Source: Flavobacterium lipolyticum
GTDB lineage: Bacteria > Bacteroidota > Bacteroidia > Flavobacteriales > Flavobacteriaceae
Direction of reading: 5' to 3'
Assembly (NCBI RefSeq): GCF_020905335.1
Contig: NZ_JAJJMN010000001.1
Span: 1,116,001-1,180,000, forward strand
DNA: 64,000 nucleotides
Under the pieces are notes generated by a model. The model had not been told where the DNA came from. It saw nothing but the letters and a program-made list of their open reading frames with translations, and made no database searches. This document shows, in pieces, positions 1 to 64,000 of the stretch (positions are counted from its first letter, which is position 1; each line of letters begins with the position of its first letter). Both the position numbers and the translations under genes were made by a program.

Positions 1-590
1 ATTTTAATTTGATCAAAGCCATAAAAAAGTAATACATTATATAAAAGTAAGAATGCAAAACAGACTATGATAAAATTTCTCTTAAAATTCTTTTTGCTAA
101 AAAAATAAATAATACTGGTAAAGAGATAGAACTGAATTTCCGGCCATAAACTCCAATAATCGAAGTTGATATAACTAAAGTACTCCGGAGTTTCAGAAAA
201 TAAATTATAAATATGAGGCGGAAGAAAGGTAATACTTATGATTAAATTTCTAAAATGATTATCTGGAAATGTATTATAGTGATCCAATATTAATAAAATA
301 CAATATGTTAATACCGAAGCAACTAATATAGAAGGAAATAAGCGAATGAACCTTTTTTTCCAAAAAGATATAAAGTCCTTTGTGCCTTCTAACGAATAAC
401 AAATTACAAATCCACTTATCATAAAGAAAAAGGGAACTCCTTTAAAACCATAATGAAAATAATTTCCTCCAAAATAAGGATATCTTGAGTCATTCCAGCG
501 ATAAAAGTAATGATACAAAATAACAGATAGAATTGCTATAGCCCTAAAACCGTCGAGAACAGAAATTCTGTCTTTCTCATTATTAATCAT
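1..590 (-). CDS. Acyltransferase 3 family membrane protein, 3' part outside window
   Basis: Starts at the ATG at 590 and runs off the left edge, so only 196 N-terminal residues are visible. Translation begins with a cytoplasmic stub and then the family hallmark (VLDGFRAIAILSVILYHY) in the first membrane helix. A second helix (GVPFFFMISGFVICYS) and a basic loop (WKKRFIRLFPS) follow, the usual opening of OafA/YrhL-type membrane O-acyltransferases. The start overlaps the stop of the upstream gene by four bases (ATGA), which suggests translational coupling. By family it would O-acylate a sugar of the glycan made by this cluster; acyl group and position cannot be read from sequence. Confidence 0.85.
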   Translation of the reverse strand, partial: MINNEKDRISVLDGFRAIAILSVILYHYFYRWNDSRYPYFGGNYFHYGFKGVPFFFMISGFVICYSLEGTKDFISFWKKRFIRLFPSILVASVLTYCILLILDHYNTFPDNHFRNLIISITFLPPHIYNLFSETPEYFSYINFDYWSLWPEIQFYLFTSIIYFFSKKNFKRNFIIVCFAFLLLYNVLLFYGFDQIK

Positions 591-1975
591 ATTTTTTCCA
601 AAATTTGAGAGATTCTTTTGCTTGTACCTTCCAATGATCCACCTATCTGTAGTTCTAGAAATTTAGCCCGTTCCTCTTTTTTAGGATCAATATGACTCAA
701 AATTTTATTTATAGCTTCAAGATATTCATCATCATTTTTCACAATATGGGTCGAATCTGAATCTACTAATTTGGACAAATGTTCATATTTTAAAAACTTT
801 TGGTCATCAAACCATCCGTTTGTTTCACTCCCGAAAACGGGATTTACAACAGGTTTATCGAAAATAAAAGCATCCAATGTTATGGTTGACAAAACATTTA
901 CGGACAAGTCGCAATGTTGTAATAAAGATTTTAAATCATTGAGATCCGCAACAGATGGCACTCTTTGCGTCCATGCTTCCTGATGCCCTTCTCTGCTAAT
1001 GTTCCAATCCGGAAAATTCCATATTATAAAAGGATATTTTTCAATGTATCTTTTGAATCTTACAGGTTCTTCTGCCGGAGATGTTCTCACAATAAGATTA
1101 ACCTCTTTCACAAGCTTTCGTTGCGCCATAAATTCTGCCAATATTTCTAAATAAACAGGGTCGTTCTCACTGCTTGCATCATTACATGTAAAAAATATAG
1201 TTGGCTTGTTATGGTCTATTTTAAATCTTTTATCAAACGTTTCTTTGTCGTAGCCATATTTATTTAAAACATAAGGTTCAAACTGCGGGGTTCCGACAAT
1301 AGCAATCTGGTCTTCTTTGATTGATTGATAAAAAGTTAGTAATTCCTGTTTCATCAAATTACTCCAAACAAGATAAAAATCAAAATTACCGGCCATTCTT
1401 CCTTTTGATGCAAGGTTATCCCAACTAAAAATAAAAGCCGATGTTTTAATTTTTAATTTTTCGGCAGCAAATATAAGCGGTGCGATAAACGGTGGACGCT
1501 GATGTGTAAAAAACAATAACGAAATATTATTCTCTTTTAACAGTTCTGTATATTGTTTTGTAATGGCATTAGATCGAAACGTTTGCTGTTGCCATCTGTT
1601 GTATCGAAGGATCCGGTTTTCAGAATGAAATAACCTGGAGTACCAATGAATAAATCTCGTGGCATAACCTCTGGGATTTCTGGCTTTTGATTGGGTAATA
1701 TTTAAATTATCTGAAATACCAAAATTGCCTTTTGCATGCAACTGCAAATGGGTAACTTCTTTAGCTTTTCTAAAAAACCAAGTGTAAAATGATTCTTCAA
1801 AAACTTCTAGTTCTATAATCTTACAATTTAAATCAAAATCTTTATAAACCGTTTTGGGTAAACAGGAAAAAATGATTACCTCCTTAAAATTGGTTTTAGC
1901 TTCCTGAATAAAATCACTCAATATAAAATTACGAAACCCAACCCCATCAGTTATGACAACTCCTAAATTCTTCAT
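587..1975 (-). CDS. Putative GT-B-type glycosyltransferase, function unassigned
   Basis: A 462-residue soluble protein without signal peptide or membrane helices. The middle carries motifs of GT-B enzymes related to the CDP-glycerol transferase / UDP-GlcNAc 2-epimerase fold: FIFSWDNLASKG near residue 181, YLVWSNLMKQELL near 201 and VGTPQFEPY near 227. A C-terminal segment (SVNVLSTITLDAFIFDKP) resembles the nucleotide-sugar binding part. I do not recognise a named family, donor or acceptor. It lies in the half of the cluster holding the sialic-acid genes, so a nonulosonate transferase is one possibility, but it shows no obvious GT42, GT52 or GT80 signature. It is followed with a 4-bp overlap by the acyltransferase at 1-590. 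Confidence 0.6.
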   Translation of the reverse strand: MKNLGVVITDGVGFRNFILSDFIQEAKTNFKEVIIFSCLPKTVYKDFDLNCKIIELEVFEESFYTWFFRKAKEVTHLQLHAKGNFGISDNLNITQSKARNPRGYATRFIHWYSRLFHSENRILRYNRWQQQTFRSNAITKQYTELLKENNISLLFFTHQRPPFIAPLIFAAEKLKIKTSAFIFSWDNLASKGRMAGNFDFYLVWSNLMKQELLTFYQSIKEDQIAIVGTPQFEPYVLNKYGYDKETFDKRFKIDHNKPTIFFTCNDASSENDPVYLEILAEFMAQRKLVKEVNLIVRTSPAEEPVRFKRYIEKYPFIIWNFPDWNISREGHQEAWTQRVPSVADLNDLKSLLQHCDLSVNVLSTITLDAFIFDKPVVNPVFGSETNGWFDDQKFLKYEHLSKLVDSDSTHIVKNDDEYLEAINKILSHIDPKKEERAKFLELQIGGSLEGTSKRISQILEKI

Positions 1976-1981
1976 CAGTTA

Positions 1982-2818
1982 TTATTCTAAGCTTCCTATT
2001 CTACCATGATCCGAGTAAGATCTATGCACTATAAATTCGTTATCCAAAGGTTTCTCTGAAAGAAATGTTATATCGCAAAAATATTTTTCTTCAACAGGAT
2101 TTAACCTCCATGGCACAGTATTTTTGTAATCTAAAGTCCAGCCGCTTTTCTCCAGGTCTTTTGTTTTCAGATCATTCCAGGATGTTATATAATCTATCCA
2201 TAAATACCCTAATTGCCAGGCTTGCGCTTCTAATTTTCCCAGATTTTCAATATCCGTAATTCTTAGTCCTCCAACATTTTCCTGACTTACCGCTCTGGAG
2301 CCATCTTCTAAAACAATTCCTTTTATCGAAGGTTGCTGAAAATAATGTGTATCTTTTTTTATTAAGTGATCTACATTTACCTCAACTTTCCTGCAGACGG
2401 TCTCAAAATCGGTTTCAACGAGATCAGGGTTTATTTTTACATAGCGAACTAAATCATAGTATCTGACCCAACGCATGTTTTTATACAATCCTAAGCCTGC
2501 TTCGTTTGCTGCTGTTGCCGCAAGAGGATAATAATTTCGGGCTAATCCATATAGTTTTCCTAACACACCTTTACCTCTGCATTCTTCATTGAGATATACA
2601 TTAATAATCCACGCCAGTCCACCTCCAAAATTGGCTCCAACATGTCCTACTACTTCATCTTTTTCGTTTAAACAAATAAAAGAGCGTCCATACTCTTTAT
2701 TTCCAAACTGCCATTCCCAAAATTCTTTGTTCTGCAGCGGATGATTTTCCCGGTAAATTATTTTGAAAAAGGAGTATAGGATTTCCCAATCTTCTATTGT
2801 TGCTTCTCTGGTGATCAT
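1982..2818 (-). CDS. GNAT-family acetyltransferase
   Basis: A 278-residue protein. The first 150 residues form a GNAT fold with the acetyl-CoA binding motif A (RGKGVLGKLYG, about residues 81-91) and the following NEAGLGLYKNMRW segment, where GNAT enzymes bind the pantetheine arm. The C-terminal 130 residues match nothing I know. Its start codon overlaps the stop of the NodB-type deacetylase upstream by four bases (ATGA), so the two are probably coupled in translation. A deacetylase followed by an N-acyltransferase suggests exchange of an N-acyl group on an amino sugar; that pairing is inference from gene order. Confidence 0.75.
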   Translation of the reverse strand: MITREATIEDWEILYSFFKIIYRENHPLQNKEFWEWQFGNKEYGRSFICLNEKDEVVGHVGANFGGGLAWIINVYLNEECRGKGVLGKLYGLARNYYPLAATAANEAGLGLYKNMRWVRYYDLVRYVKINPDLVETDFETVCRKVEVNVDHLIKKDTHYFQQPSIKGIVLEDGSRAVSQENVGGLRITDIENLGKLEAQAWQLGYLWIDYITSWNDLKTKDLEKSGWTLDYKNTVPWRLNPVEEKYFCDITFLSEKPLDNEFIVHRSYSDHGRIGSLE

Positions 2819-3723
2819 ATTTTATTATAGTTTTTTCCTCCTGCTAAATCGTTACAATCAAATCTGTTTAGTAACAAAGGATTCTCTTCTGCAGTATTAA
2901 TACCTCTTTTGGTTGTAAAACCTATTTTGTATCCGGTTTCCTTAGCCAGATCTGCTACCTGATTTGTACAAACTTCAGGAGTCCCATACGGATAGGAAAC
3001 CATCTTTATATTGGAATGGGTTAAGGTATCTAAATATGTTTTTGTTTTTTCAAGTTCCTTTTTTATAGTTTCACTGTCTAATAATCCTAACGGATAATGA
3101 CTATGTGTATGACTACCTAAATACCCCTTATTGGCCAATTCTTTTAAATTTTGATCTGTCATATAAAGCGATTCAAAAATCGCAGCTTCTTCAAAATAAA
3201 GATCAAATAACCTATTGACAATCTGTTCCTGTTCTCTAAAATCTAATTTAAAATTTAAGATGTATTTTAAGACCGCACTTTTTTCATCATCATACCTGTA
3301 AATGCTTTGAGCATTTTGCTTTTCTGACGGAGAAAAAGGCACATCAATAAATTTATCTAAAAACTCCGAAGATGAAATAATCGATCTTAACAAATGAATT
3401 TTATGTACGGTTGTTACCTTTTTTTCTTCAGAATTAATTGAATTTACAAAAAAAACTGCAGGAATGTTTAGTTCATCTAAAATAGGCAAAGCGAGATCAA
3501 ACTGCTCTTTTAAACCGTCATCAAAAGTAACAAGTAAATTGTTATCCTCTGATTCTAATATTGTACGTAAATCAGAAACCAGATCATTGGGATGAACAAA
3601 ATTACCTTGGTTTTTCAGCAATAGTAGCTGTTGTCTAAACTCATTTGGAGTCAGACCGAATATACTGGGATATTTAGTCTTAAAATCTGATCTGATATAA
3701 TGGTAATTACTAACTGTAAGCAT
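2815..3723 (-). CDS. NodB-type polysaccharide deacetylase
   Basis: A 302-residue carbohydrate esterase family 4 protein. Motif 1 (VTFDDG, residues 65-70) supplies the catalytic base and metal aspartates, and motif 2 (SHTHSH, His205 and His209) supplies the metal histidines. A later SYPYG segment fits motif 3. There is no signal peptide, so it should act in the cytoplasm on a nucleotide sugar or lipid-linked glycan rather than on exported polymer. It is the second of two deacetylases here (the other ends at 4578) and is coupled to the downstream GNAT gene. A 66-bp spacer separates it from the upstream gene, with no clear terminator or promoter in it. Confidence 0.85.
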   Translation of the reverse strand: MLTVSNYHYIRSDFKTKYPSIFGLTPNEFRQQLLLLKNQGNFVHPNDLVSDLRTILESEDNNLLVTFDDGLKEQFDLALPILDELNIPAVFFVNSINSEEKKVTTVHKIHLLRSIISSSEFLDKFIDVPFSPSEKQNAQSIYRYDDEKSAVLKYILNFKLDFREQEQIVNRLFDLYFEEAAIFESLYMTDQNLKELANKGYLGSHTHSHYPLGLLDSETIKKELEKTKTYLDTLTHSNIKMVSYPYGTPEVCTNQVADLAKETGYKIGFTTKRGINTAEENPLLLNRFDCNDLAGGKNYNKI

Positions 3724-3789
3724 GTTCTCTTAAAATAAAATCCTTAAAACGAGACTGTTTTCAGTTGTTCTTTCTTTACTTTTCATTTT

Positions 3790-4584
3790 CTAGCGCTTAA
3801 GTCTCATGAGAATTTTTCTATATGTCTTTTTTATTTTTTGAATAAGTAAAAATGTTTTATCCTTAAACATTACAGGTTCAGAGGTTTTACCATCTTTCGG
3901 GTTCAACAAATCAAATAACACATTTATTCTTTTGGTTTGCTCATCATTTTTACCATATGCCCTGGCAAACCAGGTATGGTGCAAAAGTACTTTATTATGG
4001 TAAGTAATTGAATTTGTAATTTGATCTTCGTTCATTTCTGTATTCAAAAAGAGAAACTTTTTGTTTTTTCTTCTTAACCAAAGATAAAAGCAGTAATAAG
4101 GTTCGTAAAGACTCTTGGTATCAAAATTCCATTTTAGATTTGTCAAATCATCATCAAACTCATTTTCTAAACTGTAATCATTTTTAAAAATTTCGTCTTT
4201 ATTCCAAATTTTCTCAAGTTCTTTAAAATTTAAAATAGAAAAAAAAGTATTAATCACATGCGGATTATATGCTCTGTGTGCAATCATTCCTCCGTCCCGC
4301 ACACCACATACTGTATAATCTTCAGACTTCATTTTATTGATAATGTCAAAGACAATCCCTGAATCCTGAAACAAAACATCTTCATCTGCCATGATCAGCC
4401 ATTCAATGTTTTTATTTTTAAGCATTTTCATCATATAAAAAATGCTTTTTAGACCATGCATTCCATTTCTACCATCTATCACATATTTCTGAACATCTTT
4501 CGGAAAAAACGGGGAGCTTTTATCATATAAATCAAAATTTATAACCGTAGAAAGTATGGCTATATTAGACCTGTTATCTACCAT
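3790..4584 (-). CDS. Glycosyltransferase-like protein with acidic metal motif, family unassigned
   Basis: A 264-residue soluble protein. Around residues 64-72 it has hydrophobic strand plus acidic motif WLIMADEDVLF, which looks like the DxD metal site of a GT-A nucleotide-sugar transferase, followed by CGVRDGGMIAHR. The C-terminus is very basic (KKTYRKILMRLKR), as is common in membrane-associated glycosyltransferases. It overlaps the upstream deacetylase gene by seven bases. No named family or linkage is recognisable, so donor and acceptor are unknown. Being flanked by two deacetylases suggests that it works on the same amino sugar, which is inference. Confidence 0.55.
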   Translation of the reverse strand: MVDNRSNIAILSTVINFDLYDKSSPFFPKDVQKYVIDGRNGMHGLKSIFYMMKMLKNKNIEWLIMADEDVLFQDSGIVFDIINKMKSEDYTVCGVRDGGMIAHRAYNPHVINTFFSILNFKELEKIWNKDEIFKNDYSLENEFDDDLTNLKWNFDTKSLYEPYYCFYLWLRRKNKKFLFLNTEMNEDQITNSITYHNKVLLHHTWFARAYGKNDEQTKRINVLFDLLNPKDGKTSEPVMFKDKTFLLIQKIKKTYRKILMRLKR

Positions 4585-5519
4585 ATTTTAAAGTCAAATC
4601 TATTCATAAATTTCACCAATTCTTTATCCTTAATATTAGGAATCAAAATTCGATTTATTTTTTTACCTGATTTATTTTTATAATTGGAATAATCATTATT
4701 TGCTATCAGCATTCCTAAGCAATCTGACTCTTCTATCACTTTAAGTGTGCTTTCGTTATATGATCCATGAGGTAATGCTAAATACTTTACTGATTTTGTA
4801 ACCAATTTATCTAGTTTTTCAATTGAAAAACTTAACTCTTTTTTCTGTTCCTCATAACTTAGATTCCCAAAGGGATAATGATTATGAGTATGTATACCAA
4901 TATCTATTAATGGATGCTCAGACAAACGTTTAAGCTCCTCATCGCTTAATGATCTGAAATCTTCATTATCGTGAAAAGGAATTTTATTTAAACTTTCAAA
5001 ATCTAAAAACCAAATTTCCTTTTCTTCATTTGATAGTTTGCCCATAAGTTTGTTTAAATCGCTAAACGAGTGTGTTTGTTTGGATACTTTTTCTTTTACA
5101 TCAGGAAGATAGAAAAACGGATCACAGAAGTTATAGTCAAATACAAAACGATCCCACCAAAACTCTTTTTTAGTATTTATATTTAATGTCGTTACAAAAA
5201 TTGTAGCCGGTATTTCATACTTCTCCAATAGGGGTAAAGCATTTGCTAAATTATCTGCGTATCCATCATCGAATGTAATGACTATTCCTGTCTTCTTTAA
5301 TGAGTTCCAATCATCAGATAATCTAAGAATCTGATAATTTTCCTTAAAATAATGAAGTTGCTTTTCAAAACTAGCAAGATCAACAGTTAAGTATTGCAAC
5401 TCACTTCTAACTTCATTACTGGTTCTGTGATACATGGCAACAAAAACCGGCTTACCATAAAGCAATCGGTTTTTGAGTTTATTCAACTTGTAATATATAC
5501 TTTTAAATTTAGCTTTCAT
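4578..5519 (-). CDS. NodB-type polysaccharide deacetylase
   Basis: A 313-residue carbohydrate esterase family 4 protein. Motif 1 is ITFDDGYADN (TFDDG at residues 82-86), motif 2 is IGIHTHNHYPFG with an H-x3-H pair, and LALPHGSYNE follows. The N-terminus is basic and amphipathic (KAKFKSIYYKLNKLKNRLLY) but is not a cleavable signal peptide, so a cytoplasmic, membrane-bound enzyme is likely. It shares domain layout with the deacetylase at 2815-3723, though the sequences differ a good deal. The start overlaps the neuC stop by one base, tying it to the sialic-acid genes upstream. Substrate unknown. Confidence 0.85.
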   Translation of the reverse strand: MKAKFKSIYYKLNKLKNRLLYGKPVFVAMYHRTSNEVRSELQYLTVDLASFEKQLHYFKENYQILRLSDDWNSLKKTGIVITFDDGYADNLANALPLLEKYEIPATIFVTTLNINTKKEFWWDRFVFDYNFCDPFFYLPDVKEKVSKQTHSFSDLNKLMGKLSNEEKEIWFLDFESLNKIPFHDNEDFRSLSDEELKRLSEHPLIDIGIHTHNHYPFGNLSYEEQKKELSFSIEKLDKLVTKSVKYLALPHGSYNESTLKVIEESDCLGMLIANNDYSNYKNKSGKKINRILIPNIKDKELVKFMNRFDFKIW

Positions 5520-6646
5520 TAATTAGATAAATCTCTAAATTGTTTTTGATGGTTCAATAGCCAAATATCTTCTTTTTGAAGACATTCCAGAAACAGTACA
5601 TTACTATTTCCTTTCCCAAAATCATCTTCTACATTTTGAACTTTATGTGAATCAATAACAGCAAGTGATTCCATTATACCTTCTTCAGAATAATTTGTAT
5701 TGATTATATCAGCATGAACCGCTCTGTTTTGCTGACGGGTTCCGATATTAATAATTGGAATTCCATAGTACGGAGCTTCTCTGATCCCTGCGCTGCTATT
5801 ACCAATAATGAATTGGCTATTTTTTAATAGGGTTAAAAAATACTCGAAACGCAAAGACGGAAAAATTCTGAACCTCTGATTTTCTTTTAATCTCTCATAA
5901 GCCTCAATAATAAATTGACTTCCCAGATCGTTGTTTGGAAAAATAACAATATAATTATGGTTGTCCTGCAATAAAGAGGATACAAAGTTTTCGGCATATT
6001 TTTGCATTTCTTTGATTTCTGTAGTTACGGGATGAAACATTACGATTGCATAATTTTCAAAATCAATCTTATAATATTCTTTTACCGTTATTAAATCCGG
6101 CAACTGATCAGAAAACATAATATCAAGATCAGGAGAACCAATTGTAAAAACAGATTCTTTAATCTCTCCCATTTGTATCAACCTTTTTGCCGCCTGTTTG
6201 TTTGAAACGAAATGAATATGACTTAGTTTACTAACACTATGGCGGATTAATTCATCTACAGTTCCTGAAACTTCACCTCCTTCAATGTGCGCTACCAGAA
6301 TATTGTTTAATGAACCAACAATTCCGCCCGCTAAGGTTTCGACTCTGTCTCCATGAACAACTATCATATCCGGACTAATGGTTTTGCAATAACCTGATAA
6401 TCCTTCAATAGTTTTTGCAAGAGTTAAGTCCATTGTTGTTTCATGGGTATGATTTTCGAAAGTAAAAACATTCTTAAAATTGCAGCGTTCTATTTCGATC
6501 AGCGTATAACCATATTGTTCCTGCAAATGCATTCCGGTCACAAAAACAAAAACCTCAAATTCAGATTGTTGTTCTAAAATTGAAATTAGTGATTTTATCT
6601 TTCCAAAATCAGCGCGGGTGCCTGTAAGAAATAGGATTTTTTTCAT
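5519..6646 (-). CDS. neuC: UDP-N-acetylglucosamine 2-epimerase (hydrolysing), NeuC type
   Basis: A 375-residue member of the hydrolysing UDP-GlcNAc 2-epimerases, which release ManNAc plus UDP for sialic-acid synthesis. Visible motifs are GTRADFGK (residues 9-16), VVHGDRVET (about 96-104) and HIEGGEVSGTVDELIRH (120-136). These fit NeuC/LegG rather than the non-hydrolysing WecB branch, a member of which is encoded at 35301. With a Neu5Ac-type NeuB and a CMP-transferase just upstream, ManNAc formation is the best reading. The LegG reaction (di-N-acetylbacillosamine) is the alternative, and no LegB/LegC pair is seen beside it. Confidence 0.85.
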   Translation of the reverse strand: MKKILFLTGTRADFGKIKSLISILEQQSEFEVFVFVTGMHLQEQYGYTLIEIERCNFKNVFTFENHTHETTMDLTLAKTIEGLSGYCKTISPDMIVVHGDRVETLAGGIVGSLNNILVAHIEGGEVSGTVDELIRHSVSKLSHIHFVSNKQAAKRLIQMGEIKESVFTIGSPDLDIMFSDQLPDLITVKEYYKIDFENYAIVMFHPVTTEIKEMQKYAENFVSSLLQDNHNYIVIFPNNDLGSQFIIEAYERLKENQRFRIFPSLRFEYFLTLLKNSQFIIGNSSAGIREAPYYGIPIINIGTRQQNRAVHADIINTNYSEEGIMESLAVIDSHKVQNVEDDFGKGNSNVLFLECLQKEDIWLLNHQKQFRDLSN

Positions 6647-6656
6647 TTAGTGGTGA

Positions 6657-7766
6657 TCAGTTTATTCGACTGGGAAAATATTTATCCCTATAATTTAAGA
6701 AATACTTTTCTATATTAAGTGTCATAAAAATTCCGCATAAAACACTTATGATACAGGTAAGAAAAAATATAGAAATCTGATTAAAGAATTTATTTAAAAC
6801 AAAATTATTTACTAAGGCAAAGAAAAAATTTACGAAACCATGTATAATATAAATACTATAGGAGGAAAATCCAATCTTGCTAATAATATTTACTATTCTG
6901 TTTGAAAATAGGCTATCAAGTTTTTTATTTACTTCTGTACTTACAAGAAAAAACACAAGTATAATACTAAATGCGATATAAAGAAGTGAATACCCAAATG
7001 TTCTTACGAAAAATGATTCTTCAAAGTCTATAAACGGTGTAAACATAAGAGCTAAAAATGAGATTATCATTAATCGTATTCTATTTGACTCAAAAAAATG
7101 CGTTAGCTTCTCATTTTTAAAATAATATAGGTATGAAACAAAAACTCCGGCAAATAGTGAATCCATTCTTAAATGAGACATTGTAAAATTTTTATCTCCA
7201 TTTTCAGGAAAATAAACATTACTGACAATTCTTAAACACAATGATAAAAGTATCATTAGAAAGATCAAAACCTCAAACTTATCTGTTTTACTTGCTTGAT
7301 TTGGTTTTAAACTAATCCAAGCATGTTTAAGAACGAACCATAATAGTACGGCAAAACCAAAATAAAAATGTTCTTCGACTGCTAATGACCAACTAGCTGT
7401 ATAAGCATAACCCCACGCACAAACATAGTTCTGAATGAAAAACATATCTGATAAGAAACCTTTCCATTCAAATTGATGTTTAATAATCTTAGGGGTTAAG
7501 TATAAAAAATAGGTTAAATAGTATATGGGATAGATTTTAAATCCTCTTCGTACTAAAAACAAACCTGGTTTTATATTTCCAAATTTTAGATACTCTTTGA
7601 ATAAGAGTCCTGAAACAAGAAATCCGCTTAAAACAAAAAATAAGTCAACGCCTATCCAGCCCATTTTTGTGGTCCAGTCTGTTATATACTGGTGGCGCAT
7701 TAAGACCAAAATAATTGCGATCCCTCTTAAAAAATCAAGTTCTCTTAATCTAATATTTTGCTTCAA
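6657..7766 (-). CDS. Acyltransferase 3 family membrane protein (TTG start)
   Basis: A 369-residue integral membrane O-acyltransferase. It opens with the family motif ELDFLRGIAIILVLMRHQY, followed by GVDLFFVLSGFLVSGLLF and then SWSLAVEEHFYFGF, with about ten hydrophobic helices over the rest. No ATG lies between the upstream in-frame stop and the conserved start of the family, so the TTG at 7766 is taken as the start; an ATT nearby is less likely. It sits between neuC and neuB, which hints at O-acylation of sialic acid or of the sialylated repeat. That role is an inference from position. Confidence 0.85.
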   Translation of the reverse strand: MKQNIRLRELDFLRGIAIILVLMRHQYITDWTTKMGWIGVDLFFVLSGFLVSGLLFKEYLKFGNIKPGLFLVRRGFKIYPIYYLTYFLYLTPKIIKHQFEWKGFLSDMFFIQNYVCAWGYAYTASWSLAVEEHFYFGFAVLLWFVLKHAWISLKPNQASKTDKFEVLIFLMILLSLCLRIVSNVYFPENGDKNFTMSHLRMDSLFAGVFVSYLYYFKNEKLTHFFESNRIRLMIISFLALMFTPFIDFEESFFVRTFGYSLLYIAFSIILVFFLVSTEVNKKLDSLFSNRIVNIISKIGFSSYSIYIIHGFVNFFFALVNNFVLNKFFNQISIFFLTCIISVLCGIFMTLNIEKYFLNYRDKYFPSRIN

Positions 7767-7811
7767 AATTAAAAATTGGGGTTAAAAAGTAAATGGTATT
7801 GTAATTAAAAA

Positions 7812-8852
7812 CTAGTTTATATCCTCCCAATTTAATTGTTCATCATTTTCAATATCTCTTGAGGCCGTTTTTCCTATCAGATCATTAAAATGTTCTGCCA
7901 GTATTTTACCCGTTCCTGGTCTTTTTACCCAAATATTTTCTTTAGATAATTTGTCGCCTTTTTTTATTGGTGCTATTGCACAAACAGTAGCAAAAGCAAA
8001 ATCTATCGTCACTTGTTCTTCTTCTGCAGGTTTTTTTGTGCCACCACGCATCAATGCAATTTCGGCACTTGAAATAATTAGTTCCTGACACGCTTTTTCA
8101 TCCATACTACAAACAATATCCGGACCTGTTCGTTGCATATGATCTGTGAAATGTCTTTCCAGAATACTAGCACCTAGGGCTACAGCTCCTAAACAGGCAT
8201 TATTGTTTAAGGTATGATCACTTAAACCAAATACTTTATCCGGAAAAGCTTCATGCAATTCTGTCATGGCACCAAAACGTACTAAATGAATGGGTGTTGG
8301 ATATAGATTTGTGGTATGCAAAAGTGCAACAGGAATATTATGTTTATCAAAAATAGCCACTGCTTTTGTAATACTTTCAATTGTATTCATTCCTGTACTC
8401 AAAATTACCGGTTTTCCAAAAGAAGCTATATGCTCTAATAACGGATAATTGTTGCATTCTCCAGAACCAATTTTATAAGCAGGGATATCAAACTTTTTTA
8501 ATCTTTCTGCTGCTGCCCGTGAAAATGGTGTTGAAATAAAAATCATGCCTTTGCTTTCAACATAATTTTTGAGTTCTAATTCATCAGCTTCATTCAAAGA
8601 GCAACGTTCCATAATTTCATAAATAGAAACATCTGCATTACCCGGAATTACTTTTTTAGCGGCTCCGCTCATTTCATCCTCAACAATATGGGTTTGATGT
8701 TTTACTACCTCGGCACCTGCTCGTTTTGCTGCATCGACCATTTCTTTTGCAACTTGCAAAGAACCTTCGTGATTAATTCCAATTTCGGCAATAACTAAAG
8801 GTGGAAAATCTTGTCCAATTCTTCGTCCTGCAATTTCTAGATAGGGTTTCAT
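7812..8852 (-). CDS. neuB: N-acetylneuraminate synthase
   Basis: A 346-residue sialic-acid synthase that condenses phosphoenolpyruvate with ManNAc. The TIM-barrel part shows [11 protein letters not shown] (residues 21-31), [12 protein letters not shown] (50-61) and [14 protein letters not shown] (126-139). The C-terminal antifreeze-like SAF domain (from about 285) includes VKRPGTGK. From memory these motifs match the Neu5Ac-forming NeuB1 of Campylobacter jejuni much better than E. coli NeuB, LegI or PseI, so Neu5Ac is the likely product. It lies 15 bp after neuA. Confidence 0.9.
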
Positions 8853-8867
8853 AAATTAGTTTGTTAA

Positions 8868-9536
8868 TTAGGGCTTTATATATTTGTGGAATAAAAACTC
8901 GGCGAAATCAAAATCTTCCTGCGTATCAATATCAACATTGGCAAAAATATGATCTATTTTGAAAGCAAAAGCATCTTCCGAAATAATTATATCTTCAAGA
9001 ATTAATGATGCTTTTGTGATATATAACAACCCATTTTCAAAATAAATCGGTTCCATATCCTGACTTCTCTGACCAATTTTGTAATTGTACGGAACAAACT
9101 TTTGATCTGTTATTTTTCCGAACTTTTTATAGTTTCTTGAAACAGTAAATAAACTATCGCTGTCTTCCTTTTGATAAATTTCAAATGTTTCTTTTAGCAA
9201 ACTTTCCGGACGAACAGGGTTTGTAGGCTGAAGCAGTACCACATTCTCTACTTCATGATCAATATTTTGTAAAACATGTTTTAATGCCGAAGCTGTCGCC
9301 TCATGATCTCCCGAAATATCTGCGGGTCTGTCTATTACCTTTGCTCCGTATTCTAAAGCTATTTTTTTTACATTTTCATCGTCAGTCGAAACATAAATTT
9401 CTTCAATGATAGCGCTATTTGCCTTAGCATACATAATACTGTGTGCTAACAAAGGGATTCCTCCAAGCAGTTTTATATTTTTTTGAGGCAATCTTTTAGA
9501 TCCTCCACGTGCCGGAATAATAGCGATCGTTTTCAT
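8868..9536 (-). CDS. neuA: CMP-N-acetylneuraminate (acylneuraminate) cytidylyltransferase
   Basis: A 222-residue enzyme that activates a nonulosonic acid with CTP for transfer. The nucleotide-binding signature IPARGGSKRLPQKN lies at residues 7-20. YVSTDDENV, VVLLQPTNPVRP and the FANVDIDTQEDFDFAE ending are all typical of NeuA/LegF/PseF proteins. It lacks the C-terminal hydrolase domain of long NeuA proteins. Specificity among nonulosonic acids cannot be read from the sequence alone, but the Neu5Ac-type NeuB directly downstream points to CMP-Neu5Ac. Confidence 0.88.
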   Translation of the reverse strand: MKTIAIIPARGGSKRLPQKNIKLLGGIPLLAHSIMYAKANSAIIEEIYVSTDDENVKKIALEYGAKVIDRPADISGDHEATASALKHVLQNIDHEVENVVLLQPTNPVRPESLLKETFEIYQKEDSDSLFTVSRNYKKFGKITDQKFVPYNYKIGQRSQDMEPIYFENGLLYITKASLILEDIIISEDAFAFKIDHIFANVDIDTQEDFDFAEFLFHKYIKP

Positions 9537-9570
9537 TTTTAATGTTTAAAAGAATTGCAACAATATTATT

Positions 9571-10476
9571 TTATGGTTTCCAATACAACTTTGTATCTTC
9601 CTGCTCCTGATAAATTTTATATTCTCGTATGGATAGTCTATTGCTATTTTTGATTATTTTAGGAAATGCCAAAATTAAATCTATTGTTGCCAAAAACAAT
9701 GCTTTCAAAGCTTTAAAATCTCCCTTGAAAACTCTTAATTTAAGCTGCATCCAAACAGAATACGTTATTTTTTTTGGAATGACCTTAAGAGGATAAAACA
9801 AAAAATACAAATACCAGCCGGAACGCAATGACCGTCGGAGGCGTAAACTATAATCGGCATTCTTTTTTCTGGATTTTAAATCTACTCTATGATTTACTAA
9901 CACTTCCGGTAAATAATAAATCTTCCATTGTTTTTTAAATAACTGAAATGACGCAAAATCTTCTTCTCCATAAAAAACAAACCATTCCGGATAATCAGGA
10001 ACATCTCGCCAGGCAGACATTCTCCAGACATTAGCTCCACCGGCGAAACTTTTCATTTGATGTAAAACGTCGTCACTGGTCGTTATTTCCGGTTCTTGTA
10101 AACTCCAATAGATTCTAAAACTAAAGAGTGCCACATTAGGATTCTCTTCAAAAGCTTTTTCTATAATTTCTAAAGGATTTGTGGTAATAAAATGTAAATC
10201 ATCATCAATCGAAATGGCAAAATCAGTCGTAACCAAATCCATCATTCTGTTCCGACTATAGATCAGTCCTTCGCTTTTATTGTTCCGAACTAATTGAATT
10301 TCCGGATAATTCTTTTCAATCAATGAATACGTTCCGTCTGTTGAACCGTCGTCACAAATAATACAAGATACATCTTCTCTATCCAGTAAATGCTGAATTT
10401 TACGCAATGTAAAATTCAGATCCTCTTTTCTGTTTTTGGTGGTAATGAGAATAGAAAACTTCTTCTGAATGTGCAT
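9571..10476 (-). CDS. Glycosyltransferase family 2
   Basis: A 301-residue GT-A glycosyltransferase. The N-terminus FSILITTKNRKEDLNFTL is followed by IICDDGSTDGT, the nucleotide-binding aspartates, and by FAISIDDDLHF, the metal-binding acidic motif. YGEEDFASF is the likely catalytic-base region. A basic, hydrophobic tail (about residues 215-275) probably binds it to the inner membrane. Donor and linkage are unknown. It is the last of a run of seven glycosyltransferases between gmd and neuA. Confidence 0.82.
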   Translation of the reverse strand: MHIQKKFSILITTKNRKEDLNFTLRKIQHLLDREDVSCIICDDGSTDGTYSLIEKNYPEIQLVRNNKSEGLIYSRNRMMDLVTTDFAISIDDDLHFITTNPLEIIEKAFEENPNVALFSFRIYWSLQEPEITTSDDVLHQMKSFAGGANVWRMSAWRDVPDYPEWFVFYGEEDFASFQLFKKQWKIYYLPEVLVNHRVDLKSRKKNADYSLRLRRSLRSGWYLYFLFYPLKVIPKKITYSVWMQLKLRVFKGDFKALKALFLATIDLILAFPKIIKNSNRLSIREYKIYQEQEDTKLYWKP

Positions 10477-10480
10477 TTAC

Positions 10481-11485
10481 TTAATAATTTCTAATCATTG
10501 GTTGTGGTAACTTTTTATATCGCAAGAATATCTTTTTCATCCATTTGACTGAAATAAATTTTACAAATATTCTGTTTTTTATAAAATACAAAACTGGATT
10601 TAATTTTATATTTTTATTAAATCCGCATTGAATTATGTCAGTATTAGAAGCTTTCGGAACAGACATCCAGTCCTCTAAAGTATTTCCTAAATGACAGGCG
10701 TAATTATCCTGAGTTGTTACTCTCCAGTAATTTTTCTTAAGAGGCGATTTATCTAAATACCCCTCACTGGTTCCTCCCATCTTAAAGCCTATATAACTTA
10801 CGATTTCATCAAAAATATCCTTTTTATAACTTGCGACAAAATGTCCCGAACCAATCAACACTTTTAAGTCTGGACTAATCTCCAAACCTAAATTATATTC
10901 TAAATAATCCTGATTATAATTTCTATCCCAACCAAGACTGTCATAAAATCTAATTAAAGCTTCTTTGTTTTTTACGGGAATAAATTTTAATTTTTTACTG
11001 AATAAATTATCCCAGATAACATTTCCGCAATTTTGTTCATACATTTTAAACTGCGGTACAATGCCTACCACTCCCGCATTAGGAATATTTGTAAAAACTT
11101 TTACTGTTTCAGATTGCCAGTTCGGTAAAAACAATACATCTGAATCTGAAATTGTAACCAATTCTATATGATTCCCCGCCAAACCTTTCAATATAGCATT
11201 AAGTTTTCCTATGTTATCAGTATGAATTAATTCGTGTATTTTATTTTGCTTTAAAAGAAAATCTAAATATTCTTTTATAATTGTATCACTTCCATTATTA
11301 ACAATAGTGATAAATGTTTTTTTGTGAACTGTAACCAATAAAGATTCCAGACAAAGTTTTAAAATTGCAAAACTATCTTTAAAATAACCTTCCTGATTAG
11401 GTATGTAAACAGGGATTATGATCTGATGAATAAATTCAGAATCTTTTTGTGGTTCATCTTTAAATGGATTAAATCCTACCCGCAT
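10481..11485 (-). CDS. Glycosyltransferase, GT2-like
   Basis: A 334-residue GT-A-type protein. HQIIIPVYIPNQEGYFKDS near residue 20 is followed by ITIVNNGSDTIIKEYL. The acidic metal motif LVTISDSDVLFLPNW then takes the place of the classical DxD loop. The insertion in the N-terminal strand is larger than in standard GT2 members, so a divergent subfamily is likely. It lies 4 bp upstream of the next glycosyltransferase gene. Specificity unknown. Confidence 0.72.
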   Translation of the reverse strand: MRVGFNPFKDEPQKDSEFIHQIIIPVYIPNQEGYFKDSFAILKLCLESLLVTVHKKTFITIVNNGSDTIIKEYLDFLLKQNKIHELIHTDNIGKLNAILKGLAGNHIELVTISDSDVLFLPNWQSETVKVFTNIPNAGVVGIVPQFKMYEQNCGNVIWDNLFSKKLKFIPVKNKEALIRFYDSLGWDRNYNQDYLEYNLGLEISPDLKVLIGSGHFVASYKKDIFDEIVSYIGFKMGGTSEGYLDKSPLKKNYWRVTTQDNYACHLGNTLEDWMSVPKASNTDIIQCGFNKNIKLNPVLYFIKNRIFVKFISVKWMKKIFLRYKKLPQPMIRNY

Positions 11486-11486
11486 C

Positions 11487-12431
11487 TTATTTCTTAAATA
11501 TAATTTTCAGTTTATGAAAAATCCTTTTTTTTAGTTTTGCTAATTTTAGAGAAACGGTATCATTTTTAATCTGTTGCTTAAAAAATACCTTATTCTCCCT
11601 AATGACTTTAGGAAATTCTCTTTTGATCCCAAAATATATACCTTGCTTTTTTTTATTTAAGAAAGTAGAATCTGAATCGCCATACTTTGTCTGATACAGT
11701 GATTCTATTATTTTCCAGCTGTTAACAAGACTATACGCTTTTTCGGTGGTTTGCAACAAACTTAAATTCTCACCGGACACATTATTTCGATATAAAACAT
11801 AAGTATTACCGGCAAAGATTATTTTACTGCAATTCGATAATACTCTAAAAAAAAACTCCCCATCATCGTTCATTGTTAAACTTTCATTCCAGTCACCTGA
11901 AAATGTTATTAGTTTTTTATTCATTAAAAAACTGTGTGAAGGAAAAAAGCCTCCATGTAGACCTATCAAATCAAAATATTCTTTTGCAGAATCAAAATTT
12001 CTATAATCAGGATTATTTTCATGCAATTTAAGGGTTTCGCTAATATGATCAAATCTTCCCCATTTGCATGTTGAAATAACAAATTCATCTTCATTCGACA
12101 CTAGCAGAATTTGTTCTTCGAGTTTATTTGCAGCCAGTATATCATCTGAATCCAAAAACTGGATATAATCGCCTTTTGCAACTTTTAGTCCAATATTTCT
12201 GGAAACACTTGCTCCTTTTTTATCTTCTTTTGATTTTAATATCAGTTTGAATCTATTATCCTTTTCCTTGTAAAGCTTTATCGTTTCTTCTGTTTTATCG
12301 GACGAATTATCATCAACTATAACACACTCCCAATTAGAATAAGTTTGTCCAATTAGGCTGTCGAGTGTTTCACCAATCAAATGTGCCCGATTGTAAGCGG
12401 GGATAATAATAGAAACTAAAGGCTTATTCAT
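11487..12431 (-). CDS. Glycosyltransferase family 2
   Basis: A 314-residue enzyme with a textbook GT2 opening: VSIIIPAYNRAHLIGETLDS, CVIVDDNSSDKTEE and the metal motif YIQFLDSDDILAANK. The NDDGEFFFRV segment fits the catalytic-base position. The C-terminus is strongly basic (KLKKRIFHKLKIIFKK), suggesting membrane association. A run of nine A at 11847-11855 lies inside the coding region. The gene overlaps the upstream GT4 gene by eight bases. Donor unknown. Confidence 0.83.
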   Translation of the reverse strand: MNKPLVSIIIPAYNRAHLIGETLDSLIGQTYSNWECVIVDDNSSDKTEETIKLYKEKDNRFKLILKSKEDKKGASVSRNIGLKVAKGDYIQFLDSDDILAANKLEEQILLVSNEDEFVISTCKWGRFDHISETLKLHENNPDYRNFDSAKEYFDLIGLHGGFFPSHSFLMNKKLITFSGDWNESLTMNDDGEFFFRVLSNCSKIIFAGNTYVLYRNNVSGENLSLLQTTEKAYSLVNSWKIIESLYQTKYGDSDSTFLNKKKQGIYFGIKREFPKVIRENKVFFKQQIKNDTVSLKLAKLKKRIFHKLKIIFKK

Positions 12432-13569
12432 CTATGGCTACTGTACTGTATAAATTGTTTATTGAATCTCTTATTCTTTCGTAGTTATAATCTTCAATAG
12501 CTTTGAGATGGTTACTTTTGGCAAATTGAACATTATTATCTTTATTACGGATAAGACCTAATATTTTTTCAGCTATTTCATCTGAGTTCTCAGGATCATT
12601 GATTATTTCTCCAAAATATTTTTTTCCTATAAGTTCTTTTGTGGCATTACCCGGATTGGATTGCAAAGGAATTACCCCAAGTAATAAAGCTTCTAATAAT
12701 GAATTTGGCATGCCGTCTGAAAAATTATTTCCAATATAAAGAAATGCTTTTCCAAAATAATTATGAAGCTCCGACTGATTTATTCCTTCTATTATTTTAA
12801 TTTTTCCCTCCAGTTTTGAATCTGATTTAATAAATTCTCTGACTTTTTCTCCTGCTGAAAAAACAGCGATATGAAAATCATCTAACAGATCAATTATTTT
12901 TTTTATAGCTTTTAAGGTATAGAGGGCTCTTCCTGTTTCATTATGATTGCCTTTTATGAGGATTAATTTTCTGGATTCTATATCCCGAAAACTTGTTTGA
13001 ATATCTGTTATATGGTATCCGCCGCCTCCGGGAAGAGCTCCCAAAAAAACTCCCTTAAAATTATACTTTCTTGCTAGATCATAATCTCTTTCACAATCTG
13101 TTATTAAAAAATCAACTCTGTTTAAAACAGATTCAAGTTTCTGAATGTCATTTTTAAGAACCTGATGTCTAAAAATATCGCTTCCCCAACAAGAATAAAT
13201 CCATTTAATCCCCGGATTTTTATTCATTGCTTTCAGTATGGGATAAGAGCAGTAATGCAATTCAAAACTATGAACTATATCGGGCTTAATTTCCTGTATA
13301 ATTTTCTCGAAACCTTCATTGGCAGAAACTTCTAAATAAGGAATTATTTTATCATACGCCGAAGGCATCTTTTTCCTCAAAAAATATTCTCCTTTTATGT
13401 AGGGATATTTTCTTTTTTTCCAATCTACGAATTGACGAACATAATCTAAATTCTCTAGCGGTCCCCGATCTAAAACATCAAACCAATAAAGTTCATGACC
13501 TTTATCTTTTAAGTTTTCAATCCAACGGAGCACGTGGATAGACGGCATCGATACAAAAAGTATTTTCAC
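12424..13569 (-). CDS. Glycosyltransferase family 4 (GTG start)
   Basis: A 381-residue GT-B enzyme. The N-terminal domain opens with ILFVSMPSIHVLRWIENL and holds VHSFELHY and YSCWGSDIFRH. The C-terminal donor domain ends with the GT4 signature IGNNFSDGMPNSLLEALLLG and VIPLQSNPGNATKELIG, where the ExxxxxxE-type acidic site sits. The reading frame starts at a GTG at 13569; an in-frame ATG a few codons later would remove the first strand of the Rossmann fold, so GTG is preferred. Sugar specificity not predictable. Confidence 0.83.
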   Translation of the reverse strand: MKILFVSMPSIHVLRWIENLKDKGHELYWFDVLDRGPLENLDYVRQFVDWKKRKYPYIKGEYFLRKKMPSAYDKIIPYLEVSANEGFEKIIQEIKPDIVHSFELHYCSYPILKAMNKNPGIKWIYSCWGSDIFRHQVLKNDIQKLESVLNRVDFLITDCERDYDLARKYNFKGVFLGALPGGGGYHITDIQTSFRDIESRKLILIKGNHNETGRALYTLKAIKKIIDLLDDFHIAVFSAGEKVREFIKSDSKLEGKIKIIEGINQSELHNYFGKAFLYIGNNFSDGMPNSLLEALLLGVIPLQSNPGNATKELIGKKYFGEIINDPENSDEIAEKILGLIRNKDNNVQFAKSNHLKAIEDYNYERIRDSINNLYSTVAIDE

Positions 13570-13594
13570 TTGATCTATAGTTTTAACTTACTCA

Positions 13595-14506
13595 TTAAAT
13601 CTTTTTCTGTCTAAAACTTAAACAGCATCTTCTTAAACACTTTATAAAGGCATTCATCTGCATTGCTGAAAGATAAAAAAGAAGTAAATAACGCCATTCG
13701 GTCCATCTCAGTTTCCTGTTCTTTTTGATTGAAATTTCATATTCTAATATCAAATCCAACTGTTGCGGCTTACTAAAAAAATCCATTTTTTCAACAATAC
13801 ATTGTTTGTAAAAATTTTCGCTCGCAAGATCTTTTAATTTTTGATTATTCTGTTTTCCGGATATGGACGAACTGGAATATCTAATTAATAAATTACTCTC
13901 ATTTATAGAGTAAATAGGTTTATCATCAGAAAAAAATAACCAAGCTGCATCATCACTATGCCAGGCTAGAGGAAAATCAAAAAAGCCATATTCCTGAAAA
14001 GCCCTTTTTGAAAATGTATATTCAGACAAAGAACTCCTTGTCAATCCTTTAAATCTTCTAAAATAGGAATCGGATGCTTTTTCCCATACCGGATTTGTAA
14101 ATGAATGACTTATTTTTCCGTTCAAATTCATGTTTAATGATTTTGAAGCAAATCTTACCAGATTTGATTTTGTATGAAAAACATTGTAATGCTCATACCA
14201 GGACGCTACAACATTTTTCTCTAAAATATCGTCATCACCCAAAATCATTATCCAGTCTTCCTCTTTAACAAGGGCAATGCAACGTTCCCAATGCTTCGCC
14301 AGTGATATTCCTCCTAAATTTTCCTCAAATATCTGGTAAACGAAATCAATTTTGTCCTTGTACTCCTCCAAAAGTAAAGAGGGATCTTCCGGACTGGCAT
14401 CGTTTCCTATGTATACTCTGAATCTTTTATCTGTTTGCTCCGATAGTGATTTTAAGGTTTCTTCAAAAAAAATCAATTTATAATATGGAATTACAATCGC
14501 TAGCAT
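13595..14506 (-). CDS. Glycosyltransferase family 2
   Basis: A 303-residue GT2-type protein opening with LAIVIPYYKLIFFEETLKSL and RVYIGNDASPEDPS. It has the metal motif WIMILGDDDILEKNVV and an AWHSDDAAWLFF stretch near the active site. The tail is rich in Arg and Lys. It directly follows the GT2 gene upstream with no spacer, so the two are read as one unit. Donor and acceptor are unknown. Confidence 0.8.
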   Translation of the reverse strand: MLAIVIPYYKLIFFEETLKSLSEQTDKRFRVYIGNDASPEDPSLLLEEYKDKIDFVYQIFEENLGGISLAKHWERCIALVKEEDWIMILGDDDILEKNVVASWYEHYNVFHTKSNLVRFASKSLNMNLNGKISHSFTNPVWEKASDSYFRRFKGLTRSSLSEYTFSKRAFQEYGFFDFPLAWHSDDAAWLFFSDDKPIYSINESNLLIRYSSSSISGKQNNQKLKDLASENFYKQCIVEKMDFFSKPQQLDLILEYEISIKKNRKLRWTEWRYLLLFYLSAMQMNAFIKCLRRCCLSFRQKKI

Positions 14507-15349
14507 TTATCCCTTATTTATTTTTCCGAAAATTGTAAACCCAAAAAAGGTTTTACAAAACAAATCAAGTACAAATTTTTCACTTTTAAGTTTTGCAGAA
14601 AACCCTTCCCTTTCTTTTTGTAAGTTGTAGTTTAATGCCCCAAAAGATCCCAGATGTTCTACAAAAAAATCGGCATGTTTTATACTTAAATAGTTGAATA
14701 GTCTCTCTTTTATAGTACCATCCAGTTTTTTTTGCCTGGACACTAATTTTATTCTGTAATAGAATCCTATAATATTTAAACATGATACATTTCCTCCATT
14801 CTTTAGAAGTGATATCCAAAACTCCCAATCCTCAAGACCATCGAGCATGTTATTATCATATCCTCCAATCAATTCCCAATCTTTCTTTCGGTACATTGCC
14901 GAGCAAAAAATCATATTATCTAGTGCCAACTCTTTGAGTGAAAATGGTGTCAGATTCCAGTTTCCTGTTTCATCACCAAATTTTTCTGCTTTACAATAAA
15001 CAAGTTTTAATGACTCATCATTTTCAAATGCTCTTATAGCTAGTTTGATGTAGTCTTTAGCAATTTTATCATCTCCGTCAAGTGGCAGGATAAATTGGCC
15101 CACACTGTTTGTTATACCAAGATTTCTGGCACTGCTAACCCCTGCATTTTCCTGATAATAGTATTTAAATCTTACATCTTGTTCGATCCATTTTCTTACT
15201 ATTTGTTCTGCATTATCAGAGCTTCCGTCATTTACTACAATACATTCCCAGTTTTCAAATGTCTGGTCTGAAACAGATTGTAAAGCTTCATCCAAATACT
15301 GAGCCTGATTATAACATGGAACCACTATAGAAACTATTGGATCTTTCAT
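14507..15349 (-). CDS. Glycosyltransferase family 2
   Basis: A 280-residue GT2 enzyme. It starts VSIVVPCYNQAQYLDEALQS, then CIVVNDGSSDNAEQ, and carries the DxD-type motif FILPLDGDDKIAKDY. LDGLEDWEFWISLLKNG fits the catalytic ED-(Q)xxRW-like region of family 2. The gene overlaps the neighbour upstream by four bases (ATGA). A single-domain transferase working on an undecaprenyl-linked acceptor at the inner membrane is expected; the sugar is not predictable. Confidence 0.83.
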   Translation of the reverse strand: MKDPIVSIVVPCYNQAQYLDEALQSVSDQTFENWECIVVNDGSSDNAEQIVRKWIEQDVRFKYYYQENAGVSSARNLGITNSVGQFILPLDGDDKIAKDYIKLAIRAFENDESLKLVYCKAEKFGDETGNWNLTPFSLKELALDNMIFCSAMYRKKDWELIGGYDNNMLDGLEDWEFWISLLKNGGNVSCLNIIGFYYRIKLVSRQKKLDGTIKERLFNYLSIKHADFFVEHLGSFGALNYNLQKEREGFSAKLKSEKFVLDLFCKTFFGFTIFGKINKG

Positions 15350-16371
15350 TTTTTACTATAGAAAGTTATTGATTTTACAAACAGTTTTGTTTCGTGCCAT
15401 AATTTTAATTTAAATGGTGACTTTTTTCTAATTTTTAAATATTGCAAATAAACTTTTGGAGAGTATTTTTCTTTTTTAAAAAAATAGTCTTTATACAAAT
15501 TGTTCTGAATCTCTAACAGATACTTTTCAAAACCTGTCTTTTCAAAAAAAGAAGTTTGATTTGCCAAAAGCAATTTGTTTTTTAAATCTTCGAATCGATT
15601 TATTTCGCTAAAAGAAACAAATTCTCTTCGTGATATTATCTTCTTTAGAAAATCTTGTGTCTCATCATCTCTTTCAAAATTGAGATTCGTCAGTAAATTA
15701 ACTTTAATCTCCAGTGCAGTATTTGCTTGTTGTTCATTTCTTTTATGAGAAACTTGCGAATTGTGAACACGATAATTAAGTAAAACTTCCGGCAAATTGT
15801 ACAGCTTTCCCACGGCTAACAATCTTGTCCAGAGATCATAATCTTCGGCTGGCTCTTTTTGGGTATCGTAAATTAAAGCAAATCTATCCAAATAACTTTT
15901 CCTCATCATTACAGTTGGATGTCCTATACAACAATCCTTAAGCATTGCCAATTTTATATCATCATGATCTTCAGGAACAACAACGATTTTATCTTTGCCA
16001 ATTATCTTAAAGTATGTGCCAATAAGTACTGTTTCAGGATTTTTATCTAAAAAAGCAACTTGTTTAACAAAACGTTCCGGCAGACTTATATCATCACCGT
16101 CCATACGGGCAATATATTCTCCTTTAGCAATGCTCAATCCGAAATTCAGACTATTCGTAAGACCTGAATTTTGAGGTTTTACGATTAATTGTATTCTGGG
16201 ATCATTATAGTTTTTTATAATTGATACTGTTGAATCTAGAGAAGCATCATCAATTATTATAAATTCAAAATCTGAAAAAGTCTGATTCAAAATACTATCT
16301 ATTGCTTCCTCTATATAAAGTTCGCAATTATAGACAGGCATTAGAACTGATATCTTGGGGCTTGAAGACAT
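15346..16371 (-). CDS. Glycosyltransferase family 2
   Basis: A 341-residue GT2 enzyme with ISVLMPVYNCELYIEEAIDS, FIIIDDASLDST and YIARMDGDDISLPERF. KEPAEDYDLWTRLL marks the catalytic region. The RMDGDD form with a LPERF tail is common in enzymes adding Gal, GalNAc or GlcNAc in beta linkage, but this is only a trend. It starts one base inside the stop of gmd, so it is coupled to the GDP-sugar genes upstream. Confidence 0.83.
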   Translation of the reverse strand: MSSSPKISVLMPVYNCELYIEEAIDSILNQTFSDFEFIIIDDASLDSTVSIIKNYNDPRIQLIVKPQNSGLTNSLNFGLSIAKGEYIARMDGDDISLPERFVKQVAFLDKNPETVLIGTYFKIIGKDKIVVVPEDHDDIKLAMLKDCCIGHPTVMMRKSYLDRFALIYDTQKEPAEDYDLWTRLLAVGKLYNLPEVLLNYRVHNSQVSHKRNEQQANTALEIKVNLLTNLNFERDDETQDFLKKIISRREFVSFSEINRFEDLKNKLLLANQTSFFEKTGFEKYLLEIQNNLYKDYFFKKEKYSPKVYLQYLKIRKKSPFKLKLWHETKLFVKSITFYSKK

Positions 16372-17444
16372 TATTTCACTTCTTTTTCGAATAATTCTAT
16401 ATCTGATGCAACCATTTGTTTTACTATATCATTCAAATCAAATTTTGGTTCCCATCCTAAAACTGTTCTTGCCTTTGTAGAATCTCCGATCAACAAATCA
16501 ACCTCTGTTGGTCTATAATAAGTAGGATCAACTTTTACTACTTCTTTGCCAATCTCAATTTGATATTTTGGATTCGAACAAGATTTAACTTTTCCAACTT
16601 CATTTTCATTTTCTCCCACAAATTCCAGTTCAATACCACATTCTAAAAATGCCATTCGAACAAATTCTCTTACCAGAGTAGTTTTACCGGTTGAAATAAC
16701 AAAATCATCTGGTTTATCTTGCTGTAAAATTAACCACATCGCTTCTATGTAATCTTTCGCGTGGCCCCAATCTCGTTGCGAGTTTAAGTTCCCAATATAT
16801 AATGCATCCTGCAAACCTAAAACTATTTTAGCTGTAGCCATAGTAATTTTTCGGGTAACAAATGTTTCTCCTCGCAGAGGCGATTCATGATTAAATAAAA
16901 TTCCATTGCAGGCAAACATATTATACGCCTCTCGATAATTTACAGTTATCCAATAGGCATAAATTTTTGCCACACCATAAGGCGAACGAGGATAAAAAGG
17001 TGTTTTTTCGGTTTGTGGTACTTCTTGCACTAAACCATACAGCTCTGAAGTTGAAGCCTGATAGACCTTGGTTTTTTCTGCCAGACCTAAAATTCTTACC
17101 GCTTCTAGTAATCTCATGGCTCCTAAACCATCAACATTTGCGACATATTCAGGAGTATCAAAACTAACTTTTACATGAGACATAGCCCCTAAATTATAGA
17201 TCTCGTCAGGTTGAACTTCCTGAATTATTCTTATTAGATTGGTAGCATCAGATAAATCCCCATAATGAAGAATGAATCGAACGTTTTCCTCATGAAGGTC
17301 TCTAAACAAATGATCAATTCGTTGCGTATTAAATGATGAAGCTCTTCTTTTTACACCATGAACTTCGTAACCTTTCTCTAATAAAAATTCGGCTAAATAA
17401 GCTCCATCCTGACCAGTAACTCCGGTTATTAATGCTTTTTTCAT
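16371..17444 (-). CDS. gmd: GDP-mannose 4,6-dehydratase
   Basis: A 357-residue extended short-chain dehydrogenase that turns GDP-mannose into GDP-4-keto-6-deoxymannose. It opens with the NADP-binding [20 protein letters not shown] and the GMD-specific [16 protein letters not shown]. The catalytic set is seen in QASTSELYG and [16 protein letters not shown] (Tyr-x3-Lys). Length is normal. Its product can go to L-fucose via the GMER-like gene at 20533, or to colitose via the ColD-like gene at 18270. GDP-mannose would come from ManC at 48795. Confidence 0.96.
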
Positions 17445-17447
17445 TTT

Positions 17448-18269
17448 CTATATTTTAACCCAATTTGTCGGGATTATGTCATTCGTATTTATGGAATCGT
17501 CATTGAACCATCGTTTTGGAGCAATTACAATTTTATTAGGATTTTTATTCAGCCATGCACCCCACCAGCTAAAACTACTATTTGCTATAATATTGTGCTT
17601 GCAAGATGCCATTAATTTTAAATCTTCAAAATTTGTTGAAGCATCATTAAAATCAATAAATACTGTTTCTTGTTTGGTCGAAAAATTTGCTTTTACCCAA
17701 TCCATATCATCCGAAAAGACAAAATAAACAGGATTATATACCTTATTTTCAACCATCTCCAAAGCTTTGTTATAATATTCTTCTTTACTTGTATTATGCA
17801 ATGGATTATTTATATAGTCTCCTCTTCGAATATGTATCGAAACAGAATTTACAGACTCAATTTTTGCAATTGCAGCTTTAGTCTCTTTTTTTAGCAGTGT
17901 CCGCACTTCAAAATCTTCCCGAATTTCTTTTTCATACTTTATAAAATATTTCTCTGATTGGAAATAACCTTCCAGAAATATAATATCTCCTTTTAAATGA
18001 ATCAGATCAGAATTATATCCAAAATCGACTTCTTTATAAAATACATTTTTTTGATAAAAACTCTTTATTTTTCTTAAATATCGATTGGGCTTTTTATAAT
18101 TTTTAGAAATGACATTAAAATGGCTTAATGCATAGTTATGCAATTTATAGCTCTCAAATTGCGATATATCAAGAGAAAACTTTTGTTTTGTTTGTAATGC
18201 CAGAGCTTTAGCTGCTGCATATTGAAACAACTGATTTCCTAAACCACCAATTAACTGAACGACGATCAT
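17448..18269 (-). CDS. GT11 family alpha-1,2-fucosyl- (or colitosyl-) transferase
   Basis: A 273-residue GT11 protein. It begins with the family hallmark VVQLIGGLGNQLFQYAAAKA and contains the GDP-sugar binding motif HIRRGDY at residues 146-152. YFVFSDDMDWVK and IANSSFSWWGAWLN (Ser-Phe-Ser-Trp-Trp) follow, all conserved in bacterial alpha-1,2-fucosyltransferases. GT11-like enzymes are also reported to transfer colitose, and this gene sits directly between the ColD-like gene and gmd, so either 6-deoxy sugar could be its donor. Spacers to both neighbours are 0-3 bp. Confidence 0.9.
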   Translation of the reverse strand: MIVVQLIGGLGNQLFQYAAAKALALQTKQKFSLDISQFESYKLHNYALSHFNVISKNYKKPNRYLRKIKSFYQKNVFYKEVDFGYNSDLIHLKGDIIFLEGYFQSEKYFIKYEKEIREDFEVRTLLKKETKAAIAKIESVNSVSIHIRRGDYINNPLHNTSKEEYYNKALEMVENKVYNPVYFVFSDDMDWVKANFSTKQETVFIDFNDASTNFEDLKLMASCKHNIIANSSFSWWGAWLNKNPNKIVIAPKRWFNDDSINTNDIIPTNWVKI

Positions 18270-19445
18270 TTATTTTTTTAATAAATTTTCGATAATTAAC
18301 AAATCTTCCTCCAGTAGTTCTGGATAATTTCCACAATAAAATCCATTTGCATGCATCATATCTGCACCTGGCATTTCATATAATTCGCTTACATACTTTT
18401 TGTAAAAAGGCTGCTCCTGCATATTTCCGGCTATCATTGGTCTAATTTCGACTCCAGCTTTTGTAAATTTATCCAGATAATATTCTCTTAGTTGCGGCGT
18501 TTTACAAACAAACGGAAAAGCGAAGGTAGACAATCTGTTGATATGATTGTGTTTTAGATAAACAAAGTCGGAATTGTCTTTTATAATATTTTCTATTCGC
18601 AAATAGTTTTGTTCTCTTTTACTTATATTTTCTTCTAAAAACTGCATTTGATATTGCCCCAAAAAGCCTGTAATTTCAGTAGGTCTGAAGTTGTATCCTA
18701 AATCATAGAAAGTGTACTTGGCCTGAAATTCTGACTGAATATCAAATCTCCCTCTCCATTTTTCCTGTTGTTCAGCAGTAAGATTTCTGTCCCAGCCATT
18801 GGCTCTTACAATTCTAAGCATTTCGGCAAAATCATCATCACTTGTACAAACCATTCCTCCCTCTATAGTTGACATATGATGGGCAACAAAAAAAGAGAAG
18901 CTCCCTCCAATTCCAAAATTACCGGTAGTTTCCTCTGGCAGTTCCGTTCCTAATGATTCGCAATTATCTTCTATTAAAATAATATTCCTTTGATCACAAA
19001 TTTCTTTTATGACATCTATATCTCCTGTAAAACCTAAAATATTCGTGATAAACAAAGCCTTTAAATCTGTTGTTTTCAATCTTTCCAAAAGATGATAGGA
19101 CATGGTATTCAATGTATCAGGCTCACAATCGAGAGCAACCGGAACCATTCCTAACTGAATAATTGGCATTGTATTGGTCGACCAAGTTAATGCTGAGAAA
19201 GCTACTTTGTCACCATCTTTCAACTTTCCTAAATTTTTTAAGGCCTGTAACATCGCTAAGTTCGCACTACCTCCACTATTAAATAATACTGCATGTTTAC
19301 ATTTTTGATATTGAGCAAATTTATCTTCAAATTTTTTACATTCAATATCCATACTTAATCTGTCTGCATTAAGAATGAAATCAGCCAAGGCTTTTTTAGT
19401 TTGTTCTTCTTTAAGAAATGCTTTTCGCATTAAGGGTATTCTCAT
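18270..19445 (-). CDS. colD: GDP-4-keto-6-deoxymannose 3-dehydratase, ColD-like PLP enzyme
   Basis: A 391-residue member of the DegT/DnrJ/EryC1 fold. The residue that would be the Schiff-base lysine is replaced: the motif reads SFFVAHHMSTIEGG with His189 at that place, where aminotransferases such as ArnB have Lys. This His-for-Lys change is the hallmark of the 3-dehydratases ColD (His188 in the 388-residue E. coli enzyme) and RfbH/E1. RfbH works on CDP sugars and has an N-terminal extension that is absent here. With GMD and a GMER-like enzyme on either side, the likely product is GDP-4-keto-3,6-dideoxymannose, precursor of GDP-L-colitose. Perosamine synthase is excluded by the missing Lys. 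Confidence 0.8.
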   Translation of the reverse strand: MRIPLMRKAFLKEEQTKKALADFILNADRLSMDIECKKFEDKFAQYQKCKHAVLFNSGGSANLAMLQALKNLGKLKDGDKVAFSALTWSTNTMPIIQLGMVPVALDCEPDTLNTMSYHLLERLKTTDLKALFITNILGFTGDIDVIKEICDQRNIILIEDNCESLGTELPEETTGNFGIGGSFSFFVAHHMSTIEGGMVCTSDDDFAEMLRIVRANGWDRNLTAEQQEKWRGRFDIQSEFQAKYTFYDLGYNFRPTEITGFLGQYQMQFLEENISKREQNYLRIENIIKDNSDFVYLKHNHINRLSTFAFPFVCKTPQLREYYLDKFTKAGVEIRPMIAGNMQEQPFYKKYVSELYEMPGADMMHANGFYCGNYPELLEEDLLIIENLLKK

Positions 19446-20536
19446 TTTTTAATTTTATTAAAATATGGTTTTTCTAAATATTCATAAATATAAATTGACA
19501 ATAAAACAGCGAAAGAAAATGATACCATATATTCTATTATCATGGATATAAAACTTGATATATTTAAATACATCGTCAATTTGGAAGTAAGATTTAACTT
19601 TGTAATTACAAAACAATGTATAACATAAAAAGAATAACTAACCATTCCTAATAATTGCATAAAACCATTAACCAGTAAAAACTCCAATTTGTTTCCTTTT
19701 ATTAAATTCCCAAGAATTATCAAGAAGAAACCCATTTGAACTGTTATGTAAAATAATGCGCTATACAGTTTATCTGTCGTAACAGATGTTACCCAGTTAA
19801 AGTTTAACCAACCATACATTTGAAAAAATATGATAGAAAAACCTGCAATAACAATTAATTCTTTGTATTTAAATAAAACTTTAGATCGATTAATCTCCTC
19901 ATGGTATTTTGCTAAAAAAACACCAAAAAAGAACCCTAAAAATCTAACGGGTTCTCCTATTATATGTTGTTCAATAAAAAAATGAATTAATAAAATTGAT
20001 GTAAATATCAATAGTAGAAATATAATACTTGTAGTAATTTTATTTGGTAGGGTAATATATAATATTCCTGCTAAAATGTAAAAGTATATTTCGTAAACCA
20101 ACGACCACGTGACTACGACAATACTTGAACTTGAATTAAAAATATTTAAAAAGAAAATATTATCTAAAATAACCTTTAGATGGAATCCATTATAAATTAT
20201 AAAAGGGATAATTAAAATAAAAACAATTACGGGTAATAATCGAGAGTATCTTTTGTACATAAATTGGATAAAAGATATCTTATTATTAGGATTCGTTAAA
20301 GATTTGTAGATTAAAAATGAGCTAATTAAAAAAAAGCAATCTACACCAATATGACCAGAATGTAAAAATTTAATAATTGGCTCAAAAACAGAATCTTCAC
20401 TTAAAAAGTAATCTTCCTTTTGAAATTTTCCGAAAAAATGAACCCCAAACACTAACAAAATAGCAAAACCCCGTAATCCTTCAATGAAAGAATATTTATT
20501 CGCTTTAGGGTTTAACTTTAGGGCATTATTAATCAT
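19442..20536 (-). CDS. Acyltransferase 3 family membrane protein
   Basis: A 364-residue integral membrane protein with the O-acyltransferase opening FIEGLRGFAILLVFGVHFF. GVDCFFLISSFLIYKSL and VVTWSLVYEIYFYILAG (replacing the more usual SLxxE-x2-FY) follow, with about ten helices in all. It overlaps both neighbours by four bases, lying between the GMER-like and ColD-like genes. This suggests that it O-acylates the 6-deoxy sugar or the repeat that carries it; acyl group and position are unknown. Confidence 0.85.
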   Translation of the reverse strand: MINNALKLNPKANKYSFIEGLRGFAILLVFGVHFFGKFQKEDYFLSEDSVFEPIIKFLHSGHIGVDCFFLISSFLIYKSLTNPNNKISFIQFMYKRYSRLLPVIVFILIIPFIIYNGFHLKVILDNIFFLNIFNSSSSIVVVTWSLVYEIYFYILAGILYITLPNKITTSIIFLLLIFTSILLIHFFIEQHIIGEPVRFLGFFFGVFLAKYHEEINRSKVLFKYKELIVIAGFSIIFFQMYGWLNFNWVTSVTTDKLYSALFYITVQMGFFLIILGNLIKGNKLEFLLVNGFMQLLGMVSYSFYVIHCFVITKLNLTSKLTMYLNISSFISMIIEYMVSFSFAVLLSIYIYEYLEKPYFNKIKK

Positions 20537-21462
20537 TTTAATTTTTTATAACTTTCTATTACCTCTTCTATTCCTTTTTCTAATGATTTAGCAGGTTTAA
20601 ATCCTTCTTTTACCATATTAGAAACATCCATGCATTTTTTAAGCATTCCGTTTGGTTTAGTATCATCCCACAAAATTTGTCCTAAGTATTCTACTTTTGA
20701 AGCGATCAAGGCTGCTAATTCTTTTATACTGATATCCGTTCCGGGACCTATATTAATAAAATTGGGAGAATTATAATTCTCGAAAAAGTATAAAATTGCC
20801 TTAGAAAAGTCTTCTACATGCAAAAACTCTCTTCGTGCAATTCCGGTGCCCCATAAACTAATAGAGGGATCATTATTGGTTTTAGCATCTGTAAATCTTT
20901 TTACTAATGATGATAAAACATGTGCATGATTTAAATCAAAAGAATCGTTTGGTCCGTATAAATTACTCGGAATTAAACTAATCCCGTTAAAACCATATTG
21001 TTTATTATAGCTTTCTAATAACTTAATGCCGGCAATTTTTGCAATTGCATAACCTTCGTTTGTGGGTTCAGGTTTACCATCTAAAAGATATTCTTCTCTC
21101 ATAGGTTGTGGAGAAGCTGCTGGATAGATACAAGAACTTGCAATAAAAACAAACTTTTTAATATGATGCTTATATGCCGAATTAATTACATTTGACTGTA
21201 TCATTAAATTGTCATACAAGAAAACTGCCGGATTATCAATATTAGCTTTAATACCTCCAACTTTAGCCGCAATATGAATGACGTACTCCGGTTTTTCTCT
21301 CTCAAAGAAAGCATCAACCTCTTGTTGATTGATTAAATCTAAAGTTTTGTGTGTTGTCGTTATTATATTAGAATACCCACTTTCCTTAAAAAGATCTAAA
21401 GTTATACTGCCCAACATTCCCGTATGCCCAGTAATATATATTTTAGCGTTTTTATTTATCAT
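20533..21462 (-). CDS. fcl: GDP-L-fucose synthase family (GMER) or ColC-type 5-epimerase/4-reductase
   Basis: A 309-residue extended short-chain dehydrogenase. It has IYITGHTGMLGS at the NADP site, VIHIAAKVGGIKANI, and the catalytic residues Ser109 and Cys111 in ASSCIYP. Tyr138 and Lys142 lie in YAIAKIAGIKL, and His181 in NHAHVLSSLVKRF. These match E. coli GMER, including the acid/base Cys and His used for 3,5-epimerisation. ColC, which finishes colitose synthesis, is homologous to GMER and cannot be told apart by motif. Since a ColD-like gene follows, both GDP-fucose and GDP-colitose remain possible. Confidence 0.88.
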   Translation of the reverse strand: MINKNAKIYITGHTGMLGSITLDLFKESGYSNIITTTHKTLDLINQQEVDAFFEREKPEYVIHIAAKVGGIKANIDNPAVFLYDNLMIQSNVINSAYKHHIKKFVFIASSCIYPAASPQPMREEYLLDGKPEPTNEGYAIAKIAGIKLLESYNKQYGFNGISLIPSNLYGPNDSFDLNHAHVLSSLVKRFTDAKTNNDPSISLWGTGIARREFLHVEDFSKAILYFFENYNSPNFINIGPGTDISIKELAALIASKVEYLGQILWDDTKPNGMLKKCMDVSNMVKEGFKPAKSLEKGIEEVIESYKKLK

Positions 21463-22051
21463 CTTGCTCGAATAATCCTGTTAGCTCTAATTTTTCTATT
21501 ATCATCCTAGCTTCATTTAGATCTTTAGACCACCAGTCAGATTCCAGAATATGCTCTATTGTTAAAGCCGGGAATCTCATCTTAATGAATTTTGAAGGTG
21601 CGCCTGCTACAACTTCAAAAGGTTTTACATCTCTATTTACAAATGAATTTGCACCAATTACTGCACCATCACCTATAGTAACACCTCTTCTTATAACTGA
21701 ATTGGTACCAATCCAGACATCATTTCCAATTACACATTCTTTTTCAGTCAGTGTTTCCCAGGCATTTTTATAAAAATGACTACTTGTAGAGACCCTGCTT
21801 ATTTTATGTTCCCCTATACCAATACTAACATTACCTGCAATAGAACAGTATCTTCCAATTTTTGATTTGGTTATGATGCTATTAAATCCAATATAAGTAT
21901 ATTCTCCAATTTCATTCTCACCACTTAATATTGTCGAAGACATAATCTCCACATTATGGAATTTACCCTGATTTGGGTTCACTAACAAATTTTCTCTTTT
22001 AGCGAACCTGCGATTAATAGCTCTATAAATACGTTTTACTATTTTTTTCAT
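21452..22051 (-). CDS. Hexapeptide-repeat (LbetaH) O-acetyltransferase, CatB/Vat-like
   Basis: A 199-residue left-handed beta-helix protein. Repeated [LIV]-G-x4 hexads run from about residue 40 to 150, for example IGEYTYIGFNSIITKSKIG and VIGNDVWIGTNSVIRRGV. GEHKISRVSTSSHFY carries the catalytic-histidine loop typical of xenobiotic/sugar acetyltransferases. The C-terminal helices end with the WWSKDLNEAR element. The gene overlaps the next by eleven bases. It would acetylate a soluble sugar intermediate; the substrate is unknown. Confidence 0.85.
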   Translation of the reverse strand: MKKIVKRIYRAINRRFAKRENLLVNPNQGKFHNVEIMSSTILSGENEIGEYTYIGFNSIITKSKIGRYCSIAGNVSIGIGEHKISRVSTSSHFYKNAWETLTEKECVIGNDVWIGTNSVIRRGVTIGDGAVIGANSFVNRDVKPFEVVAGAPSKFIKMRFPALTIEHILESDWWSKDLNEARMIIEKLELTGLFEQDDK

Positions 22052-23001
22052 CTTACCAAAACTCTTTTTATTTTGCCTAAGAATCCGACCAAAACATTTC
22101 TCTTATTTATCTCAAAATCAGATTTTAATTTCACAAATTTCTTTTTAGAAAGAATGTTTTTATCATCTAAAATTTTAACTAAAAAAGGAAAAAAATTATC
22201 GCGATGAAGACTATCAATTGACTCTTTTTTAAGTAGTTCTAATCTTTTTTCAAATTCACTTTCTTTAATCGCGGACTCAATTATCTTTACACTTGATTCA
22301 AAATCATCTATGCTAATTCTGATAAAAGATTCTCTATTAACTATACTTTCTAAATTTGGACATCCATAATAGAATGGCAGAGTATGAGTATAAATACAAT
22401 CAAATAATTTTTCAGTAACCCAATCGTCGCAATAATCATTTTCTATGGCTATTGAATATTTATAGTTGGCTAAAACATCCCATTTATCTTCAAAATCTGC
22501 TATACCTCTGCCATAAACATCCAACTGATCCCCAAAATATTCCTTGAGTTTTTCAACAAACTCCATTCTTTTTCGATGACCTTCAGTAAAAGCCTTATTG
22601 GATGAAATAACAGAAATTAATTTCGTCTTATCAGGCGTTGCGAGAGAATTTAACTCATCAAATGATTTCCCGATAAACCATGGATTCGCGTTGTGCGAAT
22701 AAATAATATTTCTATGTTTTAGCTCTTTTTGTACCGTAATAATTGTACCAAATTGATCTAAAAATTTTTGACTAAACTTAGGACTAGTATTGTAACATTC
22801 TCCTGGAATAAAAATTACATTTTCGGGATCACACTTTACAATCTCTGTTTTTATTTTATAATCGGTATATACAATCCAAAAATCACACTCTTTCAGATTA
22901 TCATCGATAACAAACTTATAGTCTCCCCAAATCTGAGAGAAATTTGGAGTTTGTCTAAAAAGAGGCCAATCGTAATTAAATGTTAGCTTAACTATTTTCA
23001 T
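22048..23001 (-). CDS. GT10 family alpha-1,3/4-fucosyltransferase-like enzyme
   Basis: A 317-residue protein. The donor-binding block YSIAIENDYCDDWVTEKLFD (residues 182-201) followed by THTLPFYYGCPN is the GT10 signature: an [FY]xxxxEN segment, then [YW]VTEK and P-x2-[YW]-G. This is as in bacterial alpha-1,3-fucosyltransferases such as Helicobacter FutA. There are no C-terminal heptad repeats of the Helicobacter kind; the tail is simply basic. Donor should be GDP-fucose or, given the ColD-like gene, GDP-colitose. It directly follows wzt. Confidence 0.85.
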   Translation of the reverse strand: MKIVKLTFNYDWPLFRQTPNFSQIWGDYKFVIDDNLKECDFWIVYTDYKIKTEIVKCDPENVIFIPGECYNTSPKFSQKFLDQFGTIITVQKELKHRNIIYSHNANPWFIGKSFDELNSLATPDKTKLISVISSNKAFTEGHRKRMEFVEKLKEYFGDQLDVYGRGIADFEDKWDVLANYKYSIAIENDYCDDWVTEKLFDCIYTHTLPFYYGCPNLESIVNRESFIRISIDDFESSVKIIESAIKESEFEKRLELLKKESIDSLHRDNFFPFLVKILDDKNILSKKKFVKLKSDFEINKRNVLVGFLGKIKRVLVR

Positions 23002-23004
23002 TAT

Positions 23005-24288
23005 TTACAATTTTTTCCATTCCGGATTTAAAAAGAAAAGACCGGCTGCTCTTGGCAAACTTCTAATGGTATATTTTCCTCCATCTATAATTTGAAAAGA
23101 CAATGCATTTTCAATACAGTCAAATATCTGGTGTCCTGTAGTAGTATTACTTGTAAAGCTGATGGTATATATCCCCGGGAAAAGTCTTATGTCTTTTACG
23201 CTTACAACATACTCTTCTTGTTTTTCTACATGGGTTAATTCAAAATTTGAATCTCTCCCCATAATATGAAAAATAGGCATTTCGTCTGAAGATTTTATCT
23301 GAATTCCGACCTCAGATTTTGCTTCGTTTGTATTATTTTGTAGTCTGAATTTAATAATTAAATCATCTCCAATAGAGAACTCGTGATTTAGCTTTTGGTT
23401 TTGATCTCTTATCTCTACAGAGAGAAACTCTATGTTTCTGCTACCAGTTCGTTTTGTATCTGAATCAAAAACAACAGTATGATCAGTAGCATTACTATTA
23501 TTTGAATATACATCTAGAGCTTCATTAATGTCCCCATTAAATTTTACAGTTCCATTTTCTAAAACTATTCCTCTTGTACACAAACTCTTTACAGCCGCCA
23601 TATTATGACTCACAAACAAAACAGTCCTGCCACCTTCACGCGATATATCCTGCATCTTGCCAATAGCCTTTTTCTGAAACTCGGCATCACCAACAGCTAA
23701 AACCTCATCCACCACTAATATTTCGGGCTCCAAAAATGCTGCTACAGCAAAAGCTAAGCGCACTGTCATTCCAGAGCTATATCTTTTTACGGGTGTATCG
23801 ATGTAACGTTCACAACCTGAAAATTCAATAATTTCATCAAGCTTAGAGGAAATTTCTTTTTTAGTCATTCCGAGAATCGCCCCATTTAAGAAAATATTTT
23901 CCCTTCCGGTCATTTCTCCATTGAAACCAGTTCCGACTTCGAGAAGTGAAGCAATACGGCCGCGAGATTTTATACTTCCGGTAGTTGGAGCTGTTACTTT
24001 TGAAAGTATCTTTAAAAGTGTTGATTTTCCTGCTCCGTTTTTACCAATAATTCCGAGAACTTCTCCTCGTTCCACTTCAAAGTTAATGTCTTGCAGTGCC
24101 CAGACATAATCTGAATTGCCTTTAACTGATCGGTCATTCGTGTCACCAATTTTTAAATATGGATTCTCTTTGCCTCTTATTTTGTGCCACCATCTATTGA
24201 TGTCATGACTCAAAGTTCCCGTACCTACTTCTCCTAAACGATATTGTTTAGAAATGTTCTCGGCCTTTAATATTATATCTCTTTCCAA
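23005..24288 (-). CDS. wzt: O-antigen/teichoic-acid-type ABC exporter ATPase, Wzt (TTG start)
   Basis: A 427-residue ATPase of the polysaccharide ABC exporters. Walker A is GKNGAGKST (residues 82-90), the signature RYSSGM (169-174), Walker B ILVVDE (190-195) and the switch SHNM near 228. About 160 residues beyond the ATPase (from 265) form a beta-rich Wzt C-terminal domain, which in O9a-type systems binds the finished chain end. No ATG exists upstream within the frame, so TTG at 24288 is taken as start. The partner permease gene lies just upstream. This defines a second, ABC-dependent export route in the locus. Confidence 0.93.
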   Translation of the reverse strand: MERDIILKAENISKQYRLGEVGTGTLSHDINRWWHKIRGKENPYLKIGDTNDRSVKGNSDYVWALQDINFEVERGEVLGIIGKNGAGKSTLLKILSKVTAPTTGSIKSRGRIASLLEVGTGFNGEMTGRENIFLNGAILGMTKKEISSKLDEIIEFSGCERYIDTPVKRYSSGMTVRLAFAVAAFLEPEILVVDEVLAVGDAEFQKKAIGKMQDISREGGRTVLFVSHNMAAVKSLCTRGIVLENGTVKFNGDINEALDVYSNNSNATDHTVVFDSDTKRTGSRNIEFLSVEIRDQNQKLNHEFSIGDDLIIKFRLQNNTNEAKSEVGIQIKSSDEMPIFHIMGRDSNFELTHVEKQEEYVVSVKDIRLFPGIYTISFTSNTTTGHQIFDCIENALSFQIIDGGKYTIRSLPRAAGLFFLNPEWKKL

Positions 24289-24311
24289 AATTGTAAATGG
24301 TAAATCAGTAA

Positions 24312-25175
24312 TTAAACAGTATCTATAAAACTTTTCTCCGTTTTATTAAAAACCAGAAGTCCAATAAAAAATACTGTTATAGTGACAACTAAAGTATACG
24401 CTAGTCCTAAAATCGAAATTCCCCCAACATTCAATAACATGAAACGGGCAGTCTCAATAATATAAGCTAACGGGTTATATTCGACGAGCCAACCGTAACT
24501 AGGTAATTTGTCTTTAATAAGCTCCATAGGATACATCACTGCTGATAAATACATCAATAATTGTATACCAAAACCAATTAGATGACTAAAGTCGCGATAT
24601 TTTGTTACCATTGCCGAGATAAGCATTCCGAGGCCTAATCCTAAAATTCCCATTATAATTACTAAAATAGGGAAAACTAAAACAAGACCATTTAAACTTA
24701 AATCTGCTCCTTGAAAATAGTACAAAACATAGAATCCAATAAAAATTAAAAATTGAATTCCAAACTTTACAAGATTTGAAATTACAACGGACAGGGGAGT
24801 AATGATTCTGGGAAAATATACTTTCCCAAAAATCGCGGCATTAGCCTTAAAAGTGTCTGATGTCCCGGTAAGACAAGCAGTAAAATAATTCCAAACTGTT
24901 ATTCCTGCCAGATTAAATAAAAATGGAGGAACTGTTCCTGTGTTAATCCCAGCAACATTATTGAATATTATTGTAAAAGTTATTGAAGTAAACAATGGCT
25001 GAATCAGATACCAAAGCGGACCTAAAACAGTTTGCTTATAAACCGTGATTACGTCACGTTTTACGAAAAGAAATAATAAGTCTCGATACTGCCAAACTTC
25101 TTTTAAGTTTAACGAGAAGAACTTATTTTTAGGTGTTATTTCAAACAACCAATCATCGGGGCTAATGTTGTTCAT
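24312..25175 (-). CDS. wzm: Polysaccharide ABC exporter permease, Wzm
   Basis: A 287-residue ABC-2 type membrane protein. The N-terminal amphipathic segment LKEVWQYRDLLFLFVKRDV is typical of Wzm/TagG. About six helices follow, and the VYKQTVLGPLWYLIQPLF stretch is the conserved coupling region. It is the first gene after a terminator and a 202-bp spacer, so it probably heads the ABC-type cluster that runs to the left edge. It works with the ATPase at 23005-24288 to flip a complete lipid-linked glycan across the inner membrane. Confidence 0.93.
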   Translation of the reverse strand: MNNISPDDWLFEITPKNKFFSLNLKEVWQYRDLLFLFVKRDVITVYKQTVLGPLWYLIQPLFTSITFTIIFNNVAGINTGTVPPFLFNLAGITVWNYFTACLTGTSDTFKANAAIFGKVYFPRIITPLSVVISNLVKFGIQFLIFIGFYVLYYFQGADLSLNGLVLVFPILVIIMGILGLGLGMLISAMVTKYRDFSHLIGFGIQLLMYLSAVMYPMELIKDKLPSYGWLVEYNPLAYIIETARFMLLNVGGISILGLAYTLVVTITVFFIGLLVFNKTEKSFIDTV

Positions 25176-25227
25176 TTAATAATTGCTACAAACACATTGC
25201 AGCTAAATTTTTGATAAAACTATTTTC

Positions 25228-25311
25228 TAAAAACTCATTTTTTTTTTAATTACGATCAATCATATATAATTAACAGGATTACTATGCAGTTAAAAATGTT
25301 CAAAAAAGCAA
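25228..25311 (-). promoter_or_regulatory. Probable promoter region of the wzm-led cluster, poorly resolved
   Basis: The 202-bp spacer before wzm starts just downstream of a terminator, so a promoter is expected. It contains a run of ten A on the coding strand (plus-strand T at 25238-25247) and very AT-rich flanks. No perfect TAnnTTTG is present; the nearest match, TGTGTTTG at 25189-25196, is one base off and very close to the ATG. The exact site is not resolved. Confidence 0.3.
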
Positions 25312-25338
25312 AAAAGGCGTTTTTAAAAAACACCTTTT
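25312..25338 (-). terminator. Rho-independent terminator after the WbpM/PglF gene
   Basis: A nine-base-pair stem (25312-25320 with 25330-25338, one G-T pair) closes a nine-base A/T loop. On the minus strand it is followed by a T-rich run, CCTTTTTTGCTTTTTT. It lies 40 bp past the stop of the gene at 25378-27348 and separates the Wzy-type cluster from the ABC-type cluster. Confidence 0.7.
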
Positions 25339-25377
25339 AATATCTTAAAATTAAATCCTAATCCAAACAAAGTCAAT

Positions 25378-27348
25378 TTATTTATCCAAAACCTCAAAAG
25401 TAGAATTCATACTTTTAAATTCAGGAACAATTTTCTTCATTTTGGCTACAATATCTTCATTATCATAGAAATCAGCTATTCCAATAAGTTCATCGATCTC
25501 GATATGCAAATTCTCATACTCATCCTGAATTTCCTGAGCGATCATAATTTTGTTGTGATACGTTGGTAAAGTTTTAGAAGTATCGTTTAACAACTCTTCA
25601 TAAAGCTTCTCTCCAGGTCTAAGACCAACGACTTTAATCTTTATTTCTTTATCAGGAATAAAGCCTGCCAATTTAATCATTTTCTTAGCCAGATCGATAA
25701 TTTTCACAGGTTTACCCATATCGAAAATATAAATCTCTCCTCCATTACCCATTGCTCCAGCTTCCAGAACTAACTGACAAGCTTCAGGAATAGTCATAAA
25801 ATAACGAATAATATCCTGGTGCGTTATAGTTACGGGACCACCTTCTGCAATCTGTTTCGTAAACAAAGGAACTACTGATCCATTTGAGCCTAGTACATTA
25901 CCAAAACGTGTTGTGATAAATTTGGTTACACTCTCACCACCATTCTCTCTCTGATTTTTCAGGAATAGAGATTGAACATACTTTTCAGCAATCCTTTTAC
26001 TCGCTCCCATAACATTACTAGGATTCACGGCCTTATCTGTTGAAACCATAACAAACTTTTTGGCATGATACTTACAGGATAGATCGGCTAGATTTTTAGT
26101 ACCTTTAATATTGGTATGAATTGCCTGTGCCGGATTTTCTTCCATTAATGGAACATGTTTGTATGCAGCGGCATGAAAAACAACATGTGGATTATAATTT
26201 TTGAAAACTTTTTCCAACGCTTTTTTGCTTCTAACATCAGCAACTACAGCTATAATTTTTGATTCGGAACCAAATGTTGCAGTTTCCAAGCACAAATTAT
26301 GAAGTGGCGTTTCGGCATGATCCAAAATAACAACCATTTTAGGATTAAAACCAAGAACCTGTCTAACAATTTCACTTCCAATAGATCCTGCTGCACCAGT
26401 AATTAAAACGGTTTTATCTTTTAATTGTTTCGAAATTGACTTACTGTCCAGAACGATAGGTTTTCTTTCTAATAAATCTTCAATCTGAATATTTTTTACT
26501 TTTTGAGAAATCTCTTTTTGGTTCTCCCAATCCGAAATCAACGGAACGGTATATACTCTATAATTGAACTCCAAACATTGATCTACAATAATTAATTGCT
26601 CATCTTTAGATAAACTTTTATCAGCGATAATGACACCTTCTGCAGCTACAGAACGCATTAAAGCCGGTAATTTTTTTCTTAAAATCAGAATAGGCAAATC
26701 TAACATTCGCTTAGATGCATTCTGATTATTTTTATCAACAAATCCAACAATTTTAAATCTCGAAGGTGTTTCAAACTTCAATGCGTTGGCAACAGAAATT
26801 GCATTGGCATCTGTTCCGTAAATTACAGTTCTAATTAACTTGGTAGTCGTTTTTTCAGAAAAGTAAAGTTCAAATGTCTGCTTCACGATCACACGATATA
26901 AAAACAATCCACAGAAGGACAATACCAAATTAATAAAAAGAGCGGTGTTTAAAAATGCTTTATGTCCTGTATATAGTTCAAAGACTAAATTAAAAAACAA
27001 GAAAAACACCAAAACTGACATTTGAGAAAACAATAATTTTATAGCGTCTATATAGGAAGAGTGTCTTATAATACCTGAGTATGTCCTAAATAACCAAAAG
27101 AAAAATATATTAATCCCTATTAAACTCGAGACGAAAAAAGACTGATGAGAGGTAATAATATAGCCTAATGCCGTCCCTTCAAACAGCATATAGGTAAAAG
27201 TAAACGAGAAGATCAAAACCATTATATCAATGGCAATAATGATCCACCTAGGCAAATAACTTAGGTTATTAATACTAGCCCGCAAGTTTCTTGGTGAGAA
27301 AGAATTATGCAATATAGAAGCTATTTTGGTTGATTTATCAGTATCCAA
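25378..27348 (-). CDS. pglF: Membrane-bound UDP-GlcNAc 4,6-dehydratase, WbpM/PglF/CapD type (TTG start)
   Basis: A 656-residue protein with four N-terminal membrane helices (about residues 33-150). A CoA-binding-like domain and a C-terminal SDR domain follow, the latter with VLITGAAGSIGSEIVRQ. The active site has Met in place of the usual Tyr: NPSNVMGASKRIAEKY (Met-x3-Lys), as in WbpM and PglF. These enzymes make UDP-4-keto-6-deoxy-GlcNAc, feeding a PglE-type aminotransferase (29812) and a WbpV-type reductase (32330), both in this cluster. No upstream ATG is in frame; TTG at 27348 is the best start. It is the last gene before a terminator. Confidence 0.92.
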   Translation of the reverse strand: MDTDKSTKIASILHNSFSPRNLRASINNLSYLPRWIIIAIDIMVLIFSFTFTYMLFEGTALGYIITSHQSFFVSSLIGINIFFFWLFRTYSGIIRHSSYIDAIKLLFSQMSVLVFFLFFNLVFELYTGHKAFLNTALFINLVLSFCGLFLYRVIVKQTFELYFSEKTTTKLIRTVIYGTDANAISVANALKFETPSRFKIVGFVDKNNQNASKRMLDLPILILRKKLPALMRSVAAEGVIIADKSLSKDEQLIIVDQCLEFNYRVYTVPLISDWENQKEISQKVKNIQIEDLLERKPIVLDSKSISKQLKDKTVLITGAAGSIGSEIVRQVLGFNPKMVVILDHAETPLHNLCLETATFGSESKIIAVVADVRSKKALEKVFKNYNPHVVFHAAAYKHVPLMEENPAQAIHTNIKGTKNLADLSCKYHAKKFVMVSTDKAVNPSNVMGASKRIAEKYVQSLFLKNQRENGGESVTKFITTRFGNVLGSNGSVVPLFTKQIAEGGPVTITHQDIIRYFMTIPEACQLVLEAGAMGNGGEIYIFDMGKPVKIIDLAKKMIKLAGFIPDKEIKIKVVGLRPGEKLYEELLNDTSKTLPTYHNKIMIAQEIQDEYENLHIEIDELIGIADFYDNEDIVAKMKKIVPEFKSMNSTFEVLDK

Positions 27349-27387
27349 TTCTGGTTTCGTTTGATTTTGTAAACTTTGTATAACTTA

Positions 27388-27395
27388 CAAAAGTA
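27388..27395 (-). promoter_or_regulatory. Possible Bacteroidetes -7 element upstream of the WbpM/PglF gene
   Basis: TACTTTTG on the minus strand matches TAnnTTTG and lies 39 bp upstream of the start codon, in an 85-bp spacer after rmlA. No clear TTG lies at the -33 distance, so this may be a weak internal promoter or chance. Confidence 0.35.
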
Positions 27396-27433
27396 CAAAT
27401 TAAAGGTTTTAAAAAATTATTCCTCTATATAAA

Positions 27434-28318
27434 TTAAATTTTAACACCTTTTTTCTTTTGTCTTAAAAAGTCTAACAAATAGGCTCCATATCCTGATTTC
27501 ACTAAAGGTAATGCAAGTTCCTCTAATTGAGCATCATTAATAAACCCTTGTCGCCAAGCAATTTCCTCAATGCAACCCACTTTTAAACCTTGTCTTTCCT
27601 CAAGTACCTGCACAAATTGGCCAGCCTGCATCAAACTATTGAAAGTCCCTGTATCTAACCAAGCCGTTCCTCTGCTTAAAATACCAACTTTTAATTTTCC
27701 TTTTTCAAGATAAACTTTGTTCACGTCAGTAATTTCGTACTCTCCCCTTGCGCTAGGTTTAATATTCTTCGCAATTTCTACAACCGAATTATCATAAAAA
27801 TATAATCCCGGAACGGCATAATTTGATTTTGGCTCCAGAGGTTTTTCTTCAATAGAAACAGCCTTCTTATTCTCATCAAATTCAACCACCCCATATCTTT
27901 CAGGATCTGAAACATGGTAAGCAAAAACAACGCCTCCTTCAGGATCTGCATTATCTTTTAATAATTGTTGCATATTGGTTCCGAAAAAGATATTATCTCC
28001 AAGAACTAATGCCACTTTATCATTACCAATAAAATCTTCTCCAATTACAAAAGCCTGAGCTAGTCCATTAGGATCTGGTTGCTCTTCATAACTAAATTTA
28101 CACCCAATTGCACTCCCATCACCTAAAAGCTTCTTAAAATTTGGCAAATCATGAGGCGTTGAAATTATCAAAATTTCATTAATTCCAGCCATCATCAATG
28201 TTGACAAAGGATAATAGATCATCGGTTTATCGTAAACCGGCATCATTTGCTTGCTCATGGCAAGTGTTAAAGGATGCAAACGGGTGCCAGAGCCTCCTGC
28301 TAATATAATTCCTTTCAT
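27434..28318 (-). CDS. rmlA: Glucose-1-phosphate thymidylyltransferase
   Basis: A 294-residue enzyme, first step of dTDP-L-rhamnose synthesis. It begins with the nucleotidyltransferase signature [18 protein letters not shown] and has [36 protein letters not shown] and GTAWLDTGT, all RmlA landmarks. Length is normal. The other rhamnose genes are rmlD and rmlC just upstream and rmlB at 47736. A 70-bp spacer with a short 7-bp tandem repeat separates it from rmlD. Confidence 0.96.
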
Positions 28319-28330
28319 AAATCTTAATTT

Positions 28331-28350
28331 TAGATTTTAGATTTTAGATT
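28331..28350. repeat. Short tandem repeat, 7-bp unit TAGATTT
   Basis: Two full and one nearly full copy of TAGATTT in the spacer between rmlD and rmlA, 12 bp before the rmlA start on the coding strand. It might be a slippage site or simply AT-rich filler; no function is evident. Confidence 0.6.
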
Positions 28351-28388
28351 CTGATTACTCAAAACGCTAAAATTCTAATGTTAGATTT

Positions 28389-29234
28389 TTAAACAAACAT
28401 TTTTTTTAAACTTTCTTTATAATTTGGTACATCTAAATTATAAAGAGTTTTTATTTTTTCTTTATTCAACAATGAAAAACTTGGACGTTTTGCAGGAGTT
28501 GGGTAAGATGCCGATGGAATCCCTCCCACTCTACAGTTATAAGCTCCAAATTCTTTAATACTTAATGCAAATTCGTACCAGCTAATTTCTCCTTCATTTG
28601 AATAATTATATATCCCTGGAATCCATTTTGAAGATTCAAGAATATTTACCATTGCCTGAGCTAAATCTGCAGCATAAGTGGGTGAGCCTACCTGATCATT
28701 GACCACGTTAATCTCGTCTCTTTCCTGCATCAAACGTTGCATGGTTTTAACAAAATTATTTCCGAATTTGCTATAAACCCATGAAGTTCTAATAATAATT
28801 GAATTAGGACATTCTTTTATACAGCAATTTTCTCCAGCTAATTTACTTTCTCCATAAACATTTACCGGATTCGTTTCTGCCTCTTCATCTAAAGCAACTG
28901 ATGAAGTTCCGTCAAAAACATAATCTGTTGAAACATGAAGTAAATGTACATTATTCTCTTTACTATATTTTGCTATTAACTTTACAGCTTCACAATTTAC
29001 AGTAAATGCCAACTCTTTTTCATTTTCGGCTTTATCTACTGCTGTATAAGCTCCACAATTAAATATAATATCTGGACTAATTTCGTTTAATTGAAATTGC
29101 AATAATTCTAAATTATCTAAAGTCGCTTTTGTTCGGTCAGCAAAAATCCATTCGTATTGAGAATAAGAAGTAGATAAAACTGAAAGTTCAGATCCTAACT
29201 GTCCGGTTGCTCCTGTTACAAGAATTTTTTTCAT
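28389..29234 (-). CDS. rmlD: dTDP-4-dehydrorhamnose reductase
   Basis: A 281-residue SDR enzyme, last step of dTDP-L-rhamnose synthesis. It opens ILVTGATGQLGSELSVL, has STDYVFDGTS and NVYGESKLAGE with the Tyr-x3-Lys pair, and IRTSWVYSKFGNNFVKTM, all typical of RmlD. It overlaps rmlC by one base and was clearly inherited as part of an rmlC-rmlD-rmlA block. Confidence 0.95.
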   Translation of the reverse strand: MKKILVTGATGQLGSELSVLSTSYSQYEWIFADRTKATLDNLELLQFQLNEISPDIIFNCGAYTAVDKAENEKELAFTVNCEAVKLIAKYSKENNVHLLHVSTDYVFDGTSSVALDEEAETNPVNVYGESKLAGENCCIKECPNSIIIRTSWVYSKFGNNFVKTMQRLMQERDEINVVNDQVGSPTYAADLAQAMVNILESSKWIPGIYNYSNEGEISWYEFALSIKEFGAYNCRVGGIPSASYPTPAKRPSFSLLNKEKIKTLYNLDVPNYKESLKKMFV

Positions 29235-29782
29235 TAAAATAAGCTATTACAATTTTCAATAAAAGGAAGAATTTGATCTTTTTCAGAAACGATAGCTTCT
29301 TTTAAATTCATCCCCCAATCAATATTTAAAGAAGGGTCGTCAAATTTAATTCCTCCTTCGGAAGCTTTATTATAAAACTGGTCACATTTATACATCACAG
29401 ATGCTGTTTCGCTTATCACAGAAAATCCATGAGCAAAACCTTGAGGAACTAATAGCTGTTTTTTATTTTCTGCCGATAATAAAACGCTGAACGATTTTCC
29501 GTAAGTTGGTGAATCTTTTCTTAAATCTACCGCAACATCAATAATTTCGCCTTCCAAAACACGAACCAATTTTGTTTGAGCAAACGGAGGGTTCTGATAA
29601 TGCAAACCTCTCAAAGTTCCTTTTTTTGAAAAGGACTGATTGTCCTGAACGAATTCAATATCAATTCCTAAATCTTCGAATTTAGTTTTACTATAAGATT
29701 CGAAAAAGTAACCACGTTCATCTCCAAAAATGGTCGGTTCTACAATCACTAGATCTTTTATAAATGTTTCCTCTATTTTCAT
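29234..29782 (-). CDS. rmlC: dTDP-4-dehydrorhamnose 3,5-epimerase
   Basis: A 182-residue cupin enzyme of normal RmlC length. DERGYFFESYSKTKFEDLG, GTLRGLHYQNPP with the catalytic His, KLVRVLEGEIIDVAVDLRK and VPQGFAHGFSV are present in order. It converts dTDP-4-keto-6-deoxyglucose to the L-lyxo form for RmlD. It lies 29 bp after the aminotransferase gene. Confidence 0.95.
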   Translation of the reverse strand: MKIEETFIKDLVIVEPTIFGDERGYFFESYSKTKFEDLGIDIEFVQDNQSFSKKGTLRGLHYQNPPFAQTKLVRVLEGEIIDVAVDLRKDSPTYGKSFSVLLSAENKKQLLVPQGFAHGFSVISETASVMYKCDQFYNKASEGGIKFDDPSLNIDWGMNLKEAIVSEKDQILPFIENCNSLF

Positions 29783-29811
29783 TTTTATATTATATTCTTT
29801 AAACTAAATTA

Positions 29812-30951
29812 TTACTTAAAAAAAGCATTTATCACTTCCTCAATTCTATTTTTATTTTCATTTGTAAGGTTTGAGCCTGAAGGTAAACATAATCCTTTTT
29901 CAAACAAGTCTTCTGCAATTTTGTTTCCATAATACGGATATGTTTCAAAAATTGGCTGCAAATGCATAGGCTTCCAAAGCGGACGACTCTCAATATTTTC
30001 TTTTTCCAAAGCCAATCGTAAACTTTCTCTATTTCTATTACTAGTAATATCCGGATCAATCAAAATAGTATTTAGCCAGTAATTTGAAAAATGATCTTCG
30101 TTAAAGACTTCAAAAAGCTCAACATTATCTATTGAACTAAAAATATTTTTATAGAAGTTATGATTTATAACTTTTGATTCGATATTTGCTTCCAAGCTTC
30201 TCATTTGTCCCAGACCAACACCTGCACAAATATTACTCATTCTGTAATTATAACCTATTTCACTATGTTGAAAATGAACAGCTTTATCCTTTGACTGTGT
30301 TGCATAAAAAATGGCTCGTTCTTTTATCTCTTTGGAATTAGAAATTAATGCCCCTCCACATGAAGTGGTAATAATTTTGTTACCATTAAAGGATAAAATT
30401 CCAAAACTGCCAAAACTGCCACATTTTTTTCCTTTATAAGTGCTACCCAGAGCTTCGGCGCTATCTTCTATAACAGGTATTTCATAACGATCAGCGACTG
30501 CATGAACTTCATCAACTTTATAAGGAGTCCCATATAAATGAACTGCAATTATTGCCTTTGGTTTCTTTCCTTTTTCTATCCTGTCCTTTATCGCAATTTC
30601 CAAACTCTCAGGACAGATATTCCAGGTATCACTTTCACTATCAATAAAAATAGGTTTTGCTCCTTGATATAAAATAGGATTAGCGGATGCTGAAAATGTC
30701 ATGGTTTGACAAATTACCTCATCATCTGCTTTAACTCCAAGCAAAATTAAGGCTAGATGAATTGCAGATGTCCCTGAATTTAATACTGTTACAAATGAAT
30801 CATTTTTGTAATAATTTTCAAGTTTACTTTCGAACTCCTCAACATTTGGTCCTCCAGAAGTTATCCAACTTGTCTCTAATGCTTTTTGAATATATTCATT
30901 TTCAAAGCCAGTTTGTTTCGACAACGATAAGTAAATCCTTTTTTTATCCAT
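29812..30951 (-). CDS. pglE: UDP-4-keto-6-deoxy-GlcNAc C4 aminotransferase, PglE-like
   Basis: A 379-residue PLP enzyme of the DegT/DnrJ/EryC1 family. The cofactor lysine is present (SFNGNKIITTSCGG, Lys192). ETSWITSGGPNVEEFE, GYNYRMSNICAGVGLGQM and ESRPLWKPMH closely recall Campylobacter PglE, which makes UDP-4-amino-4,6-dideoxy-GlcNAc. The WbpM/PglF-type dehydratase at 25378 would supply its substrate. No PglD-type N-acetyltransferase lies beside it; instead it overlaps a cupin gene by eight bases. Specificity for a dTDP sugar (from the RmlB route) is a weaker alternative. Confidence 0.85.
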   Translation of the reverse strand: MDKKRIYLSLSKQTGFENEYIQKALETSWITSGGPNVEEFESKLENYYKNDSFVTVLNSGTSAIHLALILLGVKADDEVICQTMTFSASANPILYQGAKPIFIDSESDTWNICPESLEIAIKDRIEKGKKPKAIIAVHLYGTPYKVDEVHAVADRYEIPVIEDSAEALGSTYKGKKCGSFGSFGILSFNGNKIITTSCGGALISNSKEIKERAIFYATQSKDKAVHFQHSEIGYNYRMSNICAGVGLGQMRSLEANIESKVINHNFYKNIFSSIDNVELFEVFNEDHFSNYWLNTILIDPDITSNRNRESLRLALEKENIESRPLWKPMHLQPIFETYPYYGNKIAEDLFEKGLCLPSGSNLTNENKNRIEEVINAFFK

Positions 30952-31369
30952 TTATAGACCAATAATCTAAGGGATAACGAACATCGTCTTCATTTACACT
31001 GGTTAATGGTAAAGTAGAGAACGATATCAATTTTGAACCTGGTTCTAAGGATTCAATAGCATTTGCGTAACCTGCCGGAATATGAACTATTTTACTGTCA
31101 GATTCTGAGATTGCGACAGTCTCGATAAGCAAATCTTTTGAAGGACTTTCCCAATTATCTATTTTAATAAAATGAATTCTGAAACGACCGTTTAAGCAAT
31201 AAAAATTTTTAGCATCTAATTTGTGCCCTTGCCAAGCCCGAATAGGGTTTTCAACAGAGTTACTAATTATATAAAATCTTTCAATATCTTTAAAAGTAAA
31301 ATCATTTACATACGAGATACTCCCCCTATGATCTGAAAATTGTCCTCCTTGTATAATTTTAGGTTCCAT
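30944..31369 (-). CDS. RmlC-like cupin protein, sugar isomerase/epimerase or related
   Basis: A 141-residue single-domain cupin. SDHRGSISYVNDF at the start resembles RmlC, then RAWQGHKLDAKNFYCLNGRF carries the first cupin motif and HIPAGYANAIESLEPGSKL the second. The length and layout resemble FdtA/WxcM-type sugar ketoisomerases and RmlC-like proteins, without the catalytic His-Tyr pair clearly in place. It is locked between the aminotransferase (8-bp overlap) and the WecA-like gene (11-bp overlap), so it probably acts on the same 4-amino or 4-keto sugar. Exact reaction unknown. Confidence 0.6.
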   Translation of the reverse strand: MEPKIIQGGQFSDHRGSISYVNDFTFKDIERFYIISNSVENPIRAWQGHKLDAKNFYCLNGRFRIHFIKIDNWESPSKDLLIETVAISESDSKIVHIPAGYANAIESLEPGSKLISFSTLPLTSVNEDDVRYPLDYWSING

Positions 31370-32330
31370 GATTCAATCGTAAATTACTTTTTTTTAATAA
31401 ATAAAATTTTGCTGAATATAGAAGTACTAAAGGCAAAATTACAATTGCGAATATAATTGCATCCTCCATTTTTTGATAAAGAAAAATGACTACAAACGAA
31501 ATTCCTGCCTGAGCTAAAGCATAAAGAAGAGATACCAGCCTGTGCTGTATCTTATACTCATTGCTAAGTACCTGATATAAATGCAATCTATGAGCTTCAA
31601 AAATATTTTGCTTAAGATAAAGTCTGTGCAGAATTGTACAAACAGCATCAACTCCATAAACGGACAAAAATAACAACCAAAGAAGTGATTCTGTCTTCAG
31701 GATTAATTTTAACACTAAATAAATTACCCAAAAAGCTATAGCAATACTTCCTACATCTCCGGCAAAGCATTTTGCTTTTTTTCTATAATTAAAAAAAAGA
31801 AAAACAAGACTTGCCATCATCGCATACTTAATAAAACTTCCATCGGTAAAAAGTTGAATTTTTGTATTGACATACAATAATGATCCCATGACAGCTAATG
31901 TGTACAACCCTGTAATACCATTTATGCCATCCATAAAATTATAAGCATTTATAAGGCCTATTGCTAAAACATAAGCAATTAGAACTCCCCAAATTGGAAC
32001 TAAATGAAACAGATTTAAATCATAAAAGATCAAACTAATAGCCAAAAAATGTGCACCAATTCTAATCTTATTCGATAAGCTTTGAATATCGTCCCAAAAG
32101 CTCACCAGACTTACTAAAGTTATTCCTGTAAAGAAAAAATAATTATTTTGAATCTGCTGAACAAAATATAGCAAAGCAGAAAACCAAAAGATGACCCCTC
32201 CGCCTCTCAATGTTATTTCAGTGTGAGAACTTCTCTGGTTTGGTTTATCTATTATATTAAAACGATCTGCTACTTTAAAGTAAAGCAGCATTATAATCAT
32301 TAAAAGAATTCCTAGAATTGTATATTCCAT
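31359..32330 (-). CDS. WecA/WbpL-type undecaprenyl-phosphate sugar-1-phosphate transferase
   Basis: A 323-residue polytopic membrane protein of the MraY/WecA family with about ten helices. It has DKPNQRSSHTEITLRGGG in the first loop, YNFMDGINGITGLY (the Asp-rich catalytic loop) and CFAGDVGSIAIAFW, plus a basic cytoplasmic HRLYLKQNIFEAHRLHLYQ. It starts glycan synthesis by moving a HexNAc-1-phosphate to undecaprenyl phosphate. The neighbouring reductase and WbpM-type dehydratase recall wbpV-wbpL-wbpM of Pseudomonas, where the primer sugar is a 2-acetamido-2,6-dideoxyhexose. It is the only priming enzyme seen in the window. Confidence 0.92.
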   Translation of the reverse strand: MEYTILGILLMIIMLLYFKVADRFNIIDKPNQRSSHTEITLRGGGVIFWFSALLYFVQQIQNNYFFFTGITLVSLVSFWDDIQSLSNKIRIGAHFLAISLIFYDLNLFHLVPIWGVLIAYVLAIGLINAYNFMDGINGITGLYTLAVMGSLLYVNTKIQLFTDGSFIKYAMMASLVFLFFNYRKKAKCFAGDVGSIAIAFWVIYLVLKLILKTESLLWLLFLSVYGVDAVCTILHRLYLKQNIFEAHRLHLYQVLSNEYKIQHRLVSLLYALAQAGISFVVIFLYQKMEDAIIFAIVILPLVLLYSAKFYLLKKSNLRLNHGT

Positions 32331-33229
32331 TATTTAGTTATAAAACTTTTTATTGTTTTTTGTAATCCTTGTTCAGCTGAAAAAGGAAGCTTTTGAATTC
32401 CAATAGCGGATTTAATTTTCTCATTTGAAACCCTATAGTTTTCCGTTAATTTCTGAACCGTTTCAGAATTTAATGGAAAATTAACGATATCTCCTAGTTT
32501 GGCAATTCCATTTATGATTGGCTTTGGAATTGAAATCGATCTATTGTTTCTTTCTAACGTTAAAGATATAATTCTAACTAAATCATTTGTGGATACGCCT
32601 TCATCATCTGCAAAATTGTAAACACCAGAAGCAATATTTCTATTCTCCAAGATTTCTTTGATCATGTAATTAAGGTTATCGATACTAAGAAACGATCTCT
32701 TATTTTTAAAAGCAGCTAAAGGGTATGGAATTCCCTTTTCTACCACATTATAAAGTAAATTTAAATTCCCCTTATTTCCCGGACCATGAATCATACAAGG
32801 TCTAATAATAAAAACTCTTTTACTCGCTGGGATCTCTTTTGACAAAATATACTCCTCAGCCTTTAGTTTTGATTGTCCGTAAGGAGTCTTTGGGAGCGGT
32901 AAAACATCTTCATAAAGAATATCGTCTACAGAATCTGCTACTGCCTTTACACTACTGAAATAAATAAAATCCTTAATCTCACTTTCTAAAAAAGAATCAA
33001 ATAATTTTTTAGTTAAATCTGTATTTACCTTAAAATATTCAGAAGGATCACTTGTTTTTTTGGTATCATGTGCTTTTCCTGCAAGATGAATTATGGCGTC
33101 ACTTTCTAACTTTACTTCCCCTTCCTGATTTTTAAGCGAGATCGTCTTGATTAAAAAATTATAATCAGATAAATAACTAACTAAATTCTGTCCCACAAAA
33201 CCTGAAGCACCCGATATGACTATTTTCAT
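32330..33229 (-). CDS. NAD-dependent epimerase/dehydratase, WbpV-like 4-keto sugar reductase
   Basis: A 299-residue SDR protein with IVISGASGFVGQNLVSYL, IHLAGKAHDTKK, FIYFSSVKAVAD and TPYGQSKLKAEEY (Tyr-x3-Lys). The IHLAGKAHD and SSVKAVAD motifs are those of WbpV and related reductases, which reduce UDP-4-keto-6-deoxy-GlcNAc to UDP-D-QuiNAc or D-FucNAc. It overlaps the WecA-like gene by one base, as expected for a pair that makes and then loads the first sugar. Confidence 0.85.
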   Translation of the reverse strand: MKIVISGASGFVGQNLVSYLSDYNFLIKTISLKNQEGEVKLESDAIIHLAGKAHDTKKTSDPSEYFKVNTDLTKKLFDSFLESEIKDFIYFSSVKAVADSVDDILYEDVLPLPKTPYGQSKLKAEEYILSKEIPASKRVFIIRPCMIHGPGNKGNLNLLYNVVEKGIPYPLAAFKNKRSFLSIDNLNYMIKEILENRNIASGVYNFADDEGVSTNDLVRIISLTLERNNRSISIPKPIINGIAKLGDIVNFPLNSETVQKLTENYRVSNEKIKSAIGIQKLPFSAEQGLQKTIKSFITK

Positions 33230-34432
33230 CTATTTTTTTAATATTTCAAGAAGTTTATCTATCAATTTTTCCCTTTCGAATTCATTTTTAAAATATTCTA
33301 ACGCATTTTCCTGCATTTGGGCTCTTTCTTTCAATGATAAATTATAAAATTTAATAACATTTGCTGCAAATGTCTGAGCGTCTTCTGCAGGAGAAGCAAA
33401 ACCTGCTTTTGATTCTTGCACTATTTTAGCACCTTCTCCATCCAATGAAGCCAAAATTGGTTTTCCGCATGCCAGATAAGATTGTAATTTAGAAGGAATC
33501 GTCAATGAAAATATTTTATCTTTTTTCAATGAAACTATTAAAGCATCTGAACAACAAAAAAAACTAGGCATTGTATCTGCTGGAAATGAGCCAAGAAAGT
33601 AAAAATTAGATTCTAAACCTTTTTCCTTTACTTTATTGATGTAATATTGTTTTTGACGTCCATCTCCTAAAAAGATCCAATTCACTTCAATATTGTTTTC
33701 TTTAACAATTTCGGCTGCTTCAATCAATGTATCAATTCCTTGTGCCTCTCCTAAATTACCTGCAAACAAAAGTTTGAAACCTTCAGGCAACTTAGATTCA
33801 TATTCTACAGTTGGAATCAAAGGTTTGTATAGATTCTCTGCAGAATTAGGATAATAAATCAACTTACTTTTGAAATCTCCCTGTCCATTGATATAATCCT
33901 CAAACCCTTTTGATTGTACCAAAATCTTTTCTGCGTTACGATATATTCTCTTTGTAATCCAATCAAAAGCGTTTAGAATAAACTTATTTTTTATTCCACC
34001 TGCCGCAGAAAGACTTTCTGGCCACAAATCCTGAACCCAAAAATAAAAGGGTATTTTCATTTTTCGACCTGCAACTATAGCAGGAATACCAACAGTGATA
34101 GGAGAAGGTTCGTAAACAAATATTTTATCAAATTTTTCTTTTATAAAAAAAACTTTTATGCTGCAAAAAAAAACAAATGAAATATAGTTGAGCATTAATC
34201 GCAGACTTCCTTTTCCCCTAGAAAATATTTTTGATCGGTAAATTTTTATTCCATTCCATTCTTCATCATTATTTTTCCAAAAAGAATAATTCTCAAAAAA
34301 AAAACCTTTGGGATAATTAGGGATAGCTGTTAAGATAGCAACCTCGTGCCCTCTTTCTTTTAACCCTAATGCTAAATCGTTTATTTTAAAACTTTCAGGC
34401 CAAAAATATTGTGTAACAATTAATATTTTCAT
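33230..34432 (-). CDS. Glycosyltransferase family 4, WbuB-like (L-FucNAc transferase)
   Basis: A 400-residue GT-B enzyme. It opens ILIVTQYFWPESFKINDLAL, has HEVAILTAIPNYPKG and FYFWVQDLWPESL. The C-terminal GT4 block is SLTIPSKLQSYLACGKPIL. These features and its place directly after the FnlA/FnlC/FnlB genes match WbuB of E. coli O26, a UDP-L-FucNAc transferase. Coding-strand T runs of ten (34295-34304) and nine (34164-34172) lie in the first third of the gene and could slip. It directly abuts the SDR gene downstream. Confidence 0.85.
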   Translation of the reverse strand: MKILIVTQYFWPESFKINDLALGLKERGHEVAILTAIPNYPKGFFFENYSFWKNNDEEWNGIKIYRSKIFSRGKGSLRLMLNYISFVFFCSIKVFFIKEKFDKIFVYEPSPITVGIPAIVAGRKMKIPFYFWVQDLWPESLSAAGGIKNKFILNAFDWITKRIYRNAEKILVQSKGFEDYINGQGDFKSKLIYYPNSAENLYKPLIPTVEYESKLPEGFKLLFAGNLGEAQGIDTLIEAAEIVKENNIEVNWIFLGDGRQKQYYINKVKEKGLESNFYFLGSFPADTMPSFFCCSDALIVSLKKDKIFSLTIPSKLQSYLACGKPILASLDGEGAKIVQESKAGFASPAEDAQTFAANVIKFYNLSLKERAQMQENALEYFKNEFEREKLIDKLLEILKK

Positions 34433-34435
34433 CCG

Positions 34436-35281
34436 CTAATTATAATCATAATTACCATTATCCACCCAATCTTTCATTTCTAAAATCATTTCTTCGTAAG
34501 GTAAAACATCGTAATCAAAATCTTTTCTAGAACTCTGCATGCTTTTATCTACTTTATAATTTGCATTTTCTAAAATAGTCAATGAATTGTTTCTAAATAC
34601 TTTATTAAAGATTTTCAACAAACTAAATTTATCAATTTTCTTTTTTCCTGAAACAACAATCAATCCTGTTAAATCTTGTAAAATTGCCTGATGAATCACT
34701 TTTGCTAATTCTACTGTTGTTATTCCTGACCAAAAAGCCTGAGAATATCCATTGACTTCTTTAGTTTGTTGCATAAACCAATGAAATAAACCTATACCTC
34801 CTTTATTAAGTTCTGGCCCAATAATAGATGTTCTTATTGTCAAATCTTTTTCATTCACAATTTCCCCTAAAGATTTCGATGTTGCATAAAAACCCTGACC
34901 ATCTTTAAAATCAGATTCATTATAGTTGCCTGTTTTTCCAGAAAAAACACAATCTGTACTAATACTTATTATTTTAGTTTTTGAGTTTTTAGTTAGTGAT
35001 TCTAATAGGTGTGGAAAGTAACTATTAAACCAAATTGCTTTTTCAGGATGATCTTCGGCATCTTTATTTAAGATTCCAATACAATTAATTATTACATCGA
35101 AATTCATATTGATGATTTTTTTTAATTCTTCAGTATTGTATACATCAAGATTAAAAACTCTATTGCTTACCTCAATATTCCTTGCAATTCCATAAACTTC
35201 ATATTCTCCCAAAGTTGGCAACATTTTAAACAACACATGTCCTGCCATCCCTTTGATGCCAATTATTAATATTTTCTTCAT
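34436..35281 (-). CDS. fnlB: UDP-2-acetamido-2,6-dideoxy-hexulose 4-reductase, FnlB/WbjC-like
   Basis: A 281-residue RmlD-like SDR with ILIIGIKGMAGHVLFKML, INCIGILNKDAEDHPEKAI, ISTDCVFSGKTGNY and FYATSKSLGE (Tyr-x3-Lys). In the L-FucNAc pathway WbjC/FnlB reduces the 4-keto group after WbjB/FnlA. The three genes of this pathway lie together here in the order A, C, B, followed by the matching transferase. Confidence 0.88.
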   Translation of the reverse strand: MKKILIIGIKGMAGHVLFKMLPTLGEYEVYGIARNIEVSNRVFNLDVYNTEELKKIINMNFDVIINCIGILNKDAEDHPEKAIWFNSYFPHLLESLTKNSKTKIISISTDCVFSGKTGNYNESDFKDGQGFYATSKSLGEIVNEKDLTIRTSIIGPELNKGGIGLFHWFMQQTKEVNGYSQAFWSGITTVELAKVIHQAILQDLTGLIVVSGKKKIDKFSLLKIFNKVFRNNSLTILENANYKVDKSMQSSRKDFDYDVLPYEEMILEMKDWVDNGNYDYN

Positions 35282-35300
35282 TTAAATGATTTTAAAAAAA

Positions 35301-36428
35301 TTATTTATCCCAAATAACCTTATTTATTATTGGGGTATAACTTTGAATTACCTTTACTATTCTCTCTGAAGTGTTTTTAATTTGATACTCAAATGGCAAC
35401 TGTGAGTCATCATTAATAGAAAGACCTTTCGTAATTTTAATTGAGTTAATCATACTCTCTTTTGTTATACCTCCCAAAACAATTGTACCCGCATCAACCG
35501 CTTCAGGTCTTTCAGTACTTGTTCTAATACTAACAGCAGCAAATCCCATCATAGCAGCCTCTTCACTAATCGTACCACTATCAGACAAAACTACATAAGC
35601 ATCCTTCTGCAATTTGACATAATCAAAAAAACCTAAAGGAGCAACACTTAAAATTAAAGGGTTAAAAGTAACATTTGAATTTTCTATTCTTTTACGTGTT
35701 CTTGGGTGTGTTGAAAAAATAATTGGCATTTTATACTCTTCTGCTACTGCGTTTAACGAATCAGCCAAAATTTCGAAATGATTCTTTAAATCGATATTTT
35801 CTTCTCGATGAGCACTTACAACAATATAATTTCCTTTTTCTAAATTTAATTTTTCAACAATATTTGAATTTTGAATTTTGATCTCGTTTTTCTTTAAAAC
35901 TTCAAATAATGGCGAACCTGTAACAAATACATGATCTTTTCTAAAACCTTCACTCAACAAATATCTTCGACTATGTTCTGTATAAGTAAGATTGATATCT
36001 GAAATATGATCCGAAATTTTTCGATTAATTTCTTCAGGCACATTTTGATCAAAACATCTATTTCCTGCCTCCATATGGAAAATAGGAATTTTTAATCGTT
36101 TTGCCGCAATTGTACTTAATACGCTATTCGTATCACCTAGTACTAATAAAGCATCTGGTTTTTCTTTGGCAAGTATCTCGTAAGATTTTGAAATTACATT
36201 ACCTATAGTTTCCCCTAAATGTTCTCCTGCTACATTTAAAAAAAAATCAGGTTTTCTAAGGTTAAGATCTTCAAAAAATATTTCATTTAATTCATAATCA
36301 TAATTTTGTCCTGTATGTATAACAATATGGTCAAAGTATTGATCACATAATTTAATGCATTCTGCCAATCTAATAATTTCGGGACGTGTCCCCATTATAG
36401 TTGCCACCTTAATTTTTTTCATATTCAT
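35301..36428 (-). CDS. fnlC: UDP-L-FucNAc-forming 2-epimerase, FnlC/WbjD-like
   Basis: A 375-residue non-hydrolysing UDP-HexNAc 2-epimerase. It has VATIMGTRPEIIRLAE, HTGQNYDYELNEIFF, VLGDTNSVLS, HMEAGNRCFDQNVPEEINR and SDSGTISEEAAMMG. GNRCFDQNVPEE and the SDSGT..EEA ending are typical of the WbjD/CapG branch rather than WecB. It makes UDP-L-FucNAc from the L-talo compound. Two start codons two residues apart (36428, 36422) are possible. A run of nine A lies at 36238-36246. Confidence 0.9.
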   Translation of the reverse strand: MNMKKIKVATIMGTRPEIIRLAECIKLCDQYFDHIVIHTGQNYDYELNEIFFEDLNLRKPDFFLNVAGEHLGETIGNVISKSYEILAKEKPDALLVLGDTNSVLSTIAAKRLKIPIFHMEAGNRCFDQNVPEEINRKISDHISDINLTYTEHSRRYLLSEGFRKDHVFVTGSPLFEVLKKNEIKIQNSNIVEKLNLEKGNYIVVSAHREENIDLKNHFEILADSLNAVAEEYKMPIIFSTHPRTRKRIENSNVTFNPLILSVAPLGFFDYVKLQKDAYVVLSDSGTISEEAAMMGFAAVSIRTSTERPEAVDAGTIVLGGITKESMINSIKITKGLSINDDSQLPFEYQIKNTSERIVKVIQSYTPIINKVIWDK

Positions 36429-36463
36429 TTTTATTTAAAATATTTTCTATCGAAACTAGATCT

Positions 36464-37501
36464 CTAATTAGCAGACACAAACACATCTTCTCCAAAAACT
36501 TCTTTTCGGATTAATGGTAAGTTTGATAATAATTTTTTCATCCCAGATACTCCAAGCTGTTCTGTATTGTGAGAATGATAATCTTCTGCTGCTGCAATTT
36601 CTTCTTCCCCTTCCGAAAAATACTTTGCATAGTTTAAATCACGGTTATCAGCAGGAATACGGTAAAAATCTCCCATATCAATTGCTTTTATCATTTCTTC
36701 TCTAGTACAAAGAGTTTCATATAACTTTTCACCATGACGTGTTCCAATGATTTTTATTTCTGTATCTGCTTGACAAAGATCTTTAAGTGCTTGTGCTAAA
36801 TCACCTATTGTTCCTGCGGGAGCTTTATTAACAAACAAATCTCCAGCCGTTCCATTTTCAAAAGCAAATAATACTAACTCAACAGCTTCATCTAGAGACA
36901 TCAAAAAACGTGTCATTTTTGGATCCGTTATTGTTATCGTACTACCCTCTTTTATCTGTTTTAAGAACAACGGTATAACGGAGCCTCTCGATGCCATTAC
37001 ATTTCCATATCTTGTCAAACAAACTACGGTATCGGTGAGATTTCTGGCAGCCGCAATAGCAACCTTTTCCATTAAAGCTTTAGAAATCCCCATTGCATTT
37101 ATAGGATATGCAGCTTTATCAGTACTTAAACAAATTACCTTCTTTACTTTATTAACTCCAGCTGCATCAATTACATTTTGAGTTCCAAAAACATTAGTTT
37201 TTGTTGCCTCTAATGGAAAAAATTCACATGAAGGAACTTGTTTCAAAGCAGCGGCATGAAATACATAATCAACTCCTCTCATAGCACGTTCTACACTGCT
37301 ATAATCTCTTACATCTCCAATATAAAATTTAAGTTTATCGTTTTTTAATTGATTACGCATATCATCTTGTTTTTTTTCATCTCTGGAAAAAATACGTATT
37401 TCACTAAAATGATCCGTATGCAAAAAACGATTAAGAACTGCATGACCAAAAGATCCGGTTCCTCCTGTAATTAAAAGTATTTTTTGTTTAAAACTAGGCA
37501 T
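36464..37501 (-). CDS. fnlA: UDP-GlcNAc 4,6-dehydratase/5-epimerase, FnlA/WbjB/CapE type
   Basis: A 345-residue soluble SDR. The NADP site is ILLITGGTGSFGHAVLNRFL, followed by IRIFSRDEKKQDDMR and FHAAALKQVPSCEFFPLEA. The active site is again Met-type, NAMGISKALMEKV (Met-x3-Lys). This is the short, membrane-free relative of WbpM that inverts C5 and leads to L sugars. It heads the L-FucNAc gene set and follows a GT4 gene by 2 bp. Confidence 0.92.
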   Translation of the reverse strand: MPSFKQKILLITGGTGSFGHAVLNRFLHTDHFSEIRIFSRDEKKQDDMRNQLKNDKLKFYIGDVRDYSSVERAMRGVDYVFHAAALKQVPSCEFFPLEATKTNVFGTQNVIDAAGVNKVKKVICLSTDKAAYPINAMGISKALMEKVAIAAARNLTDTVVCLTRYGNVMASRGSVIPLFLKQIKEGSTITITDPKMTRFLMSLDEAVELVLFAFENGTAGDLFVNKAPAGTIGDLAQALKDLCQADTEIKIIGTRHGEKLYETLCTREEMIKAIDMGDFYRIPADNRDLNYAKYFSEGEEEIAAAEDYHSHNTEQLGVSGMKKLLSNLPLIRKEVFGEDVFVSAN

Positions 37502-37503
37502 AA

Positions 37504-38550
37504 TTAATTTTTTAATATTTTTTTATAATATGACAAATGGTTTTCTGCCATTTTTTCTGCGGTAAAACTCATAACAGCTTTAGAATTGGCACGTTCTCCT
37601 CTTTCATTGCGCTCTAAATAAGCTATTTGAATAGATTCTTGTAATGAAGATAAATTATCTAATTCGAAAAAACACACTTCTTCAGAATTAAAAATCTCTT
37701 TGAAAGAAGGTAAATTAGAACAAACTATCGATTTTTGTGCTAAAGCTGCTTCCACCATCGCTAAACCAAATCCTTCTGAATAAGATGGCATCATATAAAC
37801 ATCAAAAAACTTTAAATAGGAATACGGAGCTTGCATGTAAGGTAAAAATAATACTCTTTCTGAAAGATTTAACTTTTCTACGTTTTCCTTAATTTTTGCC
37901 AAATACGGCCCTTCGCCGATTAAGACAAAAACATAATCAGGTAGTTGCTCTAAAGCTTTAACAACTTGTGAAAGCCCTTTTCTTTTTGTGATGTAAGCGT
38001 AAGACCCAAGAACTTTATATCCCTTTTCTTTATACCCATTAATCAATTTTTCAATTTCTTCATCAGTATTTATATTATCTATGCTACATCCATTATAAAT
38101 GGTAGTTAGCTTATTAGACAGCAACTTGTTATATCTATCTTTTATCTGATTAGATATAGATACAACACCGTCAAACTTGCGTTGAATAAAACACCAATAA
38201 TGGGTTAAAAAAAAAGACACGAAATTATTATACTCCATCGCGAAACTTTTAAACGTATCTTGATGAATTGTACTTACAATTTTTGCACGAGAAATCTTTT
38301 TTCTCCATTTATAAACATATAAATCAGCTCTTAACGTATGACTATGTATTATATCATAGTCATTAAATTTAACCGGATTTCGTTTATCAATCTTAAAAGT
38401 ATTGCACTCAAAATTCAATATTGATGATTCATCATCTAAATAGTAAACATCAATCAAATCAACCTTATCTTTTAGATAATTAACTATATTATGTACTACA
38501 ACAATTGGCCCAGTATTTATCAAACTAGGCAATATAAAAGCAATTTTCAT
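37504..38550 (-). CDS. Glycosyltransferase family 4
   Basis: A 348-residue GT-B enzyme opening IAFILPSLINTGPIVVVHNI, with IHSHTLRADLYVYKWRKK in the acceptor domain. The donor domain holds YAYITKRKGLSQVVKAL, FVLIGEGPYLAKI and the GT4 signature MMPSYSEGFGLAMVEAALA with its paired glutamates. Sugar specificity unknown. Contains a run of nine A at 38207-38215. Confidence 0.88.
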   Translation of the reverse strand: MKIAFILPSLINTGPIVVVHNIVNYLKDKVDLIDVYYLDDESSILNFECNTFKIDKRNPVKFNDYDIIHSHTLRADLYVYKWRKKISRAKIVSTIHQDTFKSFAMEYNNFVSFFLTHYWCFIQRKFDGVVSISNQIKDRYNKLLSNKLTTIYNGCSIDNINTDEEIEKLINGYKEKGYKVLGSYAYITKRKGLSQVVKALEQLPDYVFVLIGEGPYLAKIKENVEKLNLSERVLFLPYMQAPYSYLKFFDVYMMPSYSEGFGLAMVEAALAQKSIVCSNLPSFKEIFNSEEVCFFELDNLSSLQESIQIAYLERNERGERANSKAVMSFTAEKMAENHLSYYKKILKN

Positions 38551-38556
38551 GTATTT

Positions 38557-39447
38557 TTATTTAAAAACTTCCTTAATCAAGGATAATTTTTGTTCATTTG
38601 AATAGTTAAGTTTTATTAAATCTTTCACTAAAATTAAAAACGAAAGCGTAATAATCTGAAATTTATAAATACCTTTAAAATGCTTGTTAATATAAAGTTT
38701 CATTCCTTTTGTCATCATCATTTTTCTTCTAAAAGGCAACTTTTCCTCAAAACTTCCTCCTTCTAAATGAATTATGTCTCGTACATCAATGATATATCTC
38801 TTTAGATTTAATTTAGAAATGCGTTTTTGAAGATCAGTTTCTTCATAATACATAAAAAAATCACGATCAAAACCACCTACTTGATTAAATATTGTTTTAG
38901 GAATAAACAAATCAGCACCTGATACAAAATCAACTTCTAAAAATCCTTTCTCCTTAAGTTTAGTGTATGTTTCTACTTCAAATTTATTTTTATAGATTTT
39001 TAAAGTTTCCAATAATCTTCTATAGATTCTTTTAGAAGTTATAAATTGCCCAAAAGAAAGCGCATCTTCCTTATCTGAGTTAATCAAACATGTACCAACA
39101 GTCCCTAAATCATCATCTAAATGATTTTCTGCAAAATTAAAGAGTTTACTAATGACATCATCTAAAAGAATTGTATCAGAATTCAACATAAAAATATATT
39201 TCCCCTGAGACTCATTGGCACCAACATTATTCGCTCTGCCAAAACCAATGTTTTTGTCTAAATAAAAATATCTAATCCGTTCGTCTTTTAAAAAAAAGTC
39301 CTTACTCCCATCTGTTGATGCATTATCAACTAATATAATCTCAAAATTAACATTCTTAGTATGTTTGTATAAACTTTCTATACATTCATTCGTCATTTTC
39401 ACAGTATTGTAATTTACAATAACTACAGAAACATTTACTCCTTCCAT
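38557..39447 (-). CDS. Glycosyltransferase family 2, rhamnosyltransferase-like
   Basis: A 296-residue GT2 enzyme. It opens VSVVIVNYNTVKMTNECIES, then IILVDNASTDGSKDF, NVGANESQGKYIFMLNSDT and GGFDRDFFMYYEETDLQKR. The VxIVNYN...LVDNASTDGS and FFMYYEETDL pattern is common in rhamnosyltransferases of the WbbL/RfbN kind, and dTDP-rhamnose is made by this cluster, but this is a tendency, not proof. A C-terminal hydrophobic stretch (FQIITLSFLILVKDL) could anchor it. Confidence 0.85.
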   Translation of the reverse strand: MEGVNVSVVIVNYNTVKMTNECIESLYKHTKNVNFEIILVDNASTDGSKDFFLKDERIRYFYLDKNIGFGRANNVGANESQGKYIFMLNSDTILLDDVISKLFNFAENHLDDDLGTVGTCLINSDKEDALSFGQFITSKRIYRRLLETLKIYKNKFEVETYTKLKEKGFLEVDFVSGADLFIPKTIFNQVGGFDRDFFMYYEETDLQKRISKLNLKRYIIDVRDIIHLEGGSFEEKLPFRRKMMMTKGMKLYINKHFKGIYKFQIITLSFLILVKDLIKLNYSNEQKLSLIKEVFK

Positions 39448-39449
39448 CT

Positions 39450-40265
39450 TTAAAATTTTAGATAATAGTTTATTCTAAGAAACAAATACTTAACAAAGCC
39501 AAAACCGTACTTTATACGAATTATATTATATAAATTCTTAGAATAACTAAAATCAGGCATGTGAAAATATCTTTGAAGAATCGGGAATCTATATTGCTTT
39601 TTTGAGGCTCCGATTGTATTATTAGAATGCTGCCTATAATAAATTGTTGGAACAGGTAAAGATACAATTGCTCCTTTAGAAGAATCTACACAAATGCTTA
39701 TCCAAAAATCATGCATTAGAATATTTCCAGTATAATCTATAGATAGATCCCTTGCTTTACGGTTAAAAATCATTGTACATCCTGTCACATAATTAACCAG
39801 CTTCAAATATTTTCTGGTTATCCTAGAGGGATGCGTATTGTCGTTTTCCCATAGTGAATAAGCAGTAATATCTAATTTACTATCTGTAACTATAAGATCC
39901 GTATGTACTATTATTGCTTTGTCTTCTGATCTTTTGCTTTCAGATTCTAAGGCATCTAAACTAATTTGTACTTTAGAAGAAAACCAAATATCATCCTGAT
40001 CGCAAAACATATAATATTCTGCTTCTACATTTTTTAATAACCACATAAAACTCATACAAGCCCCCATGTTGGTTCCTTCATTTGTAAACAATGTAATATT
40101 TGAGTATCTACTCTTATATTCCTGCAAAATATTTATTGTAGAATCAGTCGAACCGTCATCTCTCACGAATAATTGAAATTCCTTATACGTTTGAAGATAC
40201 AAACTTTCCAATTGTTCGCGTAAATATTTCTCCCCATTATAGGTTGACAATAATATTGCTATCAT
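39450..40265 (-). CDS. Glycosyltransferase family 2, rhamnosyltransferase-like
   Basis: A 271-residue GT2 enzyme. It begins AILLSTYNGEKYLREQLESL, then LFVRDDGSTDSTINIL and YYMFCDQDDIWFSSKVQ. MLMHDFW-type (ILMHDFWISI) and YYRQHSNNTIG elements follow. The STYNG..EQL opening with FCDQDD and HDWW-like motif is characteristic of alpha-rhamnosyltransferases such as RgpB/RfbF relatives. It lies just upstream of the second rhamnosyltransferase-like gene and just after the Wzy gene. Confidence 0.85.
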   Translation of the reverse strand: MIAILLSTYNGEKYLREQLESLYLQTYKEFQLFVRDDGSTDSTINILQEYKSRYSNITLFTNEGTNMGACMSFMWLLKNVEAEYYMFCDQDDIWFSSKVQISLDALESESKRSEDKAIIVHTDLIVTDSKLDITAYSLWENDNTHPSRITRKYLKLVNYVTGCTMIFNRKARDLSIDYTGNILMHDFWISICVDSSKGAIVSLPVPTIYYRQHSNNTIGASKKQYRFPILQRYFHMPDFSYSKNLYNIIRIKYGFGFVKYLFLRINYYLKF

Positions 40266-40268
40266 AAT

Positions 40269-41387
40269 TTAATAATCTCTATCAATAAATTTGTTATTCT
40301 CAGATTCATAACTAAAAACCGAATAATAAGGAATCCATTTCATATAATACCCGGCAGGCCAATAAAATGAGGTATAAGCACTTGTTAATAAAACAAAAAC
40401 AAATGTCACAGCCACAAATATTTTATCTGAAGACAGTATTTTTTGTCTAAAAAATGGAATCATTACATCCGCTAGTGCAATACAGTAAAACAGCATTAAA
40501 TAATTAGTAAAACGAGTAAAGATTATAGTATTGAAAATGGAACAAACTCCCAATAAACCGAATATACAGACCAAATACTCATATCTTATCGAGATATTAA
40601 ATTTACTTTTCGCCCAATAAAAAAATCCAATCGGAATAAGCGTCCTTGTAGCAAAAAACAAAATAGTAGACTTCCAACCATAAGAAGCTTCTGAATAATC
40701 GTTAACTTTTTTGTTTATTTTCTCAATATTCTCAAAAAAAGTAAAAAGATAATTAAGCTGATTAAGAGCAAATAAAAGCACAATCAGCAATAAAATATAA
40801 TTTCTATTGATACGCAAAAATTTTAAAAAAGGCAAAATGATTAGAAATACTGCCGAGAGGTGAAACATAACTGCAATAAATACACCCAAATAATATTTAA
40901 CCAGTTTGTTGTTTTCAAGATTCTTGTAATTAATTATAAAAACCATTATCGCAAGAGATTCCCGTAAAATTTCAACAGTAAAATTGATGTAAAACATTAA
41001 TAGACACAAAAACAAAACACTGAAACGAAGTTTTGAATTTTTCCATATAAAATAGAAAAGACAACTATTAATAATTAATACATGTAAAATTTGAAAAGAT
41101 GTAAAACTAGGATAAATAGCTTTTGCAAAAGAATTTAAAATTGTAAAAAGTGGCTGATATTCAGAATCCCAGGAAAAATCCAGTATATTATTAGTGGAAA
41201 TATTATTAAAATATAACATATAAAAATAGCTGTCGCCACCCACCATATAACGCAGCCCAATTAATGCCGTTAAGTAAACGTAGAGACCAACCCAAACAAA
41301 ATATTCACTGCTATCTTTATGCTTACAAATATCAAATACTATAGCAGCAAAAAAAGTGACTATGAATGGAATGATATAAAAAATCAT
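40269..41387 (-). CDS. wzy: O-antigen/polysaccharide polymerase, EpsG/Wzy-like
   Basis: A 372-residue polytopic membrane protein with about eleven helices and a large loop holding LRYMVGGDSYFYMLYFNNIS, the sort of loop found in EpsG-family polymerases. It also has RESLAIMVFIINYKNLENN and FHLSAVFLIILPFLKF, typical of that family. Start set at the ATG at 41387 rather than the TTG one codon upstream. Position between glycosyltransferase genes and near Wzx and Wzz supports a Wzy role; the family diverges so much that only topology and context can be used. Confidence 0.8.
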   Translation of the reverse strand: MIFYIIPFIVTFFAAIVFDICKHKDSSEYFVWVGLYVYLTALIGLRYMVGGDSYFYMLYFNNISTNNILDFSWDSEYQPLFTILNSFAKAIYPSFTSFQILHVLIINSCLFYFIWKNSKLRFSVLFLCLLMFYINFTVEILRESLAIMVFIINYKNLENNKLVKYYLGVFIAVMFHLSAVFLIILPFLKFLRINRNYILLLIVLLFALNQLNYLFTFFENIEKINKKVNDYSEASYGWKSTILFFATRTLIPIGFFYWAKSKFNISIRYEYLVCIFGLLGVCSIFNTIIFTRFTNYLMLFYCIALADVMIPFFRQKILSSDKIFVAVTFVFVLLTSAYTSFYWPAGYYMKWIPYYSVFSYESENNKFIDRDY

Positions 41388-41395
41388 CAATTTTA

Positions 41396-42388
41396 CTAGT
41401 TTAAATTATTTCTCAACTTGGTATACAAAAGAAAACGTTGAATTGAATAGTCCTGAATAGTGCACATGCTTTCATGAGACCGCAATAATCTTTTTCTAGC
41501 CTGTCCCATTTTAATATCATTTTTATGATAAACATCACTTCTATTAATTTTGCTTTCAACAAAACAGTCGTAAGCTTTACCCCAATAATGATTAATTTGT
41601 ATTGTTGTTGATTGAAAAGGAAGACGAAGATTTATTCCAAAACTTGTAAAATTCTTAAACTGATTTACAGGAGGTATTCTTAAACCAAACATCTTTGAAC
41701 TGATAAGATGTGGATTACTAAATTCCGAAATAGGAAAGTTCATATTACAGAACATTTTTGTAAACACACTTGGTTTGGGCCAACATTGTGTATACTGCTC
41801 TATAACCAATTTATTATCATCATGTTTCAACTTACCATTTGACCCAAATTGCTTCCAATAAATTGCAACTCCCGGATAATTTTCATACGATTCTAACCAC
41901 AACTGGATATTATCTATAGCTAAAGGGCAGACAAATTCGTCTACATCTATAAAAGCTAGCCAATTTGTATCTTCCTTGTGCTTTTTATAACAATCTTCAT
42001 AAGCCAGCATTTGAGAATGATCAAATGGCCAATTAATAAGATCAACAATACCCTTTTCAATATAGGGTTGCAAAATTTCTAAATAATTATCATCTGAATT
42101 GTTATTATAGAGATAAAAATGCTCCACTCCTGTTACCAAATGATATTGAATCCATTCATCAAAATATCTTGCTTCATTTTTAAATATACAACAAAAACTA
42201 ACTGAATATTTGAACTTTTTATTTTGTCTTTTAACCAACCTATTTATTAAAATCACAAGTTTTAAAAAAACAATTTTTATAAAATAAGCAATAAAACGAG
42301 TGAAAGAATTTTTTAAAAATGTCTGTTTGAAGCGCTCTCTAGTAATAAAATTACCATCCACATAATAATCTTGAATATCTTCCGACAT
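41396..42388 (-). CDS. Glycosyltransferase family 92 (DUF23-like)
   Basis: A 330-residue protein with the GT92 core: FCCIFKNEARYFDEWIQYHL, VEHFYLYNNNSDDNY, WPFDHSQMLAYEDCYKKH and LAFIDVDEFVCPL, the DxD motif. A late IQINHYWGKAYDCFVESK segment completes it. GT92 was defined on animal beta-galactosyltransferases, and bacterial members sit in polysaccharide loci. The N-terminal 60 residues hold a hydrophobic stretch (FTRFIAYFIKIVFLKLVILI) that may associate with the membrane. Donor unknown, galactose plausible by family. Confidence 0.8.
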   Translation of the reverse strand: MSEDIQDYYVDGNFITRERFKQTFLKNSFTRFIAYFIKIVFLKLVILINRLVKRQNKKFKYSVSFCCIFKNEARYFDEWIQYHLVTGVEHFYLYNNNSDDNYLEILQPYIEKGIVDLINWPFDHSQMLAYEDCYKKHKEDTNWLAFIDVDEFVCPLAIDNIQLWLESYENYPGVAIYWKQFGSNGKLKHDDNKLVIEQYTQCWPKPSVFTKMFCNMNFPISEFSNPHLISSKMFGLRIPPVNQFKNFTSFGINLRLPFQSTTIQINHYWGKAYDCFVESKINRSDVYHKNDIKMGQARKRLLRSHESMCTIQDYSIQRFLLYTKLRNNLN

Positions 42389-42392
42389 AATG

Positions 42393-43934
42393 TTATCTGT
42401 ATAAATATGTTTTACATCTGAAATAAAATTGCCTTATTCCAGTAGTAAACAAAAAAAATAATAATGTTAAAAATGTAAAAAAAATAGAAGTAATAATAAA
42501 ACCGTAACCGATACAGTTTACTATTGAAGAATACGGATCAATTCTTACGAAATTACTGCAATATTCCGTTAAGAAAAATACTGTTGAAGCAATAACAGTT
42601 AATTTCAGATACAGCAAAAAATAAAAGCTTATATTCGTTTTGAATCCACTTTTAAATAAAAAGAAAGGTTTCCATAGCAATACAATAAAAAACAAACTTA
42701 CTAAAACTCCAGTGAGAACCCCATTAATACCGTAAAAATATCCTAATAATATAGAAATACCAATATTAAGAACTGTTTCGACAATTGGTGCTGCTATGTC
42801 TCTAAATAGTCCGTAAGCATTTAAAAAAGAATCAACAGTAAGTCTCGTAATATTTATGAACATTATAATGACCAACAATATTAAATTTGACTTTTCTAAT
42901 AAATATTCTTTGCCTACCCAATATGTAATAAAAATTGGAGTGAACTTGTAAACCCCATAACACGCTATACTTGTCAAAAAAAACCTTAGAGTAAATAATT
43001 CCTCAAAAACAACCAAGATTCTATTATTATCGGCTTGCGATACTAAATTTCCAACTCCGGCATTTGTACTATTAAAAACAGCTCCTAAAAGAGCAGTGAT
43101 TCCGGCAATTACTAACAAATAATTTCCATAACTTGCAATAAATGATAAACTTGTAAATGCAAATATTATCAAAGGGCTACTTTCATGTAATGCGAAACCT
43201 GCAATTTTATGAGTGATTAATTGTTTTGTTTTATGCGTAATTTGAGGATATTGAGTTAATAGCTTTTTTCCTGAAGAAATACTAGTTTTTAACCATGGAT
43301 ATTCTAAATGCAGAATATATTTTATTCCAGCAACAGTGGCTATAATTGCAACTAATTCCAAAAAAAGCCACCACAAATATCCTTTACTTAAAAGCCATAT
43401 ACATAGGATCTGAAAAATAACTTTTACAATTTTTACGCCTTGTAATGCATAATTTAACTTAAACTCTTTTTGGTCCGATACCAAAACGATTTGTTGATAA
43501 TTCAAAAAATAACCAATTAATGCAGATATTAGTAAAACACTAAAAGTTGCATATGCATACCAAAGAGGTACTTTTATATCTGAAAAAAAATAAGGAAAAA
43601 AGAACATGAGAATAATCGCTAATACTCCCACGATAATACCTATTCTACTGTATAAATATCCTTGAACAGATACAATGTCATTAATTTGATTGTGATCATT
43701 CGTTGCTAATGGCTTATATAAAGAGTAACTTATTGCAGCACCTACTCCTAATTCTGCTAAATTAAGAAACTGCAGTAAATTCATTGCAGTTGTATTTAAA
43801 CCCAGGACTTCAGATCCCAGATAAGTAAGAAACACTTTTCTATAAAAAAATTGAAGTATTAGATTACAGCAATAAAAAACTAATGCAAACTGCGCGTTTT
43901 TTAGGCTTTTTTTTACTCTAGAATTGTCTTCCAT
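42393..43934 (-). CDS. wzx: Wzx-type O-antigen flippase (MATE/MOP superfamily)
   Basis: A 513-residue integral membrane protein with about twelve to fourteen helices. It begins with a basic stub and YCCNLILQFFYRKVFLTYLG, then LNTTAMNLLQFLNLAELGVG, the conserved first-helix region of bacterial polysaccharide transporters. It flips undecaprenyl-linked repeat units, and with the polymerase at 40269 and the Wzz-like gene at 44085 it defines a Wzx/Wzy-dependent pathway, separate from the Wzm/Wzt pathway. A 150-bp spacer separates it from wzz, with no obvious hairpin terminator. Confidence 0.9.
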   Translation of the reverse strand: MEDNSRVKKSLKNAQFALVFYCCNLILQFFYRKVFLTYLGSEVLGLNTTAMNLLQFLNLAELGVGAAISYSLYKPLATNDHNQINDIVSVQGYLYSRIGIIVGVLAIILMFFFPYFFSDIKVPLWYAYATFSVLLISALIGYFLNYQQIVLVSDQKEFKLNYALQGVKIVKVIFQILCIWLLSKGYLWWLFLELVAIIATVAGIKYILHLEYPWLKTSISSGKKLLTQYPQITHKTKQLITHKIAGFALHESSPLIIFAFTSLSFIASYGNYLLVIAGITALLGAVFNSTNAGVGNLVSQADNNRILVVFEELFTLRFFLTSIACYGVYKFTPIFITYWVGKEYLLEKSNLILLVIIMFINITRLTVDSFLNAYGLFRDIAAPIVETVLNIGISILLGYFYGINGVLTGVLVSLFFIVLLWKPFFLFKSGFKTNISFYFLLYLKLTVIASTVFFLTEYCSNFVRIDPYSSIVNCIGYGFIITSIFFTFLTLLFFLFTTGIRQFYFRCKTYLYR

Positions 43935-44084
43935 AAATTTGGCATAAAGCTCAATTATTTTATTCTCGTTTAACTTTCGATGATTAAAAAAGAATTTAGT
44001 ATCTCTATATCAAGAAAAAAAATCAAGCTTATTGTACTAAATCAGAACTATTATAATCTTTTATTAATTAAATTTTTTTCTTAA

Positions 44085-45158
44085 TTACTCCGCAATAATT
44101 TTAAGAAATCTGCGTATAATTAACGCTAATATCATAAGAAAACTGGCTAATCCTCCACCTAAAACAATTCCCTTAAATTTACCCAAACGATTTTTAGGTA
44201 ATGGCAAAATTGGTTTATCAATTACTTGAATTAAGGGCGTTTCCTTTCTTAAAGTAACTTTAGCCAACTCACTTTGCTTTATCAACTCAGTAAGAATGGC
44301 TGTATTAGCTTGTACATCAACTTGTCTTCTAACTGATGGAGTCCGACGAACATTTAATGCAGGATTCAAGTTAAAAGTATTGTCATTGGCTCTAGCAACT
44401 CCTGCAATAGCACTATTAAGTTCATTACGAACAGAATCCACTTGACGTCCTAAGATACTCATATTCGCACGAGATTTTTTACTCTTTGTATCAATATAAA
44501 ATTTCCCTACTTCACTTGCTAATGCTTTACAAAAATAAAAAGAGAATAATTCATCATTGGAGGATACGTCCATAGTGATAATTGAAACTTTTTTATCTTT
44601 CTGAGCTATAAACAACGAGTTTGTAGACAAATTTTGATAAATTACTCCAAGTATACTATCATGAGCTCTAGTAAAATCTTTGCGATTTACGTTAGGCAAA
44701 AATTGAATCACACTCAATTTTGGATTTTTATTCCATTTATCTCTCCAACTATTTTTCTGTATATACATTTCTGCCAAAGAAATTACTTTACCGTTAACTG
44801 TAACAGGAGTCAGTAAAGTTTGTTCTACCATGGCACGAGATTTAAATAATTCGGTCAAATTGGAACCAGAAAATACTCCTCCTCCTCCTCCTCCAACATC
44901 TATCCCAAATGAACTTGCCAAACCTAAAGCACTTCCTAAACCTCCACCTGCACCTTTTTCATCTTCCAGCGCAAAAGTCAATGTCGCGGTGTAAATAGGT
45001 TCTTTTATGAACGACCATGTCAGTCCCAAAACAATTCCTACTACTCCAGCTAATATGATTATTCTCCATTTAGAAAGTAAATAATTATACCATAGTTTTA
45101 CTTTTTCTAACAACTCCTTTAACGAAATTTCATCGTTTTTAATAGTTTTTCCTTCCAT
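44085..45158 (-). CDS. wzz: Wzz/GumC-like chain-length regulator without kinase domain
   Basis: A 357-residue polysaccharide co-polymerase. One membrane helix lies near residues 33-52 (IILAGVVGIVLGLTWSFI) and another near the C-terminus (GIVLGGGLASFLMILALII), with a periplasmic coiled region between, preceded by KPILPLPKNRLGKFK as in other Wzz proteins. There is no cytoplasmic kinase, unlike the Wzc at 54378. A tract of six GGA codons encodes GGGGGG near residue 90. The ATG at 45158 is preferred to the TTG one codon upstream. Paired with the SLBB export protein just upstream. Confidence 0.86.
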   Translation of the reverse strand: MEGKTIKNDEISLKELLEKVKLWYNYLLSKWRIIILAGVVGIVLGLTWSFIKEPIYTATLTFALEDEKGAGGGLGSALGLASSFGIDVGGGGGGVFSGSNLTELFKSRAMVEQTLLTPVTVNGKVISLAEMYIQKNSWRDKWNKNPKLSVIQFLPNVNRKDFTRAHDSILGVIYQNLSTNSLFIAQKDKKVSIITMDVSSNDELFSFYFCKALASEVGKFYIDTKSKKSRANMSILGRQVDSVRNELNSAIAGVARANDNTFNLNPALNVRRTPSVRRQVDVQANTAILTELIKQSELAKVTLRKETPLIQVIDKPILPLPKNRLGKFKGIVLGGGLASFLMILALIIRRFLKIIAE

Positions 45159-45166
45159 CAAAAAAA

Positions 45167-47686
45167 TTATTTAAAAGCAGTAACAATTAATAATGCCAAA
45201 CTAGCAAAGGCCGTACCAAGACCAGCCCACTCTCCAGCCGTCATTCTTTTGCCCTGGGGTTTTTCAGGGACTACAATTTGCGAATCAGGCTCCACTCTAG
45301 GATAAGATCTAAAAAACAAAAATGATGTCGTTACAGAAGCCTTACCGTTTGGATAAATAATATAAGCTTTTCTCTTCCATCCTTTGCTATCCACACCTCC
45401 TACAGAGTTTATGTAATATTTAAATCCTTTACCACTTCTATACGGAATTTCGGAAGTTAACAATACATTCCCCGTTACTTTTACTCCTTCATTATAAACT
45501 GACACCTCAATTTCATCGCCAGGAAACAAAGTAACGTTTGAATAGTGATTTTTATCTTTTACAATCTTTTCCCAATTCACAGGAATAGTTGCAAATTTTA
45601 ACTCGTCTCTGAGTTTTTTAGATAGTTTAGAACTAAGTGTGTCTTTTTCTTTTGCATTCAGACCTTCCTGTTTTGGTTTCAGCGCTTCTTCTTCCGCAGT
45701 CAGTTTTTTATCCAAATTAAGATTTACAGTTTCTAATTGTTCAATTTGTTCTTGCTTTATTGGCCTTTTTATTTTCATACCATCCAGGTTCGCAATAGAT
45801 GTTAAACCTCCTGCTCTCATCACAACATTATAAACAGTTTCTTTTTTATTTGCCAAAACATATTTACCCGGATAGGTAACAGCTCCACTTACCTTAACCA
45901 TTTCAGGTTTTTCGTAAACTGCCATTCTTCTTATGTTGATCACATCAAAAGGCTTTAATACAAAATTTTTGATCTGCTCGTTGTTATCAGCGGTAATTTC
46001 AAGCTCAACCAATTCAATTTTTTTTGGGTCAGCATCATCGATTACATCAGATTTTACCATTCTGGCTATTTCCACTCTTTTTGATGCCGATCCAGTCAAA
46101 CCACCAACTTGTACTACAAGATCATTTAAAGTTAGATTTTCAAAATACTCGTATTCGCCGGGATTTTTAACTTCTCCGTCAATTGTTACTTTATACTCCT
46201 CTCTAAACTCTAAAATAGAATACACTGTAACAATATCTTCTCTTCTAAGCTCCAAATCAGCATTTAAATCTCCAGATAAAGCAGCACTTAAATCCACATT
46301 AACAATTTCAGTTGTTAAATCGGTCTTCAAACGAATAATCCTTGCTCTTTTGCTATAAGCATCTTCCTTAAGTCCTTCAGCTCTGGTAATAAGATCTGAG
46401 ACTCTCATTCCTTCACTATAAGAGTAATAATCTGGTCTGAAAACAGCTCCTTCAATTTTAATACGATTTTCGAATCGGTTCAAGATCTTTGTCACTTTAA
46501 AAACATCTCCTGATTGCGGAACATAGGAGCCATATTCACTTTCGTTGATATCATGAACTTTAAATTCCTTTCCTGTTTTCTGAAGTACATTTACTGAAGC
46601 AGTATAAGCAAACTCATTGAATCCTGATGCAAAACTCAAAAGATCAGAAAACTTTTCTCCTTTTTTCATCTCGAAAATACCAGGTCGTTTCACCTCTCCT
46701 TCAACTGTCACTCTTTGCGTATAAGCAGGAATTCTAATAACATCATTGTCTTTTAAACTAACGTTATCAGACTGATCGCCTTTTACCAGAAACTTATAGA
46801 TATCAACATTCTTATAGACTCTGTTATTTCTAATCAATTCAATATTTCTATAACTACCATTCTTACCTGGCCCCCCTGCTAAATGAAGTGCATTATATAC
46901 AGAGGCAAGAGACGAAACAGAGTAGTTACCTGGTTGTTTCCCTCCAACAATTGTTACTTTAATTGTTCTAATATCACCTAAACTAACACTAACCTGAGAT
47001 TGTCCGGATCGAACCGTACTATAAACTCTTGCTACTGCAGCTTTTATTCTTTGTGAAGCAGCTTCGATTGACATTCCGGCTACTGCTATTTGTCCAACAT
47101 TTTGAATGGCAATTTTACCTTCAAAATTAACCGGAACAGTATCATCAAACTGTTGAATACCATATATACTAACTTCTAACTTATCACCTGGTCCTAAAAT
47201 ATAGTTTACAGGTGTCGCCATTTTCAAATCCGGCTCAAAATTTAAAGTTGGATTATCGAACAATTCGGATCCAAAAATCAAAGCATTTAATGAATCTTTT
47301 ATTTTTTCATTTTTAATCTTCTCTTGTTTTCTTCCAAACTCAGAATCTTTATCAAACTCTTTTGACTTATCGTCTTTCTTTTTATCCTTATCTTTCGAGT
47401 TCTTATCTTTGTCTTTACCGTTTTTTTTCTCGTACTCTGTTACTCGTGTTCTTAATTTATCGAATTCACTTTGAGCCATTCCTTTTGACAAAGCCATAGA
47501 CTGAACATCGTTAATGTTTGCATTATTGCTTTTTAACTGAGCAACAATCTTACCGATTTCGTCATCCGATAAATAATCTACTTTTATGGTACTTAAATCT
47601 TTCGACTTTATTAGATCCTGAGCATTTGCATTAAAAGACGCTAGCAAAATAAAAAACAAAGCAAGAACGTATATTATCTTTTTCAT
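45167..47686 (-). CDS. Large SLBB-domain polysaccharide export protein
   Basis: Start placed at the internal ATG at 47686, giving 839 residues that begin with a clean signal peptide (MKKIIYVLALFFILLASF, then NANAQD); the frame is open 16 codons further. After a coil and a lysine/aspartate-rich linker (roughly residues 85-125) comes a Wza-type polysaccharide-export domain (INYILGPGDKLEVSIYG-like, NVGQIAVAGMS). Repeated SLBB domains follow, and a hydrophobic C-terminal segment (GLGTAFASLALLIVTAF) ends it. It is about three times the size of the Wza lipoprotein at 56835 and lacks a lipobox. Together with the Wzz-like neighbour it makes a second export pair in the locus. Confidence 0.85.
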   Translation of the reverse strand: MKKIIYVLALFFILLASFNANAQDLIKSKDLSTIKVDYLSDDEIGKIVAQLKSNNANINDVQSMALSKGMAQSEFDKLRTRVTEYEKKNGKDKDKNSKDKDKKKDDKSKEFDKDSEFGRKQEKIKNEKIKDSLNALIFGSELFDNPTLNFEPDLKMATPVNYILGPGDKLEVSIYGIQQFDDTVPVNFEGKIAIQNVGQIAVAGMSIEAASQRIKAAVARVYSTVRSGQSQVSVSLGDIRTIKVTIVGGKQPGNYSVSSLASVYNALHLAGGPGKNGSYRNIELIRNNRVYKNVDIYKFLVKGDQSDNVSLKDNDVIRIPAYTQRVTVEGEVKRPGIFEMKKGEKFSDLLSFASGFNEFAYTASVNVLQKTGKEFKVHDINESEYGSYVPQSGDVFKVTKILNRFENRIKIEGAVFRPDYYSYSEGMRVSDLITRAEGLKEDAYSKRARIIRLKTDLTTEIVNVDLSAALSGDLNADLELRREDIVTVYSILEFREEYKVTIDGEVKNPGEYEYFENLTLNDLVVQVGGLTGSASKRVEIARMVKSDVIDDADPKKIELVELEITADNNEQIKNFVLKPFDVINIRRMAVYEKPEMVKVSGAVTYPGKYVLANKKETVYNVVMRAGGLTSIANLDGMKIKRPIKQEQIEQLETVNLNLDKKLTAEEEALKPKQEGLNAKEKDTLSSKLSKKLRDELKFATIPVNWEKIVKDKNHYSNVTLFPGDEIEVSVYNEGVKVTGNVLLTSEIPYRSGKGFKYYINSVGGVDSKGWKRKAYIIYPNGKASVTTSFLFFRSYPRVEPDSQIVVPEKPQGKRMTAGEWAGLGTAFASLALLIVTAFK

Positions 47687-47735
47687 ATTTGAGTTAAAAT
47701 TTAACCTTAAGTTTGGTTGAAACGAAATGTTCATT

Positions 47736-48782
47736 TTATGAATATTGTTTATGGTAATAATCTTTATAAGAACCAGAAGTCACATTCTGTAACCATTCTC
47801 CATTATTCAAATACCAATTAATTGTCTTTTCTAAGCCTTCTTCAAAAGTAACTGAGGGTTTCCATCCCAATTCTTTATTAATTTTTGATGCATCTATGGC
47901 ATAACGCAAATCATGTCCCGGTCTGTCTTTTACATAAGTAATTAATCCCTGTGAAGTTCCTTCAGGTCTACTTAGTTTCTGATCCATAATCTGGCATAAT
48001 AGTTTAACCAAATCTATATTTTTCCACTCATTAAAACCTCCAATATTATAAGTTTCATGATTTTTACCTTCGTGAAAAACTAAATCGATAGCAATAGCAT
48101 GGTCTTCAACAAATAACCAATCACGTGTATAATTACCATCACCATAAACTGGTAAAGCTTTGTTATTTATAATATTATTAATAAAAAGAGGTATCAATTT
48201 CTCTGGGAAATGATAAGAGCCATAATTGTTGGAACAATTTGTCAACACATAAGGTAAACCATAAGTCTCTCCATAAGCTCTCACAAAGTGATCTGAACTT
48301 GCCTTAGAAGCAGAATAAGGAGAATTAGGATCGTAAGAAGTTGTTTCTGTAAAAAGTCCCTCAGCTCCAAGTGAGCCGTAAACCTCGTCAGTGCTGATAT
48401 GATAAAAACGTTTTCCTTCGAAATTCCCTTTCCATTGATTCTTCGCCGCGTTTAGTAAATTCATTGTCCCTATCACATTCGTTTTAACGAAAGCTAAGGG
48501 ATCTTCAATAGAACGATCGACATGAGATTCTGCAGCCAAATGCAAAACGCCGTCAAAATTATGTTCTGAAAAAAGTTCATTTATAAAAGTTTCATCCACA
48601 ATATCTCCTTTTACAAAGGTATAATTAGACTTATCCTCAATATCTTTAATGTTTTCAAGATTTCCCGCATAAGTCAATGCATCTAAGTTAAAGATTTGAT
48701 ACTCTGGATATTTATTTACAAAACGTCTTACTACGTGTGAACCAATAAAACCGGCACCGCCAGTTATAAGAATCTTCTTCAT
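47736..48782 (-). CDS. rmlB: dTDP-glucose 4,6-dehydratase
   Basis: A 348-residue SDR with ILITGGAGFIGSHVVRRF, LDALTYAGNLENI, GVLHLAAESHVDRSIEDP, YHISTDEVYGSLG, SPYSASKASSDHFVRAY (Tyr-x3-Lys) and SNNYGSYHFPEKLIPL, the standard RmlB signature. It is the second step of dTDP-rhamnose synthesis. It lies 18 kb away from rmlC, rmlD and rmlA in the same strand, so the rhamnose genes are split within the locus. Confidence 0.96.
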   Translation of the reverse strand: MKKILITGGAGFIGSHVVRRFVNKYPEYQIFNLDALTYAGNLENIKDIEDKSNYTFVKGDIVDETFINELFSEHNFDGVLHLAAESHVDRSIEDPLAFVKTNVIGTMNLLNAAKNQWKGNFEGKRFYHISTDEVYGSLGAEGLFTETTSYDPNSPYSASKASSDHFVRAYGETYGLPYVLTNCSNNYGSYHFPEKLIPLFINNIINNKALPVYGDGNYTRDWLFVEDHAIAIDLVFHEGKNHETYNIGGFNEWKNIDLVKLLCQIMDQKLSRPEGTSQGLITYVKDRPGHDLRYAIDASKINKELGWKPSVTFEEGLEKTINWYLNNGEWLQNVTSGSYKDYYHKQYS

Positions 48783-48794
48783 TTTACTTTCTAA

Positions 48795-49802
48795 TTAATT
48801 TAATAATTCTGAATTTTGCCTTTCCAGCTCACCATATAAGTCTTTTACATCTTGCGAATTCTCTTTTTGCAGAATTAAATTGGCAGTATCTGTATAGACA
48901 AAAATGGTGTTTTTTAATCCTAAGAATGCGGTATATTTTTCGGTACCAATAATCATGTTCCCATTATCATCGATAGAATGTCCTCTTGACACTAAATAGT
49001 CGTAAACGGATTCAAATGATCCCAGATCCGACCATGAAAACGCTGCAGGAACAACTTTTATTTTCTTACTGCGTTCCATAACAGCATAATCGATACTTAT
49101 GGATGGGATTTCTAAAGACAAATCTAAATCTAAAAAGCCCTCGTTATTAGCTTGCCAAACAGCTTTAGATTTCTCAAAAACGTCCGGTTGAAATTGTTTC
49201 AATTCCTCTAAAAGAACTCCAGCTTTAAAACAAAACATACCACTATTCCATAGAAAATTACCTCTTGCGATGAAATTTTTAGCAGTGGTTTCATTTGGTT
49301 TTTCACGAAATGAAACTACTTTATCGCCTTTTGATTCAATGTAACCATATCCTGTTTCCGGTTTAGTTGGAATAATCCCAAAAGTTACTATAAAACCTTC
49401 TTTAGCCTTTACAATAGCTTCATCTATCGCTTTATTGTAATCTTCCATCTTTTCAATAATATGATCAGACGGGGTTACAATTAAAATATCATCAGGATCA
49501 CAAGCAAATGCAGCAAATGCAATCGCCGCGGCTGTATTTCGAGGAGTCGCTTCAACAATATTAACATACTCTCTTTTAGACTTATCCATTACTTTGGCAC
49601 TAAGAGAATGATTGTCTACATTGCCAACAACCATTACTTTATCAGCTAAATGATTGTTGCGATCGACTGTCAATTCAAATAAAGACTTTCCTTCAAACAT
49701 TTCCAAATATTGCTTGGGTTGACTTTTTCTGGATAATGGCCAAAGTCTGCTCCCAATACCTCCGGTCAAAATAACATGTATGATCGAATTATTTACTTCC
49801 AT
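48795..49802 (-). CDS. manC: Mannose-1-phosphate guanylyltransferase
   Basis: A 335-residue single-domain enzyme. LTGGIGSRLWPLSRKSQPKQ is the pyrophosphorylase signature, then TPRNTAAAIAFAAF, VTPSDHIIEKMEDY, FREKPNETTAK, FLWNSGMFCFK and SIDYAVMERS. It lacks the C-terminal phosphomannose isomerase domain of longer ManC proteins. It makes GDP-mannose, which in this window would be used by GMD at 16371 in the ABC-type cluster. Confidence 0.92.
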   Translation of the reverse strand: MEVNNSIIHVILTGGIGSRLWPLSRKSQPKQYLEMFEGKSLFELTVDRNNHLADKVMVVGNVDNHSLSAKVMDKSKREYVNIVEATPRNTAAAIAFAAFACDPDDILIVTPSDHIIEKMEDYNKAIDEAIVKAKEGFIVTFGIIPTKPETGYGYIESKGDKVVSFREKPNETTAKNFIARGNFLWNSGMFCFKAGVLLEELKQFQPDVFEKSKAVWQANNEGFLDLDLSLEIPSISIDYAVMERSKKIKVVPAAFSWSDLGSFESVYDYLVSRGHSIDDNGNMIIGTEKYTAFLGLKNTIFVYTDTANLILQKENSQDVKDLYGELERQNSELLN

Positions 49803-49833
49803 TTTTTTAAAAAAATAAAAAAAGCCTTTTTTA

Positions 49834-51147
49834 CTATAGCCTGTTATCAGCTAAAGTACCTAAGACTCCTTTTACATCGTATAATAAACTATTTTCTTTC
49901 TGCAACTCTGAAAAATCCAGTTTTAAAAATTCAGCATGTGCTACTCCAAGTACAACAGCATCGAATTTTTCTTTTGGTACAGAATTAATAGTTTGTAATT
50001 TGTATTCTTTTTTAACTTCCTCTATACTGGCTAAAGGATCATATAATGTGACTGTTATTCCGTATTCTTTTAATGCTTTGATTACATCAACAATCTTTGT
50101 ATTTCTGACATCCGGGCAGTTTTCTTTGAAAGTAATTCCAAGCATTAACAGATTAGCTCCATTAACAGAAATTCCTTTTTTTATCATCAGTTTTACCACC
50201 TGAGCAGCCACATATTCCCCCATACTGTCATTTAAACGTCGTCCTGCCAAAATTATTTCAGGATGATATCCAAATTCTTGAGCTCTCTGTGCCAGATAGT
50301 AAGGATCTACACCAATGCAGTGTCCTCCAACCAATCCGGGTTTGAAGGGTAAAAAATTCCATTTTGTGGAAGCTGCTGCCAATACTTCCTGAGTATCAAT
50401 ATCCATCAGATTGAATATCTTGGCTAACTCGTTTACAAAGGCAATGTTAATATCTCGTTGTGAATTCTCTATCACTTTAGCGGCCTCCGCTACTTTTATT
50501 GAAGGTGCCAAATGTGTTCCGGCAGTAATTACCGATTTATAAAGAGCATCTACTTTTTGACCGATCTCCACAGTAGACCCTGAGGTTACCTTTAGAATTT
50601 TCTCAACAGTATGTTCCTTATCACCAGGGTTTATTCTCTCAGGCGAGTATCCTGCAAAAAAGTCTTCGTTAAATTTTAAACCGGAAATCTTTTCTAAAAC
50701 CGGCACACACTCTTCCTCTGTTACACCGGGATATACAGTCGATTCGTAAATAACAATATCACCCCTTTTTAATACTTTCCCAACTGTTTCACTAGATTTG
50801 TATAATGGAGTCAAATCAGGACGATTATTTTTATCTACCGGAGTAGGAACTGTTATCACGAAATAATTACAATCTGCGATATCTTCTACAGAAGTTGTAC
50901 AGTACAACCCTTGTCGGTCATCAGAATTATTGATCAAAACCTTCTGCAAGGTTTCATCATCTATTTCCAATGTAGTATCTGTACCTGATTTCAGAGAAGC
51001 AACTCGTCCTTTATTGATATCAAAGCCTACAACGGCATATTTTGTAGCAAATAATCTGGCCAAAGGTAAACCAACATAACCTAAGCCAATAACCGCTATT
51101 TTTATGTTTTCATCCAATTTGTATTCTTTTTTATCCACTTCAGTCAT
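49834..51147 (-). CDS. wbpO: UDP-N-acetyl-hexosamine 6-dehydrogenase, WbpO/TviB-like
   Basis: A 437-residue NDP-sugar dehydrogenase. IAVIGLGYVGLPLARLFA is the NAD site, then VITVPTPVDKNNRPDLTPL, YESTVYPGVTEEECVPVLE, AGYSPERINPGDKEHTVE, IENSQRDINIAFVNELAKIF and the catalytic cysteine in GGHCIGVDPYYLAQRA. SPERINPGD and IENSQRDINIA are the marks of the WbpO/TviB/VipA group, which oxidises UDP-GalNAc or UDP-GlcNAc. A 4-epimerase of the WbpP/TviC type is encoded at 53384, so UDP-GalNAcA is a likely product. First gene after the promoter at about 51.2 kb. Confidence 0.9.
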   Translation of the reverse strand: MTEVDKKEYKLDENIKIAVIGLGYVGLPLARLFATKYAVVGFDINKGRVASLKSGTDTTLEIDDETLQKVLINNSDDRQGLYCTTSVEDIADCNYFVITVPTPVDKNNRPDLTPLYKSSETVGKVLKRGDIVIYESTVYPGVTEEECVPVLEKISGLKFNEDFFAGYSPERINPGDKEHTVEKILKVTSGSTVEIGQKVDALYKSVITAGTHLAPSIKVAEAAKVIENSQRDINIAFVNELAKIFNLMDIDTQEVLAAASTKWNFLPFKPGLVGGHCIGVDPYYLAQRAQEFGYHPEIILAGRRLNDSMGEYVAAQVVKLMIKKGISVNGANLLMLGITFKENCPDVRNTKIVDVIKALKEYGITVTLYDPLASIEEVKKEYKLQTINSVPKEKFDAVVLGVAHAEFLKLDFSELQKENSLLYDVKGVLGTLADNRL

Positions 51148-51173
51148 TTCAATTCACGGCTCCGCCCTTCTGA

Positions 51174-51189
51174 GTCACAATATTTTGAC
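51174..51189. promoter_or_regulatory. Imperfect 16-bp palindrome in the leader of the Wzy-type cluster
   Basis: GTCACAATATTTTGAC differs from its reverse complement at only one symmetric pair. It lies between the predicted transcription start (near 51208) and the start codon at 51147, so it could be a protein-binding site on DNA or a small RNA hairpin. Function not known. Confidence 0.35.
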
Positions 51190-51214
51190 ACAGACACCCT
51201 ATAATTATTTTCGG

Positions 51215-51245
51215 CAAATATAGTATATTAAGTCAAGTTAATCAA
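51215..51245 (-). promoter_or_regulatory. Promoter of the Wzy-type cluster
   Basis: TATATTTG (51215-51222 on the minus strand) is a perfect Bacteroidetes -7 element. A TTG at 51243-51245 lies 20 bp upstream, the expected place for the -33 element. This would give a leader of about 60 bases before the start at 51147. It directly follows the terminator behind the antiterminator gene, which supports a new transcript here. Confidence 0.62.
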
Positions 51246-51341
51246 TACGCTTTCCCGTAATACCCAAAAAAACGGACTATTAAAAAAAACTTAATCCAAC
51301 AATCCTCTATCAATCAGCTTGCAAAAAATTACATTATAAAA

Positions 51342-51389
51342 AAAACAGAGAAATAAAATCTCAAATTAAAGAATTTTACCCTCTGTTTT
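51342..51389 (-). terminator. Probable rho-independent terminator after the NusG/UpxY-like gene
   Basis: Nine-base-pair perfect arms (51342-51350 and 51381-51389, AAAACAGAG type) enclose a 30-base loop. They are followed on the minus strand by an unbroken run of eight T (CTCTGTTTTTTTTATA). The long loop may hold a smaller A/T stem. It lies 27 bp past the stop codon at 51417. Confidence 0.6.
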
Positions 51390-51416
51390 AACTAAAATAA
51401 TTAAACTATAACTAAT

Positions 51417-51881
51417 TTATTTGTATTTTATTTTAAGCACACATCCCAAAGATTCTAAAACCAATATATAATGTGTATTTGAAACTTCCTGAACTATCGC
51501 TTCCTGATTACTAAAAGCTCCGGATTCTATTTTAATTCGGTCTCCGCTCTGAATTGAAGTCACTGATATATCGCTTATATTTGGAGCTCTCAGACTTGCT
51601 TTTATACTATTAATTTCTTCATTGCGAACTATGGCCGGTTTCCCCAACCAAAACAAATAACGGACTACCCCTGCTATCTGGAAAACTGAATTTCGATCAA
51701 TATCTTTCAATTGAACGAATACATAAGAATTAAAAAGGGGAACTTCAACTTTCTTCTTTCTGTCTGACCAATCTTTCACTTTCGTAATTAATGGGCAATA
51801 ACATTCAATCCCCATTTGAATCAGTCTATCCGCAACTTTCTTCTCCCATTTCGGTTTTGTATAAACAACATACCAATTCAT
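51417..51881 (-). CDS. NusG-like transcription antiterminator, UpxY/RfaH type
   Basis: A 154-residue protein. The NGN domain covers residues 1-100: WYVVYTKPKWEKKVADRL, GIECYCPLITKVKDWSDRKK and VPLFNSYVFVQL. It is followed by a KOW domain, from SGDRIKIESGAFSNQEAIV to the C-terminus. This is the size and layout of UpxY proteins, which in Bacteroides let RNA polymerase read through long capsule operons, and of RfaH. It is not the housekeeping NusG by context. It lies after the wza-wzc-ugd genes and just before a terminator and a new promoter, rather than as first gene of the operon as UpxY genes usually are. Confidence 0.88.
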   Translation of the reverse strand: MNWYVVYTKPKWEKKVADRLIQMGIECYCPLITKVKDWSDRKKKVEVPLFNSYVFVQLKDIDRNSVFQIAGVVRYLFWLGKPAIVRNEEINSIKASLRAPNISDISVTSIQSGDRIKIESGAFSNQEAIVQEVSNTHYILVLESLGCVLKIKYK

Positions 51882-51963
51882 AATTTTCCTTTACAATGAA
51901 TAAAATCTCCAACATCCTCACTTTCCTATTTTCTATTGAATTTCACTTCAATATCTTTTTCAA

Positions 51964-53355
51964 TTAGGAACCAATCCCATTATAAATAAAACCAATTGAT
52001 TCTAGTTTTTTTGCATCCAAGATATTTCTACCATCGAAAAGGAAGGCCGGCTTATGCATAGAATCGTATATCTTTTGCCAATCGTATGTTGTAAACTCGT
52101 CCCATTCTGTTAAAATAGCAATTGCATGAGCATCTTTACATGCGTCGTAAGCGCTAGCAAAGGTTGAAACTGCCAGATTGTTCTCTTCCACTGACCTCGT
52201 CTCTAAATAATTTAGATCATTTAATATCTTAGTCTTTGAAACTTTCGGATCGTAAACTGAGATCCTTGCCTGTTCATTAATCAAATCATCCGCAACATAA
52301 ATTGCTGCAGATTCTCTTGTATCATTGGTGTCTTTTTTGAAAGCCCAACCTAAAAATGCAATTTTCTTATCGGCTACAGTATTGTATAAAGTCTGAACAA
52401 TCTTACTTGAGAATCTTTTCTTCTGATGATCGTTCATTATAATTACTTGTTCCCAATAATCTGCTACTTCATTTAATCCGTAAGATTTTGCAATATACAC
52501 TAAATTAAGAATGTCTTTTTGAAAGCAAGAACCTCCAAAACCAACTGATGCTTTTAAGAATTTTGGTCCAATTCTACTATCCATTCCAATGGCACGGGCA
52601 ACTTCATTAACATCAGCACCTGTTTTTTCACACAATTCTGACATTGCATTTATAGACGAGATACGTTGCGCCAAAAATGCATTTGCCGTTAATTTTGATA
52701 ATTCTGACGACCACACATTAGTCGTCAAAATTTTTTCTTTGTCTACCCAGTTTGCGTAAACATCAACCAATGCTTTAATTGCTTCTTCACCTTCTGGTGT
52801 TGTATCTCCACCTATTAAAATTCGATCCGGATTCAACAAATCAGTAACCGCAGTCCCTTCAGCCAGGAATTCAGGATTCGATAAAATTTGAAACTGAACT
52901 CCATTTCCTGTATTATCCAAAATGCTTTTAATAGCTTCCGCTGTACGTACTGGCAAAGTTGACTTCTCAACAACAATTTTGTTTTCCTTGGCTACTTTTG
53001 CAATTTGTCGGGCGCATAATTCAATGTATTTTAAATCGGCTGCCATCCCTTTTCCCTTACCATAAGTCTTGGTTGGTGTATTTACTGAAATAAAAATCAC
53101 CTGAGCCTCATCAATTGCTTTTTCAACTTCTGTCGAAAAAAACAAATTCCTTCCTCTGGCCTCCGCTACTATTTCCGAAAGCCCAGGTTCATAAATCGGA
53201 ATATTATCCGTATTTGGGTCATTCCAGTCTATAATTCTTTGTTCGTTCAAATCGACAACAGTCACTTGAATATGTGGGCATTTTTGAGCAATTACCGCCA
53301 TAGTTGGACCTCCAACATAACCAGCACCAATGCAACAAATTTTTGTAATTTTCAT
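51964..53355 (-). CDS. ugd: UDP-glucose 6-dehydrogenase, eukaryote-like
   Basis: A 463-residue enzyme making UDP-glucuronate. It reads [19 protein letters not shown] at the NAD site, then [67 protein letters not shown] and the catalytic Cys277 in [11 protein letters not shown]. Typical bacterial Ugd proteins read KIAVAGTGYVGL and are near 390-440 residues. This one follows animal and plant UGDH almost phrase by phrase, including the TKTYG loop and Cys276 position of the human enzyme. Such forms are known in some Bacteroidetes. UDP-glucuronate would be used by a glycosyltransferase of this locus. Confidence 0.94.
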
Positions 53356-53383
53356 TTACTATACTATTATCTTGATCTTTAAT

Positions 53384-54367
53384 TTATTTCAAATTCTTCC
53401 AATACCAGCCCACAGCTTCCTTCAATCCTTCCTGTAAAGAATATTTAGGATCATATCCCAGCATTTTTCTTGCTTTATCAATACTTGCTAATGAATGTGG
53501 AATATCTCCTGGACGATTTGCCCCATAAACTATTTCCACGTCAGAAATTTTAGAATCAAATGCTACTAAGTACTCCTTTAAATAACCTACTAAATCATTT
53601 AAAGTGTTTCGATCACCAAAAGCGGTATTATAAACTGTATTTATGGCTTCCGGATTCTGACTCGTCATAGCCAATTCATTCATCTGAATTACATTGTCTA
53701 TGTAAGTAAAATCTCTTGAATAATTTCCATCCCCATTAATCACAGGACTTTCATATTTCATTAACTGCATAACAAACTTCGGAATTACAGCAGCATAAGC
53801 TCCATTAGGATCCTGCTTTCTGCCAAAAACATTAAAATATCGCAATCCGATAGTCTCTAACCCATAAGTTTTACTAAAAATCTCGGCATAGAGTTCGTTT
53901 ACATATTTTGTAATGGCATATGGAGACAAAGGCTTTCCTATTACATCCTCAACTTTCGGTAATCCCTGAGAATCCCCATAAGTTGAAGAACTTGCTGCAT
54001 AAATAAACCTTTTAACTTTGGCATCACGAGAAGCGGTCAGCATATTTAAAAAACCGGAAACATTCACATCGTTTGTCGTAATAGGATCATTAATTGATCT
54101 TGGAACAGAACCTAAAGCGGCCTGATGTAAAACATAATCAGCGCCTTCAACAGCTGACACACAATCGGCAAAATTTCGAATATCTCCTTCAATTAATCTA
54201 AAATTTGAATTTGAAATAAAATCCTTTAAATTATGACGATGACCTGTCGAAAAATTATCCAGACAAACCACTTTATACCCAAGTCCTAAAAAATATTCCG
54301 ATAAATTTGATCCGATAAATCCAGCTCCACCTGTAATCAAAATTGTATGTTGTTTTGATGTACTCAT
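53384..54367 (-). CDS. wbpP: UDP-N-acetylglucosamine 4-epimerase, WbpP/TviC-like
   Basis: A 327-residue SDR with ILITGGAGFIGSNLSEYFL, CLDNFSTGHRHNLKDF, YVLHQAALGSVPRSINDP, YAASSSTYGDSQ, PLSPYAITKYVNELYAE (Tyr-x3-Lys) and LRYFNVFGRKQDPNGAYAAV. The GSVPRSI and FGRKQDPNGAYAAVIP stretches are typical of WbpP and TviC, which prefer UDP-GlcNAc/UDP-GalNAc over UDP-Glc. It would feed the dehydrogenase at 49834. It lies 10 bp after wzc. Confidence 0.92.
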   Translation of the reverse strand: MSTSKQHTILITGGAGFIGSNLSEYFLGLGYKVVCLDNFSTGHRHNLKDFISNSNFRLIEGDIRNFADCVSAVEGADYVLHQAALGSVPRSINDPITTNDVNVSGFLNMLTASRDAKVKRFIYAASSSTYGDSQGLPKVEDVIGKPLSPYAITKYVNELYAEIFSKTYGLETIGLRYFNVFGRKQDPNGAYAAVIPKFVMQLMKYESPVINGDGNYSRDFTYIDNVIQMNELAMTSQNPEAINTVYNTAFGDRNTLNDLVGYLKEYLVAFDSKISDVEIVYGANRPGDIPHSLASIDKARKMLGYDPKYSLQEGLKEAVGWYWKNLK

Positions 54368-54377
54368 TTGCTTCCAC

Positions 54378-56819
54378 TTATTTTTTATTGAATTTACTCA
54401 AAATCGTCTTCCAAACACTATGTTTTTTCTCTTCATCGTGATAACCGTTTGCATAAGCTCCGTAACCGTATCCATAAGCCGCTCCATATTTTGCCTTATT
54501 CTCATAACCATTTAACACAATGCTGGCATTATTCAGTTCCCCTCTTTTAACTCTGGTATTTAGCAATGTAATCATATCCTTTTTGGTATAATTTTGCCTT
54601 ACTATATAAAGAGTTACATCTGCAAACTGTGCAAGTTCTAACGCATCCGAAACTAACCCAACCGGAGGTGTATCCAGAATAATATAATCATATTTTTGCT
54701 TCAGCTCTAGGATCATCTCTCTCATCACATCACTCAAAATTAACTCTGAGGGATTTGGCGGAATTGGCCCCGAAAGTATAACATCAAGATTTGGAACTCC
54801 TGTATGGTGTGTAATTTCTTCTAAACTATTTTGCTTTATGAGGTAATTCACAACACCGATTTGATTTTTCAAATTGAACTCATCTGCCAATCTCGGTTTT
54901 CTTAAATCCAAACCAAGAATTACCGTTTTCTTTTCGCTTAAAGCAAATACTGTAGCAATATTTATGGAGCAAAATGTCTTTCCTTCACCACTTATTGACG
55001 ACGTAATCATAAGAGTTTTCGAACCACTCACCTGCTGTTTCTTGTATAAAAACTGTAAAGAGGAACGTATAGCTCTAAATGCTTCCGATAATGCCGATTT
55101 TGGCTTGTCTAATACCGCCAAACTTAACGAATCTTTATTTACTCCGATGATACCAATTAACGGTATTTGTGTCAATTTACTAATATCTTCAGTATTCTGG
55201 ATCGAGTTGTTGATAAAGAAAATTCCAAAAACAAACAGCAAAGGAATTAACATCCCTAAAAACAATGCCAATACGTAGTTTACAGAAGTTTTCGGGCCAA
55301 TTAATCCTCCTCCGATATCTTTTGCAGGATCAATAAAATGAATGTCCGACAAATTGGATGCTTTTACGATCTCAGCTTCGTTTCTTTTTTTCAAAAATTC
55401 AGTATAAATATTGTCACTTAAGTCATATTTTCTTTGAATTTTCAGCAACTCCTGTTGTTCTTCCGGAAGTTTTTTTACAGTACTTTCTGCCTGACCTATT
55501 TTTGCATTTACCATAGCCAAATCTGTCAGTAACGATCCTTTCGCAGAAGCTATATTTTCTAATAAAACACTTTTTATAGCCTGCATTTGATTATCAAAAT
55601 CCTTGAAAATCTTATCGCTTTTTACGGCGTAAGCCATTTCTGATCTTTGTGTAGATAGCGCAATAAGTTTCGACACATTCACAACAACATTTGGATCTTC
55701 AATCCCTGCTACTGTAGGAGCCGGTAGTCTTGAATAGTCGTTGCTATTATTTAAATACGATTTTAAAGAATTATAATACGCAATTTTTCTTGTGACCTGA
55801 TCTTTTTCAACATCAAAATCCATTATTTTATCCGAAACCTTAGCTCCTCCAGCTTCAATTTCGTAAATATTTTTATCTTTTCTAAACGATTTCAACTCAT
55901 TACCTGTTTGCTTCAATTGCGTTTCCATAGCAATAAGAGTACTATCAATAAATCGAATAGTATTTGTTGCAAACTGATTTTTTCCGTCCAGCTGAATTTT
56001 GATTAACATTTTTACTGTCGAATTCAAATATTCAACCATCCTGGCTTTATTGGTACCTTGCATCCCCAGAGTCAATATTGATCCTCCTTTTTCATCAGCG
56101 TTGACACTCACACCTCTATAACCCGATACTGTTCCGTCAAAATCATTAAATCTAACAAAATACTCATTTCCAGTATAAAATCCCGGATTATCATTTATCT
56201 GTAAATTCCAGTTTAAAAAAGGAAGCGTGACTTGTTCTCCAGCTTTACACCTTCTCACATACTCTTTAGGCTGAACGGTTGTATTACTATAGCTCTTATT
56301 GGAATACGTAATTAATGAAACTGAATTACTTTCAAATGGAATTCGAATTTCATATTCAGTTGGACTCAAAAACTTAATACCAATTAATGTATTAGCGAGC
56401 TGCGCTTTTGTTTTGTCAATTTTCACGTAAAAAGGAACCGCACCGTAAGCATCAACTAAATTATATTTTCCCTGAACAAGATAATCAATATAAAACTGTA
56501 ATTTATCCACAACCAGCTCGTTGTGTGATCTTGATTGTATAACAGTTGTGATTCCGTTTACCTGATCTGAAACACCACCCCAATTAAAAACTAAACTTGT
56601 ATTGGAGGTAAAAAAAGGATTTCGTTCTTCCTTAATTGAAACCATAGTCTGCATTCCGTAAATTTTTTCTTTACGAATGTTTACCTGATAAGCAATAGCA
56701 AAAGCTATTATCAGACTGACTAAAAACAATTTCCAGTAACTGGCGATTTTCAGTAAGAATCCCTTAAAATCAAAATTTGAATGATTTTCAAAAATGGAAA
56801 AATCTTTAATATCTAACAT
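54378..56819 (-). CDS. wzc: Polysaccharide co-polymerase with tyrosine autokinase domain, Wzc
   Basis: An 813-residue inner-membrane protein. The N-terminal part has a helix near residues 30-47 and a Wzz-like periplasmic region with coiled coils. A second helix near 515-535 (VNYALALFLGMLIPLLFVFG-like) leads to the BY-kinase. Walker A is SGEGKT with Lys614, Walker A' is LGLDLRKPRLAD and Walker B YDYIILDTPPVGL. The C-terminal tail is tyrosine-rich (YGAAYGYGYGAYANGY), the expected autophosphorylation cluster. It pairs with the Wza lipoprotein 15 bp upstream to control chain length and export. Confidence 0.95.
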   Translation of the reverse strand: MLDIKDFSIFENHSNFDFKGFLLKIASYWKLFLVSLIIAFAIAYQVNIRKEKIYGMQTMVSIKEERNPFFTSNTSLVFNWGGVSDQVNGITTVIQSRSHNELVVDKLQFYIDYLVQGKYNLVDAYGAVPFYVKIDKTKAQLANTLIGIKFLSPTEYEIRIPFESNSVSLITYSNKSYSNTTVQPKEYVRRCKAGEQVTLPFLNWNLQINDNPGFYTGNEYFVRFNDFDGTVSGYRGVSVNADEKGGSILTLGMQGTNKARMVEYLNSTVKMLIKIQLDGKNQFATNTIRFIDSTLIAMETQLKQTGNELKSFRKDKNIYEIEAGGAKVSDKIMDFDVEKDQVTRKIAYYNSLKSYLNNSNDYSRLPAPTVAGIEDPNVVVNVSKLIALSTQRSEMAYAVKSDKIFKDFDNQMQAIKSVLLENIASAKGSLLTDLAMVNAKIGQAESTVKKLPEEQQELLKIQRKYDLSDNIYTEFLKKRNEAEIVKASNLSDIHFIDPAKDIGGGLIGPKTSVNYVLALFLGMLIPLLFVFGIFFINNSIQNTEDISKLTQIPLIGIIGVNKDSLSLAVLDKPKSALSEAFRAIRSSLQFLYKKQQVSGSKTLMITSSISGEGKTFCSINIATVFALSEKKTVILGLDLRKPRLADEFNLKNQIGVVNYLIKQNSLEEITHHTGVPNLDVILSGPIPPNPSELILSDVMREMILELKQKYDYIILDTPPVGLVSDALELAQFADVTLYIVRQNYTKKDMITLLNTRVKRGELNNASIVLNGYENKAKYGAAYGYGYGAYANGYHDEEKKHSVWKTILSKFNKK

Positions 56820-56834
56820 CTTTTGAATTTAATT

Positions 56835-57629
56835 TTAGTTTTTAAGCAACAAATATACCGTTGTCGCCAAAGACAAAACCGTAATAATTGTAGTAATAGA
56901 TTCTATCCCCGTTTTTCCAGTTCCCCAAGATTTTTGCTTAACTGGTTTTACATAAATATAATCGTTAGGCTGTAAATAAAAATAAGGCGATTTCATCACA
57001 TTTATATCCGTCAAATCGATATCCTGCATCTGAACACCTGTTGGAGTTTGACGAATTACAGTTACCGCTTTTCTATTACCTGTAATGGAGATATCTCCAG
57101 CATTTGCAATAGCTTCCATAATATTTACATGTTCCTGAAACAGCGTTTTAGTTCCGGTACTACCTACTTCTCCATTTATGGTATATCTAAAACCAGCCAA
57201 TTTTACCGTAACAAAAATATTCGCTTCACTTTTAAAATATTCTTCCAGTAGTTTTTTTTCAATTCGAACACGAATCTCTTCAAGGGTATACCCAATAACA
57301 TTAATTTCTCCTAAAACCGGCATTCTGATATTACCATGATCGTCAACCGTAAATCCATTAAAATATAACCCTGATTCCGATTTTCCTGTTCCCGAAGAAG
57401 CACTCTCCGTAGTATTAAAAATCGAAACTAACTTAGGATCAATTGCTTTTATATCAATACTCAAAACATCGTTTACCTGTAGCCTGTAAGGCTTAGACTC
57501 CACAGCAGCAATATTTTTCTGCTCTCCGGAATTATTTTTATCCTGTAAATAAACCATGTCTTTAACAGGAATACAAGATGTAAATAGTATGCTAATCAAT
57601 AGCAGGATATAAAAGCCTTTTTTTGTCAT
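56835..57629 (-). CDS. wza: Outer-membrane polysaccharide export lipoprotein, Wza
   Basis: A 264-residue lipoprotein. The signal peptide ends in a lipobox (LFTSC, Cys19). A polysaccharide-export domain begins near YRLQVNDVLSIDIKAIDP, with DDHGNIRMPVLGEINVIGYT. An SLBB domain follows (YTINGEVGSTGTKTLFQEHV), and a single C-terminal helix (IESITTIITVLSLATTVYLL) replaces the amphipathic alpha-barrel helix of E. coli Wza. It is the first gene of the polysaccharide locus, preceded by a promoter-like element at 57646-57653. Confidence 0.93.
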   Translation of the reverse strand: MTKKGFYILLLISILFTSCIPVKDMVYLQDKNNSGEQKNIAAVESKPYRLQVNDVLSIDIKAIDPKLVSIFNTTESASSGTGKSESGLYFNGFTVDDHGNIRMPVLGEINVIGYTLEEIRVRIEKKLLEEYFKSEANIFVTVKLAGFRYTINGEVGSTGTKTLFQEHVNIMEAIANAGDISITGNRKAVTVIRQTPTGVQMQDIDLTDINVMKSPYFYLQPNDYIYVKPVKQKSWGTGKTGIESITTIITVLSLATTVYLLLKN

Positions 57630-57645
57630 TAGTAAAATTTTATCG

Positions 57646-57653
57646 CAAATATA
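57646..57653 (-). promoter_or_regulatory. Bacteroidetes -7 element upstream of wza
   Basis: TATATTTG on the minus strand, 16 bp upstream of the wza start, is a perfect TAnnTTTG match. No TTG is seen at the -33 distance. It would give a very short leader and mark the start of the whole polysaccharide locus, in the 70-bp spacer after recR. Confidence 0.5.
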
Positions 57654-57699
57654 GCTTTTCCTTTAATCTTCAGAAAATCTAAGCGTTATTTGGGTTTAT

Positions 57700-58320
57700 T
57701 TAATTGTTTTTGAAAGTTTTTTCGAATGGAACCCGATGTAAAATACTTCGACCAAGGGTGATTTCATCCGCATATTCCAATTCATCTCCCACCGAAATTC
57801 CTCTTGCAATGGTAGAAATTATGATTTCCGATTCGGCAATTTGTTTATAGATGTAAAAATTAGTGGTATCCCCTTCCATTGTAGAGCTGAGTGCAAAAAT
57901 AATTTCCACCACCTTTCCTGCCTTTACTTTTTCGACCAGACTTGAAACATTCAATTGACTGGGGCCAACTCCTTCAATTGGAGAAATTTTCCCTCCAAGT
58001 ACATGATAAATTCCTTTATACTGACCTGTGTTTTCAATCGCCATAACGTCACGAATATCCTCGACAACACAAATCGTTTGATGGTTTCTTGATGAGTTAG
58101 CACAAATTTCGCAGACTTTGGTATCTGAGATGTTATGACAATTTTGACAAAATTTAATATTCTCACGCATATTCAATAGAGCCTGAGATAAAAAACCGGT
58201 TTGTTCTTTAGGCTGTTTTAACAAATGCAGCACTAATCGCAACGCCGTACGTTTACCAATTCCGGGCAATTGCGACATTTCACTTACTGCTTTTTCTATT
58301 AATTTTGATGAAAATTCCAT
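57700..58320 (-). CDS. recR: Recombination protein RecR
   Basis: A 206-residue DNA repair protein of normal length. The helix-hairpin-helix is [20 protein letters not shown], the zinc finger uses Cys58, Cys61, Cys70 and Cys73 ([16 protein letters not shown]), and the Toprim domain starts CVVEDIRDV. It continues with [16 protein letters not shown] and [15 protein letters not shown]. It works with RecO and RecF in RecA loading. It marks the conserved chromosomal edge of the polysaccharide locus. Confidence 0.97.
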
Positions 58321-58325
58321 GACGA

Positions 58326-58333
58326 CAAAAGTA
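58326..58333 (-). promoter_or_regulatory. Possible -7 element immediately upstream of recR
   Basis: TACTTTTG on the minus strand matches TAnnTTTG and ends only five bases before the recR ATG. If active it would give a leaderless or nearly leaderless transcript. No -33 TTG is apparent. Confidence 0.35.
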
Positions 58334-58374
58334 ATACATTAATGTTTCTTTTCTGATCCGATTAAAAATGAACT

Positions 58375-58390
58375 CCTCAATTTTCTGAGG
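58375..58390 (-). terminator. Weak hairpin after the CoA-binding gene
   Basis: A five-base-pair CCTCA/TGAGG stem with a six-base loop lies 16 bp past the stop at 58406, followed by a short T-rich stretch a few bases later on the minus strand. It could be a weak terminator between this gene and recR. Confidence 0.3.
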
Positions 58391-58405
58391 TCAAAAACAA
58401 AAAAC

Positions 58406-58771
58406 TTAATACTGATTTGTAGCCAATAAAACTAAAGTACAGGCCACTTCTGCCTTGATATTATTTAATTCTAACAATTGATAAAATTCCGGATTCTCAG
58501 CCCCTGGATTAAAAACAACTCTTTTAGGCTGTGCTTCTATAATATAATTGTAATATTCGCGCTGACGGGCAGGATTTAAATACAACGTAACAGTATCAAT
58601 ATTTTTTACCGGAATTGTTTTTGTATGAATCTTCACGCCGGCAACTTCGCCTTTGTTCTGACCAATTGCCAATACAGTATGTCCTTTTTCAACCAGCATA
58701 TTTATAGCTTTAAAAGCGTAACGTTCCGGTTTTGTAGTAGCACCAAGAACAAGTGTTTTCTTATTTCTCAT
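58406..58771 (-). CDS. CoA-binding domain protein
   Basis: A 121-residue single-domain protein when started at the ATG at 58771 (MRNKKTLVLGATTKPERYAF). The frame is open ten codons further to a TTG, but that part (ITFAVYLKI) overlaps a promoter-like element and is not conserved in such proteins. LVLGATTKPERYA, VEKGHTVLAIG and VFNPGAENPEFYQLLE with a late conserved Cys are typical of the YccU/CoA_binding_2 family. It binds CoA; its role is unknown. Confidence 0.85.
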   Translation of the reverse strand: MRNKKTLVLGATTKPERYAFKAINMLVEKGHTVLAIGQNKGEVAGVKIHTKTIPVKNIDTVTLYLNPARQREYYNYIIEAQPKRVVFNPGAENPEFYQLLELNNIKAEVACTLVLLATNQY

Positions 58772-58788
58772 TATTTTTAAATATACTG

Positions 58789-58796
58789 CAAAAGTA
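58789..58796 (-). promoter_or_regulatory. -7 element upstream of the CoA-binding gene
   Basis: TACTTTTG on the minus strand, 17 bp before the ATG at 58771, matches TAnnTTTG. Its position inside the longer alternative reading frame supports the shorter start. It lies in the 152-bp divergent spacer shared with marC; for marC only an imperfect TATTTTTA near 58896 is seen. Confidence 0.42.
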
Positions 58797-58923
58797 ATCA
58801 AAAAGAATGAGCTTATTTTAGGTTATCTTTTTAGAATTAAAAGCAGTAAAAAACAATATCCTTACATGATCTTAGCTCGAAGTTTTAAAAAATGTCTATT
58901 TTTACGGCACTAACCTAAACTCT

Positions 58924-59553
58924 ATGGATTTATTCATTTATTTATTTGCCGCACTGTTTTCAGTATTAAACCCTATCGGCACCGTGCCTATTTTTGTTGG
59001 ACTGACACAACACGATTCTCAAAAAGAACGTTCCCGAATTTCACTTTGGACCGCTATTAATGTTGGAATCATTTTATTGGTCTCCTATTTTATCGGTCAG
59101 TATGTTTTGACTTTTTTTGGAATAAGCATTGATGCTTTAAGAATTGCGGGGGGAATCGTAATTGTAAATTCCGGTTTTTCTTTACTTTCAGGAAAATTCA
59201 ATAAAAAACGAGGAATCAATAAAAAAATCGAAACGGACGCACAACAAAGAAACGACATCGCTTTAACGCCTTTGGCAATACCAATGCTCGCAGGACCGGG
59301 ATCAATGTCTCTATTAATTGCTTTTTATCAGGAACACCACGGAATAAACGAAATTATAATTTCATGTTCCGCTATCCTGGCAATTGCATTTACAATTTTT
59401 GCAATCCTTAAAAGTGCTCATTATTTAGCGCGTATACTTGGTGCTTCAGGAATCGTAGCTATTTCCAGAATTGTCGGTTTTATTGTAATTTCAATTGGAA
59501 TTCAATATATCGTTAGCTCCATCATCAATATTGTTAAAGGAAACCTGATGTAA
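58924..59553 (+). CDS. marC: MarC family integral membrane protein
   Basis: A 209-residue membrane protein with six predicted helices. It begins LFIYLFAALFSVLNPIGTVP, followed by FVGLTQHDSQKERSRIS, GISIDALRIAGGIVIVNSGF and LTPLAIPMLAGPGSMSLLI, the MarC/UPF0056 signature. Transport substrate is unknown; despite the name, the family is not established as a drug exporter. It is the only plus-strand gene in the window, divergent from the CoA-binding gene and convergent with the next one. Confidence 0.93.
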   Translation: MDLFIYLFAALFSVLNPIGTVPIFVGLTQHDSQKERSRISLWTAINVGIILLVSYFIGQYVLTFFGISIDALRIAGGIVIVNSGFSLLSGKFNKKRGINKKIETDAQQRNDIALTPLAIPMLAGPGSMSLLIAFYQEHHGINEIIISCSAILAIAFTIFAILKSAHYLARILGASGIVAISRIVGFIVISIGIQYIVSSIINIVKGNLM

Positions 59554-59574
59554 ACACGATCAACATACATCTAT

Positions 59575-59613
59575 AAAAAAAGGGGATAAAACATAGTTTT
59601 ATCCCCTTTTTTT
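59575..59613. terminator. Bidirectional terminator between marC and the CtlX gene
   Basis: A perfect 17-bp inverted repeat (59575-59591 with 59597-59613), with AAAAAAAGGGGATAAAA arms and a five-base loop. It ends in T runs on both strands, so it can stop the convergent transcripts from both sides. Confidence 0.92.
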
Positions 59614-59629
59614 ATATTTAAAAACCTAT

Positions 59630-60565
59630 TTAGCTTCTTGGCAAAAATACTTCAGCCATCATACAGCGGGCACTTCCACCTCCACAAGCTTCGATAGTAT
59701 CCAAACTGGAACTTAAAATTTCCGCATGATTTTCTAATTGTGCAATTTGTTTCGGGGTCAGACTCTGATGTGCCGATGCACTCATTACAATATATCTCTT
59801 ATCATTTGTACCTCGAACTTCCAGCATATTTCCGGCAAAATTATTTACCTGTGCTTCGGTGATTAGAATAACTTCCTTTTTATCCGCTTTTAGATTTTCA
59901 AGAACCATTTTACGTTCTTTTTTATCATCGATACTATCTGCACAGATAACAGCGAATGTTTCACCCAGACACATCATTACATTCGTATGATAAATCAATT
60001 TACGTTCTCCGTCAACCGTTTGAAAAGCTTCAAAAATAACCGGGGCATAATCAAAATCTTCACAAAATTCGATAAACAGCTCTTCATCTGCACGAGGAGA
60101 CAAAGCGCAGTACGCTTTTGCATTTGCTCTATCCAAAAGCAGACTTCCGGTTCCTTCTAAAAAATAGCCATCTTCTTCTGCCGATGTATAGTCAACTATA
60201 TTTGAGATCTCAAAGCCTTTCTCTTCAAGCGTATCTAAAATATCTTCACGGCGCTCCTGACGACGATTCTCTGCAAACATCGGATACAGTGCCACATCTC
60301 CATTTTCATGAAATGAAATCCAGTTATTTGGAAAAATACTATCCGGGGTATCGGTTTCTAAAGTATCTTCAATAACAGTGACATCAACTCCAACTGCTCT
60401 GAGTTTCTCAACAAAAGAATCGAATTCCTGTTGTGCTTTTGCATTTACCGTACTTGGTAAAAGTCCGTCTAATACTTTTTGATAATAATTATTTACTGCC
60501 GTTTGCTCATTCATTCTGAAAGCTACTGGCCGAATCATTACGATCGCATTTGTAGTTTGTTTCAT
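59630..60565 (-). CDS. ctlX: Citrulline hydrolase-type amidinotransferase-superfamily enzyme, CtlX-like
   Basis: A 311-residue protein of the arginine deiminase/amidinotransferase fold. It has IVMIRPVAFRMNEQTAVNNY, FPNNWISFHENG, EGTGSLLLDRANAKAYCALS and YHTNVMMCLGETFAVIC with the catalytic His. The nucleophilic cysteine is in CGGGSARCMMAEVFLP at the C-terminus. The FRMNEQTAVNNYYQ opening and NNWISFH motif are those of the CtlX family, named for citrulline use in Francisella. In Bacteroidetes it commonly stands beside a second enzyme of the same fold, as here. Confidence 0.88.
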   Translation of the reverse strand: MKQTTNAIVMIRPVAFRMNEQTAVNNYYQKVLDGLLPSTVNAKAQQEFDSFVEKLRAVGVDVTVIEDTLETDTPDSIFPNNWISFHENGDVALYPMFAENRRQERREDILDTLEEKGFEISNIVDYTSAEEDGYFLEGTGSLLLDRANAKAYCALSPRADEELFIEFCEDFDYAPVIFEAFQTVDGERKLIYHTNVMMCLGETFAVICADSIDDKKERKMVLENLKADKKEVILITEAQVNNFAGNMLEVRGTNDKRYIVMSASAHQSLTPKQIAQLENHAEILSSSLDTIEACGGGSARCMMAEVFLPRS

Positions 60566-60588
60566 TTTATATGTTTTTTTTTCATTTC

Positions 60589-60631
60589 AAGTTTCAGGTT
60601 TCATGTTAGCGGAACGTGAAACCTGAAACTT
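60589..60631. repeat. Perfect inverted repeat in the spacer between the two hydrolase genes
   Basis: Fifteen-base perfect arms (AAGTTTCAGGTTTCA at 60589-60603 and its complement at 60617-60631) with a 13-base loop. There is no T run directly after it on the minus strand, so it is not a standard terminator for the gene ending at 60641. It may be a dispersed intergenic palindrome (REP-like) or an RNA-stabilising hairpin. Confidence 0.75.
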
Positions 60632-60640
60632 AAAACTTTT

Positions 60641-61555
60641 TTAGTCTCTTATTAATGGTAAAGTGGAACATCTCAACAATCCCTCCTGCTTTGCAATTTC
60701 TGCATATGGAATTTCCTCTACCATAAAACCATTAGCACGCAGCCAATTGTTCAGACGGGTAAAATTCTTTTCGGAAACTACAACATTATCGTCGATCGAA
60801 AATACGTTTGAAAACATATTATACATTTCGTCTCTTTCGATATGAAACAAATTTTCTTTTCCAAAAAGATTCACCAGATACAAATAATCTGCTTCTTCAC
60901 GGAAGCCTCTCTTGTAGATAATTCCTTTATCTTTTCCAACAGGCTGAAAACAGCAGTCAAGGTGTAAGGCATTGTCACGAGCTTCTAATTTAGATTTTAC
61001 CAAATCAAATTCTTTGACAATTTTATTCGGGAACATTTTTCTTAAATATTCAACACCATGCATATTAGTTCTTGCCGTAATGTAATCTTTATAATCACTT
61101 CCTTTATAAGTTCCAATAAACACATGATCATTCCACAACATTACATCTCCACCTTCAATATGAACTTCCTCCGGTGGACGAACTACTTTTAACGGATCCA
61201 TCTGGTCGATTACGTATTGAATTGCATCCAACTCACGTTCTCTGTCTGGCAGAATATTAGATTTCACAAAAGTATCATCTATCACAAAACCTATATCACG
61301 GGCAAAAATCTGATTGTAACTCTCAATCATTTCCGGACGATATACTTTTACATCATATTTTTGAAAAACAGCATTAAAAGCATCCATTTCGACAATCATA
61401 TCTTTTTCGATTGGATAAGTCCCGGCTTTAATATGTTCCAATGATTTAGGATCATAAGCTTCCTCTAAAGATGGAGTTGGCCCATTATGAACTGCAGAAC
61501 CCAAAACTACTGCCCGCAGTCTAGACGTTTCGTTCTTTATATTTAATTGCAACAT
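60641..61555 (-). CDS. Arginine deiminase / dimethylarginine hydrolase-like amidinotransferase-superfamily enzyme
   Basis: A 304-residue protein with the same fold as its downstream neighbour. VVLGSAVHNGPTPSLEEAYD at the start is followed by FARDIGFVIDDTFVKSN and VHIEGGDVMLWNDHVFIG, the acidic substrate residues. ALHLDCCFQPVGKDKG holds the catalytic His and Asp, and the cysteine is in LLRCSTLPLIRD at the end. Members are annotated variously as arginine deiminase, DDAH or amidinotransferase; the substrate cannot be fixed here. Confidence 0.85.
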   Translation of the reverse strand: MLQLNIKNETSRLRAVVLGSAVHNGPTPSLEEAYDPKSLEHIKAGTYPIEKDMIVEMDAFNAVFQKYDVKVYRPEMIESYNQIFARDIGFVIDDTFVKSNILPDRERELDAIQYVIDQMDPLKVVRPPEEVHIEGGDVMLWNDHVFIGTYKGSDYKDYITARTNMHGVEYLRKMFPNKIVKEFDLVKSKLEARDNALHLDCCFQPVGKDKGIIYKRGFREEADYLYLVNLFGKENLFHIERDEMYNMFSNVFSIDDNVVVSEKNFTRLNNWLRANGFMVEEIPYAEIAKQEGLLRCSTLPLIRD

Positions 61556-61574
61556 AACTATATTGTATTTTGGG

Positions 61575-61582
61575 CAAAGATA
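61575..61582 (-). promoter_or_regulatory. -7 element upstream of the arginine-deiminase-like gene
   Basis: TATCTTTG on the minus strand, 19 bp upstream of the ATG at 61555, matches TAnnTTTG. It directly follows the gltA terminator, which supports a new start of transcription; no -33 TTG is evident. Confidence 0.48.
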
Positions 61583-61612
61583 AAAAAAGCTTCACAGGTT
61601 AAGTGAAGCTTT
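61582..61612 (-). terminator. Terminator after gltA
   Basis: A ten-base-pair stem (AAAGCTTCAC at 61586-61595 with 61603-61612) and a seven-base loop, followed on the minus strand by T residues to 61582. It lies 9 bp past the gltA stop codon. Confidence 0.88.
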
Positions 61613-61621
61613 AATTTTTTT

Positions 61622-62899
61622 TTATTTGTTTGACTTAAAGTCTCTCAATGGATGTCCAGTATAAACTTGTCTTGGACGGCCAATTGGCTCTTTGTTTTCA
61701 CGCATTTCTTTCCATTGCGCAATCCAGCCTGGTAGTCTTCCAATAGCAAACATTACAGTAAACATATCTGTTGGTATTCCTAATGCTCTGTAGATAATTC
61801 CAGAGTAGAAATCAACATTAGGATATAAATTTCTTGATTTGAAGTATTCGTCTTCAAGAGCTGCTGACTCTAATTTTTTAGCGATTTCTAAAATAGGATC
61901 TTCAACACCTAATGTATCTAATACTTCTTTAGCCGCTTTTTTGATTATTTTCGCTCTAGGATCGAAGCTTTTGTAAACTCTATGACCAAATCCCATTAAA
62001 CGGAATGGATCATTTTTGTCTTTAGCTTTTGCTAAAAATTTATCCGTATCTCCACCATCTTTGTTGATTTCCTCCAACATTTCAAGTACAGCCTGATTTG
62101 CACCACCGTGTAAAGGTCCCCAAAGCGCAGAAACACCTGCGGAAATAGAAGCAAATAAACCGGCATGAGAAGAACCCACCATTCTTACTGTTGAAGTAGA
62201 ACAATTCTGTTCGTGATCAGCATGAAGAATAAATAGTTTGTCTAATGCATCAATTACAATTGGATTTGCAGAGTATGGTCCTGTAGGCAGTTTAAACATT
62301 AACTGCATAAAATTCTCTACGTAACCAGTTGTATTATCGTAATAATTCAACGGGTACCCCATAGATTTTCTATAAGTCCATGTTGCAATTACAAGAAATT
62401 TACCCATTGTTTTACAAATGGCCTCGTACATCTCTTTTTCATTTTCAACATTTACTGCTTTTGGGTTGAATGCCGTTAAAGCACTAGTCAAAGCAGACAA
62501 AACGCCCATTGGGTGAGCTGTTTTTGGAAAACCGTCAATGATATTTTTCATTTCTTCGTTTACCAAAGTATGCTTTTTAATACCATTTTCAAATTGCTCT
62601 AATTCCTTAGCAGTTGGTAATTCCCCAAAAATTAAAAGGTAAGACACTTCTAAGAAACTTGCTTTTTCAGCCAAATCTTCAATTGAATATCCTCTGTAAC
62701 GCAAAATCCCTAATTCTCCATCTAAGAAGGTGATTTCACTCTTACAAGAACCAGAGTTTTTGTATCCCGGGTCTAAAGTAATAATACCAGTTAAATCACG
62801 TAATTTGTTAATATCGATAGCTGATTCATTTTCACTCCCCGTGATTACCGGAAGTTCAATTTTTTGACCATCTACTTCTAATGTAGCTATTTTTGACAT
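61622..62899 (-). CDS. gltA: Citrate synthase
   Basis: A 425-residue type I (hexameric, Gram-negative type) citrate synthase. ITFLDGELGILRYRGYSIED is typical of the N-terminal region. The active-site His residues lie in LHADHEQNCSTSTVRMVGSS and MGFGHRVYKSFDPRA, and the late YSGIIYRALGIPTDMFTVMF carries the catalytic Asp region. It condenses oxaloacetate and acetyl-CoA to open the citric acid cycle. A clear terminator follows it. Confidence 0.97.
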   Translation of the reverse strand: MSKIATLEVDGQKIELPVITGSENESAIDINKLRDLTGIITLDPGYKNSGSCKSEITFLDGELGILRYRGYSIEDLAEKASFLEVSYLLIFGELPTAKELEQFENGIKKHTLVNEEMKNIIDGFPKTAHPMGVLSALTSALTAFNPKAVNVENEKEMYEAICKTMGKFLVIATWTYRKSMGYPLNYYDNTTGYVENFMQLMFKLPTGPYSANPIVIDALDKLFILHADHEQNCSTSTVRMVGSSHAGLFASISAGVSALWGPLHGGANQAVLEMLEEINKDGGDTDKFLAKAKDKNDPFRLMGFGHRVYKSFDPRAKIIKKAAKEVLDTLGVEDPILEIAKKLESAALEDEYFKSRNLYPNVDFYSGIIYRALGIPTDMFTVMFAIGRLPGWIAQWKEMRENKEPIGRPRQVYTGHPLRDFKSNK

Positions 62900-62937
62900 A
62901 ATATATCGGAAATAAATCTTATAAAATAATAATTTAT

Positions 62938-62945
62938 CAAATCTA
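62938..62945 (-). promoter_or_regulatory. -7 element upstream of gltA
   Basis: TAGATTTG on the minus strand, 38 bp upstream of the gltA start, matches TAnnTTTG. It lies between the enolase terminator and gltA, where a promoter is expected. No clear -33 TTG. Confidence 0.42.
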
Positions 62946-63005
62946 ATGAATTTAAGACTAATTAAAAAAAGAATCCTGCTATGAATTTGTTAAAACTCCA
63001 AAAAA

Positions 63006-63031
63006 AAACCATCCGCCGTGGCGGATGGTTT
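63006..63031 (-). terminator. Terminator after eno
   Basis: A twelve-base-pair GC-rich stem (AAACCATCCGCC at 63006-63017 with 63020-63031) closing a tiny loop, followed by a run of T on the minus strand. It lies about 26 bp past the enolase stop. Confidence 0.93.
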
Positions 63032-63057
63032 AAATTGAATATATATAACTCTTACAA

Positions 63058-64000
<943 letters not shown>

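Follow-up and report, generated by a model that had tools for sequence, protein, structure and literature searches.

The window, i.e., the whole 64-kb stretch of the Flavobacterium lipolyticum genome analyzed here, contains a sugar nucleotide cassette, all genes of which lie on the minus strand at the positions given below. The GDP-mannose 4,6-dehydratase (GMD) gene (16371..17444) encodes a protein with 63–64% identity to E. coli Gmd, matching PF16363 with 496 bits and TIGR01472 with 582 bits (cut-off 415). Next to it lie a GT11 glycosyltransferase gene (17448..18269; PF01531, 131 bits), predicted to encode a colitosyl- or fucosyltransferase, and the gene of a His-type PLP/PMP enzyme (18270..19445), a putative GDP-4-keto-6-deoxymannose 3-dehydratase as judged from its DegT fold, PDB match, tree placement, and residues. 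The latter is referred to as ColD2, a name given in this analysis to the sister clade of ColD. The GMER-family epimerase/reductase gene (20533..21462; NF047922, 380 bits) is predicted, from its clade and its G/S/A/M residues, to encode a GDP-L-colitose synthase, i.e., to fulfill the role of ColC. Coordinates and Pfam matches bear out the preliminary description, in which the PLP enzyme was flanked by GMD, a GMER/ColC-type enzyme, and GT11.

Between the GMER and ColD2 genes, an AT3-type membrane acyltransferase gene (19442..20536; PF01757, 94 bits), absent from that description, was observed; among the related neighborhoods compared, it was also found at two loci (L012 and L019). Just beyond the originally described span (16371..21462), the cassette continues with an accessory hexapeptide-repeat acetyltransferase (21452..22051; PF00132, 61.8 bits) and a GT10 enzyme of the fucosyltransferase family (22048..23001; PF00852, 1.3e-16), predicted to be a second user of GDP-colitose. 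An ABC exporter follows, consisting of a Wzt-like ATPase with a C-terminal Wzt_C domain (23005..24288; PF00005, PF14524) and a Wzm-like permease (24312..25175; PF01061, 72 bits). A ManC-like mannose-1-phosphate guanylyltransferase, the likely source of GDP-mannose, is encoded at 48795..49802; its TIGR01479 score of 281 bits lies below the cut-off of 373, with only profile positions 1–349 of 467 aligned.

Profile searches of the organism's own genome revealed one GMD above cut-off and one GMER (NF047922, 380 bits; next match 53 bits), and yielded neither a PF07959 match for FKP nor a CDP-glucose 4,6-dehydratase over cut-off. Among 150 genomes of the genus Flavobacterium, ColD2 was present in five and canonical ColD in four, and each of these nine genomes contained one GMER-family gene at E 1e-50, namely the ColD-linked one. 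In the four genomes with canonical ColD, none of them the organism's own, the canonical ColC–ColD pairs are 55–68% identical to those of E. coli.

Residues and Phylogenetic Placement of ColD2

ColD2 comprises 391 amino acids and possesses a PLP fold. As claimed in the preliminary description, His189, which is followed by the second His of an AHH pair, takes the position of the Schiff-base Lys: it aligned with H188 of E. coli ColD, in a column that holds K in 13 of 13 Lys-type rows and His in all 30 ColD2 rows. The top PDB match was ColD (2gms; 5.6e-57, 197 bits), with PerA reaching approximately 100 bits in the same search; the entries 2r0t, 3b8x, and 3gr9 differ in sequence at or beside position 188 in the PDB-search alignments. 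The ColD active-site residues W88, R219, N248, R250, and R331 were retained in the 30-row ColD2 alignment. The window enzyme carries A, N, and Y at the positions of ColD S187, H215, and F240, which counts against the colitose reading, as does its identity of 33% to E. coli ColD.

In the tree, the His-type 3-dehydratases, including ColD2, were separated from the Lys types with a support of 100/100, and ColD2 joined ColD, not RfbH (100/98), the RfbH rows being Bacteroidota proteins above the RfbH cut-off instead of the assayed Yersinia enzyme. Both the ColD-like tree and the GMER tree carry long-branch warnings. The earlier assignment to the ColD/RfbH-type 3-dehydratases was supported, and grouping with Lys-containing aminotransferases was absent from the tree. 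Of the comparison with ColD, RfbH, and PerA proposed at that time, the ColD side held and was refined to a sister clade outside the canonical ColD clade; the comparison with PerA was by PDB search only. ColD2 is not an ortholog of E. coli ColD and represents a separate sister clade.

Five columns hold Cys in 80% or more of the RfbH rows, and three of these columns (219, 221, and 229) are devoid of Cys in the 30 ColD2 rows. ColD2 contains no Cys in the stretch 215–232, where the RfbH-specific columns reside; Cys161 is common to ColD2 and ColD, and Cys149 is present in ColD2 and absent from ColD. The comparison of ColD2 with the Fe–S ligands of RfbH is by position only.

Marker Residues and Fucose-Synthase Scores of GMER

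The window GMER was placed in a clade of its own together with other ColD2-linked GMERs (support 100/99, 22 rows), outside the canonical ColC clade, and all 22 sampled rows adjoin ColD2. The catalytic residues S107, C109, Y136, K140, and H179 of Fcl were retained. Its identity is 43.5% to E. coli Fcl and 37.9% to ColC, which counts against the colitose reading. The AlphaFold model showed a mean pLDDT of 88.7.

Four marker positions (135, 164, 207, and 280), derived in this analysis and not from the literature, read G135/S164/A207/M280 in the window GMER and G/C/S/M in E. coli ColC. Canonical ColC rows featured GCSM or GCAM (8/8), and the clade of the window GMER featured GSAM (16), GCAM (4), GPAM (1), and SSAM (1). 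P, A, or W135 with T164, P207, and T280 was found in 28 of 28 Fcl rows of the first set, composed of 24 Flavobacterium sequences, the E. coli Fcl, and three GMERs termed type C (G040 and G141 loci, G086 gene), which were set apart. In a count of 105 rows leaving out these three, G135 occurred in 47 of 52 ColD-linked GMERs vs. none of 53 unlinked ones. Chosen on one set, it was later found in all 21 readable viral-contig GMERs beside ColD and in none of 28 further Fcls of a second set; a 186-aa frame (L027) and a fragment (L204) were too short for the marker residues.

Several observations on these markers count against the colitose reading. G135 is missing in five of the 52 ColD-linked GMERs (L024, L028, L035, L037, and L039); a ColD-linked GMER on a Streptomyces plasmid, outside the 52, reads A-S-T-M; and an unlinked Fcl (L110), with no ColD-like frame in the surrounding 20 kb, carries the ColC-like A207 and M280, making markers 207 and 280 weaker than at first sight. 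Since ColD linkage changes only three times on the GMER tree, the association between residues and linkage cannot reach significance; the pairwise test offered between one and three independent pairs, too few for statistics. Hence, the association of G135 with ColD linkage rests on few evolutionary events.

NF047922 scores decreased from E. coli Fcl (551 bits) over three Bacteroidota Fcls unlinked to ColD (497–500) and the ColD2-linked GMERs (380–420; window and two relatives) to canonical ColC (292–304; four scanned). The window GMER lies below the cut-off of 500, which by itself says little because the three unlinked Fcls also miss it; its gap of approximately 117 bits to the latter is more telling. 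A joint clade of ColC and the window GMER group was not rejected by the AU test (p 0.33; groups named after tree inspection). Convergence of the residues in ColC and the window GMER, which had been assumed at first, is no longer claimed given this value.

Linkage across Related Loci

A GMER-family gene was present in the local stretch of all 28 evaluable related loci (in L027 as the 186-aa frame only), and in 23 of them its end and the beginning of the ColD-like gene lie no more than 100 bp apart, indicating a grouping beyond chance; a GMD was also found in 23 of the 28. A 29th locus (L029), which is cut off, was left out of these counts. The ColD2 clade was found in many phyla, with linkage kept over several of them. 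In two Elusimicrobia loci (L032 and L033), ColD2 adjoins a GMER that falls within the clade of canonical ColC (100/100); both are MAG contigs without a GMD above 250 bits in the local stretch, and this partner swap was counted as one event. The His-type enzymes at the type C loci G040 and G141 lie beside an ordinary P-T-P-T Fcl, which counts against the colitose reading. Direct observations comprise the genes present, with one GMD and one GMER, the residues of the active site, the clades to which the enzymes belong, and the conserved linkage.

Predicted Pathway and Alternative Explanations

It is highly probable that the cassette serves the synthesis of GDP-L-colitose via ColD2 and GMER for a surface polysaccharide exported by the ABC transporter. 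ManC would supply GDP-mannose, which GMD would convert to GDP-4-keto-6-deoxymannose; ColD2 would then remove the C3 hydroxyl with PMP as cofactor and without an Fe–S cluster, and the neighboring GMER would invert C5 and reduce C4 to give GDP-L-colitose. GT11 would add the sugar to the polysaccharide, as GT10 probably does too, prior to export by the Wzt/Wzm-type transporter. We infer every one of these reactions, the stereochemistry of the sugar, the donor use of the transferases, and the formation of little or no fucose. Colitose is favored over fucose as the predicted product on account of the single GMER, its ColC-like residues, the partner swap with canonical ColC, and the lack of an FKP match; with the grouping of ColD2 with ColD, these findings support the GDP-colitose prediction made previously. 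From the sequences, the cassette is predicted to synthesize GDP-L-colitose through a diverged branch of the colitose pathway already known.

Formation of both GDP-fucose and GDP-colitose, with the single GMER taking the GMD product and the ColD2 product and each transferase using one donor, is possible, albeit doubtful; this explanation overlaps in part with the colitose reading, and the confidences are not meant to sum to one. The presence of one GMER for two fucosyltransferase-family genes, the retained Fcl catalytic residues, and the overall closeness of GMER to Fcl speak for it, and FUT2 and WbgN are described as each transferring fucose and colitose (PMC11987014). However, the GMER residues at 135, 164, 207, and 280 match ColC and not Fcl, the score lies far below the three same-phylum unlinked Fcls, and in E. 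coli O55 the colanic acid genes include an Fcl of their own. Another GDP-3,6-dideoxy sugar, differing in C4/C5 stereochemistry or being a heptose as in Campylobacter jejuni, is improbable. ColD2 is distant from E. coli ColD, and a PLP C3-dehydratase acts on GDP-heptose in C. jejuni, where, unlike here, epimerase and reductase are described as separate (PMC10440746). This sugar is also opposed by the GMD scoring above the equivalog cut-off, a reductase of the Fcl/ColC family with intact C109 and H179, and the canonical ColC adjoining ColD2 in the two Elusimicrobia loci.

An RfbH-type CDP-sugar dehydrase is very improbable. RfbH (NF011936) was the best NCBIfam model for ColD2, and 27 of 120 relatives among the matches listed bear the name CDP-6-deoxy-D-xylo-4-hexulose-3-dehydrase, but the score of 217.8 bits falls short of the cut-off of 423; this score, the separate tree group of the RfbH set, the three columns devoid of Cys, and the lack of an over-cut-off CDP-glucose 4,6-dehydratase in the genome led to the rejection of both this type and the CDP-sugar naming in databases. 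There is equally little probability of a GDP-perosamine-type aminotransferase or of a normal fucose cluster in which the PLP enzyme is nonfunctional, which would fit the common fold family and the GMD as neighbor. A Lys aminotransferase was rejected on the basis of the tree and the His at the Schiff-base column, and His at this position in 30/30 ColD2 rows, the conserved active site, and linkage across several phyla indicate that ColD2 is not a decaying gene.

Some strains of E. coli, Yersinia, Salmonella, and Vibrio are reported to carry colitose in their surface polysaccharides (PMC8987622), and so are Aeromonas trota and Pseudoalteromonas (PMC3210612, PMC4052302). Titles and abstract openings of the papers listed, mostly outside the subscription literature, contained no report of colitose from a Flavobacterium. 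With about even chances, ColD2 and its Fcl-like colitose synthase may constitute a second, deeply divergent colitose lineage in many phyla and a huge phage, misnamed in databases as 'CDP-sugar dehydrase' and 'GDP-fucose synthase', in which colitose replaces fucose altogether and GT10/GT11 'fucosyltransferases' build Lewis-like colitose antigens. If the colitose prediction is true, many GMER-family genes labeled GDP-fucose synthase would make GDP-colitose instead, and G135 with S or C164 could aid in telling them apart; for Flavobacteriia and several uncultured phyla, the predicted sugars would be corrected, and new enzymes for GDP-colitose production would become available.

Comparison with Known Systems

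ColD2 resembles ColD of E. coli O55 (2gms; the gene used being the full-length match, 885 bits) in the His replacing Lys, the lack of Cys in 215–232, and W88, R219, N248, R250, and R331. In O55, the ColD gene likewise adjoins a reductase gene, in the order ColC then ColD as at the GMER/ColD2 loci, and a GMD belongs to the cluster. ColD2 differs by the identity of 33%, the separate clade, and A-N-Y at S187, H215, and F240. ColC, a name assigned to the O55 gene beside ColD by position and homology (RefSeq: GDP-L-fucose synthase family), has in common with the window GMER the catalytic set, G135, M280, Cys/Ser at 164, and Ala/Ser at 207, as well as the location beside ColD seen for GMER in most relatives, whereas the identity of 37.9% and the clade of 22 rows set the window GMER apart. 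Fcl of E. coli (1bsv) agrees in fold family, catalytic residues, and 43.5% identity, but carries P, A, or W135/T164/P207/T280 in place of G/S/A/M and scores 551 instead of 380 bits with NF047922. RfbH/E1, the CDP-4-keto-6-deoxyglucose 3-dehydrase, possesses the His-type DegT fold, yet differs from ColD2 in its CDP pathway, its separate tree group, and its Fe–S cluster (PMC8987622). Finally, WbgN of E. coli O55, described as a GT11 colitosyltransferase (PMC11987014) and represented here by the O55 GT11 gene, is 36% identical to the window GT11, a putative colitosyl- or fucosyltransferase.

Phylogenetic Placement of the ColD-Like Enzyme

The preliminary description had placed a His residue (His189) at the Schiff-base Lys position of the PLP enzyme encoded at 18,270–19,445 (reverse strand) and had interpreted the protein as a ColD-like dehydratase within a predicted GDP-colitose cassette. 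The residue was present on checking, and both the observation and the main interpretation were judged to be right. A His in place of the Lys is also described for the well-characterized 3-dehydratases E1, ColD, and SpnQ, ColD being without an Fe–S cluster (PMC8987622). Among solved structures, E. coli ColD entries ranked first for the window enzyme (196.7 bits for PDB 2gms), followed by RfbH at 144 bits and perosamine synthase at 100 bits; its identity to E. coli ColD, whose reference gene matched 2gms over the full length, was 33%. In a tree of 67 sequences, built without PerA and with Bacteroidota proteins over the NCBIfam cut-off representing RfbH, 13 Lys types were separated from 54 His types (support 100/100), and the window enzyme was located on the His-type side. 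Canonical, E. coli O55-like ColD (six rows), a third His-type set of the genus termed type C (three rows), the L085 protein, and the window clade formed a joint group (100/98), with the RfbH set outside. The window clade, named ColD2 (30 rows, 100/98), appeared as the sister of canonical ColD and was not nested in it, and the ColD residues H188, W88, R219, N248, R250, and R331 were kept in all 30 rows. Judged from its sequence, the window enzyme is related to ColD as a divergent sister.

L085 (1342–2670, 442 aa) and L028 (15,697–16,938, 413 aa) are His-type DegT proteins on long branches, and neither belonged to a named clade.

Linkage and Distribution of ColD2

The genome-contig search yielded 29 loci from Flavobacteriia, Prochlorococcus, Leptospiraceae, Elusimicrobia, Lentisphaerae, Cloacimonadota, Nitrospinota, Planctomycetota, and several CPR groups; since many are MAGs, individual taxon placements may represent contamination. 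The nearest named ColD relatives in this collection were Flavobacterium species (F. chilense, 96%), so the window was assigned to this genus. Among the 28 loci evaluable for linkage, a GMER-family (epimerase/reductase) gene ended less than 100 bp from the ColD2 start in 23, GMD exceeded 250 bits in 23, and GT11 exceeded 60 bits in 16. An AT3 gene lay between GMER and ColD2 in two loci (L012 and L019), as in the window, and in three others (L024, L027, and L039) the distance was 0.9–4.9 kb, the GMER of L027 being a short frame.

ColD relatives were also encoded in 137 viral contigs, of which 80 were kept (L147–L226), many canonical-like ones adjoining GMD; 49 of 50 phage records with a relative belonged to Synechococcus phages. 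A 642-kb uncultured phage (LR756502.1, L227, 5990–8170) carried a GMER–ColD2 pair with 57% and 63% identity to that of the window, and plasmid NZ_CP106799.1 of the Gram-positive host Streptomyces (L228, 3908–7179) encoded GMD, a ColD2-like protein (47%), and GMER consecutively.

The Reductase and Its Marker Residues

In the GMER tree (63 rows), the window reductase (20,533–21,462, reverse strand) was assigned to a clade of 22 rows (100/99), all adjoining ColD2. Canonical ColC formed a separate clade (100/100), which also contained L032 and L033, two loci with ColD2 as neighbor. This exchange of partners, probably one event and found on MAG contigs without GMD in the stretch examined, is the strongest sign that ColD2 may pass on the same intermediate as ColD. 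Mixed partners were also found in viral contigs (e.g., L169, L170, and L173), with a ColD nearer to E. coli ColD and a GMER nearer to that of the window than to E. coli ColC. The Elusimicrobia locus L032 additionally encoded an RfbH-side His-type protein (3619–5037, 472 aa).

Between-clade comparison led to four marker positions, 135, 164, 207, and 280, numbered as in E. coli Fcl. The window clade had GSAM (16 of 22 rows), GCAM (four), GPAM (one), or SSAM (one), and canonical ColC had GCSM or GCAM (four rows each), whereas all 28 GDP-L-fucose synthases (Fcl; 24 from Flavobacterium, three type-C, and E. coli Fcl) showed P, A, or W followed by T, P, and T. In 28 Bacteroidota Fcls outside this selection set, G135 was never found, T164 always, and P207 and T280 in 27 each. 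The best 120 database relatives of the window GMER, irrespective of gene neighbors, featured GSAM (93), GCAM (26), and SSAM (one). Viral-contig GMERs adjoining ColD, readable in 21 of 22 cases and including several near copies, had G135 in 21/21 and a residue other than T164 in 17/21; the L227 phage and Chelatococcus GMERs had GCAM and the Streptomyces plasmid GMER ASTM. With identical rows removed and the three type-C rows left aside, G135 occurred in 47 of 52 ColD-linked versus none of 53 unlinked GMERs; as linkage changes only three times on the tree, this association represents few events, not 105. S107, C109, Y136, K140, and H179 were constant across the Fcl, window-clade, and ColC groups.

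Under the fucose-synthase model NF047922, E. coli Fcl scored 551 bits and three ColD-unlinked Fcls 497–500; the window GMER, together with two relatives, reached 380–420, and four canonical ColCs reached 292–304. Although named a fucose synthase, the window reductase looks like a colitose synthase in these comparisons. An Fcl in L137 (G267, 9479–11,726; 481 bits), located beside GMD, carried A135/T164/A207/M280 and is an exception to two markers; no ColD-like frame was found within 20 kb of it.

Predicted Product and Gene Cluster

The 5.77-Mb genome, of which the window is a 64-kb part of contig 1, encodes one GMD over the cut-off and one GMER (380 bits, the next match reaching 53 bits); neither FKP (PF07959) nor a CDP-glucose 4,6-dehydratase over the cut-off was found in it. 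Within the genus, 12 of 150 genomes matched the window ColD2 at E 1e-60, five with ColD2 (77–100% identity, own genome counted) and seven at approximately 35%. Four of the latter were canonical, with GMD, ColC, and ColD side by side (55–58% and 64–68% identity to E. coli ColC and ColD, respectively), and three were type C. Since canonical and ColD2 systems both occur within the genus, the window system is not just an E. coli pathway that Flavobacterium has acquired. GMER was detected at E 1e-50 in 74 of the 150 genomes; the five ColD2 and four canonical genomes had exactly one each, ColD-linked by coordinates in 9/9, and no spare fucose synthase at this threshold. It is unlikely that fucose is among the main products of the cassette.

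The type-C proteins stem from L088, L090, and L092 (G040, G141, and G086); L088 and L090 share the order SDR-like protein of 262 aa, protein of 266 aa, His-type enzyme, GMD, and ordinary Fcl, and type C may produce another GDP-3,6-dideoxy sugar using its own reductase.

On the reverse strand, the transcription order is Wzm permease, Wzt ATPase, GT10 (22,048–23,001), hexapeptide acetyltransferase, GMER, AT3 acyltransferase, ColD-like enzyme, GT11 (17,448–18,269), and GMD (16,371–17,444), followed by further frames resembling glycosyltransferases. Frame overlaps of four bases (GMER/AT3 and AT3/ColD) and gaps of zero (ColD/GT11) and three bases (GT11/GMD) give the cassette the appearance of one operon. 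A ManC-like gene (48,795–49,802) belongs to the same cluster.

The cluster also contains a predicted sialic-acid-type pathway (5519–9536; NeuB, which scored above the cut-off for N-acetylneuraminate synthase, together with a cytidylyltransferase and a member of the UDP-GlcNAc 2-epimerase family) and perhaps a UDP-L-FucNAc pathway (34,436–37,501; FnlA-like with 538 bits, below the cut-off of 730, RmlD-type reductase, and 2-epimerase). Since the Wzt/Wzm ABC exporter (23,005–25,175) is accompanied by EpsG, Wzz, and SLBB-export genes (40,269–47,734), the cluster perhaps serves two polysaccharides.

Comparison with Known Colitose Systems

TRANSFERASES. The window GT11 shared 36% identity with the E. 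coli O55 GT11 gene, taken to encode WbgN, which is described as transferring colitose (PMC11987014, PMC12723683). As WbgN and human FUT2 are reported to accept both GDP-Col and GDP-Fuc (PMC11987014), family labels do not distinguish fucose from colitose; we infer that colitose is used by both window transferases, GT11 and GT10. ColD/ColC annotations are mentioned for a verrucomicrobial endosymbiont (PMC8204192), and colitose pathways were predicted in a genome survey (PMC7725333); among the papers listed by the searches, titles and the beginnings of abstracts revealed no report of colitose from Flavobacterium or of a second ColD clade.

The RfbH set has five conserved Cys columns, whereas ColD2, on another branch of the tree, is without Cys at 219, 221, and 229. 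ColD2 and E. coli ColD have the active-site set in common but differ at S187, H215, and F240 of the latter, where ColD2 mostly has A (27/30), N (28/30), and Y (30/30), respectively. In E. coli O55, ColC precedes ColD, matching the order of GMER and ColD2. The predicted window pathway would represent a variant of the known colitose pathway.
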